DNA of 64,000 bases from an uncultured Myxococcales bacterium. GTDB lineage: Bacteria > Myxococcota_A > UBA9042. The DNA lies in NCBI GenBank assembly GCA_903929795.1, contig CAIYWC010000137.1, positions 34,566 through 98,565 of the forward strand, given 5' to 3'. The notes below the pieces were generated by a model, which was not told the origin of the DNA, made no database searches, and worked only from the letters and a program-made list of their open reading frames with translations. How positions within the stretch are numbered: position 1 is the stretch's first letter; each line of letters opens with the position of its first letter. Below, piece by piece: positions 1-64,000 of the stretch. The position numbers and the translations under genes are program-made.

Positions 1-1351
1 TCGGCACCGGCTTGCCGTCGCGCAGCAGCGCCACCATCTGCACCAGGATCACTTCCAGCCGGTCGCCCGTCCAGCGGGGATCGCCGCGCATCAGCCCCAG
101 CGCGTGAATCACGCCCTTCAGCCGCGACACGTAGCCGTGGTGATCCGCGCCCAACACATTGATAAGATGGTTAAATCCGCGCGCCAGCTTGTGGTCGTGA
201 TACGCGATGTCCGCGGCAAAGTACGTCGGCCGGCCGTCGCCGCGCAGGATGACGCGGTCCTTGGTGTCGCGGAACGGCTTGGGCAGCAGCTCGCTGGTGC
301 CGCGAAAAAAAATGGCCTTGCCGGCAGGCGCCGCGTCTTCGTCGTCGGCCGGCTGGCTCGCGTCTTCGTAGGCCCAGTCAGACGCAACCAAGCGTCGCGC
401 CACGTCTTTCACGGCGTCGTCCGAGTGCGGATCCAGCCCGTGCAGCCGCCGTTCGCTGAACCAGCTGTCAAACTGGATGTCCAGCTTGGCGAGATCGTCG
501 CGGATGCGCTCCAGCTGGCGCTGCCACGACCGCACGGTGATGGTCCGGTTGTCGGCGCGACCGGTCACGCTCGCCGGATCGGCCGCCAGCCAAGCCGCGT
601 CGTCGCTCCAGTGCGCATGCGGCGCCGCCACGCCGGCTTGCGCCAGGTCCTCCGCACACGTCGCGATGTAGGCGCCGCGATAGCCATCCTCCGGAAAATC
701 CTTGGGAAAACCGTCAGGGAACGGCACGGGATCGCCGTTCGCCCAGATCCGCAGCGCCGCCGCACGGAGCTCGGGCTCGCGCAGCCAGCACCACACGCTC
801 TCGCCGAGCTTGCCGACCTGATTGCCAACATTGTTGATGTAATATTCAGTTGTTACGTCAAAGCCCGCCGCGCGCAGCACCCGCGCCAAGGTATCGCCCA
901 GCACGGCGCCGCGGCCATGACCCACGTGCATCGGCCCGGTCGGATTGGCGCTGACGAATTCAAGCAGCACGCGCTCTTGAGCGCCGACGTTGCACAGGCC
1001 GAACTGCGCACCCGCCGCCAGGACGTCCGTCACGCTCGCCTGCCACGCTACGTCGGACAGGCGCAGGTTCAGAAAGCCGGGCCCCGCGACCTCCACCGCC
1101 TGCAGCCAGCCGTGCGCGTCGACCTGCCGCACGATCGGCGCAAAGGCGTCGGCCAGCGCGCGCGGATTCTTGCCGGCCGCCTTCGCCAGGGCAAAGCACA
1201 GGTTGGTCGCCATGTCGCCGTGGCTGGCCTGACGCGGCCGCTCCAGCTGGATCGCGTGCGGCGCAAGCGCTTGAGGCAACACGCCGGCCGCAAACGCCGC
1301 GTCGGTTGCGCGAGCGAGAAGATCGCGAATTCGTTCATGCAAGGTCGTCAT
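1..1351 (-). CDS. argS: Arginyl-tRNA synthetase, 3' end cut by window edge
   Basis: This class I aminoacyl-tRNA synthetase charges tRNA-Arg with arginine in the cytoplasm. The ORF track misses it because its stop codon lies outside the window. I read it on the minus strand from the ATG at 1351. An N-terminal ArgS-specific additional domain (about residues 1-110) is followed by the conserved ANPTGPMHVGHGRGAVLGD stretch near residue 135-153, which holds the HIGH-type ATP-binding motif as HVGH. About 450 codons are visible, ending at LLRDGKPVP, just before the place where the family carries its KMSK-type motif. The family is usually 550-590 residues long, so roughly the last quarter is missing from the window and not from the gene. 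The long plus-strand ORF opposite it (104-1474) is a shadow. Confidence 0.95.
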   Translation of the reverse strand, partial: MTTLHERIRDLLARATDAAFAAGVLPQALAPHAIQLERPRQASHGDMATNLCFALAKAAGKNPRALADAFAPIVRQVDAHGWLQAVEVAGPGFLNLRLSDVAWQASVTDVLAAGAQFGLCNVGAQERVLLEFVSANPTGPMHVGHGRGAVLGDTLARVLRAAGFDVTTEYYINNVGNQVGKLGESVWCWLREPELRAAALRIWANGDPVPFPDGFPKDFPEDGYRGAYIATCAEDLAQAGVAAPHAHWSDDAAWLAADPASVTGRADNRTITVRSWQRQLERIRDDLAKLDIQFDSWFSERRLHGLDPHSDDAVKDVARRLVASDWAYEDASQPADDEDAAPAGKAIFFRGTSELLPKPFRDTKDRVILRGDGRPTYFAADIAYHDHKLARGFNHLINVLGADHHGYVSRLKGVIHALGLMRGDPRWTGDRLEVILVQMVALLRDGKPVP

Positions 1352-1474
1352 CAAGCGTCACTCCGGTCGCGATGGCTGGTCCGCGCCGTGTCGGCGAGGC
1401 TAGTGATCCTGCCGTTACTGTCAACTAAACGTGCTGACCTATTTCCAACCCCATCCTTCGTCGCGCAGACCTGA

Positions 1475-1560
1475 TGCATCCCGGACTGGGACCGCGAGCG
1501 TGCTCCTCTGGAGGCACGCCGCGGATCGAGAGCGTATCCTCTCGAACTTCGGTTGTCGTG
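1475..1560 (+). repeat. Dispersed palindromic repeat, copy A
   Basis: This is one of five related intergenic copies. The core palindrome reads GCGTGCTCCTCTGGAGGC followed by ACGCCGCGGATCGAG, so GCGTGC pairs with GCACGC around a CTCC/GGAG centre. A second small hairpin (CGAGA...TCTCG) follows, then GAACTTCGGT. Copy D shares this second part. The copy sits in the divergent gap between argS and the epimerase gene. It is a REP-like element by structure; its function is unknown. Confidence 0.75.
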
Positions 1561-1635
1561 CATGTTTGCGCCTCTCGCCACCCGCCGACGCTTTCTGCTA
1601 TCCTGCCGCCGCGCGTGGCGCTGGGGGTGCCGAAA

Positions 1636-2583
1636 ATGGCCAGACGAGTCTTGATTTCAGGCGGCGCGGGGTTCGTGCCGTCGCATTTGTGCGACCGGTT
1701 CATCGCCGACGGTTGGCAGGTCCTCGCCGTCGACAATTTCTGCACCGGTAGACAGAGCAACATTGCACATTTGCTGGGAAATCCGGCGTTCGAGCTGCTG
1801 GAGCAGGACGTGTCCGTGCCGTTCACCGTGGCCGGTCCGGTCGCGGCGGTGCTGCATTTCGCGTCGCCCGCGTCGCCCATCGACTACCTCCGGCTGCCGA
1901 TTGAGACGCTGCAGGTCGGCTCGCTGGGCACGATGAATCTTCTTGAAATCGCTCGGGAAAAACAGGCGCGTTTTCTGATGGCGTCGACCTCGGAAATCTA
2001 TGGCGATCCGCTGGAGCACCCGCAGCGCGAGAGCTACCTCGGCAACGTGTCCAGCATCGGCCCGCGCAGCGTGTACGACGAGGCCAAGCGGTTCTCGGAA
2101 GCCGCCGTCATGGCCTGGCGCAGCGCGCGCGGCGTGGACACAAAAATCATACGGATTTTCAATACCTACGGTCCACGGATGAAGACCGGCGACGGCCGCG
2201 TCGTCAGCAATTTCGTCGTCCAGGCGCTGCGCGGCGAAAAGCTGACCGTGTACGGCGACGGCCTGCAGACGCGCTCGTTTTGCTACGTCAGCGATCTGGT
2301 GGACGGCATCGTGCGGGTGCTGGAGCGCGGCGACCACATGCCGTACAACCTCGGCAATCCGGGCGAGTTCACGATGCTGGAGCTGGCGAACGAAATCTCC
2401 AAGCAAATTGGGCAGGTGGAGATCGAGTACCAGCCGCTGCCCAAAGATGACCCGACGAGGCGCAAGCCGGACATCACGCGCGCCACGACCGACCTGGGCT
2501 GGACGCCGAAAGTGCCGCTGCATGAGGGGCTGGTCGCGATGATCGCCGACCTGCGCGCGCGCCTGGCTGCGGGTGACGCCTAG
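1636..2583 (+). CDS. NAD-dependent epimerase/UDP-glucuronate decarboxylase (UDP-xylose synthase-like)
   Basis: This extended short-chain dehydrogenase most resembles UDP-glucuronate decarboxylase, which converts UDP-glucuronate to UDP-xylose for surface polysaccharides. The protein of about 315 residues starts at ATG 1636 behind GGGGGTG; the ORF-track start at 1474 lies inside a repeat. Visible motifs are the N-terminal nucleotide-binding loop GGAGFVPSHLCDRF, LHFASPASPIDY, the catalytic Ser/Thr region ASTSEIYGDP, the YDEAKR catalytic Tyr-Lys pair, and RIFNTYGPRM. The family's usual third glycine of the loop (GGAGFxGSHL) is a proline here (codon CCG), which is odd for an NAD-binding enzyme. 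A small lipoprotein gene begins directly after its stop codon. A UDP-glucose/dTDP-glucose epimerase or dehydratase is possible, but UXS fits best. Confidence 0.85.
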   Translation: MARRVLISGGAGFVPSHLCDRFIADGWQVLAVDNFCTGRQSNIAHLLGNPAFELLEQDVSVPFTVAGPVAAVLHFASPASPIDYLRLPIETLQVGSLGTMNLLEIAREKQARFLMASTSEIYGDPLEHPQRESYLGNVSSIGPRSVYDEAKRFSEAAVMAWRSARGVDTKIIRIFNTYGPRMKTGDGRVVSNFVVQALRGEKLTVYGDGLQTRSFCYVSDLVDGIVRVLERGDHMPYNLGNPGEFTMLELANEISKQIGQVEIEYQPLPKDDPTRRKPDITRATTDLGWTPKVPLHEGLVAMIADLRARLAAGDA

Positions 2584-2937
2584 ATGCGGCGAGTTCTGGC
2601 GCTGGCGCTGCTGACCGCCGTCTTGACAGGCTGCAAGGCACCAGAGTGTCCGCCGCTGTCCGGTCCGTGGAAAGGTTTCGAGAAATCAAGCGGTTTCGAC
2701 GTAGAATGCTGCGCCCGCGACAACACGTTCGCCAAGCACGGCCATTACACCGCGTATTTTCACAAGACGCGCCACAAAGCCATGGAAGGCGTCTACGAAG
2801 ACGAGGTCCGCACCGGGCTCTGGCACGCATGGAAGCGCTCCGGCACGTACGATCTCGGCGTGTGCTATGACGGCAAAGGTGCTGAAATGTGGCGCGAAAG
2901 CGACGAGGCCAAAGCCAAAGCGCGGGCCTGCCCCTGA
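2584..2937 (+). CDS. Small lipoprotein with MORN/YwqK-like motif
   Basis: This is a 117-residue protein with a short basic start, a hydrophobic core and the lipobox LTGC (cysteine near residue 17), so it is predicted to be exported and lipidated. The mature part is Cys-rich. Its middle region (YEDEVRTGLWHAWKRSG) resembles the 'more text, G-x-W-x-x-W-x-x-G' pattern of MORN/YwqK-type repeats. The start codon abuts the TAG of the epimerase gene, so the two are probably cotranscribed. Its stop lies two bases from the convergent prfB stop. No function can be assigned. Confidence 0.75.
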   Translation: MRRVLALALLTAVLTGCKAPECPPLSGPWKGFEKSSGFDVECCARDNTFAKHGHYTAYFHKTRHKAMEGVYEDEVRTGLWHAWKRSGTYDLGVCYDGKGAEMWRESDEAKAKARACP

Positions 2938-2939
2938 GC

Positions 2940-4074
2940 TCAGTCGGCCTCGGCCTGGAGCGTCAGCGGGCCGTTCGCCGCCGCCAGCAGGTACGCTTTC
3001 ATGAACGCGTCCAGGTCGCCATCCAGCACGCCGCGCGTGTCGGAAGTCTCGTGTGAGGTCCGCAAATCCTTGACCATTTGGTACGGCTGGAGCACGTAGC
3101 TGCGGATCTGGCTGCCGAAATTGATGCCCAGCTTGCCGGCCTCGATTTCCTCTTTCACCGCACTGCGCCGACGTTTTTCCAGATCGACAAGCCGCGCGTG
3201 CAGCATCTTCATCGCCGACGAGCGGTTCTTGTGCTGGCTGCGATCGGTCTGGCACGCCACGACGACGCCGGTTGGCATGTGCGTGATGCGGATCGCGGAA
3301 TCCGTGCGGTTCACGTGCTGGCCGCCGGCGCCGGATGCGCGGTACGTGTCGATTTTCAAGTCGGCTTCATTGATGTCGATGTTGATCGAGTCGTCTTCTT
3401 CCGGCACCACAAAGACCGAGCAAAAGCTCGTGTGGCGGCGCTTGTTGGCGTCAAACGGGCTGATGCGCACCAAGCGGTGCACGCCGTTTTCAGACTTCAA
3501 CCAGCCAAACGCGTACGCGCCGTCGATGCGCAAAACCGCATTGCGAATGCCGGCTTCCTCGCCGGGCACTTCGTCGACCAGCTCGCACTTCATGCCGTGC
3601 TTTTCCGCCCAGCGCGCGTACATGCGCATGAGCATGGCCGCCCAGTCTGCGCTCTCGGTGCCGCCGGCGCCGGCGCTGATTTGCACAAGCGCGGGCGAAC
3701 GGTCGGTCGGCGCGCTCATCGATCGGGCAAATTCCGCCTCGTCCAGCTGGGTCGTCACCTGGTCGATCTGCGCCAGCAGGTCGGGGATCAGCGACGAATC
3801 ACCTTCTGATTCGGTCAGTTCCAGCATGTCACGGACGTCTTTCACGATGCCCGACGGCACGAGCACGGAATCCACGGTCGCCTGCAGATCGCCGCGCTCC
3901 TTGGACAGCTTTTGCGCACGATCGGCGTCCAGCCAAAAGGCTGGCTCGCCGCTCAGTTTTTCCAGTTCATCGATGCGCGCAGCTTTGGCATCGACGTCAA
4001 AGATGCCTGCGCAGCGAAGCGAGGCGATCCTCAGCAGCGCTGACGCAGGACCGTACATCGGCGAACGTGGCCAT
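2940..4074 (-). CDS. prfB: Peptide chain release factor 2 with programmed +1 frameshift
   Basis: RF2 ends translation at UGA and UAA. The main frame shows the RF2 anticodon-like tripeptide SPF (ISPFDANKRRHTSF) and the universal hydrolysis motif GGQ (SGAGGQHVNRTDSA). The ORF track starts it at 4058, but that N-terminus (MYGPASALL...) does not look like RF2. Reading the other frame from ATG 4074 gives 25 codons ending LASLRRHL at CTT, then TGA, then C. A +1 shift at CTTTGAC joins this to DVDAKAARIDELEKL, the normal RF2 junction. The full product is about 377 residues, which matches the family. GGAAACC upstream of ATG 4074 can act as ribosome binding site. The 3' end converges with the lipoprotein gene. 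Confidence 0.95.
3996..4002 (-). promoter_or_regulatory. prfB: RF2 autoregulatory +1 frameshift site (CTTTGAC)
   Basis: On the minus strand codon 25 (CTT) and in-frame stop codon 26 (TGA) are followed by C, the classic slippery site of prfB. An AGG lies three bases upstream of CTT, where the internal Shine-Dalgarno-like stimulator sits in known examples. When RF2 is scarce the ribosome pauses at UGA and slips, so the gene controls its own level. Confidence 0.93.
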
Positions 4075-4178
4075 GACAGGTTTCCGCAATGCCGGCGAAC
4101 ATGCCGGGCGAGGGCGGGAGCTTAGCAGGGAATGCGCCGACCGTCACGGATTCGCGCTGTCACGCCGGTGTCATCGGG

Positions 4179-4210
4179 TTGATAATGATGTTGACAATCA
4201 CTTTCAATAA
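4179..4210 (+). promoter_or_regulatory. Fur-like operator upstream of the outer-membrane protein gene
   Basis: In an AT-rich island inside very GC-rich DNA, TGACAATCACTTTCA (4192-4206) matches the 7-1-7 Fur inverted repeat TGATAATnATTATCA at 12 of 14 positions. The upstream GATAATGAT half-sites overlap it, as in tandem Fur boxes. A TTGACA (4191-4196) that could serve as the -35 element lies inside the operator. The only gene it can serve is at 4267, 57 bases downstream. This is motif reading only. Confidence 0.45.
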
Positions 4211-4266
4211 GCCGAGACTGACGGTGTTGACGGATGCTGCGACGGCAGCGGCGGGAGGAAAAGCTC

Positions 4267-5133
4267 ATGACGATCAAGGCCCTTCACGGCGCGGCGCTCC
4301 TCGCGCTCCTGCTGGCGACTCCGGCGGCCGCGCTCAACAAGCAGGGCGTCGCGACTGCGGACGAATTCACCGTCACTGAGGACGGCCAACCGCCCGCGTT
4401 CAATGCCAGCGGCTATGTGTTTGCGGGCGCGATGGTCTACAACCCGTCGTACGCGGCGCGGCCGGACAATACGGGCCACGCGCTCGGGCGGACCGGCGCG
4501 CACCTGGATCTCGATTTTTTCGGCAAGCGCGCTGGGATTACGTACGACGTCAACGTGTTCTCGGACCGCGATGGCGCCAACACACTGCGGCCGACGGAGC
4601 ACGACCACATCATCGGCCTGTTGGCGCGCTGGCGGGGCTTCGATGCCGGCGGGCATTGGGAAGCGGATCTGCCGGCGGATCGGCCCGGGCTGGCGCAGTC
4701 GTACGTGGACGTGTTCGCGCGCTGGTCCTGGCGGCTGGAGCCACCGACGGCGCGCGTTGGAGCGCAGGGCTTCGTTGCGCTGGCGGGCCTTGTCGACAAC
4801 CCGACTTACGCGGCGCGACCGGACCTGTCGGGGCTGGCGATGTTGCGGCTGAACGGCCACGCCGAAATCGATCTGCTCAAGCCGTGGCTCGGCGCGGCGG
4901 TGGACCTGAACGTCTTTACCGACCGATTTGCCCACGCTGGGCTGCTGCCGAGCGAGCTGGACACGACCGTCGGCGCGGTTGTGCACGTCCGCGCGTTCGA
5001 CGTCTCGCTCGTGGCTGAAAATGATCGGCCGCTCGACCGTCCAGGGCTCCAGCAGTCCTACTTGATGACGCTGCTGAGCTATCGGTTTGACGCCCAGCGC
5101 TGGATGGTCGGTCGGCGGGGGCATGGCGCGTGA
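4267..5133 (+). CDS. Exported outer-membrane beta-barrel-like protein with internal duplication
   Basis: The start chosen is ATG 4267 behind GGGAGGAAAAGCTC, giving about 288 residues with a signal peptide (ALLLATPAAALNKQ). The mature protein is made of two similar halves. Each contains GxxxxAxxVxNPxYAARPDxxG, then a strand of the form DLDFF/EIDLL, then YDVNVFSDR or VDLNVFTDR, and each ends with DRPGLxQSY. Alternating polar and hydrophobic strands suggest an outer-membrane beta barrel. I do not recognise the family. The Fur-like site just upstream suggests iron-responsive expression, perhaps in metal or metallophore uptake, but this is inference. Confidence 0.75.
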   Translation: MTIKALHGAALLALLLATPAAALNKQGVATADEFTVTEDGQPPAFNASGYVFAGAMVYNPSYAARPDNTGHALGRTGAHLDLDFFGKRAGITYDVNVFSDRDGANTLRPTEHDHIIGLLARWRGFDAGGHWEADLPADRPGLAQSYVDVFARWSWRLEPPTARVGAQGFVALAGLVDNPTYAARPDLSGLAMLRLNGHAEIDLLKPWLGAAVDLNVFTDRFAHAGLLPSELDTTVGAVVHVRAFDVSLVAENDRPLDRPGLQQSYLMTLLSYRFDAQRWMVGRRGHGA

Positions 5134-5232
5134 GGGCTGTGGCCGCGGCACACGCTTGCACGGTCGCCGCCAATCTGTTGCACTACGCCCGCGGCCGCGT
5201 TGCCGTATGCCTTTCTCCTGCCCCAGACACGC

Positions 5233-6075
5233 ATGCCATCGCTCGAAGCTCCTGAAATTCCTCGCGGCAACATCGTGCCGATCGGCGGCGCGGAGGACAA
5301 GCTCGCCGACCGCCTGATCTTGCGCAAGCTGGTGGAGCGCGCTGGCGGGCCGCAGTCGCGCATCGCGATCATCCCAACCGCGTCGGAGCTGCCTGACACC
5401 GGCGAGCGCTACGAGAAAGTCTTCCAGGAGCTCGGTGCCAGCCACGCGCAGGCGCTGCCGTACCTGACGCGCGCGGACGCGGAGCGCAAGGACTGGCTGG
5501 AGGTGCTGAACAGCGCCACTGCCATCTTCATGACCGGCGGCAACCAGCTGCGCCTCTCGACCATCCTCGGCGGCACGGACGTCGCTCAGGCCATCCGCAA
5601 GCGCAACGCGCGCGGCGTCCACGTCGCGGGCACGTCAGCGGGCGCGGCGTTCTGCTCCGAGCACATGATCGCAGGCGGCAAAGGCGGGTCCACGCCGGTC
5701 GCCGGGCAGGTCACGCTCGCGCCCGGTCTCGGGCTCACCAACCGCATCATCGTCGACCAGCACTTCCGCGAACGCGATCGCCTCGGGCGGCTGATGGCGG
5801 CGATCGCCTACAACCCGTTCGTCGTGGGCCTGGGTCTGGACGAGAATACGGCCGCGTTCATCGATGCGGACAACGTCATCGAAGTCGTCGGCAACGGCGC
5901 GATTACCGTGATCGACGTGTCGCAGCTCGGCTGGTCCGGCATGGCGACCGCGCGCACAGGCGCGCCCGTGGGGCTCATCGGCGTGAAGCTGCACGTGTTG
6001 CCGCACGGTGCGCTGTTTTCGCTGGAGACCCGCGAAGCGACGCCGCCGGGCGTGCCGGTCAAGCGTCGCCGATAA
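5233..6075 (+). CDS. cphB: Cyanophycinase (peptidase S51)
   Basis: Cyanophycinase hydrolyses the storage polymer cyanophycin (multi-L-arginyl-poly-aspartate) to beta-Asp-Arg dipeptides in the cytoplasm. The protein of about 280 residues carries NIVPIGGAEDK at the N-terminus, the FMTGGNQLRL loop, and the serine nucleophile elbow VAGTSAGAAFCSE. These are characteristic of the S51 cyanophycinase branch. ATG 5233 is preferred over the TTG at 5200. No cyanophycin synthetase is visible in the window, so the enzyme may recycle polymer made elsewhere or act on scavenged polymer. It converges with gltA across a strong bidirectional terminator. Confidence 0.88.
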   Translation: MPSLEAPEIPRGNIVPIGGAEDKLADRLILRKLVERAGGPQSRIAIIPTASELPDTGERYEKVFQELGASHAQALPYLTRADAERKDWLEVLNSATAIFMTGGNQLRLSTILGGTDVAQAIRKRNARGVHVAGTSAGAAFCSEHMIAGGKGGSTPVAGQVTLAPGLGLTNRIIVDQHFRERDRLGRLMAAIAYNPFVVGLGLDENTAAFIDADNVIEVVGNGAITVIDVSQLGWSGMATARTGAPVGLIGVKLHVLPHGALFSLETREATPPGVPVKRRR

Positions 6076-6104
6076 CGGAGTGTGTCCCCGCCGCAAAAAC
6101 TGCA

Positions 6105-6132
6105 CCGCCGCCGAAGTCTCCCTCGGCGGCGG
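6105..6132. terminator. Bidirectional terminator between cphB and gltA
   Basis: A perfect 10-bp GC stem (CCGCCGCCGA / TCGGCGGCGG) encloses an 8-base loop. On the minus strand the stem is followed by TGCAGTTTTTG, giving a T-run for gltA termination. On the plus strand a T-rich stretch follows for cphB. Confidence 0.8.
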
Positions 6133-6154
6133 CACATGCTTGTCATTTGTCTTT

Positions 6155-6184
6155 GACGTTTATCCAGCTAACTGGATGAACGTC
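6155..6184 (-). terminator. Hairpin overlapping the gltA stop codon
   Basis: GACGTTTATCCAG and CTGGATGAACGTC form a 13-bp stem with a single G-U type pair around a CTAA loop. It starts at the gltA stop codon. It may stabilise the mRNA end or act with the stronger terminator at 6105. Confidence 0.5.
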
Positions 6185-7464
6185 TAGCGCTTGCTCAGCT
6201 CGACCACGTCCCGGGCGTTCTTGCCGGTGTAGATCTGCCGCGGCCGGCCGATCTTCGCCTTCCCCGCGTTGTGCTCATTCCAGTGCGCCGTCCAGCCCGG
6301 CAGGCGACCGATGGCGAACAGCACCGTGAACAGGCCGTACGGAAAGCCCAGCGCGCGGTAGATGATGCCGCTGTAGAAGTCGACATTCGGGTACAGCTTG
6401 CGGGCGACGAAGTACTCGTCTTTCAGCGCCGCTTCTTCCAGGCCCTTGGCGATGCCGAGCTGCGGGTCGTTCTTGCCCAGCTTGCCGAGCACGACGTCCG
6501 CCTGGACCTTGATGATCGTGGCGCGCGGGTCGAAATTCTTGTAGACGCGGTGGCCAAAGCCCATCAGCCGAAAGCTGCTGTCCTTGTCCTTGGCCTGCGC
6601 GACCGCCCAGTTGACGTCGCCGCCGTGGGCCACGATGCCGTCCAGCATCTCGATCACCGCTTGGTTGGCGCCGCCGTGCAGCGGACCCCACAGCGCCGTG
6701 ATGCCGGCCGCGATGGACGCGAAATAGTCCGTCTGCGCCGAGCCGACCAACCGTACCGTCGACGTCGAACAATTCTGCTCGTGATCCGCGTGGAGAATCA
6801 GCAGCAGATCCAAAGCCTTGGCAATCTCCGGATCGCCCGCGGCGGCGTTGCCGGTGCCTTCGAACATCATGTGCAGGAAATTCGCCGAGTATGCAAGCTT
6901 CGCGTCCGGCGCGACCGCGGCCAGGCCTTTGCCTTTGCGGTAGATCGCCGCGGCGATTGTCGGAAACTGCGCCAGCAGCAGCAGCTGGCTCTTGTTCAGG
7001 CCCGCTTCCGTCACTTTTTCGTCGGCCAGGTAGGTCGAGGACAGCGAGAGCGTCGCCGCCGACAGGATCGCCATCGGGTGCGCGTCCGCCGGGAAAGCCG
7101 CGATGATGGCGTGGACGTGCGCCGGCAGCGCGCGATGGGCCTTTTCCGCGGCCGTGAACGCCGCCAGCTCCGCCGCGTTGGGCAGCTCGCCCTTGAGCAG
7201 CAGCCAGGACACTTCCAGAAACGACACCTTGCCGGCCAGCTGCTCAATCGGATAGCCGCGGTAGCGCAGGATGCCCAGCTCGCCGTCCAGGAACGTGACC
7301 GCGCTCTCGCACGCGCCGGTGTTGCCGTAGCCCGGATCAAACGTCACGGCGCCCGTCTTGTCGCGAAGTGCCTGAATATCCAGGCCAACTTCCTGCTCGG
7401 TGCCGACGATCACCGGCAACGGAAGGGTCTTGTCGCCAACGCGAATTTCAGCAGTGATCGACAT
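6184..7464 (-). CDS. gltA: Citrate synthase (type II, GltA-like)
   Basis: This enzyme condenses acetyl-CoA with oxaloacetate to make citrate, the entry step of the TCA cycle. The start is ATG 7464 with AGGAG eight bases upstream; the 7623 start of the ORF track adds a non-homologous tail. The protein has 426 residues, normal for the hexameric proteobacterial type. Visible motifs are DPGYGNTGACESAVTFLDGE near the N-terminus, HADHEQNCSTSTVRLVGS, the active-site WGPLHGGANQAVIEML, and GFGHRVYKNFDPRA, which carry the two catalytic histidines. It is monocistronic between the efflux operon and a terminator. Confidence 0.97.
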   Translation of the reverse strand: MSITAEIRVGDKTLPLPVIVGTEQEVGLDIQALRDKTGAVTFDPGYGNTGACESAVTFLDGELGILRYRGYPIEQLAGKVSFLEVSWLLLKGELPNAAELAAFTAAEKAHRALPAHVHAIIAAFPADAHPMAILSAATLSLSSTYLADEKVTEAGLNKSQLLLLAQFPTIAAAIYRKGKGLAAVAPDAKLAYSANFLHMMFEGTGNAAAGDPEIAKALDLLLILHADHEQNCSTSTVRLVGSAQTDYFASIAAGITALWGPLHGGANQAVIEMLDGIVAHGGDVNWAVAQAKDKDSSFRLMGFGHRVYKNFDPRATIIKVQADVVLGKLGKNDPQLGIAKGLEEAALKDEYFVARKLYPNVDFYSGIIYRALGFPYGLFTVLFAIGRLPGWTAHWNEHNAGKAKIGRPRQIYTGKNARDVVELSKR

Positions 7465-7705
7465 GTTTAGCTCCTGCAATGGGCCCGAAGGTCCCCTGGA
7501 AAAAGAATGGGTGGTGAACGTGGCGCCGGCAGCTCCCGGCTTGCTGTCAAGGGCACGCCAAGTGCACTTGAGATGCGGTGCGTCAAAGGGGCGCGCGTCA
7601 CCCTTTTCACGCGGCCGAGACATTACAGGAAGGCCCGGGGCGAAGCAACCGCTTGCGTAACAGGGACGTCACGGAAACCGATCGCCGCGGCCGTCCCAGG
7701 CCTGG

Positions 7706-10700
7706 CTATTCGGCCGTCGCAACCGCGGGCATTGTCGGCACGGCATCGGCGTGCATCGGCTTTTTCTTGGCCCAGCGCCCCAGCGCCAGATACACCACCG
7801 GCGTCGTGTAGAGCGTCAACAGCTGCGACGCCAGCAGCCCGCCGACAATCGTGATGCCCAGCGGGCGCCGCAGCTCCGAGCCCACGCCGGTGCCAAACGC
7901 CAGCGGCAGCGCGCCGAGCAGCGCCGCCATCGTCGTCATCAGGATTGGCCGAAACCGCAGCAGACAAGCTTCCTCAATCGCGGCCAGCGGCGTCATGCCG
8001 TGGCGTTCGCGCTCGATGGCGAAATCGATCAGCAAGATCGCGTTTTTCTTGACGATTCCGATCAGCAGCAGCAGGCCAATCAGGCCGATGATGCTGAGAT
8101 CCAGCTTGAACCAGCCCAGCGCCGCGATGGCGCCGATGCCCGCCGACGGCAGCGTGGACAGGATCGTCACCGGGTGGATGTAGCTCTCGTACAGCATCCC
8201 CAGGACGATGTAGACGATGATGAGCGCCACCAGGATCAGCATCGGCTGCGTCGCGAGCGAGGCGGTGAAGGCTTGGGCAGTCCCTTGAAAATCCGCGTGA
8301 ATTCCCGGCGGCAAGCGCAGCTCGCGCTCCGAGCGGTGGATCTCATCGATGGCCTGACCCAGCGACACGCCGGGCGCGACGTTGAAAGAAATCGTCACCG
8401 ACGGGAACTGGCCGTTGTGGTTCACCGCCAGCGCCGACGCCGACGACGAAAACTTGGCGATCGCCCGCAGCGGCACCTGCGCGCCGGAAGCCGAGCTCAC
8501 GAAGATCCGGTCCAGCGAATCTGGGCTCTGGCGCAGCTTCGGCGGCACTTCCATCACGACGCGGTACTGGTTGCGCTGCGTGTACATCGTGGCGATTTGC
8601 CGCTGGCCGTAGGCGTCGTACAGCGCGTTGTCGATGTCCGCCGGCGTAATGCCCAGCCGCGCCGCCGTGTCGCGGTCGATCTTGACGTCCAGCTGCAAGC
8701 CCGCGTCCTGCTGGTCGCTGGCGATGTCCTTCAACTGTTTGAGTTTTTGCATGTTTTCCATCATGCGCGGCACCCACAGCCGCAGCTCGTCCAGATCCGC
8801 GTCCTGGACCGTGTACTGGTATTGCGTTCGCGCCGCCCGCCCGCCGACGCGCACGTCCTGCGCCGCCTGCATGTAGGTCATCAGCCCGGGCAGCCGTCCG
8901 ACCACCGGCCGTAGCTTGTTGACGATGTCATCGGCCGAGAGCTTACGCGGCGGCATCGACTTCAGCATGATGAACGCCGAGCCCGTGTTCGACGTACCCG
9001 CCGACGGCCCGGCGCCGATGAACGCCACGACGTGCTCCAGGTCCGGATCGCCCACCAGCACCTTGTTCAGCGCCTCCTGCCGCGCCTTCATCGACGGGAA
9101 CGACGCGTCCTGCGCCGCCTGCACCGTCGCGGTAATCAGCCCGGTATCCTGCTGCGGAAACAAGCCCTTGGGCACGTCCATGAACAGCTTGACGTTGAGC
9201 GCGATCGTCAGCAGCGTCGCCACCAGCGTCAAAACCCGGTGGCGCAGCACAAAGCGCAGCCCGCGCGCGTACAGGCCCAGCAGCGCGTTGAAGCCGCCTT
9301 CCGCGATGCGCGACAGCCGGTTGGGCTGCTCCTCGGCGTGCGGCCGCAGCATCCGCGCGCACATCATGGGCGTCAGCGTCAGCGAGATCAGCCCGGACAT
9401 CGCGACCGCCACGCTCAGCGTCACCGCGAATTCCCGGAACAGCCGGCCGACGATGCCGCCCATCAGCAAAATTGGAATAAAAACAGCGAGGAGCGACGCG
9501 GTGATCGAGACGATCGTGAAGCCAATTTCCTTGGCGCCGCGCAGCGCAGCGTCCATCGGCGACAGGCCGCGTTCGATGCCGCGTGCGATGTTTTCCGTGA
9601 CGACGATGGCGTCATCGACAACAAAGCCGGTCGAGATGGTCAGCGCCATCAGCGACAGGTTGTCGACGCTGTAGTCCAGCAAATACATGATGCCAAACGT
9701 GGACATGAGCGACAGCGGTACCGCGACCGAGGGGATGAGCGTCGCCCGCCAGGAGCGCAGGAACACGAACACGACGCCGATGACCAGGAACACGCTGAGC
9801 ACGAGCGTGCGGCCGACGTCGTTCACCGATTCGCGAATCGTCTGCGTGCGGTCCATGGCCATCTGCATGTGGATCGCCGGCGAGATCGACGTCGCGAGCT
9901 GCGGCAGCATCTGTTTGATGCGCTCGTTCGTCGCCAGAATATTCGCGCCGGGCTGCTTGCGAATCACCAGCAAGACCGAACGCTTGCCGTCCACCCAGGC
10001 GGCTGCACGGTCGTTCTCCACGTCGTCAAAAACCCGCGCCACGTGGTCCAGCCGCGCGCCGCCTGGCCCATCCGAGGCGATGATCAGCGGCTCGTACGCC
10101 CGCGCGCCCCAGAGCTGGTCGTTGGCGCCCACCGTCGGCGCCTGCAGGTTGCCCACCAGGTTGCCCTTGGGCGAGTCCACCGTCGCCCCGGCGATCGTCG
10201 CGCGCACATCCTCGGCGCCAATTTGCATCGACGCCAGCTGCGCGGGATCGACCTGGACACGCACCGCGGGCTGCTGACCGCCGCCGACAAACACCTGGCC
10301 AACGCCTGGAATCTGCGCCACTTTCTGCGCCAGCACGTTGTTCGCCGCGTCAAACACGTCGGCCAGCCGCAGCGTGTCCGACGTCAGCGCGACGATCATG
10401 ATCGGCGTGTCGCCCGGGTTCACTTTCTGGTAGCTCGGCCGCGACGGCATGTTCGGCGGCAGTTCACCTCCCGCCGCGGCGATCGCCGCCTGGACGTCGC
10501 GCGCCGCGGCATCGACGTTGCGATCCAAGTCAAACTGCAGCGTAATCGAGGTGTTGCCGAGCGTGCTCGTCGACGTCATCTCGGTCACGCCGGCGATCCG
10601 GCCAAAACGCCGCTCCAGCGGGGTCGCCACCGACGACGCCATGGTTTCCGGACTGCCGCCCGGCAGCGCCGCGCGCACCTGAATCGTCGGAAAATCGACG

Positions 10701-10816
10701 TGAGGCAGCGGCGCCACGGGCAGCTTGGTCAACGCCAGCGAGCCGGCCAGCATCAGCGCCGCCGCCAGCAGCGTGGTCGCGACCGGCCGGTGGATGAACG
10801 GCGCGGAGATGTTCAC
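7706..10816 (-). CDS. RND multidrug efflux transporter, MdtC-like subunit
   Basis: This is an inner-membrane proton-driven RND pump of 1036 residues. It starts at GTG 10816, which overlaps the stop of the upstream RND gene as GTGA. The N-terminus FIHRPVATTLLAAALMLAG, the porter region, TGFVVDDAIVVTENIARGIE in TM4 with the proton-relay aspartates, and IGIVKKNAILLIDFA are all standard HAE-1 family features. The closest named family is MdtC, the second RND protein of the MdtABC heteromultimeric pump, which exports bile salts, novobiocin and other substrates. Substrates here are unknown. The region 7465-7705 between this gene and gltA holds no gene. Confidence 0.93.
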   Translation of the reverse strand: MNISAPFIHRPVATTLLAAALMLAGSLALTKLPVAPLPHVDFPTIQVRAALPGGSPETMASSVATPLERRFGRIAGVTEMTSTSTLGNTSITLQFDLDRNVDAAARDVQAAIAAAGGELPPNMPSRPSYQKVNPGDTPIMIVALTSDTLRLADVFDAANNVLAQKVAQIPGVGQVFVGGGQQPAVRVQVDPAQLASMQIGAEDVRATIAGATVDSPKGNLVGNLQAPTVGANDQLWGARAYEPLIIASDGPGGARLDHVARVFDDVENDRAAAWVDGKRSVLLVIRKQPGANILATNERIKQMLPQLATSISPAIHMQMAMDRTQTIRESVNDVGRTLVLSVFLVIGVVFVFLRSWRATLIPSVAVPLSLMSTFGIMYLLDYSVDNLSLMALTISTGFVVDDAIVVTENIARGIERGLSPMDAALRGAKEIGFTIVSITASLLAVFIPILLMGGIVGRLFREFAVTLSVAVAMSGLISLTLTPMMCARMLRPHAEEQPNRLSRIAEGGFNALLGLYARGLRFVLRHRVLTLVATLLTIALNVKLFMDVPKGLFPQQDTGLITATVQAAQDASFPSMKARQEALNKVLVGDPDLEHVVAFIGAGPSAGTSNTGSAFIMLKSMPPRKLSADDIVNKLRPVVGRLPGLMTYMQAAQDVRVGGRAARTQYQYTVQDADLDELRLWVPRMMENMQKLKQLKDIASDQQDAGLQLDVKIDRDTAARLGITPADIDNALYDAYGQRQIATMYTQRNQYRVVMEVPPKLRQSPDSLDRIFVSSASGAQVPLRAIAKFSSSASALAVNHNGQFPSVTISFNVAPGVSLGQAIDEIHRSERELRLPPGIHADFQGTAQAFTASLATQPMLILVALIIVYIVLGMLYESYIHPVTILSTLPSAGIGAIAALGWFKLDLSIIGLIGLLLLIGIVKKNAILLIDFAIERERHGMTPLAAIEEACLLRFRPILMTTMAALLGALPLAFGTGVGSELRRPLGITIVGGLLASQLLTLYTTPVVYLALGRWAKKKPMHADAVPTMPAVATAE

Positions 10817-13800
10817 GGCGCCGCCTCAAAAACCGCTGTTGTTTTCGTCACATGCGGAGCGATCGGCGTGGCAGGCGGCTTGGCCGGCCCCTTGAACCAG
10901 CGGCCGATGCGGTCCATGTACAGGTAGATGACCGGCGTCGTGTACAGCGTCAGCACCTGCGACACCAGCAGCCCACCGACAATCGTGATGCCCAGCGGCC
11001 GCCGCAGCTCCGCGCCCATGCCCGTGCCCAGCGCCAGCGGCAGCCCGCCCAGCAGCGCCGCGAACGTCGTCATCATGATCGGCCGAAAGCGCAGCAGGCA
11101 GGCCTGGTGAATCGCCTCGATCGGTGGCATGCCGTGCTCGCGCTCGGCCTCCAGCGCGAAATCGATCATCATGATCGCGTTTTTCTTGACGATTCCGATG
11201 AGCAAGATGATGCCGATCAGCGCAATGACACTGAAATCGGTGCGGACGACGTAGAGCGCCAGGAACGCGCCGACGCCGGCGGACGGCAGCGACGAAAGGA
11301 TGGTGATCGGATGGATGAAGCTCTCGTACAGCGCGCCCAGCACGATGTAAACCGTTAAAATCGCAGCGAGAATCAGCAGCGGCTCGCTCGCCAGCGACTC
11401 GTTGAACGCCTGCGCTGCGCCGACAAAGCCGGCGTGGATGCTCGCCGGCATCCCGATCGTGTCCTGGGTCGTGCGAATCGCCGCCACCGCATCGCCCAGC
11501 GACGCTTCGGGCGCGAGGTTGAACGAGACCGTCACCGCGGCGAACTGGCCCTGGTGGTTGATCGCCAGCGGCGCCTGCCGGGTGCTCATCGTGACAAGCG
11601 AGCTCAGCGGCACCGGCGTACCCGTCGCGGACCGCACGAACAGCTGCGCCAGCGCATCGGCGGACTTCGCCATCGACGGCGTGACCTCCAAAATAACGCG
11701 GTACAGGTTCAATTGGGTAAAAATAATCGATACTTGTCGTTGGCCAAACGCGTCGTACAGCGTGTCGTCGATGGCCTGCGGCGACACGCCCAGCCGCGCT
11801 GCCGTGTCGCGATCAATGGTCAGCGTGACCTCCAGCCCGGCGTTTTCCTGATCGCTCGCCACGTCGCGGATGTGCGGCACGTCGCGCAGACCCTCGACAA
11901 GCTTGGGCGCCCACAGCGCCAGCTCGACCGGGTCGGAATCCTCCAGCGTGTACTGGAACTGCGTGCGACCGGCGCGGCTGTCGATCTGCAGATCCTGAAC
12001 CGCCTGCAAGTACACAGCAATCCCGCGCACTTCCGCAAGCTTGGGCCGCAGCCTGGCGATGATTTCCTCCGCGCTCGCCGTCCGGTTGTCGCGCGACTTG
12101 AGGCTGATCGATAGCCGGCCGCTGTTCGTCGTCGAATTCGTGCCGTCCGAGCCGATGAACGACGTCAGCCCCGCAACGTCCGGATCCTTCAGCACCACAT
12201 CCGCCAAATTGCGCTGTAATTCCATCATGTGCGGAAATGACACGTCCGCCGCCGCTTCCGTCACGCCCAGCACCGAGCCGGTGTCCTGCTGCGGAAAAAA
12301 GCCTTTGGGCACCTCGATCGCCATCCACGCGGTCGCCGCCACGGTCGCCAGCGTCGCCAGCAGCGTAATCACCTGATGGCGCAGGACCCACCGGACGCCG
12401 AGATCGTAGAAGTGCAGCGCGCCGTCAAACACCTTTTCGCTCAGGCGATACAGCCAGTTGCGCTGGTCCGCCGCCGGTTCTGGCCGCAGCAGGTAGGCGC
12501 ACATCATCGGCGTCAGCGTCAGCGAGAGCACCGCCGAAACAGCGATCGCGACCGCCAGCGTCATCGCAAATTCGCGGAACAGCCGGCCGATCAGCCCGCC
12601 CATGAACAGCAGCGGAATCAGCACGGCGATGAGCGAAACCGTCAGCGAAACAATGGTAAAGCCGATTTGGCCGGCGCCCTTCAACGCCGCTTCGAACGGC
12701 TTGTCGCCGTGCTCGATGTAGCGCGCGATGTTCTCAATCATCACGATGGCGTCGTCGACGACAAAGCCGGTGGAAATCGTCAGCGCCATCAGCGACAAAT
12801 TGTTCAGGCTGTAGCCCAGCGCGTACATCACCGCGAACGTGCCGACCAGCGACAGCGGCACGGCCACGGCCGGGATGATCGTCGCGCGGACGTTGCGCAG
12901 GAACAGGAAAATCACGGCGACGACCAGGCCAATCGTGATCAGCAGGGTCTGCTCCACGTCTTCGACCGACGCGCGGACGGTCTCGGTTCGATCCGCGGCG
13001 ATCTTGACCTCAATGCCCGGCGGCAGCGACGCCTCCAGCTTGGGCAGCAGCGCCTTGACGCGCTCCGCGACCTCGATCACGTTGGCGCCCGGCTGCCGTT
13101 GCACGTTCAGGATGATCGCGCGCTTCTCGTTGGCCCAGCCGGCGAGCTGCACGTTTTCCACGCCGTCGACCACCGTCGCCACGTCCGCCAGCCGCACTGC
13201 CGCGCCGTTCTTGTACGCCAGCACGATTGGGCGAAACGACTTGGCGTCAAAAAGCTGGTCATCCGTCGCCAGCGCATAGTCCTGCCGCAGCCCGTCCAGG
13301 TTGCCCTTTGGCTGGTTGATGTTGGCCGCGACAATCGCCGTCCGCACGTCCTCCAACGTCAAGCCCGTGCCCGCCAGCGACTGCGGATCGACCTGCACGC
13401 GGACCGCCGGCTTCTGGCCGCCGTTGATGGTCACCAGACCCACGCCGGACACCTGGGAAATCTTCTGCGCGAGAATCGAATCCGCGTAATCGTCCACCTG
13501 CTGCAGCGGCAGGCGGTCGGAGCTGACGTACAGCGTCAGGATCGGCGTATCCGCCGGGTTCGACTTGCTGTAGCTCGGCGGCGCCGGCAATGTCCGCGGC
13601 AGCAGCGCCGACGCCGCGTTGATCGCCGCCTGCACGTCCTGCTGCGCGCCGTCGATGTCGCGGTCCAGCGTAAACTGCAGCGTCACCTGCGAGCTGCCGA
13701 AGCTGCTCACGGACGTCATCAGGGCCAGCGACGGCATCTGGCCAAACTGCCGCTCCAGCGGCGTCGTCACGGCCGAGGTCATCGTCCCCGCGCTCGCGCC

Positions 13801-13983
13801 CGGCAGGAATGTCGAGACCACAATCGTCGGGTACGCGACCTGCGGCAGCGCGGCCACCGGCAGCTGCTTGAACGCCATGATGCCGGCCAGCAGCAGGCCG
13901 ACCATCAGCAGCGTCGTCGCGACCGGCCGCCGAATAAACGGCTCGGAGACGCCTCGGCTCGGCTGTTCCTGCTCGTCGCTCAT
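10813..13983 (-). CDS. RND multidrug efflux transporter, MdtB-like subunit
   Basis: This is the second RND pump of the operon, about 1056 residues. The start at ATG 13983 forms an ATGA overlap with the adaptor gene's stop; a start three codons earlier (13992) is also open. The N-terminus FIRRPVATTLLMVGLLLAGI and the segments PTIVVSTFLPGASAGTMTSA, LERQFGQMPSL, SGFG-type porter loops, and TGFVVDDAIVMIENIARYIE closely resemble enterobacterial MdtB. Two different consecutive RND genes imply a B2C-type heterotrimer, as known for MdtBC. TM4 Asp-Asp (VVDDAIV) is intact, so the pump should be proton-coupled. Confidence 0.93.
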   Translation of the reverse strand: MSDEQEQPSRGVSEPFIRRPVATTLLMVGLLLAGIMAFKQLPVAALPQVAYPTIVVSTFLPGASAGTMTSAVTTPLERQFGQMPSLALMTSVSSFGSSQVTLQFTLDRDIDGAQQDVQAAINAASALLPRTLPAPPSYSKSNPADTPILTLYVSSDRLPLQQVDDYADSILAQKISQVSGVGLVTINGGQKPAVRVQVDPQSLAGTGLTLEDVRTAIVAANINQPKGNLDGLRQDYALATDDQLFDAKSFRPIVLAYKNGAAVRLADVATVVDGVENVQLAGWANEKRAIILNVQRQPGANVIEVAERVKALLPKLEASLPPGIEVKIAADRTETVRASVEDVEQTLLITIGLVVAVIFLFLRNVRATIIPAVAVPLSLVGTFAVMYALGYSLNNLSLMALTISTGFVVDDAIVMIENIARYIEHGDKPFEAALKGAGQIGFTIVSLTVSLIAVLIPLLFMGGLIGRLFREFAMTLAVAIAVSAVLSLTLTPMMCAYLLRPEPAADQRNWLYRLSEKVFDGALHFYDLGVRWVLRHQVITLLATLATVAATAWMAIEVPKGFFPQQDTGSVLGVTEAAADVSFPHMMELQRNLADVVLKDPDVAGLTSFIGSDGTNSTTNSGRLSISLKSRDNRTASAEEIIARLRPKLAEVRGIAVYLQAVQDLQIDSRAGRTQFQYTLEDSDPVELALWAPKLVEGLRDVPHIRDVASDQENAGLEVTLTIDRDTAARLGVSPQAIDDTLYDAFGQRQVSIIFTQLNLYRVILEVTPSMAKSADALAQLFVRSATGTPVPLSSLVTMSTRQAPLAINHQGQFAAVTVSFNLAPEASLGDAVAAIRTTQDTIGMPASIHAGFVGAAQAFNESLASEPLLILAAILTVYIVLGALYESFIHPITILSSLPSAGVGAFLALYVVRTDFSVIALIGIILLIGIVKKNAIMMIDFALEAEREHGMPPIEAIHQACLLRFRPIMMTTFAALLGGLPLALGTGMGAELRRPLGITIVGGLLVSQVLTLYTTPVIYLYMDRIGRWFKGPAKPPATPIAPHVTKTTAVFEAAP

Positions 13984-15239
13984 TTCTGCCATTTGTCTGC
14001 GCCCGGTTTGCCGCCGCCGTCGCCGCCGCCTTTGCTGCCCTTGCCGCCGCCTTTGCCCTCCGCGCCCTTGGCACCCGGCAGGGACACCTTGCCGCCCGGC
14101 TTCAGGCGGCTCTGGCCGTCGACCACGATCTGATCGCCCAGCTTCAAGCCCTTGGTCACGATCGCGTCGTCGCCCTCCAGCGCCTGCAGCTCAATCGGCT
14201 GCACCTGCGCGGTCATGTCCGCGCCGACGAGGTAGACGAAAGTCCCGGTCGGATTCTGCGCATTGGGCGGCCCATGCTGCACCGCCACCGCCGGAACCAC
14301 CGTCGCCTGCGCGCGCACGGACACCTGCACGCGCGCCTTCACGAACTGGTTGGGCCACAACGTATGGTCCGGATTGGCAAAAATCGCCTTGAGCTTCGCC
14401 GTCGCCGTCGCCTGGTTGATCAGGTTGTCCACGACCTCCAGCTTGCCCGTCGCCAGCTTGACCATGCCGTCGCGGCTGTACGCGTCGACCGTCAACTGCC
14501 CGTCCGCCATGCCACGCTGCACCGCCGCGAGCTCGTCCTCCGGCAGCGTGAACAGCACCGCGATCGGGTCCAGCTGGGTCACCACCACGATGCCCGTCGG
14601 ATCGCCCGGATGCACGATGTTGCCCGGATCCACCTGCCGCACGCCGGTCACGCCATCGATGGGCGAGACGATCTTCGCCCAATCCAGCAGCAGCCGCGCG
14701 CTGTCCTCCTGCGTTTCGTCGGCGCGCACCTGCGCTTCCAGCTGCTCCACTTGCGCCTGCTGGTCGGTCACCTGCTGGGTCGGCACCAGGTCCTGCTTGC
14801 GCAGCGTCGCGTAGCGCGCCAGATTCAGCTTGGCGTTTTTCACCTGCGCCAGATCGCGCGCGTGCGCCGCTTCCGCCGCGTGCAGCTGGATCGTGAACGG
14901 CCGAGGGTCGATTTGCGCCAACAGGTCGCCTTTCTTCACCGGCTGACCTTCGCGAAACGGCATGTCCGTGATGCGCCCGTCGACCTGCGTCTTGACGGTC
15001 ACGGTGTAAAACGCCGCCACGCTGCCGATGCCTTCCAGCGTCACCGGCATGTCGCGCTGCGCCACTTTCGCGGTCAGCACCGGCGTGGGCCGCTGCGGCT
15101 CGGTCGGCTTGCCCAGGCCGCTGTGCGCGCCCGCGCCGTCGTCCGCCGCGCCTTTCTTGGCGCCCAGCTTGTGCCACAGCAGCCAGCCACCGGCACCCGC
15201 CAGGCCGAGAAAGAGCAGAACCAGCAAAAATCGCCGCAT
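13980..15239 (-). CDS. Periplasmic adaptor (membrane fusion) protein, MdtA-like
   Basis: The adaptor bridges the RND pump to the outer-membrane channel. ATG 15239 with GAGG upstream is preferred to the GTG at 15257, giving about 419 residues. An N-terminal signal anchor (MRRFLLVLLFLGLAGAGGWL) is followed by the barrel-sandwich/lipoyl half (VDGRITDMPFREGQPVKKGD), a coiled-coil hairpin (about residues 115-180), the second lipoyl half (DWAKIVSPIDGVTGVRQVDP) and a beta-barrel domain. The C-terminus is an unusual Gly/Lys-rich tail (GKGGGKGSKGGGDGGGKPG), absent from the core family and probably flexible. It is translationally coupled to the MdtB-like gene. Confidence 0.93.
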   Translation of the reverse strand: MRRFLLVLLFLGLAGAGGWLLWHKLGAKKGAADDGAGAHSGLGKPTEPQRPTPVLTAKVAQRDMPVTLEGIGSVAAFYTVTVKTQVDGRITDMPFREGQPVKKGDLLAQIDPRPFTIQLHAAEAAHARDLAQVKNAKLNLARYATLRKQDLVPTQQVTDQQAQVEQLEAQVRADETQEDSARLLLDWAKIVSPIDGVTGVRQVDPGNIVHPGDPTGIVVVTQLDPIAVLFTLPEDELAAVQRGMADGQLTVDAYSRDGMVKLATGKLEVVDNLINQATATAKLKAIFANPDHTLWPNQFVKARVQVSVRAQATVVPAVAVQHGPPNAQNPTGTFVYLVGADMTAQVQPIELQALEGDDAIVTKGLKLGDQIVVDGQSRLKPGGKVSLPGAKGAEGKGGGKGSKGGGDGGGKPGADKWQK

Positions 15240-15302
15240 CCGTTTTGCCTCAGTCACAGTTGGCTCTACACGCTCGCCACAGTGCGAGCTCGAGCGTCAG
15301 TC

Positions 15303-15353
15303 ATCCGCGGTGTGCCTCCAGAGGAGCACGCTCACGGTCCAATCCGAAAGGCA
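15303..15353 (-). repeat. Dispersed palindromic repeat, copy B
   Basis: Read on the minus strand this copy contains GACCGTGAGCGTGCTCCTC then TGGAGGCACACCGCGGAT. It is nearly identical to copy A over the palindrome, with one change in the right arm (CACACC for CACGCC). It lies in the 135-bp gap between the tolC-like and adaptor genes of the same operon, so it is probably transcribed. Confidence 0.75.
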
Positions 15354-15392
15354 CCAGGTCTCATCCCGCAGGATTCTGAGATCGCACAAGGG

Positions 15393-16814
15393 CTATCGCT
15401 CATCGTGCTGCCCCAGCGCCGCGAGCAGTTGCGCCCGCGCAGTCGACAAGTTGAAACGCGCGGCGATGACCTGCACCGCCGCGTTTGTAAACGCCAATTG
15501 CGTATCGCTCAGCTCAATGCCGTTGCCAATACCGGCCAGGTAGCGCGCTTCCGCGAGCCGCAGCAGCTCCTTGGCGTTGGTCAGCGCGTCATCGGCGGCC
15601 AGAATCGTGGCCTTGGCTGCCCGCACCGCCAGGCGCGCCTGGGTGATATCCGCTTGGATCTGCAGCAGTTGCACGGTGTTTTGCGCCGCGACCGCCGACA
15701 GGTTTGCCGTCACTTCCGCTTCCTGCGCCTTGGCCAGTCCGCCTTGGAAAATCGGCCAGTTCAGCGTCGCGCCCACGTTCCAGTTCGGCACCAGGTTCAG
15801 CGCGTTCACGCCCACGTCCGTCACACCCGCGGTCACCGCCAGCGTCGGCCACAGCGTGTTCTGGATCGCGCGCTGCGCCAGCTCCTGCTGTTTGCGCTGC
15901 CGGTCCAACGCCACAAGCTCCGGCCGCAGCGCGATCGCCTTGTCCACGAGCGCCTGCTGCGGGCCGTCCTCGCCCTCGACCGGCGGCTGTTCATCGTCGC
16001 CCACGTCATAGTCGACCTCCGCCTGCACGCCGATGGCCTGGTTGAGCAGCGCGCGCCCGGTGTCGTAGGCATTTTGCGCTGAAATCAGGCCGACTTCCGC
16101 GTTGGACACGTTGGTCTTGGCCTGCACCAGGTCGATCTCCGGCCGCGTGCCGGCTGCGACAAACCCCGCGATTTGCTTCATGTGCCGCCGCTGGTTCGCC
16201 AGCGTCTCGCGCGCCACGTCCAACATGGCTTTTTGCGCCCGCGCCTGAAAATACGCCCGCCGAGCGCCGACCAGGATTTGCAATTCCGTGGATTTTTCCG
16301 TCCACGCCAGCGCGTCTTCGGCGGCCTCGGCTGACGCCTGACGGTCCGCTGTTTGGCCAAAATCGTAGACAAGCTGGGACGCCTGCAGGCTGACGTTGAA
16401 CAGGTCATACGACGGCGCGAACGACACCGACGACACCGTTGGCACCACCGTGCCCGGCCGCGGCGCAAAATTGCCGGTGGAGCGCTGGTACTGCACGAGC
16501 CCGTTGACCTGCGGCAGAAAACCCGTGTGAATTTGCGCTGCTCGCGCGCGGGCGGCCGCCGTCGCCGCGCGTGCAACCCGGATCTGCGGCTGGTTCTCGC
16601 GGGCGAGGCGCTCGGCATCCAGCAGCGTCAGGTTGCGCAGCGGCGGCGGCACATCGGTCGGCGTCTCCTGCCGCGGCAACGCCACCACCGCCAGCTTGAC
16701 GGGCGAGCGCGCCAGCGCGGACAGCGCGAGCAGGTGCGCAAGGGCGAACGCGAGGCGCGTTACACATCCCAACCTAAAACGAGCACCAAGTCTTATTGGG
16801 CACAGCTTTTGCAT
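15393..16814 (-). CDS. TolC-family outer-membrane efflux channel
   Basis: This is an outer-membrane channel of the OEP/TolC family, about 473 residues from ATG 16814. A hydrophobic segment (TRLAFALAHLLALSALA) serves as the signal peptide. Two homologous halves rich in long helices follow, with typical OEP phrases such as LVYDFGQTADRQ, LNWPIFQGGLAKAQE and LRLAEARYLAGIGNGIELSDTQ. It is the first gene of the efflux operon, followed by adaptor and two RND pumps. The proposed start codon lies within the edge of repeat copy C, so a slightly later start cannot be excluded; the ORF-track start at 17015 is not credible. Confidence 0.9.
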   Translation of the reverse strand: MQKLCPIRLGARFRLGCVTRLAFALAHLLALSALARSPVKLAVVALPRQETPTDVPPPLRNLTLLDAERLARENQPQIRVARAATAAARARAAQIHTGFLPQVNGLVQYQRSTGNFAPRPGTVVPTVSSVSFAPSYDLFNVSLQASQLVYDFGQTADRQASAEAAEDALAWTEKSTELQILVGARRAYFQARAQKAMLDVARETLANQRRHMKQIAGFVAAGTRPEIDLVQAKTNVSNAEVGLISAQNAYDTGRALLNQAIGVQAEVDYDVGDDEQPPVEGEDGPQQALVDKAIALRPELVALDRQRKQQELAQRAIQNTLWPTLAVTAGVTDVGVNALNLVPNWNVGATLNWPIFQGGLAKAQEAEVTANLSAVAAQNTVQLLQIQADITQARLAVRAAKATILAADDALTNAKELLRLAEARYLAGIGNGIELSDTQLAFTNAAVQVIAARFNLSTARAQLLAALGQHDER

Positions 16815-16861
16815 TTCGGACTTGAACCGCGAGCGTGCTCCTCCGGAGGCACGCCGCAGAT
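16810..16861 (+). repeat. Dispersed palindromic repeat, copy C
   Basis: The core GAGCGTGCTCCTCCGGAGGC followed by ACGCCGCAGAT makes a palindrome with a CTCCGGAG centre. It overlaps the proposed start of the tolC-like gene and lies on the opposite strand to it. The gap up to 17051 otherwise shows no gene. An 8-bp inverted repeat (CTTTAAGA/TCTTAAAG, 17021-17064) spans the next gene's stop. Confidence 0.75.
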
Positions 16862-17051
16862 GACGGAGGCCGCGACGTTGGAATTCGGTCAGCGTGTAGA
16901 GTCGTCGGCTGGCCATGGTGCTGGGCATGCGCGTCCCGGTGCAGGAATGCCGACTCCCGTAGTCGGCGCGGGTCGGGAGTATAACGCGGTTCTGCCAGAT
17001 GCGCCGCGCTGGCAACGATTCTTTAAGATGTCGGCAAACTCAGACAAGTGC

Positions 17052-18404
17052 TCAATTCTTAAAGCCTTCCGCGAGGCACTTGTCCACCATCGCCGGGTCG
17101 ATCACCGCCTGGGGCAGCGTCGGCGGCGTCAGGAACGCCGGATGGTCAAAGTCAAACAGGTCCAACATGGGATCCGCGTTGGCGTCGCGGCGGCTCATCG
17201 CCGGCAGGTCGTGGCGCGTCTCGATGAAGCGCAGGATCGACGCGTGGTCATAGACAACGTGCGAGACAAAACCGGGCTTGGCAAAAGGGGAAATTAGCAT
17301 CAGCGGCACGCGAAAACCGAGCTGCGCGTAGGTCGCCGACGGATCATCCGGCACGTACATCGGCGTCACGTCGTCGGGCGGACACGCGGCTGGCGGCGGG
17401 ACGTGGTCATAGAAGCCGCCATGCTCGTCGTACGTCAGAAAGAACGCGGAATCCTTCCAGTTTGGGCTCGCCATGAGCGCGTCAATGACCTGCTTGACCG
17501 CCGCCTCGCCGACCTGGATATTCACCGACGGGTGCTCATCCAGCTCCGGGCCGGAGACGTTTTCCTGCGCCAGCTCGATGAACGAGACGGCCGGCAGCTT
17601 CCCGCCCAGAGCGTCGGCAAAATACTGGTCCAACGTCACGACTTGCGGCGAACCGACGAGGTTGGAAAACAGCCACGCATACGGCACGTCGCCGTAGTAG
17701 ACCTTCCAGCTGATGCCGCGCTGGCTGAGCGCCTCGAGGACCGTGGGCATGTTGTAGCCGCCGAGCGTGTAGACGGTGCGCGTCTCGCCCGCGGCGGTGC
17801 CGGCGTACAAAAAGAAGCGGTTGGGGTGCGTCGGTCCCATGACCGAGCAGAAGTACCTGTCTGCAATGGCAAAAGTCTGCGCGATGCCGTAGTAGTATGG
17901 CAAGTCGGTCTGGTCGTAGTAGCCGATGGAGCGCGCGCCATCGGGCTCGTTTTCGCGTACGAAGCCGTCGTTCTTGCCGCCGTCGAATTCGCGGTGGCTG
18001 GAATCCCAGCCGTGGGCGGTGTCCCTGGTGCAATAGCGCGGCATGTGAAACGGCGCAACGGCGGTACCCGTGGCGTCCGGATTGCTGGCGTCTGCAGGCA
18101 GGCCGTCGACGTCGGTCTTGCCCAGCGCCGGAAGCCGGCCAAAATAGTGGTCAAACGAGCGATTTTCCTGCATCAGCACTACGATGTGCTGGATCGGAAT
18201 CTGCGCGCCGTGACGGGCTCCTGTGGGCAGTGTATCCGCGGGCAGCGCACCGGCGGCATGAATGCACGACGGCGCCGCGGGCGGCCAGGCATCCGGAATG
18301 GCTGCGTCCGTGGGACCGGCATCCGCCGTCGCCGCGCTTTGACCACCGCAGCCGTAAGCGACCAGCGCCGACAGGAACAGGAGAACACACAACGAACGCG
18401 CCAT
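17052..18404 (-). CDS. Phosphoesterase-family lipoprotein (phospholipase C/acid phosphatase type)
   Basis: The family includes bacterial non-haemolytic phospholipase C and AcpA-type acid phosphatases (alkaline phosphatase fold). The start at ATG 18404 has GGGAGG upstream. The 450-residue product has a lipobox (VAYGC), so it is predicted to be a lipoprotein. Metal-binding and catalytic signatures are IVVLMQENRSFDHYFGRLP near residue 75, MGPTHPNRFF, and TYDEHGGFYDHVPPP, followed by VPLMLISPFAKPGFVSH and YDHASILRFIE. It probably hydrolyses phosphate esters or phospholipids outside the inner membrane. It lies downstream of a leuB-like gene with a hairpin between them. Confidence 0.9.
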   Translation of the reverse strand: MARSLCVLLFLSALVAYGCGGQSAATADAGPTDAAIPDAWPPAAPSCIHAAGALPADTLPTGARHGAQIPIQHIVVLMQENRSFDHYFGRLPALGKTDVDGLPADASNPDATGTAVAPFHMPRYCTRDTAHGWDSSHREFDGGKNDGFVRENEPDGARSIGYYDQTDLPYYYGIAQTFAIADRYFCSVMGPTHPNRFFLYAGTAAGETRTVYTLGGYNMPTVLEALSQRGISWKVYYGDVPYAWLFSNLVGSPQVVTLDQYFADALGGKLPAVSFIELAQENVSGPELDEHPSVNIQVGEAAVKQVIDALMASPNWKDSAFFLTYDEHGGFYDHVPPPAACPPDDVTPMYVPDDPSATYAQLGFRVPLMLISPFAKPGFVSHVVYDHASILRFIETRHDLPAMSRRDANADPMLDLFDFDHPAFLTPPTLPQAVIDPAMVDKCLAEGFKN

Positions 18405-18488
18405 AGCTGCCTCCCACGCGCCGCGGCGCGCTGACCGACGCCGGGGATCCAAGCCTGCCAAGCCAGTGCGCAGACTCGCGGCGGCGGC

Positions 18489-18527
18489 TGCGACAAAACT
18501 ACCCAATATCACAGGGTTTTCGTCGCA
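18489..18527 (-). terminator. Imperfect hairpin after the leuB-like gene
   Basis: TGCGACAAAACTACCC and GGGTTTTCGTCGCA can fold into an interrupted stem about 12 bases downstream of the leuB-like stop. No clear T-run follows on the minus strand, so it may be a weak terminator or an mRNA-stabilising structure. Confidence 0.35.
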
Positions 18528-18538
18528 CGGCAGCCGTC

Positions 18539-19582
18539 TCATAGCGCCGCAATCACCCAGTCGGCGACGCCACTGGTCGTCAGCGACCCACCGAGATCCG
18601 GCGTCACGGCTTTGGCGATCACAGCCCGCGCGCAGGCTGCGTCAACCGCGTCAGCCGCGTCCGGATAGTCAAAATCGCGCAGCAGCATCCCCAGCGACAG
18701 GATCGCCGCCAGCGGATTGGCCTTGCCCGTGCCGACGATATCCGGCGCCGAACCGTGCACCGGCTCGTACAGCGCCGTCCGCCCCGGGTGCGTCGACGAC
18801 GACGGTGCGAGTCCCAGCCCGCCGACCAGCGCCGCCGCGAGATCACTCAGGATATCGCCGATCATGTTGTCGCCGACCACCACGTCGAACTCGTGCGGGT
18901 GCGTGACCATGCGCATCGCCGCCACGTCCGCGTACAGCGTCGACGCCTGGACGTCCGGGTATTGCGGCGCCATCGCCTTGAGCGCCTTGCGCCACAGCCC
19001 ATGCGCCGACTCGATCGCGTTGGCCTTGTCGCACAGCACCAGCTTGCCGCGCCGTAACCGCGCCAGTTCAAACGCGTATTTCAGCAGGCGATCGCAGCCC
19101 TTGCGCGTCGCCAGCATGACGTTTTGCGCGACTTCGTCCTCGGTCCCCGGCTTGAAGCTGCCGCCGATGCCCACGTACACGCTCTCCGTGTTCTCGCGCA
19201 CGATCGCCATGTCCAGCTGGCTCGGGCCGATGTCTTTCAACGGACACAGCCGCGCGTCCACAAGCTTCACCGGCCGGAGATTCACGTACAAGTCCAGGCG
19301 CTGCCGGAGCCCGAGCAGGATGTCCTTGGCGTGAATGTTGCTCGGCACGCGCGGGTCGCCAAACGCGCCGAGCAAAATGCAGTCGAACTCATCGCGCAGC
19401 CTGGCGAATTCCTTGTCCGGCATCGTCTCGCCCGTGCTGAGGTAGCGCTCTGCGCCGAGGTCGAACCACTCCGACGTGTACGTGAAGCCAAACTTGACGC
19501 CGGCAGCGTCCAGGACCCGGACAGCGGCGCGGATGACTTCAGGACCGATGCCATCGCCGGGAAGAAGCGCGATTTTCAACAT
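18539..19582 (-). CDS. leuB: Isopropylmalate/isocitrate dehydrogenase-family enzyme, probably 3-isopropylmalate dehydrogenase
   Basis: This 347-residue beta-decarboxylating dehydrogenase most likely oxidises 3-isopropylmalate in leucine synthesis. Visible motifs are KIALLPGDGIGPEV at the N-terminus, LRQRLDLYVNLRPVKL, REN(T)ESVYVG, the metal/NAD motif VVVGDNMIGDILSDLAAALVGGLGLAPS, and ALYEPVHGSAPDIVGTGKANP. The NLRPVKL substrate loop differs from the enterobacterial LeuB form (LRPxxxLFxNLRP), so tartrate or homoisocitrate dehydrogenase remains possible. No other leu gene is nearby, which leaves the substrate uncertain. ATG 19582 is preferred; the GTG at 19591 overlaps the upstream gene's stop. 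Confidence 0.8.
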   Translation of the reverse strand: MLKIALLPGDGIGPEVIRAAVRVLDAAGVKFGFTYTSEWFDLGAERYLSTGETMPDKEFARLRDEFDCILLGAFGDPRVPSNIHAKDILLGLRQRLDLYVNLRPVKLVDARLCPLKDIGPSQLDMAIVRENTESVYVGIGGSFKPGTEDEVAQNVMLATRKGCDRLLKYAFELARLRRGKLVLCDKANAIESAHGLWRKALKAMAPQYPDVQASTLYADVAAMRMVTHPHEFDVVVGDNMIGDILSDLAAALVGGLGLAPSSSTHPGRTALYEPVHGSAPDIVGTGKANPLAAILSLGMLLRDFDYPDAADAVDAACARAVIAKAVTPDLGGSLTTSGVADWVIAAL

Positions 19583-19591
19583 GATGTGCAC

Positions 19592-20218
19592 TCAGAGAAA
19601 GTAGTAGGTGAAACCGAGGCCGCCGGAGAATTCGCCGCGGGTGAGCGAGAGATCCCAGCTGCTGACGTTGGTGGTGAGCGGGTTGCGAATCGGCACCGAT
19701 GTGCCGGTGCGGTCGGTGCGCCACGGGCTGGGAAAATGCAGGACCGGGCCGACGGCGGCGCCAATCGCGAACGCGGGCGTGAAAAAATATTCAATGCGAA
19801 TAGGGACTTCAATGGCAAAAGCGTAGCGGCTGCCCAGATCGTGGTCGTCCTGGTTGACGTTGGCCCAGGCGAAGATGCCGCGCGCGCCGATGGTCAGATT
19901 GACGTCCTGCGCGCGAAACGCGGCGTAATGGGCCCCGAGCGCGACGAATCCGGCGTGGCCGAGCGTTTGGCCAAATTTCAGGCTCGCGCCGACGATCGCT
20001 TCCAAGCCGACATTGCCGATCCAGTAGCGCGCGGCCAGGCCGCTGGGCCGGACATCCGGCGTGGAAGCGTCACCGGAGAGAATTTGGCCGACCGAGGTCA
20101 GCGTCTCCTCGAAGCCAATGCCAGCCTTGCCGTCCACGTTTGCCGCAAAAACCGGCGGCGCCAGCAGCGCGGCAAGCGCCAGCACGACAAGGCTCAGACT
20201 GCGGCGACGGTTCAGCAC
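19592..20218 (-). CDS. Exported outer-membrane beta-barrel protein of unknown function
   Basis: The 208-residue protein starts at GTG 20218 behind GGAG. It has a signal peptide (LALAALLAPPVFAANVD) and a glycine-rich, alternating-strand mature part with transmembrane-strand-like segments (GLAARYWIGNVGLEAIVGASL, FVALGAHYAAF). It ends in aromatic residues (GLGFTYYFL), as in many barrel proteins that use the Bam machinery. It is the promoter-proximal gene of a short unit with the leuB-like gene. No specific family is recognised. Confidence 0.7.
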   Translation of the reverse strand: MLNRRRSLSLVVLALAALLAPPVFAANVDGKAGIGFEETLTSVGQILSGDASTPDVRPSGLAARYWIGNVGLEAIVGASLKFGQTLGHAGFVALGAHYAAFRAQDVNLTIGARGIFAWANVNQDDHDLGSRYAFAIEVPIRIEYFFTPAFAIGAAVGPVLHFPSPWRTDRTGTSVPIRNPLTTNVSSWDLSLTRGEFSGGLGFTYYFL

Positions 20219-20318
20219 GGCTCGCTCCAGCCTGCCGTGTTAGCGCGTCTGGCGGCTGCGCGCAACTTGCCACCGCGGCGAGCGCGTGTCATGACACCGT
20301 GGCAGGAGGGCTTGACCG

Positions 20319-21797
20319 ATGACCGCGACGCACCGCTTGACGGCAAACTACAGCGATATCGCGATCATCGGCAGCGGCTTCTCCGGCTTGGGCATGGCCA
20401 TCCGCTTGAAACAACAGGGGATTGGCGACTTCACGATTTTTGAGAAGGCACACAGCGTCGGCGGGACGTGGCGGGAAAACCACTATCCCGGCATCGCGTG
20501 CGACGTGCAATCGCACCTGTATTCGTTCTCGTTTGCGCCCAACCCCGCGTGGTCACGCATGTTTTCTCCCGGTGCGGAGATTCGCCGCTACCTGGAGCAC
20601 TGCGCGGAGCGGTATGAAATCCTGCCGCACGTGCGCTTTGGCGCGGAAGTGGTTCACGCGCGCTGGCAGGAGCCCGAGCGCACCTGGCTGCTGGAGACCG
20701 CGGACGGCCAGACGCACCGCGCGCGGGTGCTCGTCGCGGGCATGGGCGGGCTGAGCCGGCCGGCGATCCCGCAGATCGCGGGGTTGGAGACGTTTCAGGG
20801 CACCACGTTTCACTCGGCGGCGTGGAACCACGACTGCGATCTGCGCGGCAAGCGCGTAGCGGTGATCGGCACGGGCGCGAGCGCGATCCAGTTTGTTCCG
20901 GAAATTGCCAAGGATGTCGCGGAGCTGCGGCTGTTTCAGCGCACGCCGCCGTGGGTGCTCGCCAAGCCCGATCGCGCAGTCTCGGCGCTGGAGCATTGGC
21001 TGTTCCGGCGGTTTCCGCTGACCCAAAAGCTGGTGCGCGGCGCGATCTACGGCGTGCTGGAAGCGCGGGTGCCCGGGTTTACGCTGCTGCCGGGGGCGAT
21101 GAAGATCGCGCAGAACCTAGCGAAACTGCACATCAAACGTCAAATCGCCGATCCCGAGTTGCGGGCGCTCGTGACGCCGCACTACACGATGGGCTGCAAG
21201 CGCGTGCTCATGTCCAACGACTACTACCCGGCGCTGGCCCGCGGCAATGTTCGGGTGATTCCTGCGGGAATTCAAGAGATTCGTCCCAACGGCATCCTGA
21301 CCCAGGACGGCGAACTCCACCAGGTCGACGTGCTGATCCTCGGCACCGGCTTTCAGGCCACCGATCCGCTGCCGGCGGGCGTGCTGTTCGGTCGCGGCGG
21401 GCAGGACATCGTCGCGGCGTGGCGCGAGGGTCCGCAGGCATATTTGGGTACAACCGTCGCGGGTTTTCCCAATCTTTTCATGCTGATGGGGCCCAATACC
21501 GGGCTCGGCCACAGCTCCATGGTGTTCATGATCGAGTCGCAAATCCAGTACGTGCTGGGCGCGCTTGAGGCGATGAAACAGCGGCAAATTCAAGCGGTTG
21601 ACGTGCTGGCGGGCGTGCAGGCGTCGTTCAATCACCGGCTGCAGGAGAAGTTGACGGGCACCGTGTGGCAGACCGGCGGCTGTCAGAGCTGGTACCGCAA
21701 CGCGGCGGGCCGCAATGTGGTGCTGTGGCCGGGATTTACTTGGCAATTCCGCTTGCAGACCAAGCACTTTGACGTTGAGAACTACCAGCGGCTGTGA
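20319..21797 (+). CDS. Flavin-containing Baeyer-Villiger-type monooxygenase
   Basis: This 492-residue cytoplasmic FAD/NADPH enzyme inserts oxygen into ketones or related substrates. Evidence is the FAD-binding IIGSGFSGLGMAIRL, FEKAHSVGGTWRENHYPG, the BVMO fingerprint FQGTTFHSAAWN (FxGxxxHxxxW), the NADPH-binding VAVIGTGASAIQFVPEI, and the C-terminal VLILGTGFQATDPLP. The start at ATG 20319 follows AGGAGGG. An SDR begins nine bases after its stop, so the two form an operon, perhaps oxidising a lipid or steroid-like alcohol to a ketone and then to an ester. The substrate is not known. Confidence 0.9.
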   Translation: MTATHRLTANYSDIAIIGSGFSGLGMAIRLKQQGIGDFTIFEKAHSVGGTWRENHYPGIACDVQSHLYSFSFAPNPAWSRMFSPGAEIRRYLEHCAERYEILPHVRFGAEVVHARWQEPERTWLLETADGQTHRARVLVAGMGGLSRPAIPQIAGLETFQGTTFHSAAWNHDCDLRGKRVAVIGTGASAIQFVPEIAKDVAELRLFQRTPPWVLAKPDRAVSALEHWLFRRFPLTQKLVRGAIYGVLEARVPGFTLLPGAMKIAQNLAKLHIKRQIADPELRALVTPHYTMGCKRVLMSNDYYPALARGNVRVIPAGIQEIRPNGILTQDGELHQVDVLILGTGFQATDPLPAGVLFGRGGQDIVAAWREGPQAYLGTTVAGFPNLFMLMGPNTGLGHSSMVFMIESQIQYVLGALEAMKQRQIQAVDVLAGVQASFNHRLQEKLTGTVWQTGGCQSWYRNAAGRNVVLWPGFTWQFRLQTKHFDVENYQRL

Positions 21798-21806
21798 GGA
21801 GGGCGC

Positions 21807-22619
21807 GTGAAGATTCAGGCGGGGCAGGTGGCGGTCGTGACGGGCGCGGCGTCGGGGATCGGGCGCGCGCTGGCGCAGGCGCTTGCGGCGCGCGGCGTGA
21901 AACTGGCGCTGGCCGATTGGAACGAGGCGGGGCTGGCGGAGACCGCGCAATTGCTACAAGTTCCCGTGATCACACGTAAATTGGACGTCGCGGACCGCGC
22001 CGACTTCGAGGCGTTTGCGGCGGAGGTGCAGGCGGCGCATGGCCAGGTTGATTTCGTCTTCAACAACGCGGGCGTTGCGCTGTTGCAACGGGTTCAGGAC
22101 ATGACCTATGTCGACCTGAATTGGTTGATGAACATCAATTTTTGGGGCGTCGTTCACGGCACGCACGTGTTCCTGCCGGCGATGCTGGCGCGCAATTCCG
22201 GCGTCATCGTCAATCTTTCCAGCTTGTATGGCCTCATGGCTTGGCCGGCAAACTCCGCCTATTCTGCGGCAAAGTTCGCGGTCCGCGGTTACACGGAAGC
22301 GATGCGCCACGATCTTCACCGGACCGGCGTGCGCGCCGTCAGCGTGCATCCGGGAGGTATACAAACATCAATCGTTCGCAATGCGCGCTTTACATCTGAC
22401 GACCTGGGGCGCATTGACCGGCGCAAGCTGGAGCGCGACTTCGACAAGTTCGCGATGACCAGCGCCGACCAGGCGGCCGCGATCATCCTGAACGGCGTGG
22501 AGCGCGGGCGGGACCGGATTGTGGTCGGCAAGGACGCGCAAGTCCTCAGCCTGCTGACCCGGCTGTTTCCGGAGAAGTACTTCAATGTGATTCGCGCCTT
22601 GCAGCGCTTTGCCCGGTAG
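21807..22619 (+). CDS. Short-chain dehydrogenase/reductase
   Basis: A classical SDR of 270 residues starting at GTG 21807, just after GAGGAGGG. It has the nucleotide-binding TGAASGIGRALA, NNAGVAL, the catalytic Ser region NLSSLYGLMAW and YSAAKFAVRG. An Asp near the end of beta strand 2 (LALADWN) suggests preference for NAD(H). It is cotranscribed with the monooxygenase, which supports a shared catabolic step. A C-terminal segment (LLTRLFPEKYFNVIRALQRF) is amphipathic or membrane-associating, as in some SDRs of lipid metabolism. Confidence 0.9.
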   Translation: MKIQAGQVAVVTGAASGIGRALAQALAARGVKLALADWNEAGLAETAQLLQVPVITRKLDVADRADFEAFAAEVQAAHGQVDFVFNNAGVALLQRVQDMTYVDLNWLMNINFWGVVHGTHVFLPAMLARNSGVIVNLSSLYGLMAWPANSAYSAAKFAVRGYTEAMRHDLHRTGVRAVSVHPGGIQTSIVRNARFTSDDLGRIDRRKLERDFDKFAMTSADQAAAIILNGVERGRDRIVVGKDAQVLSLLTRLFPEKYFNVIRALQRFAR

Positions 22620-22688
22620 CAGCGGCGCCGGCGTTGCGGCAAATGCCGGTCTGTGGTTCCCTAGCGGCGGCTTCTTCTGGAGGATTTC

Positions 22689-23060
22689 ATGTCGTTTGCG
22701 ACCCAATTCGAGTTCACGCTTCCGCGCGGCTTCGTCGACAAGGACGGCGTGGTGCACAAGAAAGGCATCATGCGGCTGGCGACCGCCAAGGACGAGATTC
22801 TGCCGCTGCAGGACTACCGCGTGCAGAATAACCGCGCGTATTTGGTCATCATTTTGCTGTCGCGGGTGATCGAGCAGCTGGGCTCGCTCAAGTCGATCAA
22901 CCCGTCGGTCATCGAGTCGCTCTTCTCGGCGGACCTGGCGTATTTGCAGGACTTCTACCGGCGCATCAACGAGGAAGGCTCGTCGCTGATCAAGGCGAAG
23001 TGCCCGGAATGTGGTCACAATTTTGAGATCGACACCGGAGGTGACCTGGGGGAATCGTAA
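22689..23060 (+). CDS. Phage tail assembly protein-like (contractile tail cluster)
   Basis: This 123-residue protein resembles the tail-assembly chaperone-like protein found at the head of phage-tail-like injection clusters (Mu gp41-type family). It starts at ATG 22689 behind GGAGGATTTC. The body (FTLPRGFVDKDGVVHKKGIMRLAT; IILLSRVIEQLGSL; FSADLAYLQDFYRRIN) matches the remembered pattern of that family. The C-terminus adds a CPECGH half zinc knuckle (C105, C108, H110). In phages such proteins guide assembly around the tape measure. The next small ORF begins in the -1 frame across its stop codon without a normal start. Confidence 0.75.
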   Translation: MSFATQFEFTLPRGFVDKDGVVHKKGIMRLATAKDEILPLQDYRVQNNRAYLVIILLSRVIEQLGSLKSINPSVIESLFSADLAYLQDFYRRINEEGSSLIKAKCPECGHNFEIDTGGDLGES

Positions 23061-23218
23061 GCTACCCCCTGGACCGCCTGTACCAGGAGGTAGCCTACAT
23101 CGGTTACCACTTTCATTGGTCGCTCGATGAGGTGCTCAGCATGGAGCACAAAGAACGGCAGATTTGGGTCAAGGAGATTTCCGATATCAATAAGGAAATC
23201 AATAAGTCCCGCAAGTAG
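23054..23218 (+). CDS. DUF6760-like small tail-cluster protein, no standard start codon
   Basis: This small ORF is absent from the ORF track. It reads SYPLDRLYQEVAYIGYHFHW, then SLDEVLSMEHKERQIWVKEI and ends SRK with stop 23216-23218. It looks like the DUF6760-type proteins seen in contractile injection clusters. No ATG, GTG or TTG precedes the conserved YPLDRLY; the in-frame codons upstream are GGG GGA ATC GTA AGC, after a TGA. It could be made by initiation at ATC or GTA, or by a -1 slip at CTGGGGGAA in the preceding gene, giving an extended tail-assembly protein. The start given here is nominal. Confidence 0.65.
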   Translation: MVSYPLDRLYQEVAYIGYHFHWSLDEVLSMEHKERQIWVKEISDINKEINKSRK

Positions 23219-23230
23219 GTCGGTGTCGCA

Positions 23231-24985
23231 ATGGTCATGCCGCGTCCGCCAGGCGTCCGGATCGAACGGGTCATCGACCAGCCGCGCGGCCTTGGGCTCG
23301 TCGAGACCGGCGTCCCGTGTTTTCTTGGCCTGTGCGAGCGCGGTCCGGTCAGCGAGCCGGTCCGGATCGCCGGCGTCGCTGAATTTCATGAACTTTTTGG
23401 CACACTTGACGTCGGAAGCTACCTCGCTGCGGCCATCGACGGCTTCTTTCTCAACGGCGGCCGCCACTGCTACGTCGTGCGCATCGCCCACCTGTTCGAG
23501 CGCGCACGCGGCGAGATCGCGACCAAAGCCAGCGCGCGCCTGCGCGACGCCGAAAAGCAGAATACACTTTTGATTTCAGCCGCTTCGGAGGGTATGTGGG
23601 CCAATAGCGTCCGCGTCTCGGTCCGCCACACCGCGAGCCCGATCCAGACGTTCATCAGCGTCGACGCCCACGTCGGCGAGACCGCGGTCACGGTCAAGAG
23701 CACCCACGGCATCGCGCGCGGCACGCTCGTGCGCATCCACGACGACGAAGCGGCGGCGTTCCGCGTCATCAGCAGCGTCGACGGCCGCGTGCTGTCGTGG
23801 GCCGAGCGCGAACCTTTGCAACGGGAATTCCGCTCCGCCGCGCCGACGCTCATCGAACCGGTCGGCTTTGACCTGATCGTGGAGACGCACCGCACGCGCG
23901 AGGTGTTTCGCGGCGTGAACCTGTCGCGCCAGTCGCCGCAGTTCGTGGAGCGGGTCGTGAACGGCGCGTCGCGGCTGATCACGGTGGCAAGTCTGGAGCC
24001 GTCCACGGCGCTGCCTGATTGTTTTCCTGCAGAAATCAGTGACTTGCGCTTGGAGGGCGGCACCGACGGCCTGTTCACCGTCGTCGCCGAGGACTTCATC
24101 GGCGCGGATCTGGGCCCCGGCAGCCGTTTCGGCCTCGCGGCGATCGCGGATTCAGACGAGATCGACCTGCTCGTGCTGCCTGACTTGCCCTGGTGCCTGA
24201 AGAATTCCACGGGGTTCAAGTCGGCCAAGGACATGGAGATCGTGCAGCAGGCGGTGGTGACGCTCTGCGAGCAGCGGCGCGATCGCGTGGCGCTGTTGGA
24301 TTTTCCGCCGGAGACGACGACGATGGGTGCGCAGCAGTGGCGGCGGCTTTTTGACAGTAGTTTTGCGGCGTTCTACTACCCGTGGGTCGTGCCGTCGACC
24401 GGCGGCGCCGCTATCCCGCCGAGCGGGCACGTCGCGGGCGTCGTGGCGCGCTGCGACCTCGCCCAAGGCGTGTTCCGCGCGCCGGCCAACGAGGTCCTCC
24501 AAGGCGTGGTCGATCTGGCGCTGTTCTTGCAACCGCACGATTTAACTGCGCTCAACAACGACGGCATCAACGGCTTGCAGGTGTTCGCCCAGCGCGGCAT
24601 CCGCATTTGGGGCGCGCGGACGGCCTCGACGGACCCGCAAAATCGCTACCTGAATGTGCGACGGACGGTTTCCACGCTGGCGCGGACCATCAATCTGGGG
24701 CTGCAGTGGGTCGTCTTTGAGCCGAACGCGCCGGAGCTCTGGGGCACGATCGAGCGCGACGTGCGCGTGCTGCTGGAGAGCCTCTGGCGCAAAGGCTGGT
24801 TTCGCGGCGCGACGATGGACGAGGCGTTCTTCGTGCTGTGCGATGACCGCAATAATACAGTGGAAACGCGCGATGCGGGGCAGATTGTTCTGGAGATCGG
24901 CCTGTCGCCGCTGCGGCCAGCGGAGTTCGTGACCGTGCGGCTGACGCAGGAAGTCGACGTGCTGTCGCGCGAAGATGGCGCTTGA
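23231..24985 (+). CDS. Contractile tail sheath protein
   Basis: The 584-residue sheath subunit surrounds the inner tube and contracts to drive it into the target. The N-terminus (PRPPGVRIERVIDQPRGLGL, then PCFLGLCERGP) and the C-terminal domain (WGARTAS, LNVRRTVSTLARTINLGLQW, VFEPNAPELWGTIERDV, PLRPAEFVTVRLTQEVD) follow the standard sheath layout, including the C-terminal strands that link neighbouring subunits. Only one sheath gene is present, whereas Pvc/Afp-type systems have three. The start is ATG 23231; ATG 23237 is equally possible. Confidence 0.93.
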   Translation: MVMPRPPGVRIERVIDQPRGLGLVETGVPCFLGLCERGPVSEPVRIAGVAEFHELFGTLDVGSYLAAAIDGFFLNGGRHCYVVRIAHLFERARGEIATKASARLRDAEKQNTLLISAASEGMWANSVRVSVRHTASPIQTFISVDAHVGETAVTVKSTHGIARGTLVRIHDDEAAAFRVISSVDGRVLSWAEREPLQREFRSAAPTLIEPVGFDLIVETHRTREVFRGVNLSRQSPQFVERVVNGASRLITVASLEPSTALPDCFPAEISDLRLEGGTDGLFTVVAEDFIGADLGPGSRFGLAAIADSDEIDLLVLPDLPWCLKNSTGFKSAKDMEIVQQAVVTLCEQRRDRVALLDFPPETTTMGAQQWRRLFDSSFAAFYYPWVVPSTGGAAIPPSGHVAGVVARCDLAQGVFRAPANEVLQGVVDLALFLQPHDLTALNNDGINGLQVFAQRGIRIWGARTASTDPQNRYLNVRRTVSTLARTINLGLQWVVFEPNAPELWGTIERDVRVLLESLWRKGWFRGATMDEAFFVLCDDRNNTVETRDAGQIVLEIGLSPLRPAEFVTVRLTQEVDVLSREDGA

Positions 24986-25083
24986 GGCGCGAATTGGCAC
25001 GCAAATTGCTTGCAGCTGGTGCGGGTGCGGCGGAGCGGAGTGCGCGAAGCTGTCGCCGGGCTGCAAGAGGGGAGCGACGCGAG

Positions 25084-25863
25084 ATGGCAAACCGCAATCC
25101 GACCGCGCAGCGTCGTGGGGCCGCCGGGCCTCGCTGGCTGCCTGCAGAAACAGCGCGTTCCGGCCGCGTCGCGACCGTGCTCCCCGCAGTCGCACCCGAG
25201 CTCGTCATGGATGCGCCCGACGCGCACCTGGCCGTGGCGGCGATGGCGGTTCCTGGCCTCGCAGCGGCGCAAGATGCCCTGGACGGCGTCGGCGACGCGA
25301 TGGACAAGGCCTTGAATTTTGGCGCAGAAGCCTCGGCGGGCGCGACATTGGCCGCAGCCGCGAAGGCCAAGCTGACGTCCATGGGCGGCGTCCAGGACAA
25401 GCACACCGGCCACGCCACCAAGCGCCAAGGCGACCCCGACATCGCGTACGCTTTCGACATCCAAATCGGCGGCGTCAGCTACGGCATGTTCACCGAAGTT
25501 AGCGGATTGTCTTGGAAAGCGGAAGTCCAACCGATGCCTGAGGGCGGCAACAACGCGTTTGTGCGCGGCCTGATCCGCCCCGGCAAGTTCGAGCTGTTGA
25601 CGCTCAAGCGCGGTTGGTTCGCGGCGACCGGCGAGTTCATTGACCTGCTGCGCGGCGTGCTGGACCCGGTCGGCCCGATCACCCGCAAGAACGTCACGAT
25701 CACCGTACTTAGCCGAACTTACGAAGAAATTGGCCGGTACGATCTGTCGAGCGCCGCAGTTGTCGAGTACGAGGGCCCGGCGCTGAACTCGATGTCCGGG
25801 CAGGTCGGTTTCGAGCAAATTCGCATGGTTTACGACAGCTTCACCTACACGCCCAAAGGCTAG
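25084..25863 (+). CDS. Inner tube protein with a 116-residue N-terminal extension
   Basis: The inner tube subunit (T4 gp19/Pvc1-like) forms the rings that sheath contraction ejects. From ATG 25084 (GAGGGGAG upstream) the protein has 259 residues. The tube domain covers about residues 117-259: DPDIAYAFDIQIGGVSYGMF, TEVSGLSWKAEVQPMPEG, IRPGKFELLTLKRGW, and the terminal QIRMVYDSFTYTPKG. Typical tube proteins are about 150 residues and begin near the DP...Y..F motif. The extra Ala-rich N-terminus (PDAHLAVAAMAVPGLAAAQD..., DKALNFGAEASAGATLAAAA) has no counterpart I recognise. The only tube gene in the cluster has this extension. Confidence 0.9.
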   Translation: MANRNPTAQRRGAAGPRWLPAETARSGRVATVLPAVAPELVMDAPDAHLAVAAMAVPGLAAAQDALDGVGDAMDKALNFGAEASAGATLAAAAKAKLTSMGGVQDKHTGHATKRQGDPDIAYAFDIQIGGVSYGMFTEVSGLSWKAEVQPMPEGGNNAFVRGLIRPGKFELLTLKRGWFAATGEFIDLLRGVLDPVGPITRKNVTITVLSRTYEEIGRYDLSSAAVVEYEGPALNSMSGQVGFEQIRMVYDSFTYTPKG

Positions 25864-25868
25864 TCCGC

Positions 25869-28800
25869 GTGCCAAACGACCGCCCACAGGACGCCGTACT
25901 GACGCTGCACAACGACGTGCTCGCGCGCTTGGCGCCGGCGTCAAATGCCTTGAAGTCACAGGCGTTTCTCGGGTCGCTGGCCAAGGCGGAGCGGATGATG
26001 AACCGGCTGGCCGGGCTGAACACGGCGATGGCCGCCTTCTCGGCGCAGGCCTGGGCGATGGCGACCGCGCTGGTGGAGTCGCCGGCCCTGTGCGCGCGCC
26101 TGGGCCTCGACGCCCGCGTGCTGCGCCTGGACGAGCTGGCGGACCTGGTGCAGGTCGTGCTGGAGGAAGAGGCGCTGTTCGCGGCGGACGCGCTGGCCCA
26201 TCCTGGCGCCGAGCCTGGGCGCGCAGACTCGGCGAAATCGTCAAGCAGTCCAAGGCAATCGGCGCACGCGGCGCGACCATCGCTGCACCCCGCTCGCGCC
26301 CGCGCGCGCCCGCCGAAAGCCGAGGCGCTGGTCAAACGCGAAGTGCGGCGGCTGCTGCGGGAAGTCCGGAGCGCACTCGCTGACGCCGCCGCTGCGCCGG
26401 ATCGGCAAGCCCTGGGGTCTGTTGCCCCCGTCGAGCCGGGGTCTGCGGACCTCAGCGCGTCGGCTTCTGGCGCGCGTGCCGAGGGGCAGACGCCGCTCGT
26501 TGCGCAGCTCTCCGCTCCGGCGCTGGAGCGTTGGCGTGCGGCGACCAGGCAGTCCAGCCACCGACTTGACCCGCAGGCGCGCGCGGCGCAGACGACGCGG
26601 GAGGGTCAGTGGACGCACGCCGGGCTGGCGTCCGGGCGCGCGGGCGCAGGGCTGTCGCGGGCGCTGCGCTTGAACGAAGCCGCCGCCGATCTTGCGTTTC
26701 TCGCGACCGGCGCAGACGCCGCCGACGACCCGATGGGAGCCGGAGCCGCGGGCGCCGCGGCGTGGTGGGGCCGGGATCCGGGCGTTGCCAGCAATGCCGC
26801 TGGCCGCCGAACGCCGCGGACAGCGGCGGCAGCGGGCGAACGCGCAACGACTGCTGTCCCGGTGACGGTGCGCGCAAGCGACGCCTTGGGGCCTGCCCCA
26901 CGTCGCGGCCTGACGGCGGCGATCGCCCAGGCTGTTGCCTCGCTCCGTCAGGGCAGGGCGGTTGCGCGGCTGGCCGTTCCTGCGGCCGAGGTCCCAGCTG
27001 CGGGCGTCGTCGTAGCGCCAACGCGCGATTGGGCCGCGGCCCGACTGGCTGTCATGACGCCGCGCTGGCAGCGGACGCTCGGGGCGTGGGCGGACGCCGC
27101 TGCGCCGACGCCAGTCTCGACCGTTCGGTCAGGATTGCTGGCCGTGGGCGACACACGCGGCGCCGATCGCCCGGTGCCCGGCGAGGCCGCCGGCGTTCGC
27201 GTCGGCTATCGCGCTTCCGGATTTCGCGCCGGGCAGCTCTTGGCGCTGGCCCCGCCGTCGCAAGGCCCAGCTGCGCATCCCGCCCCTGCAGCTGCCGATC
27301 GTGCCGCCGGAACGCCGCGCTGGTTGGCGGGCGAAGCCCACGCAGCGGAGGGGACCCAGCGTGCGGCTGCGGCGGGTCCGGTCGGCCTGCGCGCGGGCGC
27401 ACTGGCAGACGCGCTCGCGGCGCGACACGGTGGTGACTTGGCGGGAGGTGTGGCGGAAAGTTTGGCGCGCGTCGCGGGAACGGCGCTGCAGCCCTGGCGA
27501 TCAGCGGCAGGCGGCTATCGCGCTCCACAGGCGGAGCGGGCGGTCCTGGCGCTGGGCGCGGCGGCGATGGAAGTCGGCGCGGACGCGGTGGTTGCGTCTC
27601 CTGAACGGCGCAGCGCGCACGCGTCTGCTGCCCGCGCGCCCTGGGCGAAAGCAGCGGCCGCCGCGGTCTCGGCGGTGGTTGCGCAGGCTTGGCAGCGAAC
27701 GCGGCGCGCACCGGTGGCCAAGCCGGGCCATGGCGTGCTGGAACTCGCGCGCGGCGAGTCGGCCGGTCAGCCAACGGCGCCGGGTGCGCGCGATGTGCCA
27801 CAGATTCTGACGGCGCGACCACAGGGTCGCACGGACGCGATCAGCGCGTGGCTCGCGGCGCCTTTGGCCTCCCCGGCGGTTGCGCGTGGAGTGCGCGCCA
27901 GTTCAGCAGGTGCTTGGCTGCAGCCAGGCGAGGCGCGAGGGTCGTCAGCGACCGCCATGGACGTGCCGCACGCAGCGAGAACGCCGCAAACGCTGGTCCC
28001 GGCGGCTGTTCGCGCGGCGCTCGCCGTCTTTGGGGAACGCGCGGTGGCGCCTGCAGATCGCTCCGTCGGCGCGGCTTACCTTGCGCGATTTCTGGGGCGG
28101 CCGGCGCCCGTCCGACAGCGCCGTGCGTTGGCAGATGAGCCGTGGACGACCGTGGCGTTGGCGGATGATACCGCGACGGAGCCCCAAGCGGCAGCGATGG
28201 ACGCTGGGCGTCATGCGGAAAAATCGCTTGAAAATCATCTAGCTGTGCGCGGAGAGCCGGTCTTGCGCGGCCTGGCGGCGCTTGAGGCGCTCCTGGCTGG
28301 CCCGGGCGCGGCCGACGCTCTGCTTGGCCAGGCGGCGGAACGCGAACTGCGCGTGAATGCCGCGGAACAGACGCTGCTGGCGCCCGCGGCCGATGCAGCC
28401 GAGGCGGCGGCCATGGACCTGTCGGTGCCGACCGCGCGAGTTGCACCACCGACTGTTGCCGCAGCCAAGGTGGCGCCGGCGTGGCCGTCCGCGCAGTTGC
28501 ACCGTTTTGCCCCGGTCGGCTTGGGGCGCGGGCGCGGCTTGCTCTCGCGCACCCGGGCTGCCGAGTCTGCCGCTCCCGCAGCGTTGGGTGCGCGTGCGAC
28601 AAACGCGCGGCCGTCCGGTGCAGCCTCGTGGACCGCGCGCCCGGCCGTCGTTTCGGGTGCGACGCCAGTCGGATATGGAACCTCGGCGCTGGGTGGCGGT
28701 GAGCTGCTCGGCCTGGGGTCAGGCGATGTGCTTGGATTCTTTGGCGAAAACGCGGCAGGTCCGACCGCGTTACGCGGGGCCGATGCACTGGCAAGTTGGG

Positions 28801-29441
28801 TCGCGGGCCGGCGCGGCGGGGCACCGATTCGCGGGCACGCTGCGGCTGTCGCTGGTTTCGGTGCGGCTGCCGGAGGTCAGGAGTTCGTCCGTCCCGAGGC
28901 GGGTGGTCCGGCCGCGTTTGGCGAAGCCGCCGCGCTGAATCCAGGGACCATGCCGACGAATTTCAGCTACCAGCAGGCGCAGGCGAGCGGCTCGACGTAT
29001 GCCCAATCGCCCCAAGCGACGCTGATCGAAGCCGGCGGGGCGGCGGCGCGTCAAGCCCAAGCGGCGGCACGCGCGACGGGCCCGACCGCGTCTGCGCGCG
29101 CGACCCAAGCCGGCGCAATGGCACGTGTATTGTCCGTGACCGACGCCCCGACGGCCAACATGCTGCCGCTCGTGGCACCGGCAGCCCACGCGGTTGTAAC
29201 GGCGGCGGCGGCGAAACCGCAATCCGAGCACCTTGTGACGAGCGGGTATGGGCCGAGCCAGGGCATGTCGGCGCGGTCGCTGCAGGGCGCTGCACACAGT
29301 GATGGCGCACAAGCTTCTGGAAATAACGGCGATTCTCCGGGACACGACGCGCAGGACATCGACGCGTTGGCGGCGAAGATCGCCCGTTCCGTCCTGTTGA
29401 GGATGCAACGCGAACGGGAACGCAGGGGGCAATATGGCTAG
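25869..29441 (+). CDS. Very large Ala-rich protein of the injection cluster (tape measure or cargo candidate)
   Basis: This 1190-residue ORF begins at GTG 25869, five bases after the tube stop, and overlaps the LysM gene by eight bases, so it is a genuine operon member. Residues about 1-105 look helical (LASNALKSQAFLGSLAKAERMM; DELADLVQVVLEEEALFAADAL). About a thousand residues of low-complexity Ala/Arg/Pro/Gly sequence follow. The last 30 residues form a charged helix (DIDALAAKIARSVLLRMQ, then RERERRG) like the C-terminal helix I recall in proteins next to the LysM gene of other injection systems. No enzymatic or toxin motif is seen. It could be the tape measure, a lumen protein, or an anchoring element; the function is not known. 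Confidence 0.8.
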   Translation: MPNDRPQDAVLTLHNDVLARLAPASNALKSQAFLGSLAKAERMMNRLAGLNTAMAAFSAQAWAMATALVESPALCARLGLDARVLRLDELADLVQVVLEEEALFAADALAHPGAEPGRADSAKSSSSPRQSAHAARPSLHPARARARPPKAEALVKREVRRLLREVRSALADAAAAPDRQALGSVAPVEPGSADLSASASGARAEGQTPLVAQLSAPALERWRAATRQSSHRLDPQARAAQTTREGQWTHAGLASGRAGAGLSRALRLNEAAADLAFLATGADAADDPMGAGAAGAAAWWGRDPGVASNAAGRRTPRTAAAAGERATTAVPVTVRASDALGPAPRRGLTAAIAQAVASLRQGRAVARLAVPAAEVPAAGVVVAPTRDWAAARLAVMTPRWQRTLGAWADAAAPTPVSTVRSGLLAVGDTRGADRPVPGEAAGVRVGYRASGFRAGQLLALAPPSQGPAAHPAPAAADRAAGTPRWLAGEAHAAEGTQRAAAAGPVGLRAGALADALAARHGGDLAGGVAESLARVAGTALQPWRSAAGGYRAPQAERAVLALGAAAMEVGADAVVASPERRSAHASAARAPWAKAAAAAVSAVVAQAWQRTRRAPVAKPGHGVLELARGESAGQPTAPGARDVPQILTARPQGRTDAISAWLAAPLASPAVARGVRASSAGAWLQPGEARGSSATAMDVPHAARTPQTLVPAAVRAALAVFGERAVAPADRSVGAAYLARFLGRPAPVRQRRALADEPWTTVALADDTATEPQAAAMDAGRHAEKSLENHLAVRGEPVLRGLAALEALLAGPGAADALLGQAAERELRVNAAEQTLLAPAADAAEAAAMDLSVPTARVAPPTVAAAKVAPAWPSAQLHRFAPVGLGRGRGLLSRTRAAESAAPAALGARATNARPSGAASWTARPAVVSGATPVGYGTSALGGGELLGLGSGDVLGFFGENAAGPTALRGADALASWVAGRRGGAPIRGHAAAVAGFGAAAGGQEFVRPEAGGPAAFGEAAALNPGTMPTNFSYQQAQASGSTYAQSPQATLIEAGGAAARQAQAAARATGPTASARATQAGAMARVLSVTDAPTANMLPLVAPAAHAVVTAAAAKPQSEHLVTSGYGPSQGMSARSLQGAAHSDGAQASGNNGDSPGHDAQDIDALAAKIARSVLLRMQRERERRGQYG

Positions 29442-30105
29442 TGGAAACCCGACGGGACAGCTCGTCCGCGCCATTTTGGACTTCCACGACAAAGTGGAAA
29501 ACGGCGTCGGCTTGGCGTTCCAGTTCAATCCGACCGAGATGACGATGTCCAAGTCGTCCACGCCGGTCGCGCAAAACACCGCGAACGCCAACGCGCCGGA
29601 CCAGCAGCACGTGACGGGCGGGCCGGCGACGCTGAAATTCGGCACCGTGTGGTTTGACACGTACGAGCAGGGCGAGAGCGTTTACCTGAACTATATCAGC
29701 AAGCTGGAGCGCATGGCGCACGTCGATGAGGACCTGCACCGGCCGCCGTACGTCGTGTTCATGTGGGGCGCGAATTTTGGCTCGGTCGCCGGTCAGACAC
29801 CGACGTATGTGTGGCAACTGGCTGATTTTTCAGTGACCTACACGATGTTTTTGCCCGATGCCACGCCGGTGCGCGCGAGCTGCACGATTACGCTGAAGGA
29901 AGTGCCGCAGGAGCAGACGCAGCTGAAGAGCCCGGACACCGCGCACGTGCGGCTGCTGCAGCGCGGGGACACATTGCAGGGGCTGGCGGCGGCGGAATAC
30001 GACGACCCGGCGCAGTGGCGGCGCATCGCGGAGGCAAACGGCATCGACGATCCGCTGAGCTTGACGCCGGGACGCCGCCTGCTGATTCCGCCGATTCTCA
30101 AGTAA
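29434..30105 (+). CDS. LysM-containing baseplate/tube-initiator adaptor (gp53/Pvc7-like)
   Basis: This is a 223-residue protein of the family that links hub, tube start and baseplate wedges in contractile injection systems. The N-terminal part (FQFNPTEMTMSKSST, TLKFGTVWFDTYEQGESVY, PPYVVFMWGANF, VWQLADFSVTYTMFLPDATP) is the characteristic fold. The C-terminus is a single LysM module (about 174-222: LLQRGDTLQGLAAAEYDDPA, WRRIAEANGIDDP). It overlaps the large Ala-rich gene by eight bases and precedes the hub gene, the usual order. Confidence 0.9.
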   Translation: MASGNPTGQLVRAILDFHDKVENGVGLAFQFNPTEMTMSKSSTPVAQNTANANAPDQQHVTGGPATLKFGTVWFDTYEQGESVYLNYISKLERMAHVDEDLHRPPYVVFMWGANFGSVAGQTPTYVWQLADFSVTYTMFLPDATPVRASCTITLKEVPQEQTQLKSPDTAHVRLLQRGDTLQGLAAAEYDDPAQWRRIAEANGIDDPLSLTPGRRLLIPPILK

Positions 30106-30144
30106 TTTCAATACATTTGCGACACTACGGCTCAGGAGCCACCC

Positions 30145-31302
30145 ATGCCGGACCGCCATGCACCGCAGCTGCTGATCAAGATCGACGGCTCGTACTCGTT
30201 GAAGACCGACACCGGCGAGACGTTCGACTTGCGCAATGGCACGGCCATCCTGGGCGCGCACGTGGACTTGCGTTTGGACAATCCGGACATGTTCACGGTC
30301 GAGTTCAACATGAAGAAATTCGCGAAGTTCGCGCTGCTGGATGCGTTCAAGCCCGGCGCGGAGGTGTCGATTTCCATGGGCCTGACGGACGCCGCCGTGG
30401 AGCTGTGCGTGGGCGAGATCGCCTACATCGAGCCGAGCTTTGACGCGGATCTGGGCTTTCGCACGACGATTTCCGGCTACCACAAGCTGCACCGGCTGAC
30501 GCGCGGTCAGCGCTCCAAGACCTGGGGCGACGGCCTGCAGGCGACCCAGACGCCGACAACGGCGGTGAAGCAGGTCATCGACGACTCCAAGTCGCAGCAA
30601 GGCGGCGCGTCGGATTCGCTGTCGACCGGCAAGCTGTCGTCGACGACGGTGAAGCACGATTACATTCCGCAGCTGAACGTCAGTGATTTCGAGTTCTTGC
30701 GGGCGATCGGCGCGAGCCTTGAATTCAAGGCGGATCCGACGGGCAACAAAGACGTGCAGTTCATCAAGCCCGACGCCAAGGCGACGCCGGTGAGCAAGCT
30801 GTCCTGGGAGCGGCCACAACCGGGCGACAAGACGGGTGGCCTGGTGCTGGCGGTGCAGCTGCGGCTGTCGACGGTACAGCAGTATTCCGCAGTAGAAGTG
30901 CGGAGTTGGGACTTCAAGACCAAGAAGAACATCGTCGGCATCGTCAAGTCGTCGACGTACGCGTTCACGGGCGAGGCGGGCGCGGAGATGGCGGGCAAGG
31001 CGCTGTACGGCAGCGCATCGTCGGGGCGAAAGTACGTGGTTGTTGACCAACCGGTCAACTCGAAGGAAGAGGCGCAGGCGCTCGCGCAGGCACTGTTTGA
31101 CCAGTTCAGCATGGACCTGCTGACCGGCGAGCTGACCGTGCAAGGCGACCCCAAGCTGCTGCCGGGCAAGACCGTTGAACTCGTCGGGTTTGGCAAGGCG
31201 TACACGGGCGTTTACCTCATCACCGCCGCGACGCACACTTACCGGCCGTCGGAAGGCTACCGCACGACCATCAGCGTCTCGCGCAACGTCAAGGGCAACT
31301 GA
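30145..31302 (+). CDS. gp27-like central hub (late control D/VgrG N-terminal type) without spike
   Basis: The 385-residue protein matches the gp27-like hub of contractile tails (phage late control gene D, VgrG N-terminus, Pvc8 N-terminus). Useful phrases are DVDL-type HVDLRLDNPDMFTVEFNMKK, VCVGEIAYIEPSFDADLGFRTTISGYHKLHRL, ISDFEFL-like NVSDFEFLRAIGASLEF, and the closing VELVGFGKAYTGVYLITAATHTY plus YRTTISVSRN. ATG 30145 follows AGGAG. It stops after the gp27-like part; no OB fold or beta-helix spike (gp5) follows. The 187-bp gap after it is AT-richer in its middle and holds no gene beyond the next start. Confidence 0.87.
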   Translation: MPDRHAPQLLIKIDGSYSLKTDTGETFDLRNGTAILGAHVDLRLDNPDMFTVEFNMKKFAKFALLDAFKPGAEVSISMGLTDAAVELCVGEIAYIEPSFDADLGFRTTISGYHKLHRLTRGQRSKTWGDGLQATQTPTTAVKQVIDDSKSQQGGASDSLSTGKLSSTTVKHDYIPQLNVSDFEFLRAIGASLEFKADPTGNKDVQFIKPDAKATPVSKLSWERPQPGDKTGGLVLAVQLRLSTVQQYSAVEVRSWDFKTKKNIVGIVKSSTYAFTGEAGAEMAGKALYGSASSGRKYVVVDQPVNSKEEAQALAQALFDQFSMDLLTGELTVQGDPKLLPGKTVELVGFGKAYTGVYLITAATHTYRPSEGYRTTISVSRNVKGN

Positions 31303-31489
31303 CCGATCGGTCAGGTCGAGGTCGTGCAAGCTTGCCGTTGGTGACGGGGCATCTTTTCCATTTATCACCTTGAAAATGCAGATAAAATCGCAAATTGCAA
31401 TGCAGCGATCTGCAGCGCCCTGGAGCCGGAGTTCGCGGCACGTTGACAGGCTGCCGCAACGCCAGCCATGCTCCGGCGCGGAGGGGAGC

Positions 31490-31687
31490 GTGCAGCCCAA
31501 CGACCTCGATCACGAAGAGCTGCTGCTGATGCTGGGCGACGTGCTGACGCAGGTCGCGTCCGGTCATGCGGACGGCCACCGCTGCCCGGTCTGCGAAAAC
31601 GCCGAGCTGGTCTGCAGCGCCGACGCCGGCAAAATAACCGTGCGCTGCCCCGGTTGTCGCCTCGACTTCGAAGGCTGGTTGGGTTGA
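31490..31687 (+). CDS. Miniature zinc-ribbon protein in the tail cluster
   Basis: This 65-residue protein starts at GTG 31490 behind GAGGGG. It has a short helical start (DLDHEELLLMLGDVLTQVAS) and then a two-knuckle zinc ribbon, HRCPVCENA and TVRCPGCRLDFEGW (CxxC-x17-CxxC). Its stop is one base before the gp25 start, so it is certainly cotranscribed with the baseplate genes. It occupies the place where a spike or PAAR gene often lies in related loci, but its motif differs from PAAR. It may be a structural zinc protein of the baseplate or an assembly factor. Confidence 0.75.
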   Translation: MQPNDLDHEELLLMLGDVLTQVASGHADGHRCPVCENAELVCSADAGKITVRCPGCRLDFEGWLG

Positions 31688-31688
31688 C

Positions 31689-32090
31689 ATGGCGCGCAGC
31701 TTCCTCGGCAAAGGCATCGCTTTTCCCTTGCGTCTCAATGCGTTCGGCGGCATGGCCATGGCTGACGGCTCCGACAACATCGAGCAGGGCATCCGCTCGA
31801 TCCTCGGCACGGCCATCGGCGAACGCGTCATGCGCCCGCTCTTTGGCTGCCGGATTCACGACTACGTCTTCCACCCGAACTCGCCTACCACCGCGGGATT
31901 TGTGGCGTTTTACGTCCGGGAAGCGCTGGACAAGTGGGAGCCGCGCATCCGCGACGTGGAGGTGCAAGCGGCGCCGGATGGCACGCACGCGTCGCAGCTG
32001 AACGTGACGATTCGCTACAAAATCATCGCCACAAACGAGGATCGCAACCTCGTCTATCCGTTTTACCTGCGGCGTGAGCAGGATCTGTAA
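31689..32090 (+). CDS. gp25-like baseplate wedge protein
   Basis: The 133-residue gp25/W-like protein couples the baseplate to sheath initiation. Recognisable are FLGKGIAFPLRLNAFGGMAM, EQGIRSILGTAIGERVMRP, FGCRIHDYVF, REALDKWEPRIRDVEVQ and the C-terminal VRYKI-type IRYKIIATNEDRNLVYPFYL. The EPR core motif that plugs into the sheath is intact (WEPRI). It is one base from the zinc-ribbon gene and 15 bases from the J-like gene. Confidence 0.93.
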   Translation: MARSFLGKGIAFPLRLNAFGGMAMADGSDNIEQGIRSILGTAIGERVMRPLFGCRIHDYVFHPNSPTTAGFVAFYVREALDKWEPRIRDVEVQAAPDGTHASQLNVTIRYKIIATNEDRNLVYPFYLRREQDL

Positions 32091-32105
32091 CCGGCCGGAG
32101 GGCAC

Positions 32106-35100
32106 ATGATCCCGAGTCCCAACCTAGACGACCGGACATTTGACGACATCGTCCAGGAAGCGATCCGCCTGATTCCGCAGTATTGCCCGGAGTGGACCAA
32201 CCACAATCCGTCGGATCCGGGGATCGCGCTGATCGAACTGTTCGCCTGGATGACCGAGATGACGCTGTATCGGCTGAACCGCGTGCCGGAGAAGAATTAC
32301 CTGGCGTTCCTTGAGCTGATGGGCGTGACGCTGGCGCCGCCGCAGCCGGCGCGGACGGTGCTGCAGTTTGCGATTCATCCCAAGGCGGATCGCGTGGTTG
32401 TGCCCGCGGGCACGCGCGTGGCGACCAAGCCGGGCCAGGACGGCAGCTCCGTGACGTTCGAGACGGACCACGAGATCACGGTCACGAACAACCAGCTGGT
32501 GAAGTGCCTGAGCCAGCACCATGACACGTTTTCCGACAACACGGCGCTGTTGGGCCGCAAGCGCGAAGGCGTCCCGATTTGGGCCGGTGTGCGCGCGCTG
32601 GAGCGGTTCCTGTACGTGTCGGACGCGCGGCTGGCGGCGTTCAACGAGTCCTCGATCCTGACGCTGCGGACGACGGCGCCGGCGGACGCGCAGACGCCGC
32701 TGTGCCGGATGCTGGAGTGGGAGTATTTTGACGGAGAACGGTGGCGTGAGCTGCAGCAGCCGTCGATCGACACGGACGCCGATCAGATCGCGCTGATCGG
32801 CCCGCTGGTGCCGCCGGGCGTGACCACGGTCGCCGAGCACGAGGGGCTCTGGCTGCGCGGCAAGCTGGCGGAGGTGCCGGCCAGCGCGGCGCAGACCGCC
32901 TGCGACGTGGTGCGGATGCGGCTGGAGCTGACCGGCGAGGGCGAGCAGGCGGAGCTGGCCTACTGCGTGCTGGACAGCGGGACGCAGTTTCGTCTGGACC
33001 TGGAACGCCACGTGCAGCCGTTTGGCAAGGAGCCCGCGCAGGATTTCGCGCTGTACCTGCTGTGCGAGCGCGTGCTGGGCCACGTGGATGCGGAGGTGCG
33101 GATCGACATCGAGATCGCCGACCCGTCCGTGGTGGAAGCGCCGCAGGCGAGCAAGGAATTGGTTATCGCGTGGGAATACTGGAGCGGTAAGCGCTGGAAA
33201 TTGCTAGGCAAATCCGGAATTGGCGAGTTTGACGAAGAGGACGCCGGCCTGGATTTTCGCGACGAGACGCGCTGCCTGACGAACTCGGGGCCGATTGCGT
33301 TCCGGCGGCCCAAGGACCTGCGATCGCTGGATTTTGGCGGCAAGGAAGGGCCGTGGATCCGCGCGCGCATTGAGCGCGGCGACTATGGCGCGCGCGGCAC
33401 GTACGAGCTGGAAAACGACCGATGGATGTGGAAAAACCCGCGGCCGCTGCGTCCGCCGACGTTGAAGAGCGTGGCGCTGCGGTTCGCGGAGCAGGAGCAC
33501 GCTTTTGACAAGGTGGTTGCGTACAACGATTTTGTCTACACGGACTTGACCGCGCAGGCGTCCGAACCGTTGAAGCCGTTCGTCGCGTTCACGCCGGTGA
33601 GCGAGGAGAGCCCGACCTTGTACCTCGGCTTTCGCGACCCGTTTTCCAATGAACGGCACCTGCTGTGGATGGATCTGGCCGACGGCGAAGGCAACGTCCG
33701 CAACTTGCGCGCGGGCGCGGGGAGCACGGCGCGGCACTTGGCGCAGTCGAACGCGGAGCAGCTGATCGCCTGGGAGTTCTGGAATGGCCGGGAATGGGCG
33801 GCGCTGAACGCGCGGGACCAGACGTGGGGCTTTGCGCAATCGGGGTTTCTGGAATTCGTCGGGCCCAAGGACCACCGCGCGAACAAGCGCTATGGCGAGA
33901 ACCTGTACTGGCTGCGGGCGCGGCTGGAGTTTGGCGGCTACGACGAGCTGCCCCTGTTGCGCGACGTGGTGCTGAACGCAGCGACGGCGTCGAACCTGAC
34001 GACGTATGGCGACACCGCGCTGGGCTCGTCCAACGGTACGCCGAACCAGGGCTTTCGGTTCGTGCGCGGCCCGGTGCTGCCCGGCGAGGAAATCTGGGTG
34101 CGCGAGCGCGAGCGGCCAACGGGCGTGGATTTGGACGCGCTGAAGACGGCGTTTGGCGAAAGCGCGGTGCAGGACGTCGGGCAGCCCGACGGCGGTGGAC
34201 CCGGCGAAGGCGTGCTGGTGCGCTGGCAGCAGGTCGACAGCCTGTACGAGTCGGCGGGCAACGCGCGGCACTACGTCAAGGACATCGTGAACAACGAGAT
34301 CCGTTTTGGCGACGGAATTCATGGACTTGTGCCGCCAAAAGGCGACCGCAACATCCTGTGCAAGCGCTACCAGGTCGGCGGCGGCGAGGAAGGCAACGTG
34401 CCGGCGGAGAGCTTGACCGTGCTGCTGCAGGCGGTGCCGTACGTGGAAAAAGTGCGCAATCTGCACGCTGGCGCGGGCGGTTGCAACCTGGAGACCGTGG
34501 AGCAGGCCAAGCGGCGCGGGCCCCACAGCTTGAAAGCGCGGGGCCGGGCGGTGACGGCGGAGGATTTTGAGTGGCTGGCGCTGGAGGCGTCGAACTCGGT
34601 CGCGCGCGTGTGTGCGCTGCCGACGCCCGAGCGCGAGGGCGAAGTGACGTTGGTAGTTGTGCCGAAAGTCGCTGAAAATCATCCGGATTTTCTGGAGAAG
34701 CCGATCCCGTCGACCGAGCTGCTGCGGCGCGTGCGCCACCATCTGGCCGATCGCAAGCTGCTGTCGACCGTGCTGAACGTGCGGCGGCCGGCGTTTCGCG
34801 AGCTGTCGGTGCAGGTGGACATCATCGTGCTGCAATCCGCCGGATCGGAGCGGGTCAAGCGCGAAATCCAGCGGCGGGTGCGCTGGTTTTTGCATCCACT
34901 CAAGGGCGGCCGCGACGGCAAAGGTTGGCCATTTGGCCGGCCGGTGTACCGCGTGGACCTGTACCACGTGATTGAGGACGTCCCGGGCGTCGATTTCGTG
35001 GATCGCGTGCGGCTTTTGGACGAATCGTCCAAGCTGGAAGTGGAGCAGTTCAAGGTCGCGCCGGGCGAGCTTGTGCATTGCGTGCGGGTGGACGTGGTCG

Positions 35101-35126
35101 AGAAGGCGCACGAGCGAATCGTCTAA
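32106..35126 (+). CDS. Baseplate assembly J-like wedge protein
   Basis: This is the largest baseplate subunit, 1006 residues, similar to the putative baseplate assembly protein of Pvc11/Afp11 type (gpJ/gp6 role). It starts at ATG 32106 behind GGAGGGC. The N-terminus (IPSPNLDDRTFDDIVQEAIR, IPQYCPEWTNHNPSDPGIAL, ELFAWMTEMTLYRLNRVPE) is diagnostic. Mid-regions show VRYGDG-type IRFGDGIHGLVPPKGDRN and the C-terminal half has the J-like TAEDFEWLALEASNSVARV. It forms wedges with gp25 and the gpI-like protein. Confidence 0.93.
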   Translation: MIPSPNLDDRTFDDIVQEAIRLIPQYCPEWTNHNPSDPGIALIELFAWMTEMTLYRLNRVPEKNYLAFLELMGVTLAPPQPARTVLQFAIHPKADRVVVPAGTRVATKPGQDGSSVTFETDHEITVTNNQLVKCLSQHHDTFSDNTALLGRKREGVPIWAGVRALERFLYVSDARLAAFNESSILTLRTTAPADAQTPLCRMLEWEYFDGERWRELQQPSIDTDADQIALIGPLVPPGVTTVAEHEGLWLRGKLAEVPASAAQTACDVVRMRLELTGEGEQAELAYCVLDSGTQFRLDLERHVQPFGKEPAQDFALYLLCERVLGHVDAEVRIDIEIADPSVVEAPQASKELVIAWEYWSGKRWKLLGKSGIGEFDEEDAGLDFRDETRCLTNSGPIAFRRPKDLRSLDFGGKEGPWIRARIERGDYGARGTYELENDRWMWKNPRPLRPPTLKSVALRFAEQEHAFDKVVAYNDFVYTDLTAQASEPLKPFVAFTPVSEESPTLYLGFRDPFSNERHLLWMDLADGEGNVRNLRAGAGSTARHLAQSNAEQLIAWEFWNGREWAALNARDQTWGFAQSGFLEFVGPKDHRANKRYGENLYWLRARLEFGGYDELPLLRDVVLNAATASNLTTYGDTALGSSNGTPNQGFRFVRGPVLPGEEIWVRERERPTGVDLDALKTAFGESAVQDVGQPDGGGPGEGVLVRWQQVDSLYESAGNARHYVKDIVNNEIRFGDGIHGLVPPKGDRNILCKRYQVGGGEEGNVPAESLTVLLQAVPYVEKVRNLHAGAGGCNLETVEQAKRRGPHSLKARGRAVTAEDFEWLALEASNSVARVCALPTPEREGEVTLVVVPKVAENHPDFLEKPIPSTELLRRVRHHLADRKLLSTVLNVRRPAFRELSVQVDIIVLQSAGSERVKREIQRRVRWFLHPLKGGRDGKGWPFGRPVYRVDLYHVIEDVPGVDFVDRVRLLDESSKLEVEQFKVAPGELVHCVRVDVVEKAHERIV

Positions 35127-35141
35127 GGAGTTTGCGTAGTT

Positions 35142-36023
35142 ATGGTCGATTCTGGCAACATGCGCAGCGCGCGGCAGGCGGAACGGCGGGGCCGCAAGGT
35201 CATCGTGCCGGAACTGACCGGCATGCGGCTGCGTGACGCGCAAATCGTGATTGCCCAAGCCGGTTTTGCCAACGCCGACGGCCAGCCGAACGTGCAGGTT
35301 CGCTACGTCGAGGCGTACGCCGAGGATTTTCAGGTCGTCGCGCAGTCGCCGATCCGCGGCCAATTGGTCGACGGCGCGGCGCCGATCGCGCTGCAGGTTG
35401 CGCGCAAAAGCTGGAGCCGGTTCCTGCCGCAGTTGTATTCGGTGGCCAACGAGGAAAACGCGCTTCTGCAGCAATTCCTATGGATGTTCCAACAGATCCA
35501 TGACAAGACCTCGGAGACGATCGACCGCGTGCCGGCCCTGCTGCGGCCGCTGGAGACCGACGCGCAGTACCTCCCGTGGCTGGGCTCCTGGCTGGCGCTG
35601 CATCTGGAAACCGACTGGACCGAGGCGCAAAAGCGCCAGTGGCTGCGGGTGGCGCCGGCGCTTTACAGCCAGCGCGGCACCAAGCACGCCCTGGCGACGC
35701 TGCTGCGGATGTACCTGGGCTTTGACGCCGAGATTCGCGAAAACGTCTGGCCTTTCGAGCCGTTCCGCGTGGGCGTGGCGTCGGAGATCGGCGTGTCGTC
35801 GACGATCCTGCCGCCGCTGAACCTGGCGCACTGCTTTGTCGTGCACCTGCCGGTGCCGGACAGCCACTTTTCCAACGAGCAAATCGTGCGGATTCACCGC
35901 GTGATTCTGGCCGAAAAGCCAGCGCATACGCTATATTACTTGACTTTTGCCCATGCCGACACGGTGGAGGACGGTTCGCCGTTTCTGACCATCGGCGATG
36001 ACGCCCTGAGCGCCGACAGTTAA
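35142..36023 (+). CDS. Tail protein I-like wedge protein fused to an N-terminal PASTA domain
   Basis: The 293-residue protein has two parts. Residues about 19-88 read as a PASTA domain: VIVPELTGMRLRDAQIVIAQ, AGFANADG, then VVAQSPIRGQLVDGAAPIAL. PASTA modules elsewhere bind peptidoglycan or beta-lactam-like ligands. Residues about 92-280 are a tail protein I/Pvc12-like domain: FLPQLYSVANEENALLQQFL, DRVPALLRPLETDAQYLPWL, APALYSQRGTKHALATLLRM, ending KPAHTLYYLTFAHAD. ATG 35142 follows AAGGAG. A PASTA module in a baseplate wedge could help the device grip or sense cell wall; this is inference. Confidence 0.85.
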   Translation: MVDSGNMRSARQAERRGRKVIVPELTGMRLRDAQIVIAQAGFANADGQPNVQVRYVEAYAEDFQVVAQSPIRGQLVDGAAPIALQVARKSWSRFLPQLYSVANEENALLQQFLWMFQQIHDKTSETIDRVPALLRPLETDAQYLPWLGSWLALHLETDWTEAQKRQWLRVAPALYSQRGTKHALATLLRMYLGFDAEIRENVWPFEPFRVGVASEIGVSSTILPPLNLAHCFVVHLPVPDSHFSNEQIVRIHRVILAEKPAHTLYYLTFAHADTVEDGSPFLTIGDDALSADS

Positions 36024-36047
36024 CCCGACGTAGCCTGCGAGGATGCG

Positions 36048-37589
36048 ATGGCAGAGATCACCGACAAGAACTTCAAGAGACTGAACTTTTTCCGCGGCTT
36101 TCGCACGTCGGAGACGGACTGGAACCAGGGCGAGCGCTACCACGTGGAAAAGCGCAAGCTGCACAACCGGATGCTCCACGGCCCGGGCGTCGTGCCGCAC
36201 GCGCTGGGCGGCTTCAAGGTGTCCGGGCGCGGGCGCGGCGAGCTGGCTGTGGAAATCCAGTCCGGCTACGCCATAGACGGCCAAGGCAACGACATCTTTT
36301 TGTGGGAACCGGAGATCAAGCAACTGAACCCGGTGGATTTCAAGTTGCCGACGACGGTGTATCTGGTGGCGCGGTACGTCGAGGAGCTGACCGATTTCAT
36401 TAGCTATAAAGAGAACTTGGACTTCAAGGGCCACCGGCGCGTCAGCGAGACGGCGAAAGTGGAATGGACTGTCGCGGAGCCGAATGCCGCCACCGAGATC
36501 GAGCTGTGTCGCATCGCGCTGAGCAAGGACGTGCGGCGGATTACCATGGCAAAATCCCCGCTTCAGCCCGGCGCGGACGAGATCGACACGCGGTTTGCGC
36601 CGACGGCGGGCATCGCGGGCAGCTTCCTGAGCCCGCAGCAGCTGTGGGCGATGACGGAGACGATCGCCAAGTCCAAGCAGATTTACGCGTATCTTTTTCA
36701 TCAGTTGCAAATCTGGCCCGCGGCGGATGTGCTGCACAGCTTCATCACGTTGGAAATGTTGCTGCACACGCAGCTGGTGGACCTGCGCAACGTCTTTGAT
36801 TTGCAAGCGATTGTTCTGGCACACCAGACGGTGCTGGTGACGAGCATCGAGACAAACCAGCCGGCGATCTCGAGTCAACGCGATTTTGCCAACTACAAAA
36901 AACACGTGGAAATCGCCGTGAAGCGCTATGACGAGCGCGTGTTCACGTCGGAATTCCTCACGGAATTGTTGAGTTACCAAAACGAGTGCCTGAAATTCAT
37001 GAACGCGCTGTTTGCCAAGAACCTGGACAGCTCGCCCAAGGTCCTGGAGCGCTCGACGGACACGAACGCGGTGATTGAGAGCATCAAGGTGCGGTCGGCG
37101 GCGTTCACGGACCAGCTGAGCATCGAGGGGCTGGACTTGGTGCTCATCGACACGCTGGACCCGCTGGACGCCGAGAGCGAGCGCAGCCATGCGTGGAAAG
37201 TCACCGGCGAGCGCGACAAATACCGCACGCGGCAGAAGCTGAAATACCCGGATGGCGCGGTGGTGGAAGACGCGGGCGTGGCGTTTGAGGGCGGGCAGCT
37301 GGAATTTGAGATGCGTAACATCGAGCCGGGCAAGGACGTGTACCTGATTTGGCGGACTGATTACGTGCACGGCGACTGGGAAGCGGAGGTCGAAGGCAAC
37401 GATCGGCGGCTGAAGAACGCGGTGTGCGCGGGCAGCGATCGCAAATTCCGCTGGCGTAACTGGGTGTACGTGGTCCCGGCGGAGCACGTGCGCGAAGTGG
37501 CCATGCGTTTCAAGTGGAAGCCGGTCACGGCCGACCGCGACCTGAACGTGTTCAAGATGTGGGCGTACCAGCCGGCAAAACGCGGGTAA
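36048..37589 (+). CDS. Tail-associated protein of 513 residues (wedge or fibre candidate)
   Basis: This is the last of the tightly spaced tail genes (24 bases after gpI). The N-terminus (LNFFRGFRTSETDWNQGERY, KRKLHNRMLHGPGVVPHAL) resembles the N-terminal module found in many contractile-system proteins that sit by the baseplate. A lipocalin-like AVEIQSGYAIDGQGNDIFLW stretch follows. The middle (about 190-350) is helical and the C-terminus (about 380-510) looks beta-rich (GGQLEFEMRNIEPGKDVYLI). No receptor-binding repeat is seen. It may be a baseplate periphery or fibre-anchor protein. A true fibre gene is not obvious elsewhere. Confidence 0.75.
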   Translation: MAEITDKNFKRLNFFRGFRTSETDWNQGERYHVEKRKLHNRMLHGPGVVPHALGGFKVSGRGRGELAVEIQSGYAIDGQGNDIFLWEPEIKQLNPVDFKLPTTVYLVARYVEELTDFISYKENLDFKGHRRVSETAKVEWTVAEPNAATEIELCRIALSKDVRRITMAKSPLQPGADEIDTRFAPTAGIAGSFLSPQQLWAMTETIAKSKQIYAYLFHQLQIWPAADVLHSFITLEMLLHTQLVDLRNVFDLQAIVLAHQTVLVTSIETNQPAISSQRDFANYKKHVEIAVKRYDERVFTSEFLTELLSYQNECLKFMNALFAKNLDSSPKVLERSTDTNAVIESIKVRSAAFTDQLSIEGLDLVLIDTLDPLDAESERSHAWKVTGERDKYRTRQKLKYPDGAVVEDAGVAFEGGQLEFEMRNIEPGKDVYLIWRTDYVHGDWEAEVEGNDRRLKNAVCAGSDRKFRWRNWVYVVPAEHVREVAMRFKWKPVTADRDLNVFKMWAYQPAKRG

Positions 37590-37970
37590 TGGAGTGTTTG
37601 AAGGCTCATCATTGAGTTGTATCGGGGATTTCGCCGATTTGTCCCCAGTTTGGGTGGGCCCCGACCCGCCACCGCCGCCATGGCCTCGGCCGACCTCCGG
37701 GCAAACCCGTCCGTCGGCGCGGGAAGCTCCACCCGTTGGACTTCCCTGCGCAATGTGCGCCGCGCGCATGGCTGACGCGCCCGCACGCCCCGGAGCGTGC
37801 GCGCGTGGCGACAGGGTAGTCACTGCCGCAGGAGAGTATTCGCGCGCCGGCGGCTTTTGCCGCGGATGGCGCCGGTGATTTTTCGCCACATCGCGCGCCG
37901 CCCGGCCGGCTCGGCGAATAATGCGCGGCGCTGCGGCGTTACAACGCAGAACCACTCCGGCCGAGGCACC
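37590..37970. other. Non-coding gap after the tail genes
   Basis: No credible gene is seen. The start has small inverted repeats such as ATCGG...CCGAT and GGGGA...TCCCC near 37625-37650, possibly a weak terminator for the tail operon. The rest is GC-rich and featureless. A 94-codon ORF here (37594-37878) has proline-rich shadow-like composition. Confidence 0.4.
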
Positions 37971-38450
37971 GTGTACCGCCGAATTCTCGCTCTCATCGCC
38001 GTCACCGTCGGCTTGTGGCACCTGGGCTGCGGCGCCGCCCACATCGATCGCGTGCAGACGTTCGAGCCGCGCGACTTACCGCGGCAGGCGACCGGGACGG
38101 GACGGGTCGCGGGGACGGCGTATTACATCGACGCCACGGGCGACTTGCACCTTCCGGTGCTGGGGCGAGTCAGGATGGGGCCGGACACGGCGTATCTCCG
38201 CGAGGAAGCGCAGCAACTGTCGGCGCAACTCCCGGTGGTGCTGGACCCGCCGCTGGACCCGCGCGCGGCGCCGTGGCTGGCGAAGACCGACGACCGCGGG
38301 CATTTCGAGTTTACGGACTTGCCGGCGGGCAAATTTCTGATTATCGCGGAGTATTCCTGGCTGTACGGGCGCGGCTATGCGACTCACCACGTCGCCCTTG
38401 GCCATGTGACACTCGCGGACGGCGAGACGGCAACCGTGCGCTTGGATTGA
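37971..38450 (+). CDS. Small lipoprotein with carboxypeptidase-regulatory-like fold
   Basis: From GTG 37971 the 159-residue product has a signal peptide (ILALIAVTVGLWHLGCG) with a lipobox-like HLGC, so it is probably a lipoprotein. The mature part contains TGRVAGTAYYIDATGDLHLP, a helix (AYLREEAQQLSAQL), and KTDDRGHFEFTDLPAGKFLI, which is the typical strand pattern of a carboxypeptidase regulatory-like (CnaB/transthyretin) domain. It lies between the tail genes and two FHA genes and may be a surface or periplasmic partner. The gap 38451-38708 after it shows no gene. Confidence 0.7.
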   Translation: MYRRILALIAVTVGLWHLGCGAAHIDRVQTFEPRDLPRQATGTGRVAGTAYYIDATGDLHLPVLGRVRMGPDTAYLREEAQQLSAQLPVVLDPPLDPRAAPWLAKTDDRGHFEFTDLPAGKFLIIAEYSWLYGRGYATHHVALGHVTLADGETATVRLD

Positions 38451-38708
38451 CTTTTCGTCCGCTCGGAAGTGCGCGTTCCCGCGCGCGACCTGCCCGGACC
38501 GCAGGACCGGTGCAGCCGGGCGGCGTCGCTGGGCACGCGTTCGTGTGTTTCCGCAGCCCAAGCGCCCAGACAGCACTTCTGATGTCGCGCTCCTCCGCCA
38601 CGGCCATTTTCCGGCGAATTTGCCCCGCCCCGCGATCTTGCCACCGGTCCAATCCGGTGCCATCCTCGCAGCGGTCGCGCGGGGCACGCGTCTCGCGGAG
38701 GGCAAGTC

Positions 38709-39341
38709 GTGATCGCCAACTTGATTGTCGACTTCTTTCGCAACCTTGGCCAACAGCGCATCGACGGCGTTGTGAACACGGCCAATGCCAAGAAGATGGG
38801 CGCGATCGCCAAGGCGAAGACTGAAGCTGCCAAGAAGTTTAACGCTGCCGTGGATGCGCCCGTCAAGGTCGCCAAGGGCGTCGTGAAGACGGACGGCATG
38901 AAGAAAGTGGACCCGAAAAAGGAGGGCGACGTGGGTTGGTTCAGCCGCAAGAAGCCCGAGCCGGCGCAGGAATCGCAGGGGTACGCCGAGCAGGATCGCA
39001 CGGTGGCGATCGACGTCAGCCAGTTCAACCGCGGCACGTTTCAGCCGTGTGTCGGCTGGGTCGTCGTGCGCACCGGCGAGCTCACGGGGCGCGATTTCCG
39101 TCTGGTCGATGGCAAGAATACGATTGGCACCGCTGCGGACTGCGACGTTGTGCTGACCGACCCGTATCTCTCGTCCAAGCAATGCGTGATTCGCTATGAA
39201 AATAGCACCTTTACGCTCGTTGACTTGGACTCGACCAACGGCACGTACTTGAACGATACACGCGTCTCCAAGGAAGACTTGATCGACAATGACACGATTC
39301 GCGTCGGCCGGACGGAGCTGAAATTCAAGGCGCTCGAGTAG
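38709..39341 (+). CDS. FHA-domain protein
   Basis: The 210-residue protein starts at GTG 38709. The N-terminal part (1-80) is basic and helical (NAKKMGAIAKAKTEAAKKFN). Residues about 110-210 form a forkhead-associated domain: TGRDFRLVDGKNTIGTAADC, DPYLSSKQCVIRYENS, DLDSTNGTYLNDTRV, RVGRTELKFKALE. The FHA core residues for phosphothreonine binding are partly present: the SxxxN pair appears as SKQC and STNGT, with the first motif GTAADCDV instead of the common GR-x-x-x-D. It probably binds phosphorylated partners, perhaps those made by the Ser/Thr kinase at 44875. It is followed 24 bases later by a VWA-FHA gene. Confidence 0.85.
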   Translation: MIANLIVDFFRNLGQQRIDGVVNTANAKKMGAIAKAKTEAAKKFNAAVDAPVKVAKGVVKTDGMKKVDPKKEGDVGWFSRKKPEPAQESQGYAEQDRTVAIDVSQFNRGTFQPCVGWVVVRTGELTGRDFRLVDGKNTIGTAADCDVVLTDPYLSSKQCVIRYENSTFTLVDLDSTNGTYLNDTRVSKEDLIDNDTIRVGRTELKFKALE

Positions 39342-39365
39342 GCCAAATTGTCCCGGAGGTAGTCG

Positions 39366-40895
39366 ATGTCCCTGAATTGCCACGGCTTGTTCCGCATGGT
39401 CGCGGCGTGCGCGCTGCTCGTGCTGGTGGCGCCCGCGTTCGCCGCGGAGAGTCGTGTCACGCTCGACCGGGTGGAGGTGGAGGCGAAGGAGAATTTCCTG
39501 CGGCTGCACGTGGATGTGCTGGATGCCAAGGGCGCGCCGGTGTCGAGTCTCGCGCCGGGCGACGTGGAGGTTCTCGCCAACGGCAAGCCGATCAAGCTGA
39601 CCGACATCGAGATCCAGACGGCTGAACAGGCGCAAGAGCCCGTCGCGATTGTGATTTTGCTCAATGCCTCGCGCGGCTACCAAATCCAGGGCGCGGGCGA
39701 AGAGCACGGCACGTTCCAGCAGGCCAAGGAAGGCGCGGCGCAGTTCATCCAGCGGCTCAAGGGCAACGACATGGTCGCGGTGGTCGTGTACCGCGAATCG
39801 GTGCCGCACGAGGTGGTGTATTCGTTCGCGTCGGATTTCAGCCAGGCCAAAGAGGCGGTGCTGAACTACAACGTGCCGGCGGCGGACCTGAATCCCGAGA
39901 ATAATCAGGGACAAGCGGCCCGGGAGCGCAGCCTGCTGCCGGAGTTTCAGAGCGCGGTCAAGAAGGTGCTCGACTTCTTCAACGACAACCTCGCATCGAA
40001 CACGAAGCTGGCGGGCGCGCACCGCCGGTTTCTCGTCATCCTGACCGACGCCAAGGATCGCGAGACGCGCAAGGACAAGCTGCAGCCCAAACTCAAGAAG
40101 ATGGTTGAGGAAAAGATTGAAGAGAACGGGATCCGCATCTTCGCCATCGGCTATTCGCCGGACGATGAGCAGTACCTGTCGCTGCTCCAGGACATCGCCA
40201 ACGTCTCCGGCGGCGCGTACACCTATGTGCCGAACAAGGACGGCCTGGGGCAAATTCCGTCGGTTTTTGATGCGATTGCGACGCGAATCAAGAAGCAGTA
40301 CATCATCAAGGCCAAATGGGCAGAGCTGCCGGACTGGGGCGACCCGGTCAAGGGCAAGGACGAGGCGAATTACGCCATCGGCTTGAAGGTCAAGATGAAG
40401 GACGGCGCCGAGGCCGAAGCCGCGTTCAACGACGTGCGACTGCCGCTGCCGAGTCTGAACTGGCTGAAATATCTGAAGATTGCCGGCATCGTGCTCGGCG
40501 GGCTGCTGGGCATTGTTCTGCTTGTGGCGCTCATCGTGTTCCTGGTGCGGCGCAAGAAAGCCGCGCCCGCGCAGGTCGAGACCAGGGCGGCGTATGACGG
40601 TCCGGCGCGCGGCAAGCTCGTCGTGCTCGCGGGGCCGTTGGCCGGCGAGACGTTCCCGCTGATCGACGACGTCACCACGATCGGCTCCATGAAAGGCAAC
40701 ACAATCGTCATCGCGGACGGCTCGATCTCGCGGCGTCACGCGGCCATCAAGATCGACCAAATGCGCTATGAAGTCGCGGACATGAACTCAACCAACGGCG
40801 TGCTCGTCAACGGTCAGCGCATCCACAAGGTGTTCATGAAGGACGGGGACCGCGTGCAGATCGGCACGACGGAATTGCAGTTCAATTTGAAGTAG
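39366..40895 (+). CDS. Membrane-anchored VWA-FHA protein
   Basis: The 509-residue protein carries a signal peptide (LLVLVAPAFAAES), a periplasmic VWA-like domain (about 95-320), a transmembrane helix (about 370-393: IAGIVLGGLLGIVLLVALIV) and a cytoplasmic FHA domain (about 415-508: VTTIGSMKGNTIVIADGSIS, MNSTNGVLVNGQRI, VQIGTTELQFNLK). The MIDAS motif DxSxS is degenerate (LLNASRGY), so the VWA domain may not bind metal. This layout suggests a transmembrane signal link from an extracytoplasmic VWA partner to a cytoplasmic phosphothreonine partner. It overlaps the convergent PAP2 gene by 14 bases. Confidence 0.87.
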   Translation: MSLNCHGLFRMVAACALLVLVAPAFAAESRVTLDRVEVEAKENFLRLHVDVLDAKGAPVSSLAPGDVEVLANGKPIKLTDIEIQTAEQAQEPVAIVILLNASRGYQIQGAGEEHGTFQQAKEGAAQFIQRLKGNDMVAVVVYRESVPHEVVYSFASDFSQAKEAVLNYNVPAADLNPENNQGQAARERSLLPEFQSAVKKVLDFFNDNLASNTKLAGAHRRFLVILTDAKDRETRKDKLQPKLKKMVEEKIEENGIRIFAIGYSPDDEQYLSLLQDIANVSGGAYTYVPNKDGLGQIPSVFDAIATRIKKQYIIKAKWAELPDWGDPVKGKDEANYAIGLKVKMKDGAEAEAAFNDVRLPLPSLNWLKYLKIAGIVLGGLLGIVLLVALIVFLVRRKKAAPAQVETRAAYDGPARGKLVVLAGPLAGETFPLIDDVTTIGSMKGNTIVIADGSISRRHAAIKIDQMRYEVADMNSTNGVLVNGQRIHKVFMKDGDRVQIGTTELQFNLK

Positions 40896-41577
40896 TTGCG
40901 GACGCAGTCGCCAGGAACTTGACGGACGGCGTGGACGTCGCGTTCAGGCCCGGCCGCACAATGGTCCACTGCACGATCCCGGCAAGCAGCCAGCCGCCCA
41001 GCAGGTCCAGCAGCACGTGCTCCTTGGTCGTCAGCGTCGACAGCGCAATGGCCACGGCCCACACGAGCCACAGCGGGCTGTGCTTGCGGACATTCCAGCC
41101 CAGCAGCCCGGAAAGCGCGCAGTGCAGGCTCGGCAGCGTGTTGCCCGGGTCGTCCAGCAGGTAGAACCGCCGGTACATGCCGTTGAGCCAAACCGGTTGG
41201 ACGTAGCTGATGTCTGGGTGCGGAACATGCGCGGTGAACAGGCAATACATCAAATAGGACGCAAGGTTACAGACGAGCACGCCAACCCACAGCCGCGTAA
41301 ACTGCGCAGGGCGAATGACGTACGCGCCGCCGATGAACAGGCCAAAGTAGCTCCAGTAGATCAGCCCGCTCCAGGGCAGAAACGGAATTTGCGCGTCGAT
41401 TGGCAGCGCAAAGTCGTAACGCGGCGTGAAACTCTCGTTCACCGTCTTGTACGAATACGCCAGCAGGCAGCCGGTCGCCGTCACCAGCGCGACTCGGAAC
41501 TGCGGATGCTGCACGAGGCGCTGCCAAGCGCTGTTCACGTCGGTGACGGTCGACTCGGCGGATCGGAACATCGACAT
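40882..41577 (-). CDS. PAP2-family membrane phosphatase/phosphotransferase
   Basis: About 231 residues from ATG 41577; later or earlier ATGs (41619) are possible and no strong RBS decides. It has several membrane segments (VALVTATGCLLAYSY, IPFLPWSGLIYWSYFGLFIG, RLWVGVLVCNLASYLMYCLF). The PAP2 signature is split as DDPGNTLPSLHCALSGLL and STLTTKEHVLLDLLGG, with catalytic His residues in both. It resembles the inositolphosphotransferase (Aur1-like) branch. It probably acts on lipid phosphates or alcohol phosphates at the envelope. Confidence 0.85.
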   Translation of the reverse strand: MSMFRSAESTVTDVNSAWQRLVQHPQFRVALVTATGCLLAYSYKTVNESFTPRYDFALPIDAQIPFLPWSGLIYWSYFGLFIGGAYVIRPAQFTRLWVGVLVCNLASYLMYCLFTAHVPHPDISYVQPVWLNGMYRRFYLLDDPGNTLPSLHCALSGLLGWNVRKHSPLWLVWAVAIALSTLTTKEHVLLDLLGGWLLAGIVQWTIVRPGLNATSTPSVKFLATASATTSN

Positions 41578-41733
41578 TGCGGCCCCACGGCTCCCCGCGG
41601 CGCATTGTCGGATTGTCATGGAGATGTTGCAAGTGCGTGCGGCAACCGCCGTCCGTGTCACGGCATTGTCAGCGCGTCCGCCCCAATTCAGACCCATTGC
41701 GTCGCTTGTGGGGTTCATTTCAAGTCCACCCGG

Positions 41734-43581
41734 CTAGGGCGAACCGGAGCAGCGAAAGCCGATGTTGGCCGCCGCGGAGCCGTCCGACACGTCTCGGTGC
41801 GTGCTGCGCAAGCCAGCTGGAAGGCTCAAGAAGCTGCCGCCGCGGACGACAAACGGCGGGCCTGAAAAGATCCACGGGCTCTTTTGTGGCTCGGCGGGGT
41901 AGGAGAGCGCGGTGTCGACGGTCCATTCGGCCAGGTTACCGGACAAATCCTCGACGCCGTAGGGACTTGCGCCCGCCGGGTAGCTGCCGACGGCCGACGG
42001 GCCATCCTGACCGCAGCCGCACGCGGGGCTGCCGGCGCATTGGGTCGCGGAGAAGGCTGTCACGCCCGGCGTGAGGCTGGCCAGCGCGCAACTGGGCATG
42101 GTATTGCCCCACGGGTACATCCGCATCATGGAAGCGCATTTGGGGTCATAGCCGATGCTGCCGTTGAGCTCGCAGCTGCCGCGCGCGGCGAATTCGAGAT
42201 GCGTCTCCGTTGGCACGCTGTTGCCCTTGCCCCGCCATTGCGCGCAAAACGTCCGCGCCTGCTGCCAGGACACGTAGTTTACCGGTGCCGAGCGAAAAAA
42301 TGGATATGTTTCAGCAGGTTGTGCCTCCGGTGGCGCCTCGCATACCCCGGCATTGACGCACGCGTCGTACTGCGCCACGGTCACCTCCGTCTTGTCGATC
42401 AGAAACGCGTCCTGCGACACGAGGTGCGCGGGAGCGTCGAGCGCTGCGCAATCCGGATCGCCGTCCGTGTCACAGCCCTGCCAGAACGTGCCGCCGGGGA
42501 TCAGGATGCGCGCGGTGCAATCCGCTGGGCACTGCGCAGGGCTCTCGTTGGGCGCGCACACGCCGTCTCCGCACGGTTCGCGGACGCAGTGGAGCGCGAA
42601 GACGGCGCTGAACAGGTCGAACGGCGCCAAGGCCGCGGTGTCAAAGTCGACGACCCAGATGGAGTTTGGCGCGCCCGCATCAAAAGTCGCGGTCTGAAAG
42701 AGCCCCGATGCCATCTGAAAAAAGCCGGGCGCAATGGTCGGTTGGCTGCCGGAGCGGTCGAGGATGGACAGCAGCTCCTGCACCGTCGGTCGCCGCCAGC
42801 CGTGGCCCTGGATACCCAGATTGCGGCACCAGCCGAGCGCGTCGATTGGCGCCTGCGGAATCGGCGAATCGGTCGCCTGCCACTGCAAGCCCGTGTTGGT
42901 GTCGGTCGCGATGTTGTCCGTGGTGCCGAGCGGCCCCTGTGCGAGAAACCGCTGCGGCGGCACGGGCTTGGGCCACGGATCCGCGCGCACGCACCAGGCG
43001 GACGCCAGCGCGCCCATGGGCAGGAGCGCGGAGCTGCCATCGTCAAACGCCACGGTCCAGGCGAGCGCGCCGTGCGTCACCAGCGTCCAGGCCACGGCTC
43101 CCGGCGTGACGGTCAAGGGCAGGGCAACCGCTGGATTTGCCTTGGAAAAATCGACGAGACTCAGCGCCTCCGCGACCGTCGGCAGGCGCCAGTCGGCAAA
43201 ACCGCCGGCCGCCAAGGCGTCGCATGCGCTCGCGGCGGCCGCCAACGGCACGCGATCCAGGACCGGAGCCGCGCGCCAGACGAGCGTGGTCCGCGTGTCG
43301 GAAAACGTCCCGTCGGCGCGGTCGACGGCTGACGTCGGGTTGGCATCCGCGACGCCCCAGACCGGATAATCTGCTGCGCAAACAGTTCGTTGCGCCCCGC
43401 CGTCGTCCAGCGAAACCGTCACCCAGCCCGGCAGGCCGCAGTGCGGATCGCCGGAAATCTCCGCCGCCGCGTCGGACGCCGCCGTGTCCGCGTCCGCGTA
43501 GCCGAACTGTCCGGAAGTCGGCAGATCCCGGCAAGCCCACAGGGCGCCAGCCGCAAGCAGGGCGACAAACCACCTCAGCAT
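41734..43581 (-). CDS. Multi-domain lipoprotein: DUF1566 repeats, Cys-rich motif and SUMF1/FGE-type domain
   Basis: The 615-residue lipoprotein (lipobox LWAC near residue 17) has a low-complexity Ala/Asp spacer, then two DUF1566-like segments (LVWRAAP ... WRLPTVAEALSLVDF; LQWQATDSP ... WRRPTVQELLSILDR). A single CGDGVCAPNESPAQCPADC unit follows, of the same type repeated 13 times in the protein at 52524. The last 250 residues are a formylglycine-generating-enzyme-type fold (IPGGTFWQGCDTDGDPDC, FLIDKTEVTVAQYDACV, YVSWQQARTFCAQWRG, DLSGNLAEWTVD, FVVRGGSFLSLPAGLRSTHR, IGFRCSGSP). It is likely a surface binding protein and not an FGE enzyme. Confidence 0.9.
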   Translation of the reverse strand: MLRWFVALLAAGALWACRDLPTSGQFGYADADTAASDAAAEISGDPHCGLPGWVTVSLDDGGAQRTVCAADYPVWGVADANPTSAVDRADGTFSDTRTTLVWRAAPVLDRVPLAAAASACDALAAGGFADWRLPTVAEALSLVDFSKANPAVALPLTVTPGAVAWTLVTHGALAWTVAFDDGSSALLPMGALASAWCVRADPWPKPVPPQRFLAQGPLGTTDNIATDTNTGLQWQATDSPIPQAPIDALGWCRNLGIQGHGWRRPTVQELLSILDRSGSQPTIAPGFFQMASGLFQTATFDAGAPNSIWVVDFDTAALAPFDLFSAVFALHCVREPCGDGVCAPNESPAQCPADCTARILIPGGTFWQGCDTDGDPDCAALDAPAHLVSQDAFLIDKTEVTVAQYDACVNAGVCEAPPEAQPAETYPFFRSAPVNYVSWQQARTFCAQWRGKGNSVPTETHLEFAARGSCELNGSIGYDPKCASMMRMYPWGNTMPSCALASLTPGVTAFSATQCAGSPACGCGQDGPSAVGSYPAGASPYGVEDLSGNLAEWTVDTALSYPAEPQKSPWIFSGPPFVVRGGSFLSLPAGLRSTHRDVSDGSAAANIGFRCSGSP

Positions 43582-43623
43582 GTTGACCCGTGTCGGACAC
43601 CAAGCTCGCTCGGCGGGACGCGT

Positions 43624-43709
43624 TGCGTTTCAGACGGGTAGCGCGACCGTGCATCTCCGGCGGCACGCCGCGGATCGAGGACGCTTGATCTCGAACGTCG
43701 GTGGGCGTG
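43624..43709 (+). repeat. Dispersed palindromic repeat, copy D
   Basis: This copy is more diverged: GCGACCGTGCATCTCCGG followed by CGGCACGCCGCGGATCGAGG, then TCTCGAACGTCGGTG. It matches copy A over the palindrome and also over the following hairpin block (CGAG...CTCGAAC-TCGGT), which shows that the element is longer than the core palindrome. It lies between the SUMF1-type gene and the 43793 gene. Confidence 0.7.
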
Positions 43710-43792
43710 TCTCATCTCGCCACCACGCGTCGCCGCGGTCCTGTCTCTTGCGTCGTGCGTTGTCGCGTGGCCATCGGCTCCCTCTTGCGCGG

Positions 43793-44692
43793 TCAAAAAT
43801 TCACGGCGATTGGCGAGCCCGAACCGTCGCTTGTGTGCCGAACAGGGGAACGCAGGAGCCACCAACCGGCGGCGACCAAGCTGGCAACGCCCACGCCGCC
43901 CAGCGCACCGGACCAGCCCCAGCGGGTGTTGATGGCGCGTTGGGCATTCACTGCGTCGTTCATGGCGATTTGCGCCAAGTCATAGCGCCCGTCCGGCAGC
44001 TTGTGGGCATCGAGCGCACCTTGCGCGCCATCGGCCGAGACGGCCAAACCTACGGCGACAGCAGCCGCTGCCACGCCAACCGCCAGCGCCGTCCAACCGG
44101 CAGCGTCTTGCCAATTCGCAGATTTCACACGCATTTCTGTGGCAATGGGCGCCGAAATGGCCGGCGGCGAGGCCACCGCTGCAGCCGGGGAAGGCGCGGT
44201 CGCGTGCACGACGACGGACGCGGCGGTCGGCGCGGCGGGCAGGGTTACAGGTGCCCCGACGGGCGACGGCGGCGGTGGCGCGACCGGCGGGGGCGGTTGC
44301 AGCGCCCGGAGCGCGGCTTGCGCGCGGGCATGGAGAGGGTGGCCGACCGGCGTCACGGCCAGCGCGCGGGCAAAGTCGTCCGCTGCGGCGTCCAGGTCGC
44401 CAGCTTCCTGCTCCGCGCGCGCGGCGCCAAATGCGAACTCGCCGACCTGCGGCTCGAGCTCCTGGGCCGTGTGGTACAGCGCGGCAGCCGCGGCGAATTC
44501 TCGCCGCAGGAAAGCGTCCAGCGCGCGGTGACCCAGAGCCATCGCGCGGGCGTGTTCGCGTGACGCCACCGGTGCCCCGGCAGCGTGCGCAGGACAGGCC
44601 GTAGCCACATGAAAGAACAAGGCAAGTGCGGCGACGGCGCGCGCGGTCGCCGCAGCCGGGTGTGTTCGCAGGACGACCAGCCGTTCAGCCAT
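43793..44692 (-). CDS. TPR-type exported membrane protein
   Basis: From ATG 44692 the product has 299 residues: a signal peptide (VAALALFFHVATACPAHAAG), a short TPR-like block (about 45-125: HRALDAFLRREFAAAAALYH, FGAARAEQEAGDLDAAADDF), a Pro/Ala-rich spacer, and two hydrophobic helices near the C-terminus (GWTALAVGVAAAAVAVGLAV; GALGGVGVASLVAAGWWLL). The same layout occurs in the gene at 51445. It lies directly downstream of the Ser/Thr kinase gene, separated only by repeat copy E, so the two may work together. No partner is known. Confidence 0.75.
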   Translation of the reverse strand: MAERLVVLRTHPAAATARAVAALALFFHVATACPAHAAGAPVASREHARAMALGHRALDAFLRREFAAAAALYHTAQELEPQVGEFAFGAARAEQEAGDLDAAADDFARALAVTPVGHPLHARAQAALRALQPPPPVAPPPPSPVGAPVTLPAAPTAASVVVHATAPSPAAAVASPPAISAPIATEMRVKSANWQDAAGWTALAVGVAAAAVAVGLAVSADGAQGALDAHKLPDGRYDLAQIAMNDAVNAQRAINTRWGWSGALGGVGVASLVAAGWWLLRSPVRHTSDGSGSPIAVNF

Positions 44693-44775
44693 GGCGACCA
44701 ACGCAGGGTGTCGGATCCCGAAACGGGGCAGGCGTGGTCATAGGCGCTGACCGCAGCTCAAGATCAAACGCACCC

Positions 44776-44828
44776 GATCCGCGGCGTGCCACCCGAAGCG
44801 CACGCTTGCGGTCCCGGACTTAAACGCA
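44776..44828 (-). repeat. Dispersed palindromic repeat, copy E
   Basis: Read on the minus strand: GGGACCGCAAGCGTGCGCTT then CGGGTGGCACGCCGCGGATC. The outer parts match copies A-D while the centre has changed, so the hairpin is kept by different bases. The neighbouring stretch also forms TTGCG...CGCAA around the T-like loop. It lies in the gap between the kinase and the TPR-type gene. Confidence 0.65.
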
Positions 44829-44874
44829 ACCGGTCTGACCCAAAGTTTTTGATCTCCGAATTGCGTCAGCATGG

Positions 44875-46275
44875 TCAGTCCGGTGGCACGACGGTGATGG
44901 GATCGTCTTTCGCGGCCGCGCGGTGCGGGTGCGCGTGCGCGGATCGCGCGCGGTGAGCGACCGGGCGCGGCGGCGTCATCGGCGTTTTCCGTGCAAGTTC
45001 AGGTGGTTCTGGCGCAGTCGTCGGCTCGGCAACCGGGGTGCGCGTCGGAGTCGGCTGGGGCGCGCTGGCCGGAGCCGGCGTGGGCACGGCTGCGGTCACG
45101 AGCGCGGGCGCCGGCGCTGGTCTGGTTGCCACCGGGTGCGCCTGCGCCGGCCACAGCCGGCTCACGAGCAGCAGCGTCAGGCTCCCGGCCGCCAGAAGCC
45201 AAGGAGTGGTATTTGTCCGCAAATTCAGCCACTTCTGCCGCAGCCGCGCGCTTGGCCTCTCACCGTCTGGCGGCGGCGCCACAGGCATCAGCCGCAGCGG
45301 GGAGGCCGTCCGGGTCTCCAGCGACCGAATCTCTCGGGATGGCGCGTCCTTGGCCACTTCCAGCGCGTGGCTCATCGCCTGCGCGTCGGCAAACCGCTCA
45401 TCCGGTGTCTTCGCCAGCGCGCGCATGATGACGTCCACAAAGCCCGCGGAAAGCGCCGTGCGCGCCACCGTCGCCAGATCGCGCGGCGCCACGTTGACGT
45501 GGTTGAACATGACGGTCAGCGCGTTCGGATCGTCAAAGGGCGACCGCCCGGATACGCAACGGTACAGAACCGCCGCCAGCGCGTAGAGATCGCTCCGGCC
45601 GTCGACCTCCACGCCGAGACACTGCTCCGGGCTCATGTAAGTCGGCGTTCCCATGAGCTTTCCAGTCGCAGTCAGCGACGATTCCTGCGTCTGGGCGATG
45701 CCGAAGTCCAGCACCTTCGCCCGCACCTGGCCGTCCTGGTCGTCCAGCATGATGTTGGCCGGCTTGATGTCGCGGTGCACCAGTCCCAGCGCGTGTGCTT
45801 CGGCGAGGCTCCCCAGCACTTGCAAGCCGATCGCAGTCGCGTCCGCTTCGCTCAGCACTTCCTCGTGGTCCAGCCGCTGGCGCAGCGTCGCCTCCAGCGA
45901 GTGGCCCTCGACCCGCTCCATCACCAAATACAGCGTGCGATCCGCGCTTTGGCCGGTATCCAGCACGCGGACGGTGTTGGGATGGTGAAGCCGCGCCAGA
46001 ATTTCCGCCTCGCGCTGGAAACGCCGCACGTGCGCTTCGTCGTCGCCGGTCTGCAGCAGGAGCTTGAGTGCCACGTCCCGGCGGGTCCGCGTGTCCAGCG
46101 CGCGAAACACGATGCCGTGGCCGCCACGGCCCAGCAGCCGGATCAGCCGGTAGCGCGCGCCTACGAGCATTCCCGCCCGCAGCGGCGTCGGCGCAAAATG
46201 CGGCAGCGACGACGACGCGGTCGCAGCGTGCAACTCTGCCACGAACGGATTGGTGTGGGCCGTCAGCCTCTCCAT
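44875..46275 (-). CDS. Serine/threonine protein kinase (Pkn type), membrane-anchored
   Basis: The 466-residue kinase has the glycine loop LLGRGGHGIVF (about residue 48), the lysine VALKLL, the catalytic loop HRDIKPANIML, DFGIAQ, the activation segment end GTPTYMSPEQ, and the APE-like P+1 region. A transmembrane segment (WLLAAGSLTLLLVSRLW) at about 355-371 leads to a Pro/Ala/Thr-rich extracytoplasmic tail with no PASTA or sensor domain. It could phosphorylate partners of the two FHA proteins at 38.7-40.9 kb, but this is inference. ATG 46275 faces the alkD-like gene across a 117-bp divergent region. Confidence 0.93.
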   Translation of the reverse strand: MERLTAHTNPFVAELHAATASSSLPHFAPTPLRAGMLVGARYRLIRLLGRGGHGIVFRALDTRTRRDVALKLLLQTGDDEAHVRRFQREAEILARLHHPNTVRVLDTGQSADRTLYLVMERVEGHSLEATLRQRLDHEEVLSEADATAIGLQVLGSLAEAHALGLVHRDIKPANIMLDDQDGQVRAKVLDFGIAQTQESSLTATGKLMGTPTYMSPEQCLGVEVDGRSDLYALAAVLYRCVSGRSPFDDPNALTVMFNHVNVAPRDLATVARTALSAGFVDVIMRALAKTPDERFADAQAMSHALEVAKDAPSREIRSLETRTASPLRLMPVAPPPDGERPSARLRQKWLNLRTNTTPWLLAAGSLTLLLVSRLWPAQAHPVATRPAPAPALVTAAVPTPAPASAPQPTPTRTPVAEPTTAPEPPELARKTPMTPPRPVAHRARSAHAHPHRAAAKDDPITVVPPD

Positions 46276-46331
46276 TTCGCCAGCCTGACACTTCGCTTGA
46301 GCCGGTGCAAGTGGTCAGATTTGCCGCGGCC

Positions 46332-46359
46332 TTGACGCTTCCGCCGCCCCGCGCACAAT
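46332..46359 (+). promoter_or_regulatory. Sigma70-type promoter for the AlkD-like gene
   Basis: TTGACG (46332-46337) and CACAAT (46354-46359) are separated by 16 bases, about 30 bases upstream of ATG 46393. The match is good for the -35 element and moderate for the -10 element. Confidence 0.4.
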
Positions 46360-46392
46360 GCGCACGAACCCACGCACCACGGGCGCGCGCAC

Positions 46393-47106
46393 ATGCAAGT
46401 CTGGTTGAGCAAAGCCCTTGCGGATCTCGCGCCTTTCGCGTCCCGGGAGCGGGCCGCGCAGGAGAAAGCCTACCTGAAAAGCCAGCTGACCTTTTTGGGC
46501 GTCGGCATTCCGAAGACGCGTCAGGTCGCGATCAGTGTGCTACAACAGATTGAAAATCACGGGAAATTGACCGCGACGCAGCTCCGCGACTTGACGCTGG
46601 CGGCCTGGGCGACGGAAGGTCACGACGCCCGCGCGATCGCCCTGGCGCTGCTGGAAAAGCGCGCGAAATGTTTGGGTATCGTGGACCTGCCGTGGCTGGA
46701 GGACGTGCTGCGGCGCAGCTTTACGTGGGCGTATGTCGACCAAATCGCGGTGCACGCGGTGGGGCAGATCGTGCGCAAGGAGCCCGACGCGGCCAAGCGC
46801 GTGTTGGCAAAGTGGGCGAGCGACAAGGACTTTTGGCTGCGGCGTTCCGCGCTGCTGGCGCTGCTGGGCGAACGGCGTGCCGGCGGGCGTTTTGACGGGG
46901 CGCACTTTGAGGCGTGGGCGCTGCCGATGTTGGCGGAAAAAGAATTTTTCATCCGCAAGGCGATCGGCTGGGTGCTGCGCGACGTGGCGCGCGACGATGC
47001 GGCGTGGGTGCAAGGATTTTTGGAGCGTCACGCGGCGCAGATGAGCCCGCTGAGCCTGCGGGAGGCGCGGCGTGGCGTGGCGCGCGCGTTGGATGTGTCG
47101 AAATAA
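46393..47106 (+). CDS. DNA alkylation repair protein, AlkD-like HEAT-repeat glycosylase family
   Basis: This 237-residue alpha-helical protein belongs to the AlkC/AlkD-type family that removes alkylated bases (for example N3-methyladenine and N7-methylguanine). Typical AlkD signatures are KAYLKSQLTFLGVGIPKTRQ, the aromatic/aspartate FTWAYVDQIAVHAVG, SDKDFWLRRSALLALLG, and KEFFIRKAIGWVLRDVARDD. It starts at ATG 46393. It has its own divergent promoter region opposite the kinase gene. Confidence 0.88.
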   Translation: MQVWLSKALADLAPFASRERAAQEKAYLKSQLTFLGVGIPKTRQVAISVLQQIENHGKLTATQLRDLTLAAWATEGHDARAIALALLEKRAKCLGIVDLPWLEDVLRRSFTWAYVDQIAVHAVGQIVRKEPDAAKRVLAKWASDKDFWLRRSALLALLGERRAGGRFDGAHFEAWALPMLAEKEFFIRKAIGWVLRDVARDDAAWVQGFLERHAAQMSPLSLREARRGVARALDVSK

Positions 47107-47214
47107 CCGACATGCAGGAAAAAACAACATCCGGGCGCGCGGCATCGCAGCGTGTTGCGGCATTCGATTCGCGCTAAATCCTTTTATTTCGGTAGATTGA
47201 AACTCATCGGCCAC

Positions 47215-47231
47215 TTGGCCCGGTTCCTGCA
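47215..47231 (+). promoter_or_regulatory. Possible sigma54 (-24/-12) promoter
   Basis: TTGGCCCGGTTCCTGCA has GG and GC separated by exactly ten bases, as required by sigma54, and matches TTGGCACG-N4-TTGCA except at two positions. It lies 60 bases upstream of the VWA lipoprotein start. No activator site is visible. Confidence 0.3.
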
Positions 47232-47290
47232 ACTTGCTTGGGCAGGGAACCGTGTGCAAGCAGCGCGGCCATGCCGCAGGGGAGCCGATC

Positions 47291-48664
47291 ATGAAAAACG
47301 CGATTCACAGGTACTTGGCCGCCGTTTTAGCCGTTTGCGCGCTGTGCGCAGGCTGTGGCAGCTCCGCCGACACGGGCAGCGCCTTCAACGGCATGATCCC
47401 GGAAGCGTCAGCGTCCGACAAAGCGGGCGGGACGGCGGTGCCTTCAGGCGGCGGCGGCGGCTCAGGCGAGGCGACAGCTTCCGACGCGAGCGCTGGCGAC
47501 GCGAGCGCGTTTGGTGCGGACGATGCGGCGGCGGGCACGGACGCTGCCGTTGGCGAACAGCCAGCAGCAGGCACGTTGACGGCCGGCGACTGGAACGACA
47601 ACCTCAATTTCAGCTGGTTTGTCAGCTACTTGGCGGACATGGCGCAGGCCAACCCCGGCTGGGCGACGCTGCCCTTGCAGACGCGCGTGCTGGTGCATGT
47701 CGTGACCGCGCAAGAGGGGCCGGTCGGCAACGCGCACATCCGGCTGCTGGAAGACGGCGCGGAAGTGTCGGCGACGTTTGCCGGGACCGACGGGCGCGGC
47801 GTGGTGCTTGCACAGTCGGCGGCGGCCAAACGCGTCGTGGAGGTGCAGGTCGGGGCGGCGGCGCCAACGGCGGTCGACTTGCCGCAGGGCCAGACGTCGC
47901 TCACCGTCGTGACGCCCGAGGCTGCGGCGCCGATCGACGGCATGGACGTCGCGTTCATCGTCGACACGACCGGTTCGATGGGCGATGAGCTCGATTTCCT
48001 CAAGGTCGAGGTCGAGGCGCTCGCCAGCAACGTCAAGGCGGCGACCGGTGGCGCGGATCTGCGCTTTGGCCTGGTGCTCTACCGCGACATGGGCGACGAG
48101 TACGTGACCCGCACGTTCGATTTCACCACGGATATCGCGGCGTTCAAGGCCAACATCGGCGCGCAGGAGGCGGCGGGCGGCGGCGACACGCCCGAAGCGG
48201 TCCAGGAAGGCTTCAAGGCGGCGGGCGCGCTCAGCTGGCGCACCGGCAACGTCGCGCGGGTGGCCATTCACGTGGCCGATGCCTCGCCGCATGATCAGGA
48301 TTTCGTCGCGTATTACGCGGCGCTCGAAGCGCTGCACAAGCTGGGCGTGCGCGTGTTTCCCGTGGCGTCCAGCGGCCACGACGACGGCTGCGAGTACGTC
48401 ATGCGCGCGGCCGCGGCGCTGACGGTCGGTCGGTACGTGTTCCTGACCGATGACTCCGGCGTCGGCGTCGCGCAAGGCCACGCCAAGCCGCACATCCCGT
48501 GTTTCGACGTCGAATTGCTGCTTGGCAAGCTCGTGCGGCTGCTGACCTCGGAGCTGCAGGGCAGCTATATCCCTGCGGATCCCAAGGCGATTATCAGCTC
48601 GTCGGGCGGGCCGGTGGCGGGCGTCTGCACGCTGGACGACGGCTCGCAGACCTACATCTACTGA
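47291..48664 (+). CDS. VWA-domain lipoprotein
   Basis: The start is ATG 47291 behind GGAG; the 47234 start of the track lacks support. The 457-residue protein has a lipobox (LCAGCGSS), a low-complexity Gly/Ser/Ala spacer, an Ig-like or beta segment (about 120-215), and a VWA domain (about 218-430) with a complete MIDAS: DVAFIVDTTGSMGDELDFLK. Further VWA features are FGLVLYRDMGDEY, GGDTPEAVQEGFKAA and VARVAIHVADASPHD. It is likely a surface or periplasmic metal-dependent binding protein. The convergent PQQ gene starts six bases after its stop. Confidence 0.9.
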   Translation: MKNAIHRYLAAVLAVCALCAGCGSSADTGSAFNGMIPEASASDKAGGTAVPSGGGGGSGEATASDASAGDASAFGADDAAAGTDAAVGEQPAAGTLTAGDWNDNLNFSWFVSYLADMAQANPGWATLPLQTRVLVHVVTAQEGPVGNAHIRLLEDGAEVSATFAGTDGRGVVLAQSAAAKRVVEVQVGAAAPTAVDLPQGQTSLTVVTPEAAAPIDGMDVAFIVDTTGSMGDELDFLKVEVEALASNVKAATGGADLRFGLVLYRDMGDEYVTRTFDFTTDIAAFKANIGAQEAAGGGDTPEAVQEGFKAAGALSWRTGNVARVAIHVADASPHDQDFVAYYAALEALHKLGVRVFPVASSGHDDGCEYVMRAAAALTVGRYVFLTDDSGVGVAQGHAKPHIPCFDVELLLGKLVRLLTSELQGSYIPADPKAIISSSGGPVAGVCTLDDGSQTYIY

Positions 48665-48670
48665 ACGCGC

Positions 48671-51223
48671 TTATGGCGCCGCCAGCAGCTGGACCGCCGC
48701 CGGGTACGTGTCCACCATCAGCCACGCGCGCACCTGCGCCGGCAGCTGGACCGCTGAGACGTCCAACGCCACCGCCGTCAAATGTCCAGCATTGTCGGCC
48801 TGTTGCGTCGTCTTTGGCCCGTACGCGATCGCCAGCGGCACGCCGGTCGTCGCGTCCTCCAGCAGGATCCCCAGCCGATGCGCCGTCGCGTCCAGCGTGC
48901 CTCCGGTCAGCGCAAAGCTGACGGTCAACGGCAGCCGCGTCGCGAGTGCCGTGCCCACGCCCATGGGCGCGTGTTGGATCCCCGTCCCGAGCGGCCGCAG
49001 CAGCGCCGCGCCGTAAGCAACCAGCTGATCCGTCGCAGGATTGCAAAAACCAAGCTGCTGCAAGAACGCGCCGTAGAAGGCGATCGTGCTGCACGTGCTC
49101 GTCACCGACAGCACCGCGCCGCCATTTTGCGCCTGGCCCGTGGCGTCCAGCGTCGCGCTCAGCCGGAAGTCGTCAAAAGACAGCGACGCGCCCATCGCTT
49201 CCAGCGCCAGACCGGCCTGGTTTTCCAGCGTCACACGCCCGGCCTCAAAGTGAATCGTCACGGGAAACAAGGCCTTGGTCGCCGGATCCGGCATCACGCC
49301 CGGCGTCGCGTCGCTCGGCAGTGCGCCCATGACCCAGCCCACGGCGTCCTGGCCATTGCCGTGCACAAGCCCGACCTCCCAGTGCAGCGAATCGAAGCCG
49401 ATTTGGTTGTACGACGGCAAGATCGTCGGCAGCGGCGCCGCGAGCCGCGCCATCTCCCAAATCCCCGCATCCGCGCCCGGCGTCGCCGGCACGGGCAGCG
49501 GCAGCGCTGTCAGCGCGCCGTCGGCCATCGCAAACGTGAACGTTTGGTCCAACTTGCCGCCCAGCGTCCCGCCGGTCGTCTTGAGCCCGTCGCGCTGGGG
49601 ATCCTTCAACCACTGGCCGGTCACGTGCAGCGTCACGTTGTGGTTCGCGTCCGCAGCAAACCGCGTCTTGGGCGCCAGCGTGAAGAACCGCCGATCGCCC
49701 GACACCCGCAGCACCACATCCGCCGGCGGCTGGACGTCGACCTGAAGCGACGCGTCGTCGATCAGCCCCAGCAGCGTGTCGCCTGCCGCGCGGATGTACA
49801 ACGAGAACGCAAGCGCCTGGTTGGCGTCGATCTGGCTGGGCGCGGTCAGCAGCGGCGAGCCGTATTTGCTTGTAAACAAAAGGAAAGTCCCATCGGCCGG
49901 CAACGCCTCGCCCGGCGTGATGTCGCAGTTCGGGTTGTTTTGCGCAGTTGGCTGTAAGCAGAGGTCGTAGGGCACGCTGAACACGTTGCCATCCTCGCCG
50001 CCCAGGTAGACCGCCTCGCGCCCCAGCGCCGGCGACGCGTTCAGGTCGTTGCGGTCCGCGTTGATGAGGCGCAGCGAAAACCGTTTTTTACCAGTTGGTT
50101 CAATAACATACAGTCGGCCATCGCCCGCGCCCACGTAAATTCGGTCGTCAGCATCCACCGCCGGCGAGCCACGGATCGGGTCGAGCGTGTCAAAAGCCCA
50201 GCGCTCGTGGCCGTCCGCCGGATCAAGCGCGTAAATCGTGCCATCGCAGGACGGGACGATCAGCGTGCCGTCGGACAGCTCCGCCGCGCTCGCGTACACG
50301 TGATCGCGCGTCGGGTGCGACCAGGCCTGCGCGCCGGTTTTTGCAGTGTAGGCGTGCACGTAGCCGTCAAAACCGCCCACGACGACCAAGCCATTCGCGG
50401 TGAGCAGCGGGCTCGCGGCGATCGACCCCGGCGCGCTTGAGCTCCACGCCGGCGTGCCATCCAGTCGAACCGCGAACAGGTTGTCACCCAGCGCCGGCAG
50501 CAGCTGGTTATTGCCGTGAATCATCAGGCCGTTGGCAACGTCGATGGCCGGCAGTGACCAGGTCTGGTCGGCGTGCTGCTCGTGCCATTTCGGCTGACCG
50601 GTCAGGCGGTCAATCGCGTACACGCGAAAGTTGTCGTTGGGCACGATCAGCGTGCCGTCGGGCGCGATGGCGACGTTGCCCTCGAACCAGCTGATGATGC
50701 CGCCGGTGACTGCCGCGGAATCCGCTGTCCAGGTCCAGACTTCCGCGCCGGTGGCGGCGTCCCGGGCGTAGAGCTTGCCGTCGCCGGAGCCAAAATAGAG
50801 GTGGCCGCTGTCGTCCAACAGGCCGGAACTATCGATGATCTCGCCGGTTTCGACGGACCAGACCAGCTTGCCGTTGTGGTCGATGGCGCGGAATTGACGG
50901 TCCGCCGAGCCGACGTACACCGTTTCGTCCGCGCCGACGATCGGCGAGGAAAAGATGCCCTTCGCGGTCGGAAACGTCCACGGCGCCGCGCTGCTGGTGG
51001 CCCGGGCCAGCGGGCTGCGGCCGGTCTGGCGGGCGTCGCGGCGGAACTTGGGCCACGGCGCCTGGGCGGCGAGCGGGACTTCCTGGCTGGTGGCGGTCGC
51101 GTCGGCAGCGGTGTCGGCGGCGGTTGCGTCCGTTCCAGTCACGGCGTCCGTGTCAGCGGCCGTCGTCTTGGCGCCGCAAGCCACGAGCAACGGCACGGCG
51201 AAAGCGAAAAAAAATCGACGCAT
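48671..51223 (-). CDS. PQQ-like beta-propeller lipoprotein
   Basis: An 850-residue lipoprotein (lipobox LLVACGAK) with an N-terminal Asp/Ala/Thr-rich spacer. About residues 60-420 form a PQQ-type propeller: repeated blades such as GIFSSPIVGADETVYVGSAD, NGKLVWSVETGEIIDSSGLL, TGAEVWTWTADSA, DGYVHAYTAKTGAQAW and GREAVYLGGEDGNVFSVPYD. The second half (about 450-850) is a beta-rich region without an assigned family. It is not a quinoprotein alcohol dehydrogenase, since the catalytic part is absent. Its location suggests an outer-membrane or surface scaffold. Confidence 0.88.
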   Translation of the reverse strand: MRRFFFAFAVPLLVACGAKTTAADTDAVTGTDATAADTAADATATSQEVPLAAQAPWPKFRRDARQTGRSPLARATSSAAPWTFPTAKGIFSSPIVGADETVYVGSADRQFRAIDHNGKLVWSVETGEIIDSSGLLDDSGHLYFGSGDGKLYARDAATGAEVWTWTADSAAVTGGIISWFEGNVAIAPDGTLIVPNDNFRVYAIDRLTGQPKWHEQHADQTWSLPAIDVANGLMIHGNNQLLPALGDNLFAVRLDGTPAWSSSAPGSIAASPLLTANGLVVVGGFDGYVHAYTAKTGAQAWSHPTRDHVYASAAELSDGTLIVPSCDGTIYALDPADGHERWAFDTLDPIRGSPAVDADDRIYVGAGDGRLYVIEPTGKKRFSLRLINADRNDLNASPALGREAVYLGGEDGNVFSVPYDLCLQPTAQNNPNCDITPGEALPADGTFLLFTSKYGSPLLTAPSQIDANQALAFSLYIRAAGDTLLGLIDDASLQVDVQPPADVVLRVSGDRRFFTLAPKTRFAADANHNVTLHVTGQWLKDPQRDGLKTTGGTLGGKLDQTFTFAMADGALTALPLPVPATPGADAGIWEMARLAAPLPTILPSYNQIGFDSLHWEVGLVHGNGQDAVGWVMGALPSDATPGVMPDPATKALFPVTIHFEAGRVTLENQAGLALEAMGASLSFDDFRLSATLDATGQAQNGGAVLSVTSTCSTIAFYGAFLQQLGFCNPATDQLVAYGAALLRPLGTGIQHAPMGVGTALATRLPLTVSFALTGGTLDATAHRLGILLEDATTGVPLAIAYGPKTTQQADNAGHLTAVALDVSAVQLPAQVRAWLMVDTYPAAVQLLAAP

Positions 51224-51352
51224 GCAGCGACTCCGGAAACGCGCGAATTCAACGCTGCGCGCGGCGCACCAGTGTGGCCGTCTGGCCGTGGGGCGTCAAT
51301 TGCGCGCCGAGCGGCGTGGGCACATGCACGCGCGACCCAGTTTCAGTGCCCC

Positions 51353-51380
51353 TTGACGCCCATGGCTGCGGATGTAGCAT
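51353..51380 (+). promoter_or_regulatory. Sigma70-type promoter for the 51445 gene
   Basis: TTGACG (51353-51358), a 16-base spacer and TAGCAT (51375-51380) lie about 65 bases upstream of ATG 51445. The gap 51224-51444 is divergent from the PQQ gene and holds no other gene. Confidence 0.45.
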
Positions 51381-51444
51381 TCCAGCGTTCCTCGGGGGTA
51401 ATCGCGTCATGGTGACCCAAGCACTTGGTTTGAGGAGCGGTCCG

Positions 51445-52506
51445 ATGCCGGCCTGCCGCTGGCTCGCGCTGCTCGTTCCGCTGGCTTTTGCGCTGAACGC
51501 CGCGCCAGCATCGGCATTTGACAAGCAAAAAGCCGCTGCGAAGATGGCCGAACAAGCGCAAAGCGCTTATGAATCCGGCGATTACGACCGCGCGGCTGAG
51601 CTGTACGCCAACGCGTTTCACACCGATCCGGAGCCGAATTACCTGTACGCGCAGGCGCGGGCGGAGCAGGTCGGCGGCAAGCCAGACGCGGCGACCGGGC
51701 ATCTGGAAGAATTCATCGCCAATCCGCAGGCAACGCCCGATCGTGTCGCGAAAGCCCGCGAATTGTTGGATGGTTTGCACGCGGCTCGGCTGGACAAGAG
51801 CGTGGCGGACGGCGAGTCGGCGGCGCGGTCGGGCGACTACAAGCTGGCGGCGCAGATCTGGCTGGACGTGGCGCGGCAGGCGCCCAAGCGCGTGGAGCTG
51901 TACTACCGCGCCGGCGTGGCGCTGCAGCAGGCGGCGGACCTGAACGGTGCGCTGGCGGCGTTTGACGCGTACCTGCAGAAGGCGCCCGATGGCCTGGATC
52001 GCAGCCAAGCCAAGCTGCGGCGCGACGGGGTGGCGGAGAAGCTGCGGCCGACCGTGGCTCGGCCGACGGTCCCGGAAAAGGCGCCGGGAACGGACATGGC
52101 GGCTGACAAAACCAACAAAAATCAGACCGTTGCGCCGATCGCGACCACGACGGCCCCGGCGGTTCGGCCAACGCCGGTTGCCGGCTACATCGTGGCCGTT
52201 GCGGGCCTGGCGGTGGCCGCGGGCGGTGTTGTCCTGTACGTGCTGACGCGGCCGGACATCAGCGCCTACGAGGCGGCGACCGGCCAGACCAACGCGGCGG
52301 GCAAGATTGTGGGCATCGACCAACAGACGGCGACAAGCCAGCACACATCCATCCAAAACCGCGAGATCGCGGCGGTGGCGCTGGGCGGCGCTGGGCTGGC
52401 GATGGCGGGCGTCGGCACCTGGCTGATCCTGCGCACGCCCGACGCCAAGGTGACGTGGGTGCCGGGTCCAGCTCTGGCGGGCGGCGGCCTCGCGTGGCGA
52501 TTCTGA
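51445..52506 (+). CDS. TPR-containing membrane protein
   Basis: The start chosen is ATG 51445 (GAGGAG eight bases upstream), giving 353 residues with a signal peptide (LALLVPLAFALNAAPASAF). Two or three TPR-like units follow (AEQAQSAYESGDYDRAAELY; GESAARSGDYKLAAQIWLDV; LYYRAGVALQQAADLNGALA). Then a Pro/Thr spacer and two hydrophobic segments (GYIVAVAGLAVAAGGVVLYV; IAAVALGGAGLAMAGVGTWL) separated by about 45 residues. It has the same layout as the 43793 protein, so the two are probably distant paralogues. The Cys-rich repeat gene follows after 17 bases. Confidence 0.8.
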   Translation: MPACRWLALLVPLAFALNAAPASAFDKQKAAAKMAEQAQSAYESGDYDRAAELYANAFHTDPEPNYLYAQARAEQVGGKPDAATGHLEEFIANPQATPDRVAKARELLDGLHAARLDKSVADGESAARSGDYKLAAQIWLDVARQAPKRVELYYRAGVALQQAADLNGALAAFDAYLQKAPDGLDRSQAKLRRDGVAEKLRPTVARPTVPEKAPGTDMAADKTNKNQTVAPIATTTAPAVRPTPVAGYIVAVAGLAVAAGGVVLYVLTRPDISAYEAATGQTNAAGKIVGIDQQTATSQHTSIQNREIAAVALGGAGLAMAGVGTWLILRTPDAKVTWVPGPALAGGGLAWRF

Positions 52507-52523
52507 AGCAGCTGGAGGTCGAC

Positions 52524-53780
52524 GTGCGTCGTGAATGGCCAGTGAATTCAGTTGGTTTGTGGGCGACCGCCGTGATCGCGCTGGCGGGGGCGTGCGAGCC
52601 GCTGGCGGGCGCGGATTCATTTCTGTACAAGACGCCGGCGGAGATGGCCGACGCGCTGGGGCAAGACCAGTCCGGCGGGACCGATGCGGCGGACGTGTCG
52701 GGCCTGACCGACGCCGTGGATGCTTTGAACGACGCGGACGCCGGGCTGACGGACACCGTGGGCACAGACGCGGTTGACGCGGTGGATGTCCTGGATACTG
52801 CGCCGGATGCGCCGGATGCGCCGGACGTCGCCGATGGGAAGGAGGTGCCGGACGTGCCGGTTGTGCCCGACACCGGCCCGCCAGTCGTGTGTGGCGATGG
52901 CGCCTGCGCCGCGACCGAGACGCCCGTCAATTGCCCGGCCGACTGCACGACCACGTGCGGCAACGGCGTCTGCGATGCCGGCGAGACCGCGGCCTCGTGC
53001 CTGAAAGACTGCGCGTGCGGCGACGGCAAGTGCGAGGCCACCGAGACGTTCAAGAAGTGCCCCGCCGACTGCGCGTCCGGCTGTGGCGACGCGGTTTGCT
53101 ACAAGGACCTGCTCGGCGCTGAGACCAGCAATACCTGCCCGTTCGACTGCTACTGCGGCAACGGCACTTGCGACACCAACGAGTTCAACTGCCCGGCCGA
53201 TTGCTTTTGCGGCAACGGCACTTGCGAGACGGCAACGGAGAATGCCACCAACTGTTTTGGCGATTGCTGCGTCTGCGGCGACGGCTGGTGCAATTCCGCG
53301 GCGCCGTGTGGCGAGGGACAGGGCACCTGCCCGGCCGACTGCAGCGCGTGCGGCGACGGCGTGTGCTCGCCCGGCGAGAGCCCCAAGGCGTGCCCGGCCG
53401 ACTGCTGCGGCGCCTGCGGCGACGGCCTGTGCCGCTGCAATGAGACCGGCGACCCGAATTCCACCAAGCCCGGCTCGCTGTTTTGCGCCGACGACTGCGG
53501 GAACGGGTGTGGCGACGGCACGTGCGCCAAGGGCGAGAACCCGCAGACGTGCTCGGAGGACTGCGCCAAGAACGCCTGCGGCAACGGCACATGCGAGCCC
53601 AGCGACGGCGGACCCAGCGGCTGCCCGATCGACTGCGGCGGCGCGTGCGGCAACGGCACCTGCGACAAGGGCGAGGACTTCGTGGTCTGCCCCGTCGACT
53701 GCGGCTATTGCGGCGACGGCTACTGCGAGCTGAAAGCCGGCGAGTCGCAGGCAAACTGCCCGAAAGACTGCAAACCGTAA
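52524..53780 (+). CDS. Secreted Cys-rich lipoprotein with 13 CGDGxC-type repeats
   Basis: The 418-residue product starts at GTG 52524 with GGAGG upstream. It has a lipobox-like AGAC (VIALAGACEPL), an acidic Asp/Ala/Val-rich spacer (about 55-125) and then 13 tandem units of about 19-28 residues with the pattern C-G-[DN]-G-x-C-x(5-15)-C-x-x-D-C, each with four cysteines that could pair. Example units are CGDGVCSPGESPKACPADC and CGNGTCDKGEDFVVCPVDC. The high Asp content suggests calcium binding, and the cysteines indicate an oxidising extracellular place. A single unit also lies in the SUMF1-type lipoprotein at 41734. Confidence 0.85.
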   Translation: MRREWPVNSVGLWATAVIALAGACEPLAGADSFLYKTPAEMADALGQDQSGGTDAADVSGLTDAVDALNDADAGLTDTVGTDAVDAVDVLDTAPDAPDAPDVADGKEVPDVPVVPDTGPPVVCGDGACAATETPVNCPADCTTTCGNGVCDAGETAASCLKDCACGDGKCEATETFKKCPADCASGCGDAVCYKDLLGAETSNTCPFDCYCGNGTCDTNEFNCPADCFCGNGTCETATENATNCFGDCCVCGDGWCNSAAPCGEGQGTCPADCSACGDGVCSPGESPKACPADCCGACGDGLCRCNETGDPNSTKPGSLFCADDCGNGCGDGTCAKGENPQTCSEDCAKNACGNGTCEPSDGGPSGCPIDCGGACGNGTCDKGEDFVVCPVDCGYCGDGYCELKAGESQANCPKDCKP

Positions 53781-53887
53781 CGCTTTTTCCGGATTCGCCG
53801 CCGTCGCAGATCCGTCTGGCGACTCGCGCGTCCCACTCCTGCCCGCCGTGCGCACGCGCGCATCACCCCGGCTGGCAGGAGGCTCCC

Positions 53888-55648
53888 ATGTTTCGTCCTT
53901 TTCTCGTGGCCACGCTGCTGTCTGGCGCGCTGGCCCAGCCCGCGTTGGCGGTCGACCAGCCGGCGCTGTCGACGCAGATCTCCGCCGTGACCGTGTACGC
54001 CGACCGCGCGCAAGTGACGCGCAGCGCCGCCATCGAGCTGACCCGAGAGCCGGCCAAGCTGGTCATCGCCAAGCTGCCGGGCTGGATAGACGCAGATTCC
54101 GTGCGCGTGGCGCTGGACCCGCCGTCGGCGGGGCGCATTTTGGATGTCACGGTAAGCACAGCGTTTTTGGCCGAGGCGTCCGAAGCGGCGGTCCGCAAAG
54201 CGACGCTGGCGGTGCAGGCGACGAGCGACGAGATTGCCGCCCTTGCCGACGACGAGCGCACGCTGGTCGAGGAGATCACGCGGCTGGACGGCCTGCGCAC
54301 CTTCGCCGTCGAGCGCGTGCCGCGGGAGATGGCGACGGGTGAAGTCAAGCTGAAAAGCTTCACGGACACGCTGGGCTATGTGACCGACGCGGTGCGCAAG
54401 GATCGCCAGCAGTTGCGGCAGCTGGCGCACAAGCGGCGTGACCTGGAGCCGGTGTTGTCCCAGCGGCAGCGCGAGCTGGCGGAGGTGCAGACGCGCGCCC
54501 AGCTGCAGCAGAGCGCGGTGACCGTCGAGCTGAGCGGCGCGGGCAAGGCGCAGTTGCGGCTGACGTACTTGACCCCGGGCGCGGCCTGGGAGTCGGCGGG
54601 TGAGCTGCGCGTGGCGCATGGGGCGACGGCGGTGGCGGTGCAGCAGTTCGCGTCCGTGGTGCAGACCACGGGCGAGGATTGGTCGGGCGCGGCGCTGGCG
54701 TTTTCCACCCAACGGCCCGACGAAGTGCTGGACGTTCCGCAGGCGCACGGGCTGATGCTGGACAAAAACGGCGCGGGCTTGGGCGACGTGATCGGCCACA
54801 TGGGCGAGTCGTTCAGCCGCGCGCAGACGCTATATGCCGAACAAAATGCCGCAGTTGCAGGACAAGCGCGCTACTGGCAGGACTCGCTGACGCGCCAGGC
54901 GGACATGCAGAACCGCGCCGCGGAGAGCTTCGCCCAGCTGCGGAGCCGTGGCACGACCGGCCACTTTGCGGCGCTGGCTTCGCTGACGGTGCGCAGCGAC
55001 GGCAAGCCGGTGCGGGTGCCGATTTCTACAGGCGAATTTGCCGCCACGACCAAGATCGTCGCGGTGCCGGAAGTGTCGCTGAACGCGGTGCGCGTGGCCG
55101 ACCTGCGCAACACCGGCAAGACGCCGATCCTGCCCGGCCGCGCGGCGCTGTTCACCGAGGGCGCGTTCGTCGGCGCGAGCGAGCTGGCGTTTACCGCGCC
55201 CGGCGAGGCGTTTTCCGTGTTCCTGGGCGTGGATGATCGGGTCAAGCTGGAGCGCACGTTGGACAAGAAAACCAGCGTACTGCGGCGCAGCGGGCGGCGG
55301 ACGGAAATGGCGCTGGCGTTCGTGCTGATTGCGGAAAACCTGAGCAATGAGCCGGTGGTCGTGGAGATGGCGGAGCGCATTCCCGTGGCGCAGACCCGCG
55401 AAATCGAGGTGGACGACGTCGAGCTGCCGCGCGACGCCAAGCCGGACGCCCACGGCGTGGTGCACTGGACCGAGACGCTCGCGCCGCACGCGAAGGCGAC
55501 CTGGCGTGTCAGCTACACCCTTGAATATCCATCGGATTACGTTGCGCGTGCCAAGGCGGAACGCGACGACGATGCGCCGACGTCCGCCGCGCCGTGTGCG
55601 GCGCCCAAGATGTACGAGCAGATCGAGATGCTGGAAAAGCGGCTCTGA
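53888..55648 (+). CDS. MuiA-family (DUF4139) exported protein
   Basis: ATG 53888 with AGGAGG upstream gives 586 residues with a signal peptide (LSGALAQPALAVD). The N-terminal domain (ISAVTVYADRAQVTRSAAIE, LPGWIDADSVRVAL) is the DUF4140 type. A coiled coil follows (about 90-205: ALADDERTLVEEITRLDGLR, RQQLRQLAHKRRDLEPVLSQ). The C-terminal DUF4139 region (LTYLTPGAAWESAGELRVAH, TTGEDWSGAALAFSTQRPDE, KTSVLRRSGRRTEMALAFVL, HAKATWRVSYTLEYP) is clear. The family is called mucoidy inhibitor A; the molecular role is not known. Confidence 0.88.
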   Translation: MFRPFLVATLLSGALAQPALAVDQPALSTQISAVTVYADRAQVTRSAAIELTREPAKLVIAKLPGWIDADSVRVALDPPSAGRILDVTVSTAFLAEASEAAVRKATLAVQATSDEIAALADDERTLVEEITRLDGLRTFAVERVPREMATGEVKLKSFTDTLGYVTDAVRKDRQQLRQLAHKRRDLEPVLSQRQRELAEVQTRAQLQQSAVTVELSGAGKAQLRLTYLTPGAAWESAGELRVAHGATAVAVQQFASVVQTTGEDWSGAALAFSTQRPDEVLDVPQAHGLMLDKNGAGLGDVIGHMGESFSRAQTLYAEQNAAVAGQARYWQDSLTRQADMQNRAAESFAQLRSRGTTGHFAALASLTVRSDGKPVRVPISTGEFAATTKIVAVPEVSLNAVRVADLRNTGKTPILPGRAALFTEGAFVGASELAFTAPGEAFSVFLGVDDRVKLERTLDKKTSVLRRSGRRTEMALAFVLIAENLSNEPVVVEMAERIPVAQTREIEVDDVELPRDAKPDAHGVVHWTETLAPHAKATWRVSYTLEYPSDYVARAKAERDDDAPTSAAPCAAPKMYEQIEMLEKRL

Positions 55649-55686
55649 GCCTGCGGCTTTCGCCCGCTTCACCCTTTGGGCAGCCC

Positions 55687-55719
55687 ACGGGCCGGGAAGA
55701 ACGGGGCTCCTCCGGCCGT
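55687..55719. terminator. Hairpin between convergent genes
   Basis: ACGGGCCGGG and CTCCGGCCGT can pair with one bulged base between the stops of the MuiA-like gene and the small convergent ORF. No clear T-run flanks it, so it is a weak bidirectional terminator candidate. Confidence 0.35.
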
Positions 55720-55934
55720 CAGACGACGATCGACCACCACGACGACCGGTTGGGGTCAACGGTCCGCGAGACAACACCCTTTTTCAGCAGGCGATCCAAG
55801 GCGTTGTTCAGGTTCGGCTTGGTCCAGCGGCCGCCGCACGCCTGGTGAATGTCAGCGATCTGCCATTCGTAATCCGGCTGCGCGCTGAGTAACTTGACGA
55901 TGAATTCCGGGGCCGACTCAGGGGTCGTGGGCAT
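55719..55934 (-). CDS. Small winged-helix-like protein
   Basis: From ATG 55934 (AAGGAG upstream) the product has 71 residues. It reads as a short winged-helix: helix (FIVKLLSAQPDYEWQIADIH), recognition region (CGGRWTKPNLNNALDRLLKK), and wing (GVVSRTVDPNRSSWWSIVV). Such small domains act as DNA-binding regulators or partner modules. It is convergent with the MuiA-like gene. No target is visible. Confidence 0.65.
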   Translation of the reverse strand: MPTTPESAPEFIVKLLSAQPDYEWQIADIHQACGGRWTKPNLNNALDRLLKKGVVSRTVDPNRSSWWSIVV

Positions 55935-56027
55935 GGGCGCTCCTTCTTGGGCGGACCGAGGCGTCCAGCCCATCTTGCGACCGTCCTTTTAGCACAAGGA
56001 CTTGGCCGGGCGATAGCGCTCGCTCGC

Positions 56028-56585
56028 TTAGGCCCGCCGCCGCACCAGCTCGTACGCGCCGGCGAATTCCGCGCGCACGTCGCCGGTTTGCCGGTCCAGC
56101 AGCCATACCATCGCCAGCTTCTCGGGCACGCGCACGCGCGCGGACGGCTCCAGCGTGCCGAACAGCCAGTCCCAGAGCGGTGAAGTCACCCCGTGGTTGG
56201 ACTTCGGGTTGCCAAAGTGGTGGTGAAAATGGTGGCGCCGCAGGAATTTGCCATACGGCCCGAGCCCCGCGTGCGTGTGCGCGCGCCGGTGCAGCGCCTC
56301 GTAAGTCACGTACATCGCCACGAACGCGCCGCTGAACACCGCGCCGCGCACTAGGCCGACCAGCGCGATCGAGACCGGCAAAAAGACCGCGAGCACCGCC
56401 AGCGCGGCCAGGGCTTTCTTGTACGACGGCGCAAAATAGTCGCCCTGGCTGTGGTGGCGGATGTGCTCGGTGGCAAAAAGGTTCGGCAGCGTCCGCTTGT
56501 CGTGGCCCAGAAATCGGTGCAGCAGGTACTCGGCGAGCGACCAGGTCAGGATGCCGACGAGCGCCGCGATGAGAATGCCAGCCAT
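56028..56585 (-). CDS. Fatty acid hydroxylase/sterol desaturase superfamily protein
   Basis: From ATG 56585 (GGAGG upstream) the 185-residue integral membrane protein carries the family's clustered histidines: EYLLHRFLGHDKRTLP, TEHIRHHSQGDYF, EALHRRAHTHAG and RRHHFHHHFGNPKSN. These bind a di-iron centre that hydroxylates or desaturates lipids. Three or four hydrophobic helices surround them. The substrate is unknown. It precedes the GH5 gene's 3' end and is monocistronic or cotranscribed with it. Confidence 0.9.
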   Translation of the reverse strand: MAGILIAALVGILTWSLAEYLLHRFLGHDKRTLPNLFATEHIRHHSQGDYFAPSYKKALAALAVLAVFLPVSIALVGLVRGAVFSGAFVAMYVTYEALHRRAHTHAGLGPYGKFLRRHHFHHHFGNPKSNHGVTSPLWDWLFGTLEPSARVRVPEKLAMVWLLDRQTGDVRAEFAGAYELVRRRA

Positions 56586-56646
56586 GAAACCTCCTCCGCC
56601 CAGCGTGTCAGATGGCCGGGCAATCTGCAACTGCGCCGCCGCACGC

Positions 56647-58146
56647 TCACTTTGCGGTCACGACCACGTTGACGGTGCCCGCGCCGCCCGCGCGAACGAA
56701 GAGCCCGCGCTGCCCGTACGCCGGCGAGGCACACGCGTCGCCGGTCACCTGAACGGTCCAGCCGCGGGGAAACGCCCGGGTCGGTAGCGAGATTTCGCTT
56801 TGGCCGCCGGTAGTTGCGCTCCAAGTCAGCTTGAACTGGCGGCTAACGAGGCTCCAGGACCACGTCGCGTCGTCGCCGGCGATGGCGCGCGGATAGGGCC
56901 GGGCGACGGCGTCGACGATGGCCGCAAACTCGTTGCCATCGCCGTCGACCAGTGACAACGTCTCGGAATTCCAGGATGTTTTTGCGACGCTGTAGTCCCA
57001 CCAGGTCGCGTGAACCCCGTTGGCGTCGAGCGCGTCGTACAGCGCGCTGGCGGCCTGCGCGGCCTGGTCGCGGTCGTGTGGATAGCCGGTTTCGCCAATC
57101 CAGGTCGGGACATTCCACGCATCGCCGACGGTCTTCCAGGCCGCGACAGCGGTCGCTGGCGCCGCGAGATCGAAGGCGCCGGACGTGTACACGGCCGGAT
57201 CGTACCAGTGCGGCGCAAAGACCACGCCGCTGAGCGCCGGCTTGGCGAGGTTTGTCGAAAACGTCATCCCGTCCAGCGGGGATGTGTCGATCGCCACAAG
57301 CATCGTCGGCGCGATGCTCTGCAGCAGCCCGGTCATCTCCGTGTAGAACGGCGACAGCGTGTTGGCCTCCCACGCGCCCATCTGCGCCGAGCCAGCCATC
57401 GGTTCGTTGATGATTTCAAACGCGATGACGCCCGGTCGGTCGATGTAGCGTGTCGCCATGCGCGTCCAAAGTGCACGATAATCTTGGCGAACTGTGCCTT
57501 CGCTGCCCCAGAACCGGTCGAACGCCGCAGCAGCCGGCGAAGTCGTGTCGAAGTATTGTTGGTACCAGCCCGGGCAGTCATCGTGCGGCGCGGGCCACGG
57601 CTTGCCATCCGCGTCAACCGGCGGCAGCGTCCAAATCGGAAAGCCGTCGCCGCAAAACGCCCGCGTGTAGACGTCCTGGTGGAAATCGATGACGGTCCAG
57701 ATGCGCCGGGCCCAGGCGGCGTCGATGAGCGCGTCGTAGCGGGCGAGGTAGTCGGTGGAGTCGGTGCCGCGCGAGGGCTCGACCGCTTCCCAGGTGAACG
57801 GCGCGCGGATGACGTCGATGCCCCACGCTTGCGCGCGATCCAGGTAGGCGGCAAGCGCGGCGTCATAGCTGTTGGCGTCGAACTCGAAGGGCGCGAACGG
57901 CGGCATCTTGGCGCGCCCCGACGCGTTGACGCCGCGCAGCAGCACGCGCCGGCCCAGCGCATCGCGAATCGCCGTGCCATCGGCCAGCAGCACGTAATTC
58001 GCCATCGGCGGCGGGTCGAGCGCGCAGGACTTGTCGATGTTCGCGCAGCCGTCCGCCGTGCACGTCTCCGACTGCTGGGGCTGACATGCCTGCACAGCAA
58101 AAATGATCACAATCAGCAGAAAAAACAAGGTGTCTTGTCGTGCCAT
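56647..58146 (-). CDS. GH5-family glycosidase lipoprotein, endoglycoceramidase-like
   Basis: A 499-residue lipoprotein (lipobox VQAC) from ATG 58146 with GAGGAG upstream. The (beta/alpha)8 domain of glycoside hydrolase family 5 shows RVLLRGVNASGRAK, IDVIRAPFTWEAVEPSRGTD, VIDFHQDVYTRAFCGDGFPI, the acid/base Glu in FEIINEPMA, the His/Tyr FAPHWYDPAVYT, and the nucleophile Glu in WIGETGYPHD. The DFHQD and GDGFP loops are typical of the endoglycoceramidase branch, which releases glycans from glycosphingolipids. A small C-terminal beta domain (about 400-499) follows. The substrate assignment is by motif only. Confidence 0.88.
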   Translation of the reverse strand: MARQDTLFFLLIVIIFAVQACQPQQSETCTADGCANIDKSCALDPPPMANYVLLADGTAIRDALGRRVLLRGVNASGRAKMPPFAPFEFDANSYDAALAAYLDRAQAWGIDVIRAPFTWEAVEPSRGTDSTDYLARYDALIDAAWARRIWTVIDFHQDVYTRAFCGDGFPIWTLPPVDADGKPWPAPHDDCPGWYQQYFDTTSPAAAAFDRFWGSEGTVRQDYRALWTRMATRYIDRPGVIAFEIINEPMAGSAQMGAWEANTLSPFYTEMTGLLQSIAPTMLVAIDTSPLDGMTFSTNLAKPALSGVVFAPHWYDPAVYTSGAFDLAAPATAVAAWKTVGDAWNVPTWIGETGYPHDRDQAAQAASALYDALDANGVHATWWDYSVAKTSWNSETLSLVDGDGNEFAAIVDAVARPYPRAIAGDDATWSWSLVSRQFKLTWSATTGGQSEISLPTRAFPRGWTVQVTGDACASPAYGQRGLFVRAGGAGTVNVVVTAK

Positions 58147-58198
58147 CGCGCGCTCCTCCGCGCGCCCGCCGCGCCGGTCGGTTTGGACGAAACCCGAG

Positions 58199-58969
58199 CT
58201 ACTTGTCCGGCGCCATCAGCTGCCGCGCGCCGATGCCCACGACGAGGTCATACGCCCAGTTCGGCAGCAGCCGGACGAGCCGCATCGCGGTCGCCGTCGG
58301 CTCCGGAAAATTCACCTCGCGCGCGCCGCGCAGCAGGCCATCCGCGACAATCACGGCCGCGCGTTCCGCCGAGATCATGAACGGCTTGCTCACCGTGTTG
58401 CGATCCGTCAGCGGCGTTTTGACAAAGCCCGGATTCACCGTCGTCACTGTGATGCCGTGCGGCTTGAGCTCGACGCGCGCCGCCTCCAGGAACGCCTGCA
58501 TCGCCGCCTTGCTCGCCGAATAAATCGCCGACATCGGCAGCCCGCGCAAGCCCGCCAGCGATGCAACGCCCACGAATTGCCCGGACTTACGCGCCAGCAT
58601 CGACGGTCGCACGGCGTCAAAAAGGTGCAGCATCCCCAGGAAATTCACGCGCAGGATGTACTCCGCGTCGGCGAGCCGCATTTCCGTCACCGGCTTGGGA
58701 TCGCCCAGCCCGGCGTTCGCGACCGCCATGTCAATCGGGCCCCAAGCGGCTTCCACCTGCGCCACCGCCGCACGCACGGCCTCCGCGTTCGCAACGTCGC
58801 AGGTCACGGCCATCGCCGTGTGGCCCGCCGCCGTCAGCTGCGCCACCGCCTCGTCCAGCAGGTCGGTTCGCCGCGCCGCCAGCGCCACGCGCCAGCCGCG
58901 CCGCGCCAATTCACGCGCCAGCGCCAGACCGATCCCCGTGGAAGCGCCTGTAATCAAAGCTGTCTGCAT
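58199..58969 (-). CDS. Short-chain dehydrogenase/reductase
   Basis: ATG 58969 with GGAGAG upstream gives 256 residues. SDR motifs are [42 protein letters not shown] (in place of NNAG), the Ser region [12 protein letters not shown] and [11 protein letters not shown], and [12 protein letters not shown]. The Arg-rich start of strand 2 ([10 protein letters not shown]) suggests NADP(H). The C-terminus ([20 protein letters not shown]) looks membrane-peripheral. It probably reduces or oxidises a lipid-like alcohol; substrate unknown. Confidence 0.88.
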
Positions 58970-59094
58970 CGTCGCTCTCCGGGTCGTCGCCGTGTGCTGC
59001 CGTGGCTGGGCTTGCGGGTGCTTGCCCCGTTGCGGCAGCGTATGCCGCCGCGCCCGGTCGGGCAAGGGGTGGCGACAGCGCATTCGCCTGCGGT

Positions 59095-59123
59095 TTGCCC
59101 AACCGCCCGCGGTTCCGTACACT
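59095..59123 (+). promoter_or_regulatory. Sigma70-type promoter of the thr operon
   Basis: TTGCCC (59095-59100), a 17-base spacer and TACACT (59118-59123) end 25 bases before ATG 59149, implying a very short leader. An imperfect stem (AACCGCCCGCGG / CCGCGCGGGTT) spans the -10 region. No attenuator leader peptide rich in Thr/Ile is seen. Confidence 0.45.
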
Positions 59124-59148
59124 CCGCGCGGGTTGGCCCGGAGTCCTC

Positions 59149-61617
59149 ATGCGCGTCCTCAAGTTCGGTGGTACTTCGGTCGGCAGCGCGGATCGGATGC
59201 GCGACGTGTGTCGGCTGGTGGAGCGCGCGCTGGTACAAACGCGTGTAGTTCTCGTCGCTTCCGCGGCGAGCGGCGTGACCAACCTGCTGATCGAGGCCGT
59301 GACCAAATCCGCCGATGGCGCGCCGATTGAGCCTTTCCTGGCCGCCTACGCGGACCGCCATCGGGCAATCCGCGACGCGCTGGCAACCGAGCTGGGGCCG
59401 CGCGCGCCGTCGCTCGATGCCGCGCTGGCGCAGCTGACCGACCAACTTCGCGACCTGCTGCGCGGGGTGTCCTTGCTGCGCGAGTGCTCGCCGCAGGTCC
59501 AAGCGCTTGTGGCGAGCCTGGGCGAGCGCGCGTCGTGCGCGATCCTCGCGGAATTGCTGGAGTCGCTTGGCCAGCCGGTGGTGCGGCTCGACCCGGCGCA
59601 GCTGCTGCTGTGCACCGGCGATCCACTTTCGGCCACGCCGCAGATGCCGGAAATCTTCAAGCGTTTCGCGGCGTTTCGTCAGAGCGACGCGCGACTTGCG
59701 GTCATGCCCGGATTTTTTGGCGGCGACGCGCGCGGCAAGACGGTGCTGCTGGGCCGCGGCGGATCAGACTGGTCGGGCGCGATCGCCGCGGCCTCGGTCG
59801 ACGCGGAACTGCTCGAAATTTGGACAGATGTTGACGGAATCTACAGCGCCGATCCGCGCGTGGTGCCCGAAGCCCGGCCGCTGCCGGAAGTCAGCTTTGA
59901 CGAGGCGATGGAGCTGGCGCATTTTGGTGCCAAGGTCCTGCATCCCAAGACGATTGCTCCGGCGCGCGACAACGGCATTCCGGTGCGGGTCTGCAACACG
60001 TTTCGGCCGGATGCGCCGGGTACGTTTGTGCGTGCCGTGACCGCGCCGTCGCTACAGCCGGTGCGCGGCATCTCTTTTCTGCAGGATATCGCGCTCTTGA
60101 ACGTGGCGGGTCCGGGCATGCAGGGCGTGCCGGGCGTCGCGGCGCGGATCTTCGGCGCGATGGCGCAGCGGGACATCTCCGTCGTACTCATCACCCAGGC
60201 GTCCAGCGAGTGCACCGTCTCGTTTTGCATCCGTGAGGTCGACGCGGACGGTGCAGCTGAAGCGCTGGCGCAGACTTTTGACGTCGAGATCGCCGCAGGA
60301 CGCGTCGATCCGATTGAAGTGCGGCGCGGGCTGGCGATCCTCTCGATTGTCGGCGACGGCATGCGCCAGCAGGTCGGCACCGCGGGGACGTTCTTCACGG
60401 CGCTCGGCGCGGTGGCGTGCAACGTCGTGGCGATCGCCCAAGGCGCGTCGGAGCGCTCGGTCTCGGCGGTGGTGGAAGCGCGCCACGGCGACCGCGCGAT
60501 GCGCCACGTGCACCACTGTTTCTTCCAAACGCGCCAGGTCATCGAGCTGCACGTGCTCGGCGTGGGCACGGTGGGTCGGCAGTTCCTGCAGCAGCTGGCG
60601 GCGCAGCAGGAGGCGCTGGCGGACAGCCCGACGGAGCTGCGCCTGTGCGGCGTCGCGAATTCCCAACATTTGCTGCTGGATCCGGCCGGAATCCACCCGC
60701 TGGCGGCGCTGGAGCGTCTGGCGCGCGCGACCGAGCCCGCGGACCTCGCGCGCATCTACGCGTCGGTGCACGAGCGGCTGCCGGACCAGCCGGTGCTTGT
60801 CGATTGCACGGCGTCGGCGGCGATTGCCGCGCAATATCCGCAGATTCTGGCCGGCGGGCTGCACCTGGTCACGGCGTGCAAAATCGCGAACGCATCGTCG
60901 ATGGCGCACTACCGCGCGATCCGCCAGGCCGGGTTTCGCCACGGCCGACGGTTCCAGTACGAGACCAACGTCGGCGCGGGGTTACCGGTCATCGACACGC
61001 TGCGCAACCTGCTCGCCGGCGGTGACCGGATCGTGCGCTTCGAGGGCATCTTGTCCGGGTCACTTTCCTATCTTTTTGGGCTGTTGCAAGATGGCGTGGC
61101 GTTTTCCGAGGCCGTGCGGCAGGCGCGCGACCAGGGCTTTACGGAGCCTGACCCGCGCGACGATCTCTCCGGACTGGATGTCGCGCGCAAAGTGCTGATT
61201 TTGGCTCGGGAAACTGGCAGCACGCTCGAACTCGCGGACGTCGAAGTGCAGGGCGTCCTGCCGCCCGGGTTCAACGCGTCGGGCGACGTGGCGGCGTTCA
61301 TGGCCCGGCTGCCGGAGCTCGACAGCTATTTTCGCACAAAAATCCAAGAGTTACAGGAGAGCGGCCGGGCGCTGCGCTTCATCGCGGCGTTTGACGCCGA
61401 TGGGTGTCGTGCCTGCGTCCAGGCCGTCGACGCGCGCCATCCGCTTCACGGGATGCGCGACGGCGCCAACGCTTTCTCCTTTCTTTCCAAGCACTACCAG
61501 CCGAGGCCGCTGGTCGTGCACGGCTATGGCGCGGGCGCGGCGGTGACGGCGGCGGGCGTCCTGGCCGACGTGCTCAAGCTGGCGACGACACAAACGAGCG
61601 CGTGGGGTTCGCCGTGA
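59149..61617 (+). CDS. thrA: Bifunctional aspartate kinase-homoserine dehydrogenase
   Basis: The 822-residue fused enzyme catalyses the first and third steps of the aspartate pathway toward threonine. The N-terminal aspartate kinase shows [56 protein letters not shown] and two ACT-type regulatory segments (about 310-470: [40 protein letters not shown]). The C-terminal homoserine dehydrogenase shows the NAD(P) loop [67 protein letters not shown] and [20 protein letters not shown]. It is E. coli ThrA-like in order of domains. ACT domains imply threonine feedback. ATG 59149 is preceded by CCGGAG. Confidence 0.95.
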
Positions 61618-62540
61618 TTATCCGAGCGTACGCGCCCGCCAGCATGGGCAATGTTGCCGCGGGGTTCGACGTCCTGGGGGCTGCATTTGCGCCAATCGAT
61701 GGCTCGCTCTGGGGTGACATCGTCGAGGTCGAACCGGCGCAGACTGCGTCGTTTACGTGCGTCGGGCCATTCGCCGACCGCCTGCCGCAAAACCCGAGTG
61801 ATAATCTGGTCCTGAAGGCGAAGACGTACTTCGAGGACGCCTGGCATCGGCCGCTGCCGCCGCTGCGCATCGTCTTGCACAAGCTGCTGCCGGTGTCGTC
61901 CGGGCTCGGCTCGTCGTCGGCTTCCGCGGTGGCTGCGGCGGTTGCCTTTGACGCGGTGGTGGGCGCGCACTTGGGCCGCGATGCGCTGCTGCAGGTGGCC
62001 GCCCGTGCGGAGAGCGTGGCGTCCGGCGCGGTGCACCTCGACAACGTCGCGCCGTGCCTGCTGGGCGGGCTGCAGCTGTGCGCCGATGGCCGCGCGTTCG
62101 CCTTGCCGTGGCCTCAGGAACTGCTGGTCGCCGTGGCGAGTCCGCAGCTGGAGCTCGCGACGCGTCAGGCGCGCGCCGTCTTGCCGCGCGAGGTGCCGCT
62201 TTCGCTCGCGATCGGCCACGCGGCGAACCTTGCACACCTCGTACACGCGCTGCATGTCCATGATTTGCAAAGCATTCGCGGCTGCCTGCGCGATCTTATT
62301 GCCGAGCCGCATCGCGCTTCGCTCGTCCCCGGTTTTCGCCAGGCGCAGGCTCAGGCGCTGGCCGCCGGCGCGTGGGCCTGTTCGCTCTCGGGCGCGGGCC
62401 CAGCGGTCTTTGCCGTTGCCGAACCCAAAGACGCCGCTGCGGTTGCCGCCGCGCTCGTCGCGGGATTTGGGTCGGTTGGCGTGCCGGCGCTGGCCAAGGT
62501 CTGCGGCATCGACGCGATCGGCGCCCGCGTGCTTCCCTAG
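61614..62540 (+). CDS. thrB: Homoserine kinase
   Basis: The GHMP kinase phosphorylates homoserine. GTG 61614 overlaps the thrA stop as GTGA, so translation is coupled; the product has 308 residues. Family motifs are the N-terminal [20 protein letters not shown], the ATP loop [34 protein letters not shown], and the C-terminal [17 protein letters not shown]. It lies between thrA and thrC in the classical order. Confidence 0.95.
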
Positions 62541-62548
62541 AGGTCCTG

Positions 62549-63841
62549 ATGGATGTCATTTCGAGCCGTAACCCCGCGCAACATGCGACGTTTCGCCACG
62601 CACTGACGGCGAACTTGACGCCTGATGGCGGGCTGTGGATTCCGGCGCGCCTGGCGCCGTTCGCGGACATCGACGGGCTCCTGGCGCTGCCGTTTGCCGA
62701 CCGCTGTGCCGCGATCCTGCAGCGCGTGATCGGCGACGAATTTGCCCCCGCGGACCTGGACGCGCTCGCCCACGACGCCTTCGATTTTCCGCTTCCGTTG
62801 ACCCCCATCGACCGGCAAACGTGGGCGCTGGAGCTGTTTCACGGACCGACGCTGGCGTTCAAGGATTTTGGCGCGCGGCTGCTGGCCCGGCTGCTGGCCC
62901 TGCATGACCGCGACGCCACAGTGGCGACGCCGCGGATGATCCTGACTGCGACCAGCGGCGACACGGGCGCTGCCGTCGCCCACGCGTTCTGGCACCAGCC
63001 GGGCGCGCGCGTGGTCGTGCTGTACCCGCGCGGACGCGTGTCCGCGATGCAGGAGCGGCAGTTTGCGGCGCTGGGCGACAACGTGCTGGCGCTGGCGGTC
63101 GAGGGCAGCTTTGACGACTGCCAGGCGCTGGCCAAGGCCTGCTTCACCGACGCGGCGCTCTCGGCCGAGCTGCGGCTCACGTCGGCGAATTCGATCAACT
63201 TGGCGCGCATCCTTGCGCAGGTCGTGTACTATTTCGAGATCGTCGCCGGGCTGCGGGCGCATGGCATCGATCAGGCGCCGCTGATCGCCGTGCCTTCCGG
63301 TAATTTCGGTAATCTTTGCGCAGGCTTGTATGCACAGCAGCGCGGGCTGCCGGTTCGGCAGTTCATCGCAGCGACCAACGACAATCGGACGGTGCCAAAT
63401 TTCCTCAGTGGTGGCGCCTACTTGACGCAGCCCTCGGTCGCGACGCTGTCCAACGCGATGGACGTTGGCGCCCCGTCCAACTGGGAGCGCATCAGCGCGC
63501 TTTTTGGCGGCGATCGCGCGCGGATGCTGGCGGCGATGCGGTTCGGTTCGGCGACGGATGCGGAGACGCGCGCCGAGATTGCCCGGCTGTGGCAGCTGGG
63601 ATGGCTGGCGGACCCGCACGCGGCGGTGGCGTCGGCGGTGCTACAGCGCGTTCGGCAGCCGCACGAGGTGGGCGTCTTTCTGGCGACGGCGCACCCGGCG
63701 AAGTTCCCGGATGCGGTTGAGCAGGTGACGGGCAATTCCGTGGCGCTGCCGCCCGCGCTTGCCCGGCTGGTCGACTTGCCGCTGCAGTCCGAACCGCTGG
63801 CGAACGACGTCGCGGCGCTGAAGCGGCGGTTGCGCGCGTAG
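62549..63841 (+). CDS. thrC: Threonine synthase
   Basis: The PLP enzyme converts O-phosphohomoserine to threonine, the last step of the pathway. It begins at ATG 62549, eight bases after thrB, and has 430 residues, the length of the ThrC class typical of enterobacteria and fungi. Signatures are LTPDGGLWIPARLAPF, ELFHGPTLAFKDFGARLLARL with the PLP lysine, TATSGDTGAAVAHAFW, VLYPRGRVSAMQERQFA, VEGSFDDCQALAKACF, NSINLARILAQVVYYFE and the PLP-phosphate loop VPSGNFGNLCAGLYA. A GC hairpin follows the stop. Confidence 0.95.
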   Translation: MDVISSRNPAQHATFRHALTANLTPDGGLWIPARLAPFADIDGLLALPFADRCAAILQRVIGDEFAPADLDALAHDAFDFPLPLTPIDRQTWALELFHGPTLAFKDFGARLLARLLALHDRDATVATPRMILTATSGDTGAAVAHAFWHQPGARVVVLYPRGRVSAMQERQFAALGDNVLALAVEGSFDDCQALAKACFTDAALSAELRLTSANSINLARILAQVVYYFEIVAGLRAHGIDQAPLIAVPSGNFGNLCAGLYAQQRGLPVRQFIAATNDNRTVPNFLSGGAYLTQPSVATLSNAMDVGAPSNWERISALFGGDRARMLAAMRFGSATDAETRAEIARLWQLGWLADPHAAVASAVLQRVRQPHEVGVFLATAHPAKFPDAVEQVTGNSVALPPALARLVDLPLQSEPLANDVAALKRRLRA

Positions 63842-63843
63842 GC

Positions 63844-63865
63844 GGCGGGTGCCCGTTATCCCGCC
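63844..63865 (+). terminator. Short GC hairpin after thrC
   Basis: GGCGGG and CCCGCC pair around a ten-base loop three bases after the thrC stop. No T-run follows, so termination efficiency is uncertain. The remaining sequence to 64000 shows no gene. Confidence 0.35.
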
Positions 63866-64000
63866 CGGACAGGCTACGGATTGATCGCATCTCATCGCAG
63901 CACCAGCCTTGCTCCCTCGGCGAGGTCCTCAAGGCGCCGCCATCCTGTATAGAGCGTTTGCCAGCCGGGTCTACCGTTACGCGGCAAGTGCCCACCAAGC

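Follow-up and report, generated by a model that had tools for sequence, protein, structure and literature searches.

The 64-kb window, which is the whole stretch of DNA analysed and forms part of a 6.35 Mb genome of 236 contigs, carries two FHA-protein genes that belong to a phage-tail-like contractile injection system (CIS); this assignment is supported by gene order and by co-occurrence across Myxococcota, and the linkage is old. The first gene encodes a soluble protein, FHA1, and the second a predicted single-pass membrane protein, VWA-TM-FHA. We suggest, with confidence about evenly divided, that the two proteins might constitute an inner-membrane docking or trigger module dedicated to the CIS, in which the FHA domains would serve mainly as phospho-independent adaptors.

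Profile searches of the window proteins placed the CIS genes in one cluster on the plus strand (22689-37589). The cluster opens with a tail assembly chaperone-like protein (22689-23060; PHROG 508, E 1.6e-5), which shows 75-96% identity across the class, followed by a tail sheath (23231-24985; Pfam Phage_sheath_1, 2.9e-18) and an inner tube protein (24982-25863; TIGR02241, 3.5e-19; NCBIfam CIS5, 2.5e-12). A long low-complexity protein without a family match (25869-29441), whose position is kept in the family, is a possible tape measure protein. Downstream of it lie genes for a CIS tube adaptor with LysM (29434-30105; Pfam CIS_tube, 2.5e-20) and a GPD/hub-spike protein (30145-31302), the latter with a Pfam Phage_GPD match slightly below the cut-off (8.8e-7) and a PHROG tail protein match of 2e-26. 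The baseplate is represented by a gp25-type wedge protein (31689-32090; Pfam GPW_gp25, 2.2e-24), a gpJ-type wedge protein (32106-35126; Pfam Baseplate_J, 6.5e-20) and a gpI-type protein (35142-36023; Pfam Tail_P2_I, 6.2e-15). The last gene (36048-37589) encodes a 513-aa Cis13-like CIS protein, matched over residues 8-121 by NCBIfam NF053767 (CIS13_fam) at an E of 4.7e-8, which is far below the cut-off; the protein is 43-93% conserved in the class where complete, and its gene is the commonest 5' neighbour of FHA1. No capsid, terminase or portal protein was found among the window proteins scanned, and the cluster, with its sheath, tube, gp25, gpJ, gpI and hub and without capsid genes, is a CIS of the eCIS/PLTS type. 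In addition, among the window proteins scanned, Pfam detected neither a T6SS membrane complex (TssJLM/TssK) near the contractile genes nor any T3SS genes.

The preliminary description had reported two FHA proteins, one of them spanning the membrane with a periplasmic VWA domain, after the CIS on the same strand, and the Pfam domains and predicted topology bear this out. FHA1 (38709-39341, plus strand; 210 aa) has an Ala/Lys-rich helix at its N-terminus (about residues 2-55) and an FHA domain at its C-terminus (39120-39308; Pfam FHA, 2.9e-19), and in its AF2 model the FHA part reaches a pLDDT of ~90 and the helix is of low confidence. VWA-TM-FHA (39366-40895, plus strand), which is separated from FHA1 by 24 bp, is a 509-aa bitopic membrane protein (Pfam VWA, 1e-7; FHA, 3.1e-18) with a mean pLDDT of 82. 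It begins with a signal-peptide-like N-terminus (residues 1-26, 39366-39443; hydropathy 2.24 at residues 8-26) and a putative cleavage site between APAFA and AES, followed by the VWA domain (residues 95-295, 39648-40250; Pfam, residue counts and fold match), a single transmembrane segment (residues 375-393, 40488-40544; hydropathy 3.17) with RRKK after it, and the FHA domain (40674-40865; Pfam). Since the signal-peptide-like N-terminus is combined with one strong transmembrane segment and then RRKK, the positive-inside rule would place the VWA domain in the periplasm and the FHA domain in the cytoplasm. Foldseek matched GarA/OdhI-type FHA domains to both models and the BatB VWA fold to VWA-TM-FHA (TM-score 0.65-0.67 by target length), while Pfam Yop-YscD_cpl matched the FHA domains of both proteins. 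Both genes are under purifying selection, with dN/dS of 0.07-0.34 against same-genus and same-family homologues (0.07-0.21 for FHA1). Moreover, the degeneracy of the VWA MIDAS noted in the preliminary description holds throughout the aligned homologues: the DxSxS motif lacks its first Asp (LLNASRGY in the window), Asp100 being replaced in every one of them, and the later Asp228 is retained. A promoter and terminator scan gave no signal above shuffled sequences.

The gene set as first described also included a lipoprotein, and this member had to be dropped. The putative lipoprotein ORF (37971-38450, plus strand; lipobox WHLGC) has no homologue in any relative locus compared, and in the same-genus genome G003 only 84 bp lie between the Cis13-like gene and FHA1; it was therefore rejected as a module member.

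When the neighbourhood was compared among genomes, the order gpJ, gpI, Cis13-like, FHA1, VWA-FHA proved to be kept throughout the window's own family, f1, and to hold with minor changes in f3, f4, f6, f7 and f9 of the class, and it recurs in other Myxococcota families. Blocks with Cis13-like, FHA1 and VWA-FHA genes in the same order are present in most f1 genomes and in G023, G024, G026, G029 and G032 of other class families; in G034, VWA-FHA sits 17 kb further on, a rearrangement within one contig has divided the block in G001, and in G007 it lies on another contig. The pair does not adjoin the CIS in f5, in f48 or in a small number of further genomes; in f5 and G045 FHA1 and VWA-FHA stand together on a contig other than that of the CIS, the two genes of f5 having moved jointly. 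Homologues of FHA1 occur in 36 of the 52 class genomes, all 36 of which carry a CIS; set against the Cis13-like marker, FHA1 is present in 36/40 class genomes with the marker and 0/12 without it (Fisher, 9e-9, ignoring shared ancestry), and several exceptions (G006, G039, G051) concern broken-up assemblies or the ends of contigs. Among 379 Myxococcota genomes, with VWA-FHA presence set at a profile E <= 1e-30, 64 have both VWA-FHA and the marker, 2 VWA-FHA only, 9 the marker only and 304 neither (Fisher, 6.5e-60), and at the family level the corresponding numbers are 14, 1, 3 and at least 40 (P 9e-10), where these P values likewise ignore shared ancestry and where the profile match in f38, f41 and f42 is mainly to the FHA part, the VWA part being diverged or absent there. 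Occurrence of the genes in many genomes devoid of a CIS, which would have spoken against their connection, was not what we saw: of the 66 genomes with VWA-FHA, just two lack the Cis13-like marker, namely G022, in which no CIS was found, and G036, which has a CIS sheath.

Generic FHA loci from the same pattern scan, 53 in number, served as a negative control; none of them had CIS genes around it, and chance proximity of FHA genes to the CIS was rejected on this basis. We also rejected an origin of the pair from a prophage or virus, as no viral-contig relative was found and phage and plasmid records match the FHA part only. The loci have repeatedly been separated without loss of co-occurrence, which argues for a functional tie between the pair and the CIS.

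In canonical FHA domains, the phosphate of phosphothreonine is held by the Arg of a GR pair, the Gly of which closes beta-3. In alignments with PDB structures, the GR of FhaA and GarA falls at a GT in FHA1, so that a Thr (codon 39129-39131) replaces the phosphate-holding Arg. This Arg is missing in 51/51 FHA1 homologues: the site is Thr in all 25 class homologues of one set, and among 26 further homologues (class, f30, f36 and f48) it is Thr in 15, Ala in 10 and Lys in one. In comparison, 21/28 other FHA domains of the window's genome keep the Arg, and the loss in FHA1 is thus uniform and old and not the drift of one species. VWA-FHA is more variable, as the Arg is kept in 19/62 homologues, f5 included, and is otherwise mostly Ser, which is also the residue in the window (GS). 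The missing Arg of the first FHA domain had not been noticed in the preliminary description. An FHA protein without the phosphothreonine-reading residue beside a contractile system, as in the case of FHA1, calls for caution in deducing phospho-control from an FHA annotation.

These residues bear directly on the control loop proposed in the preliminary description, in which threonine phosphorylation by a nearby kinase would govern firing. In its general form, comparable to T6SS PpkA/Fha1, a kinase would phosphorylate a protein of the CIS or the FHA cassette, an FHA domain would bind it and firing would be licensed, with the VWA membrane protein sensing the envelope. The kinase in the window (44875-46275, minus strand; Pfam Pkinase, 2.3e-47) does lie at the reported distance of 4 kb downstream, but it does not group with the pair: the genes 3' of VWA-FHA are convergent with it and on the opposite strand, a point that the preliminary description did not mention, with PAP2, FGE-sulfatase/Lcl and TPR genes between VWA-FHA and the kinase, and the 5-13 kb of downstream sequence in the same-genus genomes G001, G002 and G003 has no such kinase at the corresponding spot. 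Moreover, with ~68 Pkinase domains above the cut-off in the genome, a kinase would fall within ~6 kb by chance with a probability of ~15%. It is 33-38% identical to the kinases linked to a CIS elsewhere (those of the f30 operon, which are 43-52% identical among themselves, and those of f1 near a second sheath, at 51%) and is not their orthologue; on these grounds it was judged not to be a module partner, and the loop as originally stated is not supported.

Other kinases speak more in favor of phosphorylation control. In eight f30 genomes, and in this family only, a different Ser/Thr kinase lies within the same operon, 3' of VWA-FHA, kinases are found near the CIS in f47 and f48, and in the majority of genomes with a position for both, an f1-wide kinase is close to a second sheath/Pvc16 locus. 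The last was considered and rejected as a universal CIS kinase, since its orthologues were seen only in f1 and the genes closest to it encode SurE and phosphoribosyltransferase. The Arg retained in some VWA-FHA homologues and a further FHA protein with GR in f38 would also suit such control, and T6SS PpkA likewise has a VWA sensor domain outside the membrane (PMC3224232). Against it stand the uniform loss of the Arg in FHA1 and the lack of any kinase in the CIS flanks retrieved for f36, f38, f58 and most class genomes. The residues at the binding site weaken the phospho-signalling reading, and we consider threonine-phosphorylation control rather unlikely for the pair, while kinase input by another route is possible, given the f30 operon kinase.

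For the preferred reading, a CIS-dedicated docking or trigger module, the following arrangement can be pictured. VWA-TM-FHA would be anchored in the inner membrane. Its VWA domain, which has lost the metal site, would face the periplasm and serve in sensing or oligomerisation, its FHA domain would face the cytoplasm, and soluble FHA1 may bridge this FHA domain to the CIS baseplate at the Cis13-like/gpI/gpJ end. The module might thereby dock the tail-like particle at the membrane, relay a firing signal in a manner analogous to CisA of Streptomyces, or both, and events seen by the periplasmic VWA domain would perhaps trigger the particle from the inner membrane. The FHA folds would be mainly fixed protein-protein adaptors, by analogy with the T3SS ring protein SctD/PrgH. 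Several observations count against this docking and adaptor reading, namely the Arg in 19/62 VWA-FHA homologues, the absence of a CIS from G022, the off-locus position of the pair in f5, f48 and a handful of other genomes, the kinases of f30, f47 and f48, and the low-confidence helix of FHA1.

The pair might instead be assembly factors without any role in firing, which would seed the building of the baseplate at the membrane or check its quality. Its place directly 3' of the baseplate genes and the strong constraint on the FHA1 sequence would fit such a role, and FHA-bearing SctD proteins are known as assembly scaffolds of the T3SS (PMC3635987). However, the separate locus of the pair in f5, and its possible absence from a few CIS-bearing genomes (some of them fragmented), suggest that the core may assemble without it, and we hold this explanation to be unlikely. 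CIS clusters commonly carry effector genes at their ends, and a VWA-FHA gene is present in G022, where no CIS was found, yet it is very improbable that the two are cargo (effector or immunity proteins) or unrelated envelope proteins whose genes stay next to the CIS by chance, because their sequences are conserved over families and not fast-evolving, co-occurrence persists after separation from the cluster, Pfam found no toxin domain in the pair, and a protein with a signal peptide and a transmembrane segment would be an unlikely tube cargo.

Variation in other lineages extends the picture. The f30 operon runs gpJ, gpI, Cis13-like, FHA1, VWA-TM-FHA, a PEGA/TPR protein, a TSP3/Reg_prop protein, the Ser/Thr kinase and a PKD protein, and in one case (L290) FHA1 carries a zinc ribbon. 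A cassette of several FHA ORFs follows the Cis13-like gene in f36, f38 and f58, while the VWA-FHA-like gene of f41 (G136) is placed immediately 5' of the chaperone and sheath genes. Recurrence in these further Myxococcota families indicates that the module is older than the window's class. Tentatively, and leaning somewhat to the doubtful side, we propose a Myxococcota-wide and so far undescribed class of cell-retained CIS that would be docked to the inner membrane by the dedicated VWA-TM-FHA and FHA module. The FHA domains of this module may have ceased to read phosphorylation and become fixed docking parts; in some lineages they would also have multiplied, giving cassettes with three to five FHA proteins, or been linked to a kinase again.

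A 2025 study reported eCIS/PLTS clusters in MAG-only Myxococcota, mostly UBA796, and strong transcription of their tube gene under field conditions; its section on the clusters does not mention FHA or VWA genes (PMC11937823). Searches of the open-licence literature turned up no description of FHA or VWA genes in a CIS other than the T6SS, and an FHA/VWA membrane accessory module belonging to such a system is apparently undescribed there. The Pseudomonas H1-T6SS with PpkA, PppA and Fha1 (PMC3224232) resembles the window in having an FHA protein beside a contractile system and a VWA sensor outside the membrane, and differs in that the window kinase is separate and non-conserved, that FHA1 lacks the phosphothreonine Arg and that no T6SS membrane complex was found among the scanned window proteins.

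The T3SS proteins SctD, PrgH and YscD offer another parallel, being membrane proteins with a cytoplasmic FHA domain whose pThr-binding residues are poorly conserved (PMC3635987), and the Yop-YscD_cpl match is in line with this likeness. The FHA domain of PrgH was judged unlikely to bind pThr, and its deletion led to immature, secretion-incompetent basal bodies (PMC3635987). In SctD, however, the FHA domain is N-terminal and accompanied by ring-building periplasmic domains, whereas in the window protein it is C-terminal and the periplasmic domain is a VWA. Identity with the SctD/YscD ring protein was rejected on account of this reversed domain order, the VWA in place of ring domains and the lack of T3SS genes among the scanned window proteins.

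A parallel in working exists with CisA of Streptomyces (SCO4242 in S. coelicolor), a bitopic membrane protein that the cytoplasmic CIS of this genus needs in order to contract (PMC12237407). The slot directly after the baseplate genes is occupied by tail fibres in conventional eCIS and by CisA in Streptomyces (PMC12237407), and VWA-TM-FHA is likewise single-pass, CIS-linked and just 3' of the baseplate genes; the comparison was made by description and concerns function, not homology. CisA combines a disordered cytoplasmic N-terminus with a solute-binding-like C-terminal outside domain (PMC12237407), whereas the window protein has an N-terminal outside VWA domain, a cytoplasmic FHA domain and a soluble FHA partner. 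Published routes of membrane attachment or triggering outside the T6SS include the baseplate extension of the cyanobacterial tCIS and CisA (PMC12237407). If the proposed reading is true, these CIS would seem to act from inside the cell, and a two-gene membrane module found across Myxococcota would represent a further route by which injectors are attached or triggered at the producer's own membrane.

The distance between the Cis13-like gene (36048-37589), the last gene of the contractile injection system (CIS), and the pair formed by FHA1 (38709-39341) and the VWA-TM-FHA gene (39366-40895) varies within the genus. In the window's genome, FHA1 follows after about 1.1 kb (37590-38708), in which a lipoprotein ORF lies, and in the same-genus genome G003 the corresponding interval is 84 bp. 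In G001 (loci L042/L043), a within-genus rearrangement separates the FHA/VWA pair from the Cis13-like gene by about 27 kb of sequence, which contains neighbouring housekeeping genes.

Each genome of the window's family, f1, carries a single clear orthologue of one Ser/Thr kinase (about 50-69% identity), which is encoded at 5143-6756 on the minus strand of locus L046 and at 19907-21508 of a separate contig, C117, in the window's genome. In most f1 genomes where both are placed, this kinase gene lies near SurE, a phosphoribosyltransferase and Pvc16/second-sheath genes. As well, family f1 and other genomes of the class possess an extra, highly conserved sheath besides the main CIS sheath (a two-sheath CIS), with about 81-96% identity to the f1 query. 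The second sheath (L046, 9162-10463, and relatives) is accompanied by a Pvc16_N gene in several genomes and is located upstream of the main CIS or on a separate contig, the latter in the window's genome (C117, 390-1568).

The Myxococcota CIS/FHA locus is also present in a public record titled Klebsiella pneumoniae MAG MaH-04nov19-278 (L164), a name that is very probably a mislabel.

Among other families, f38 has about five consecutive FHA ORFs immediately 3' of the Cis13-like gene, the last of which (840-1023 aa) retains the canonical GR (L309, L310, L311), and the f30 CIS/FHA operon extends further with genes for a PEGA/TPR protein, then a TSP3/two-component-propeller protein, followed by a Ser/Thr kinase and a PKD protein (L289-L292, L297-L300).
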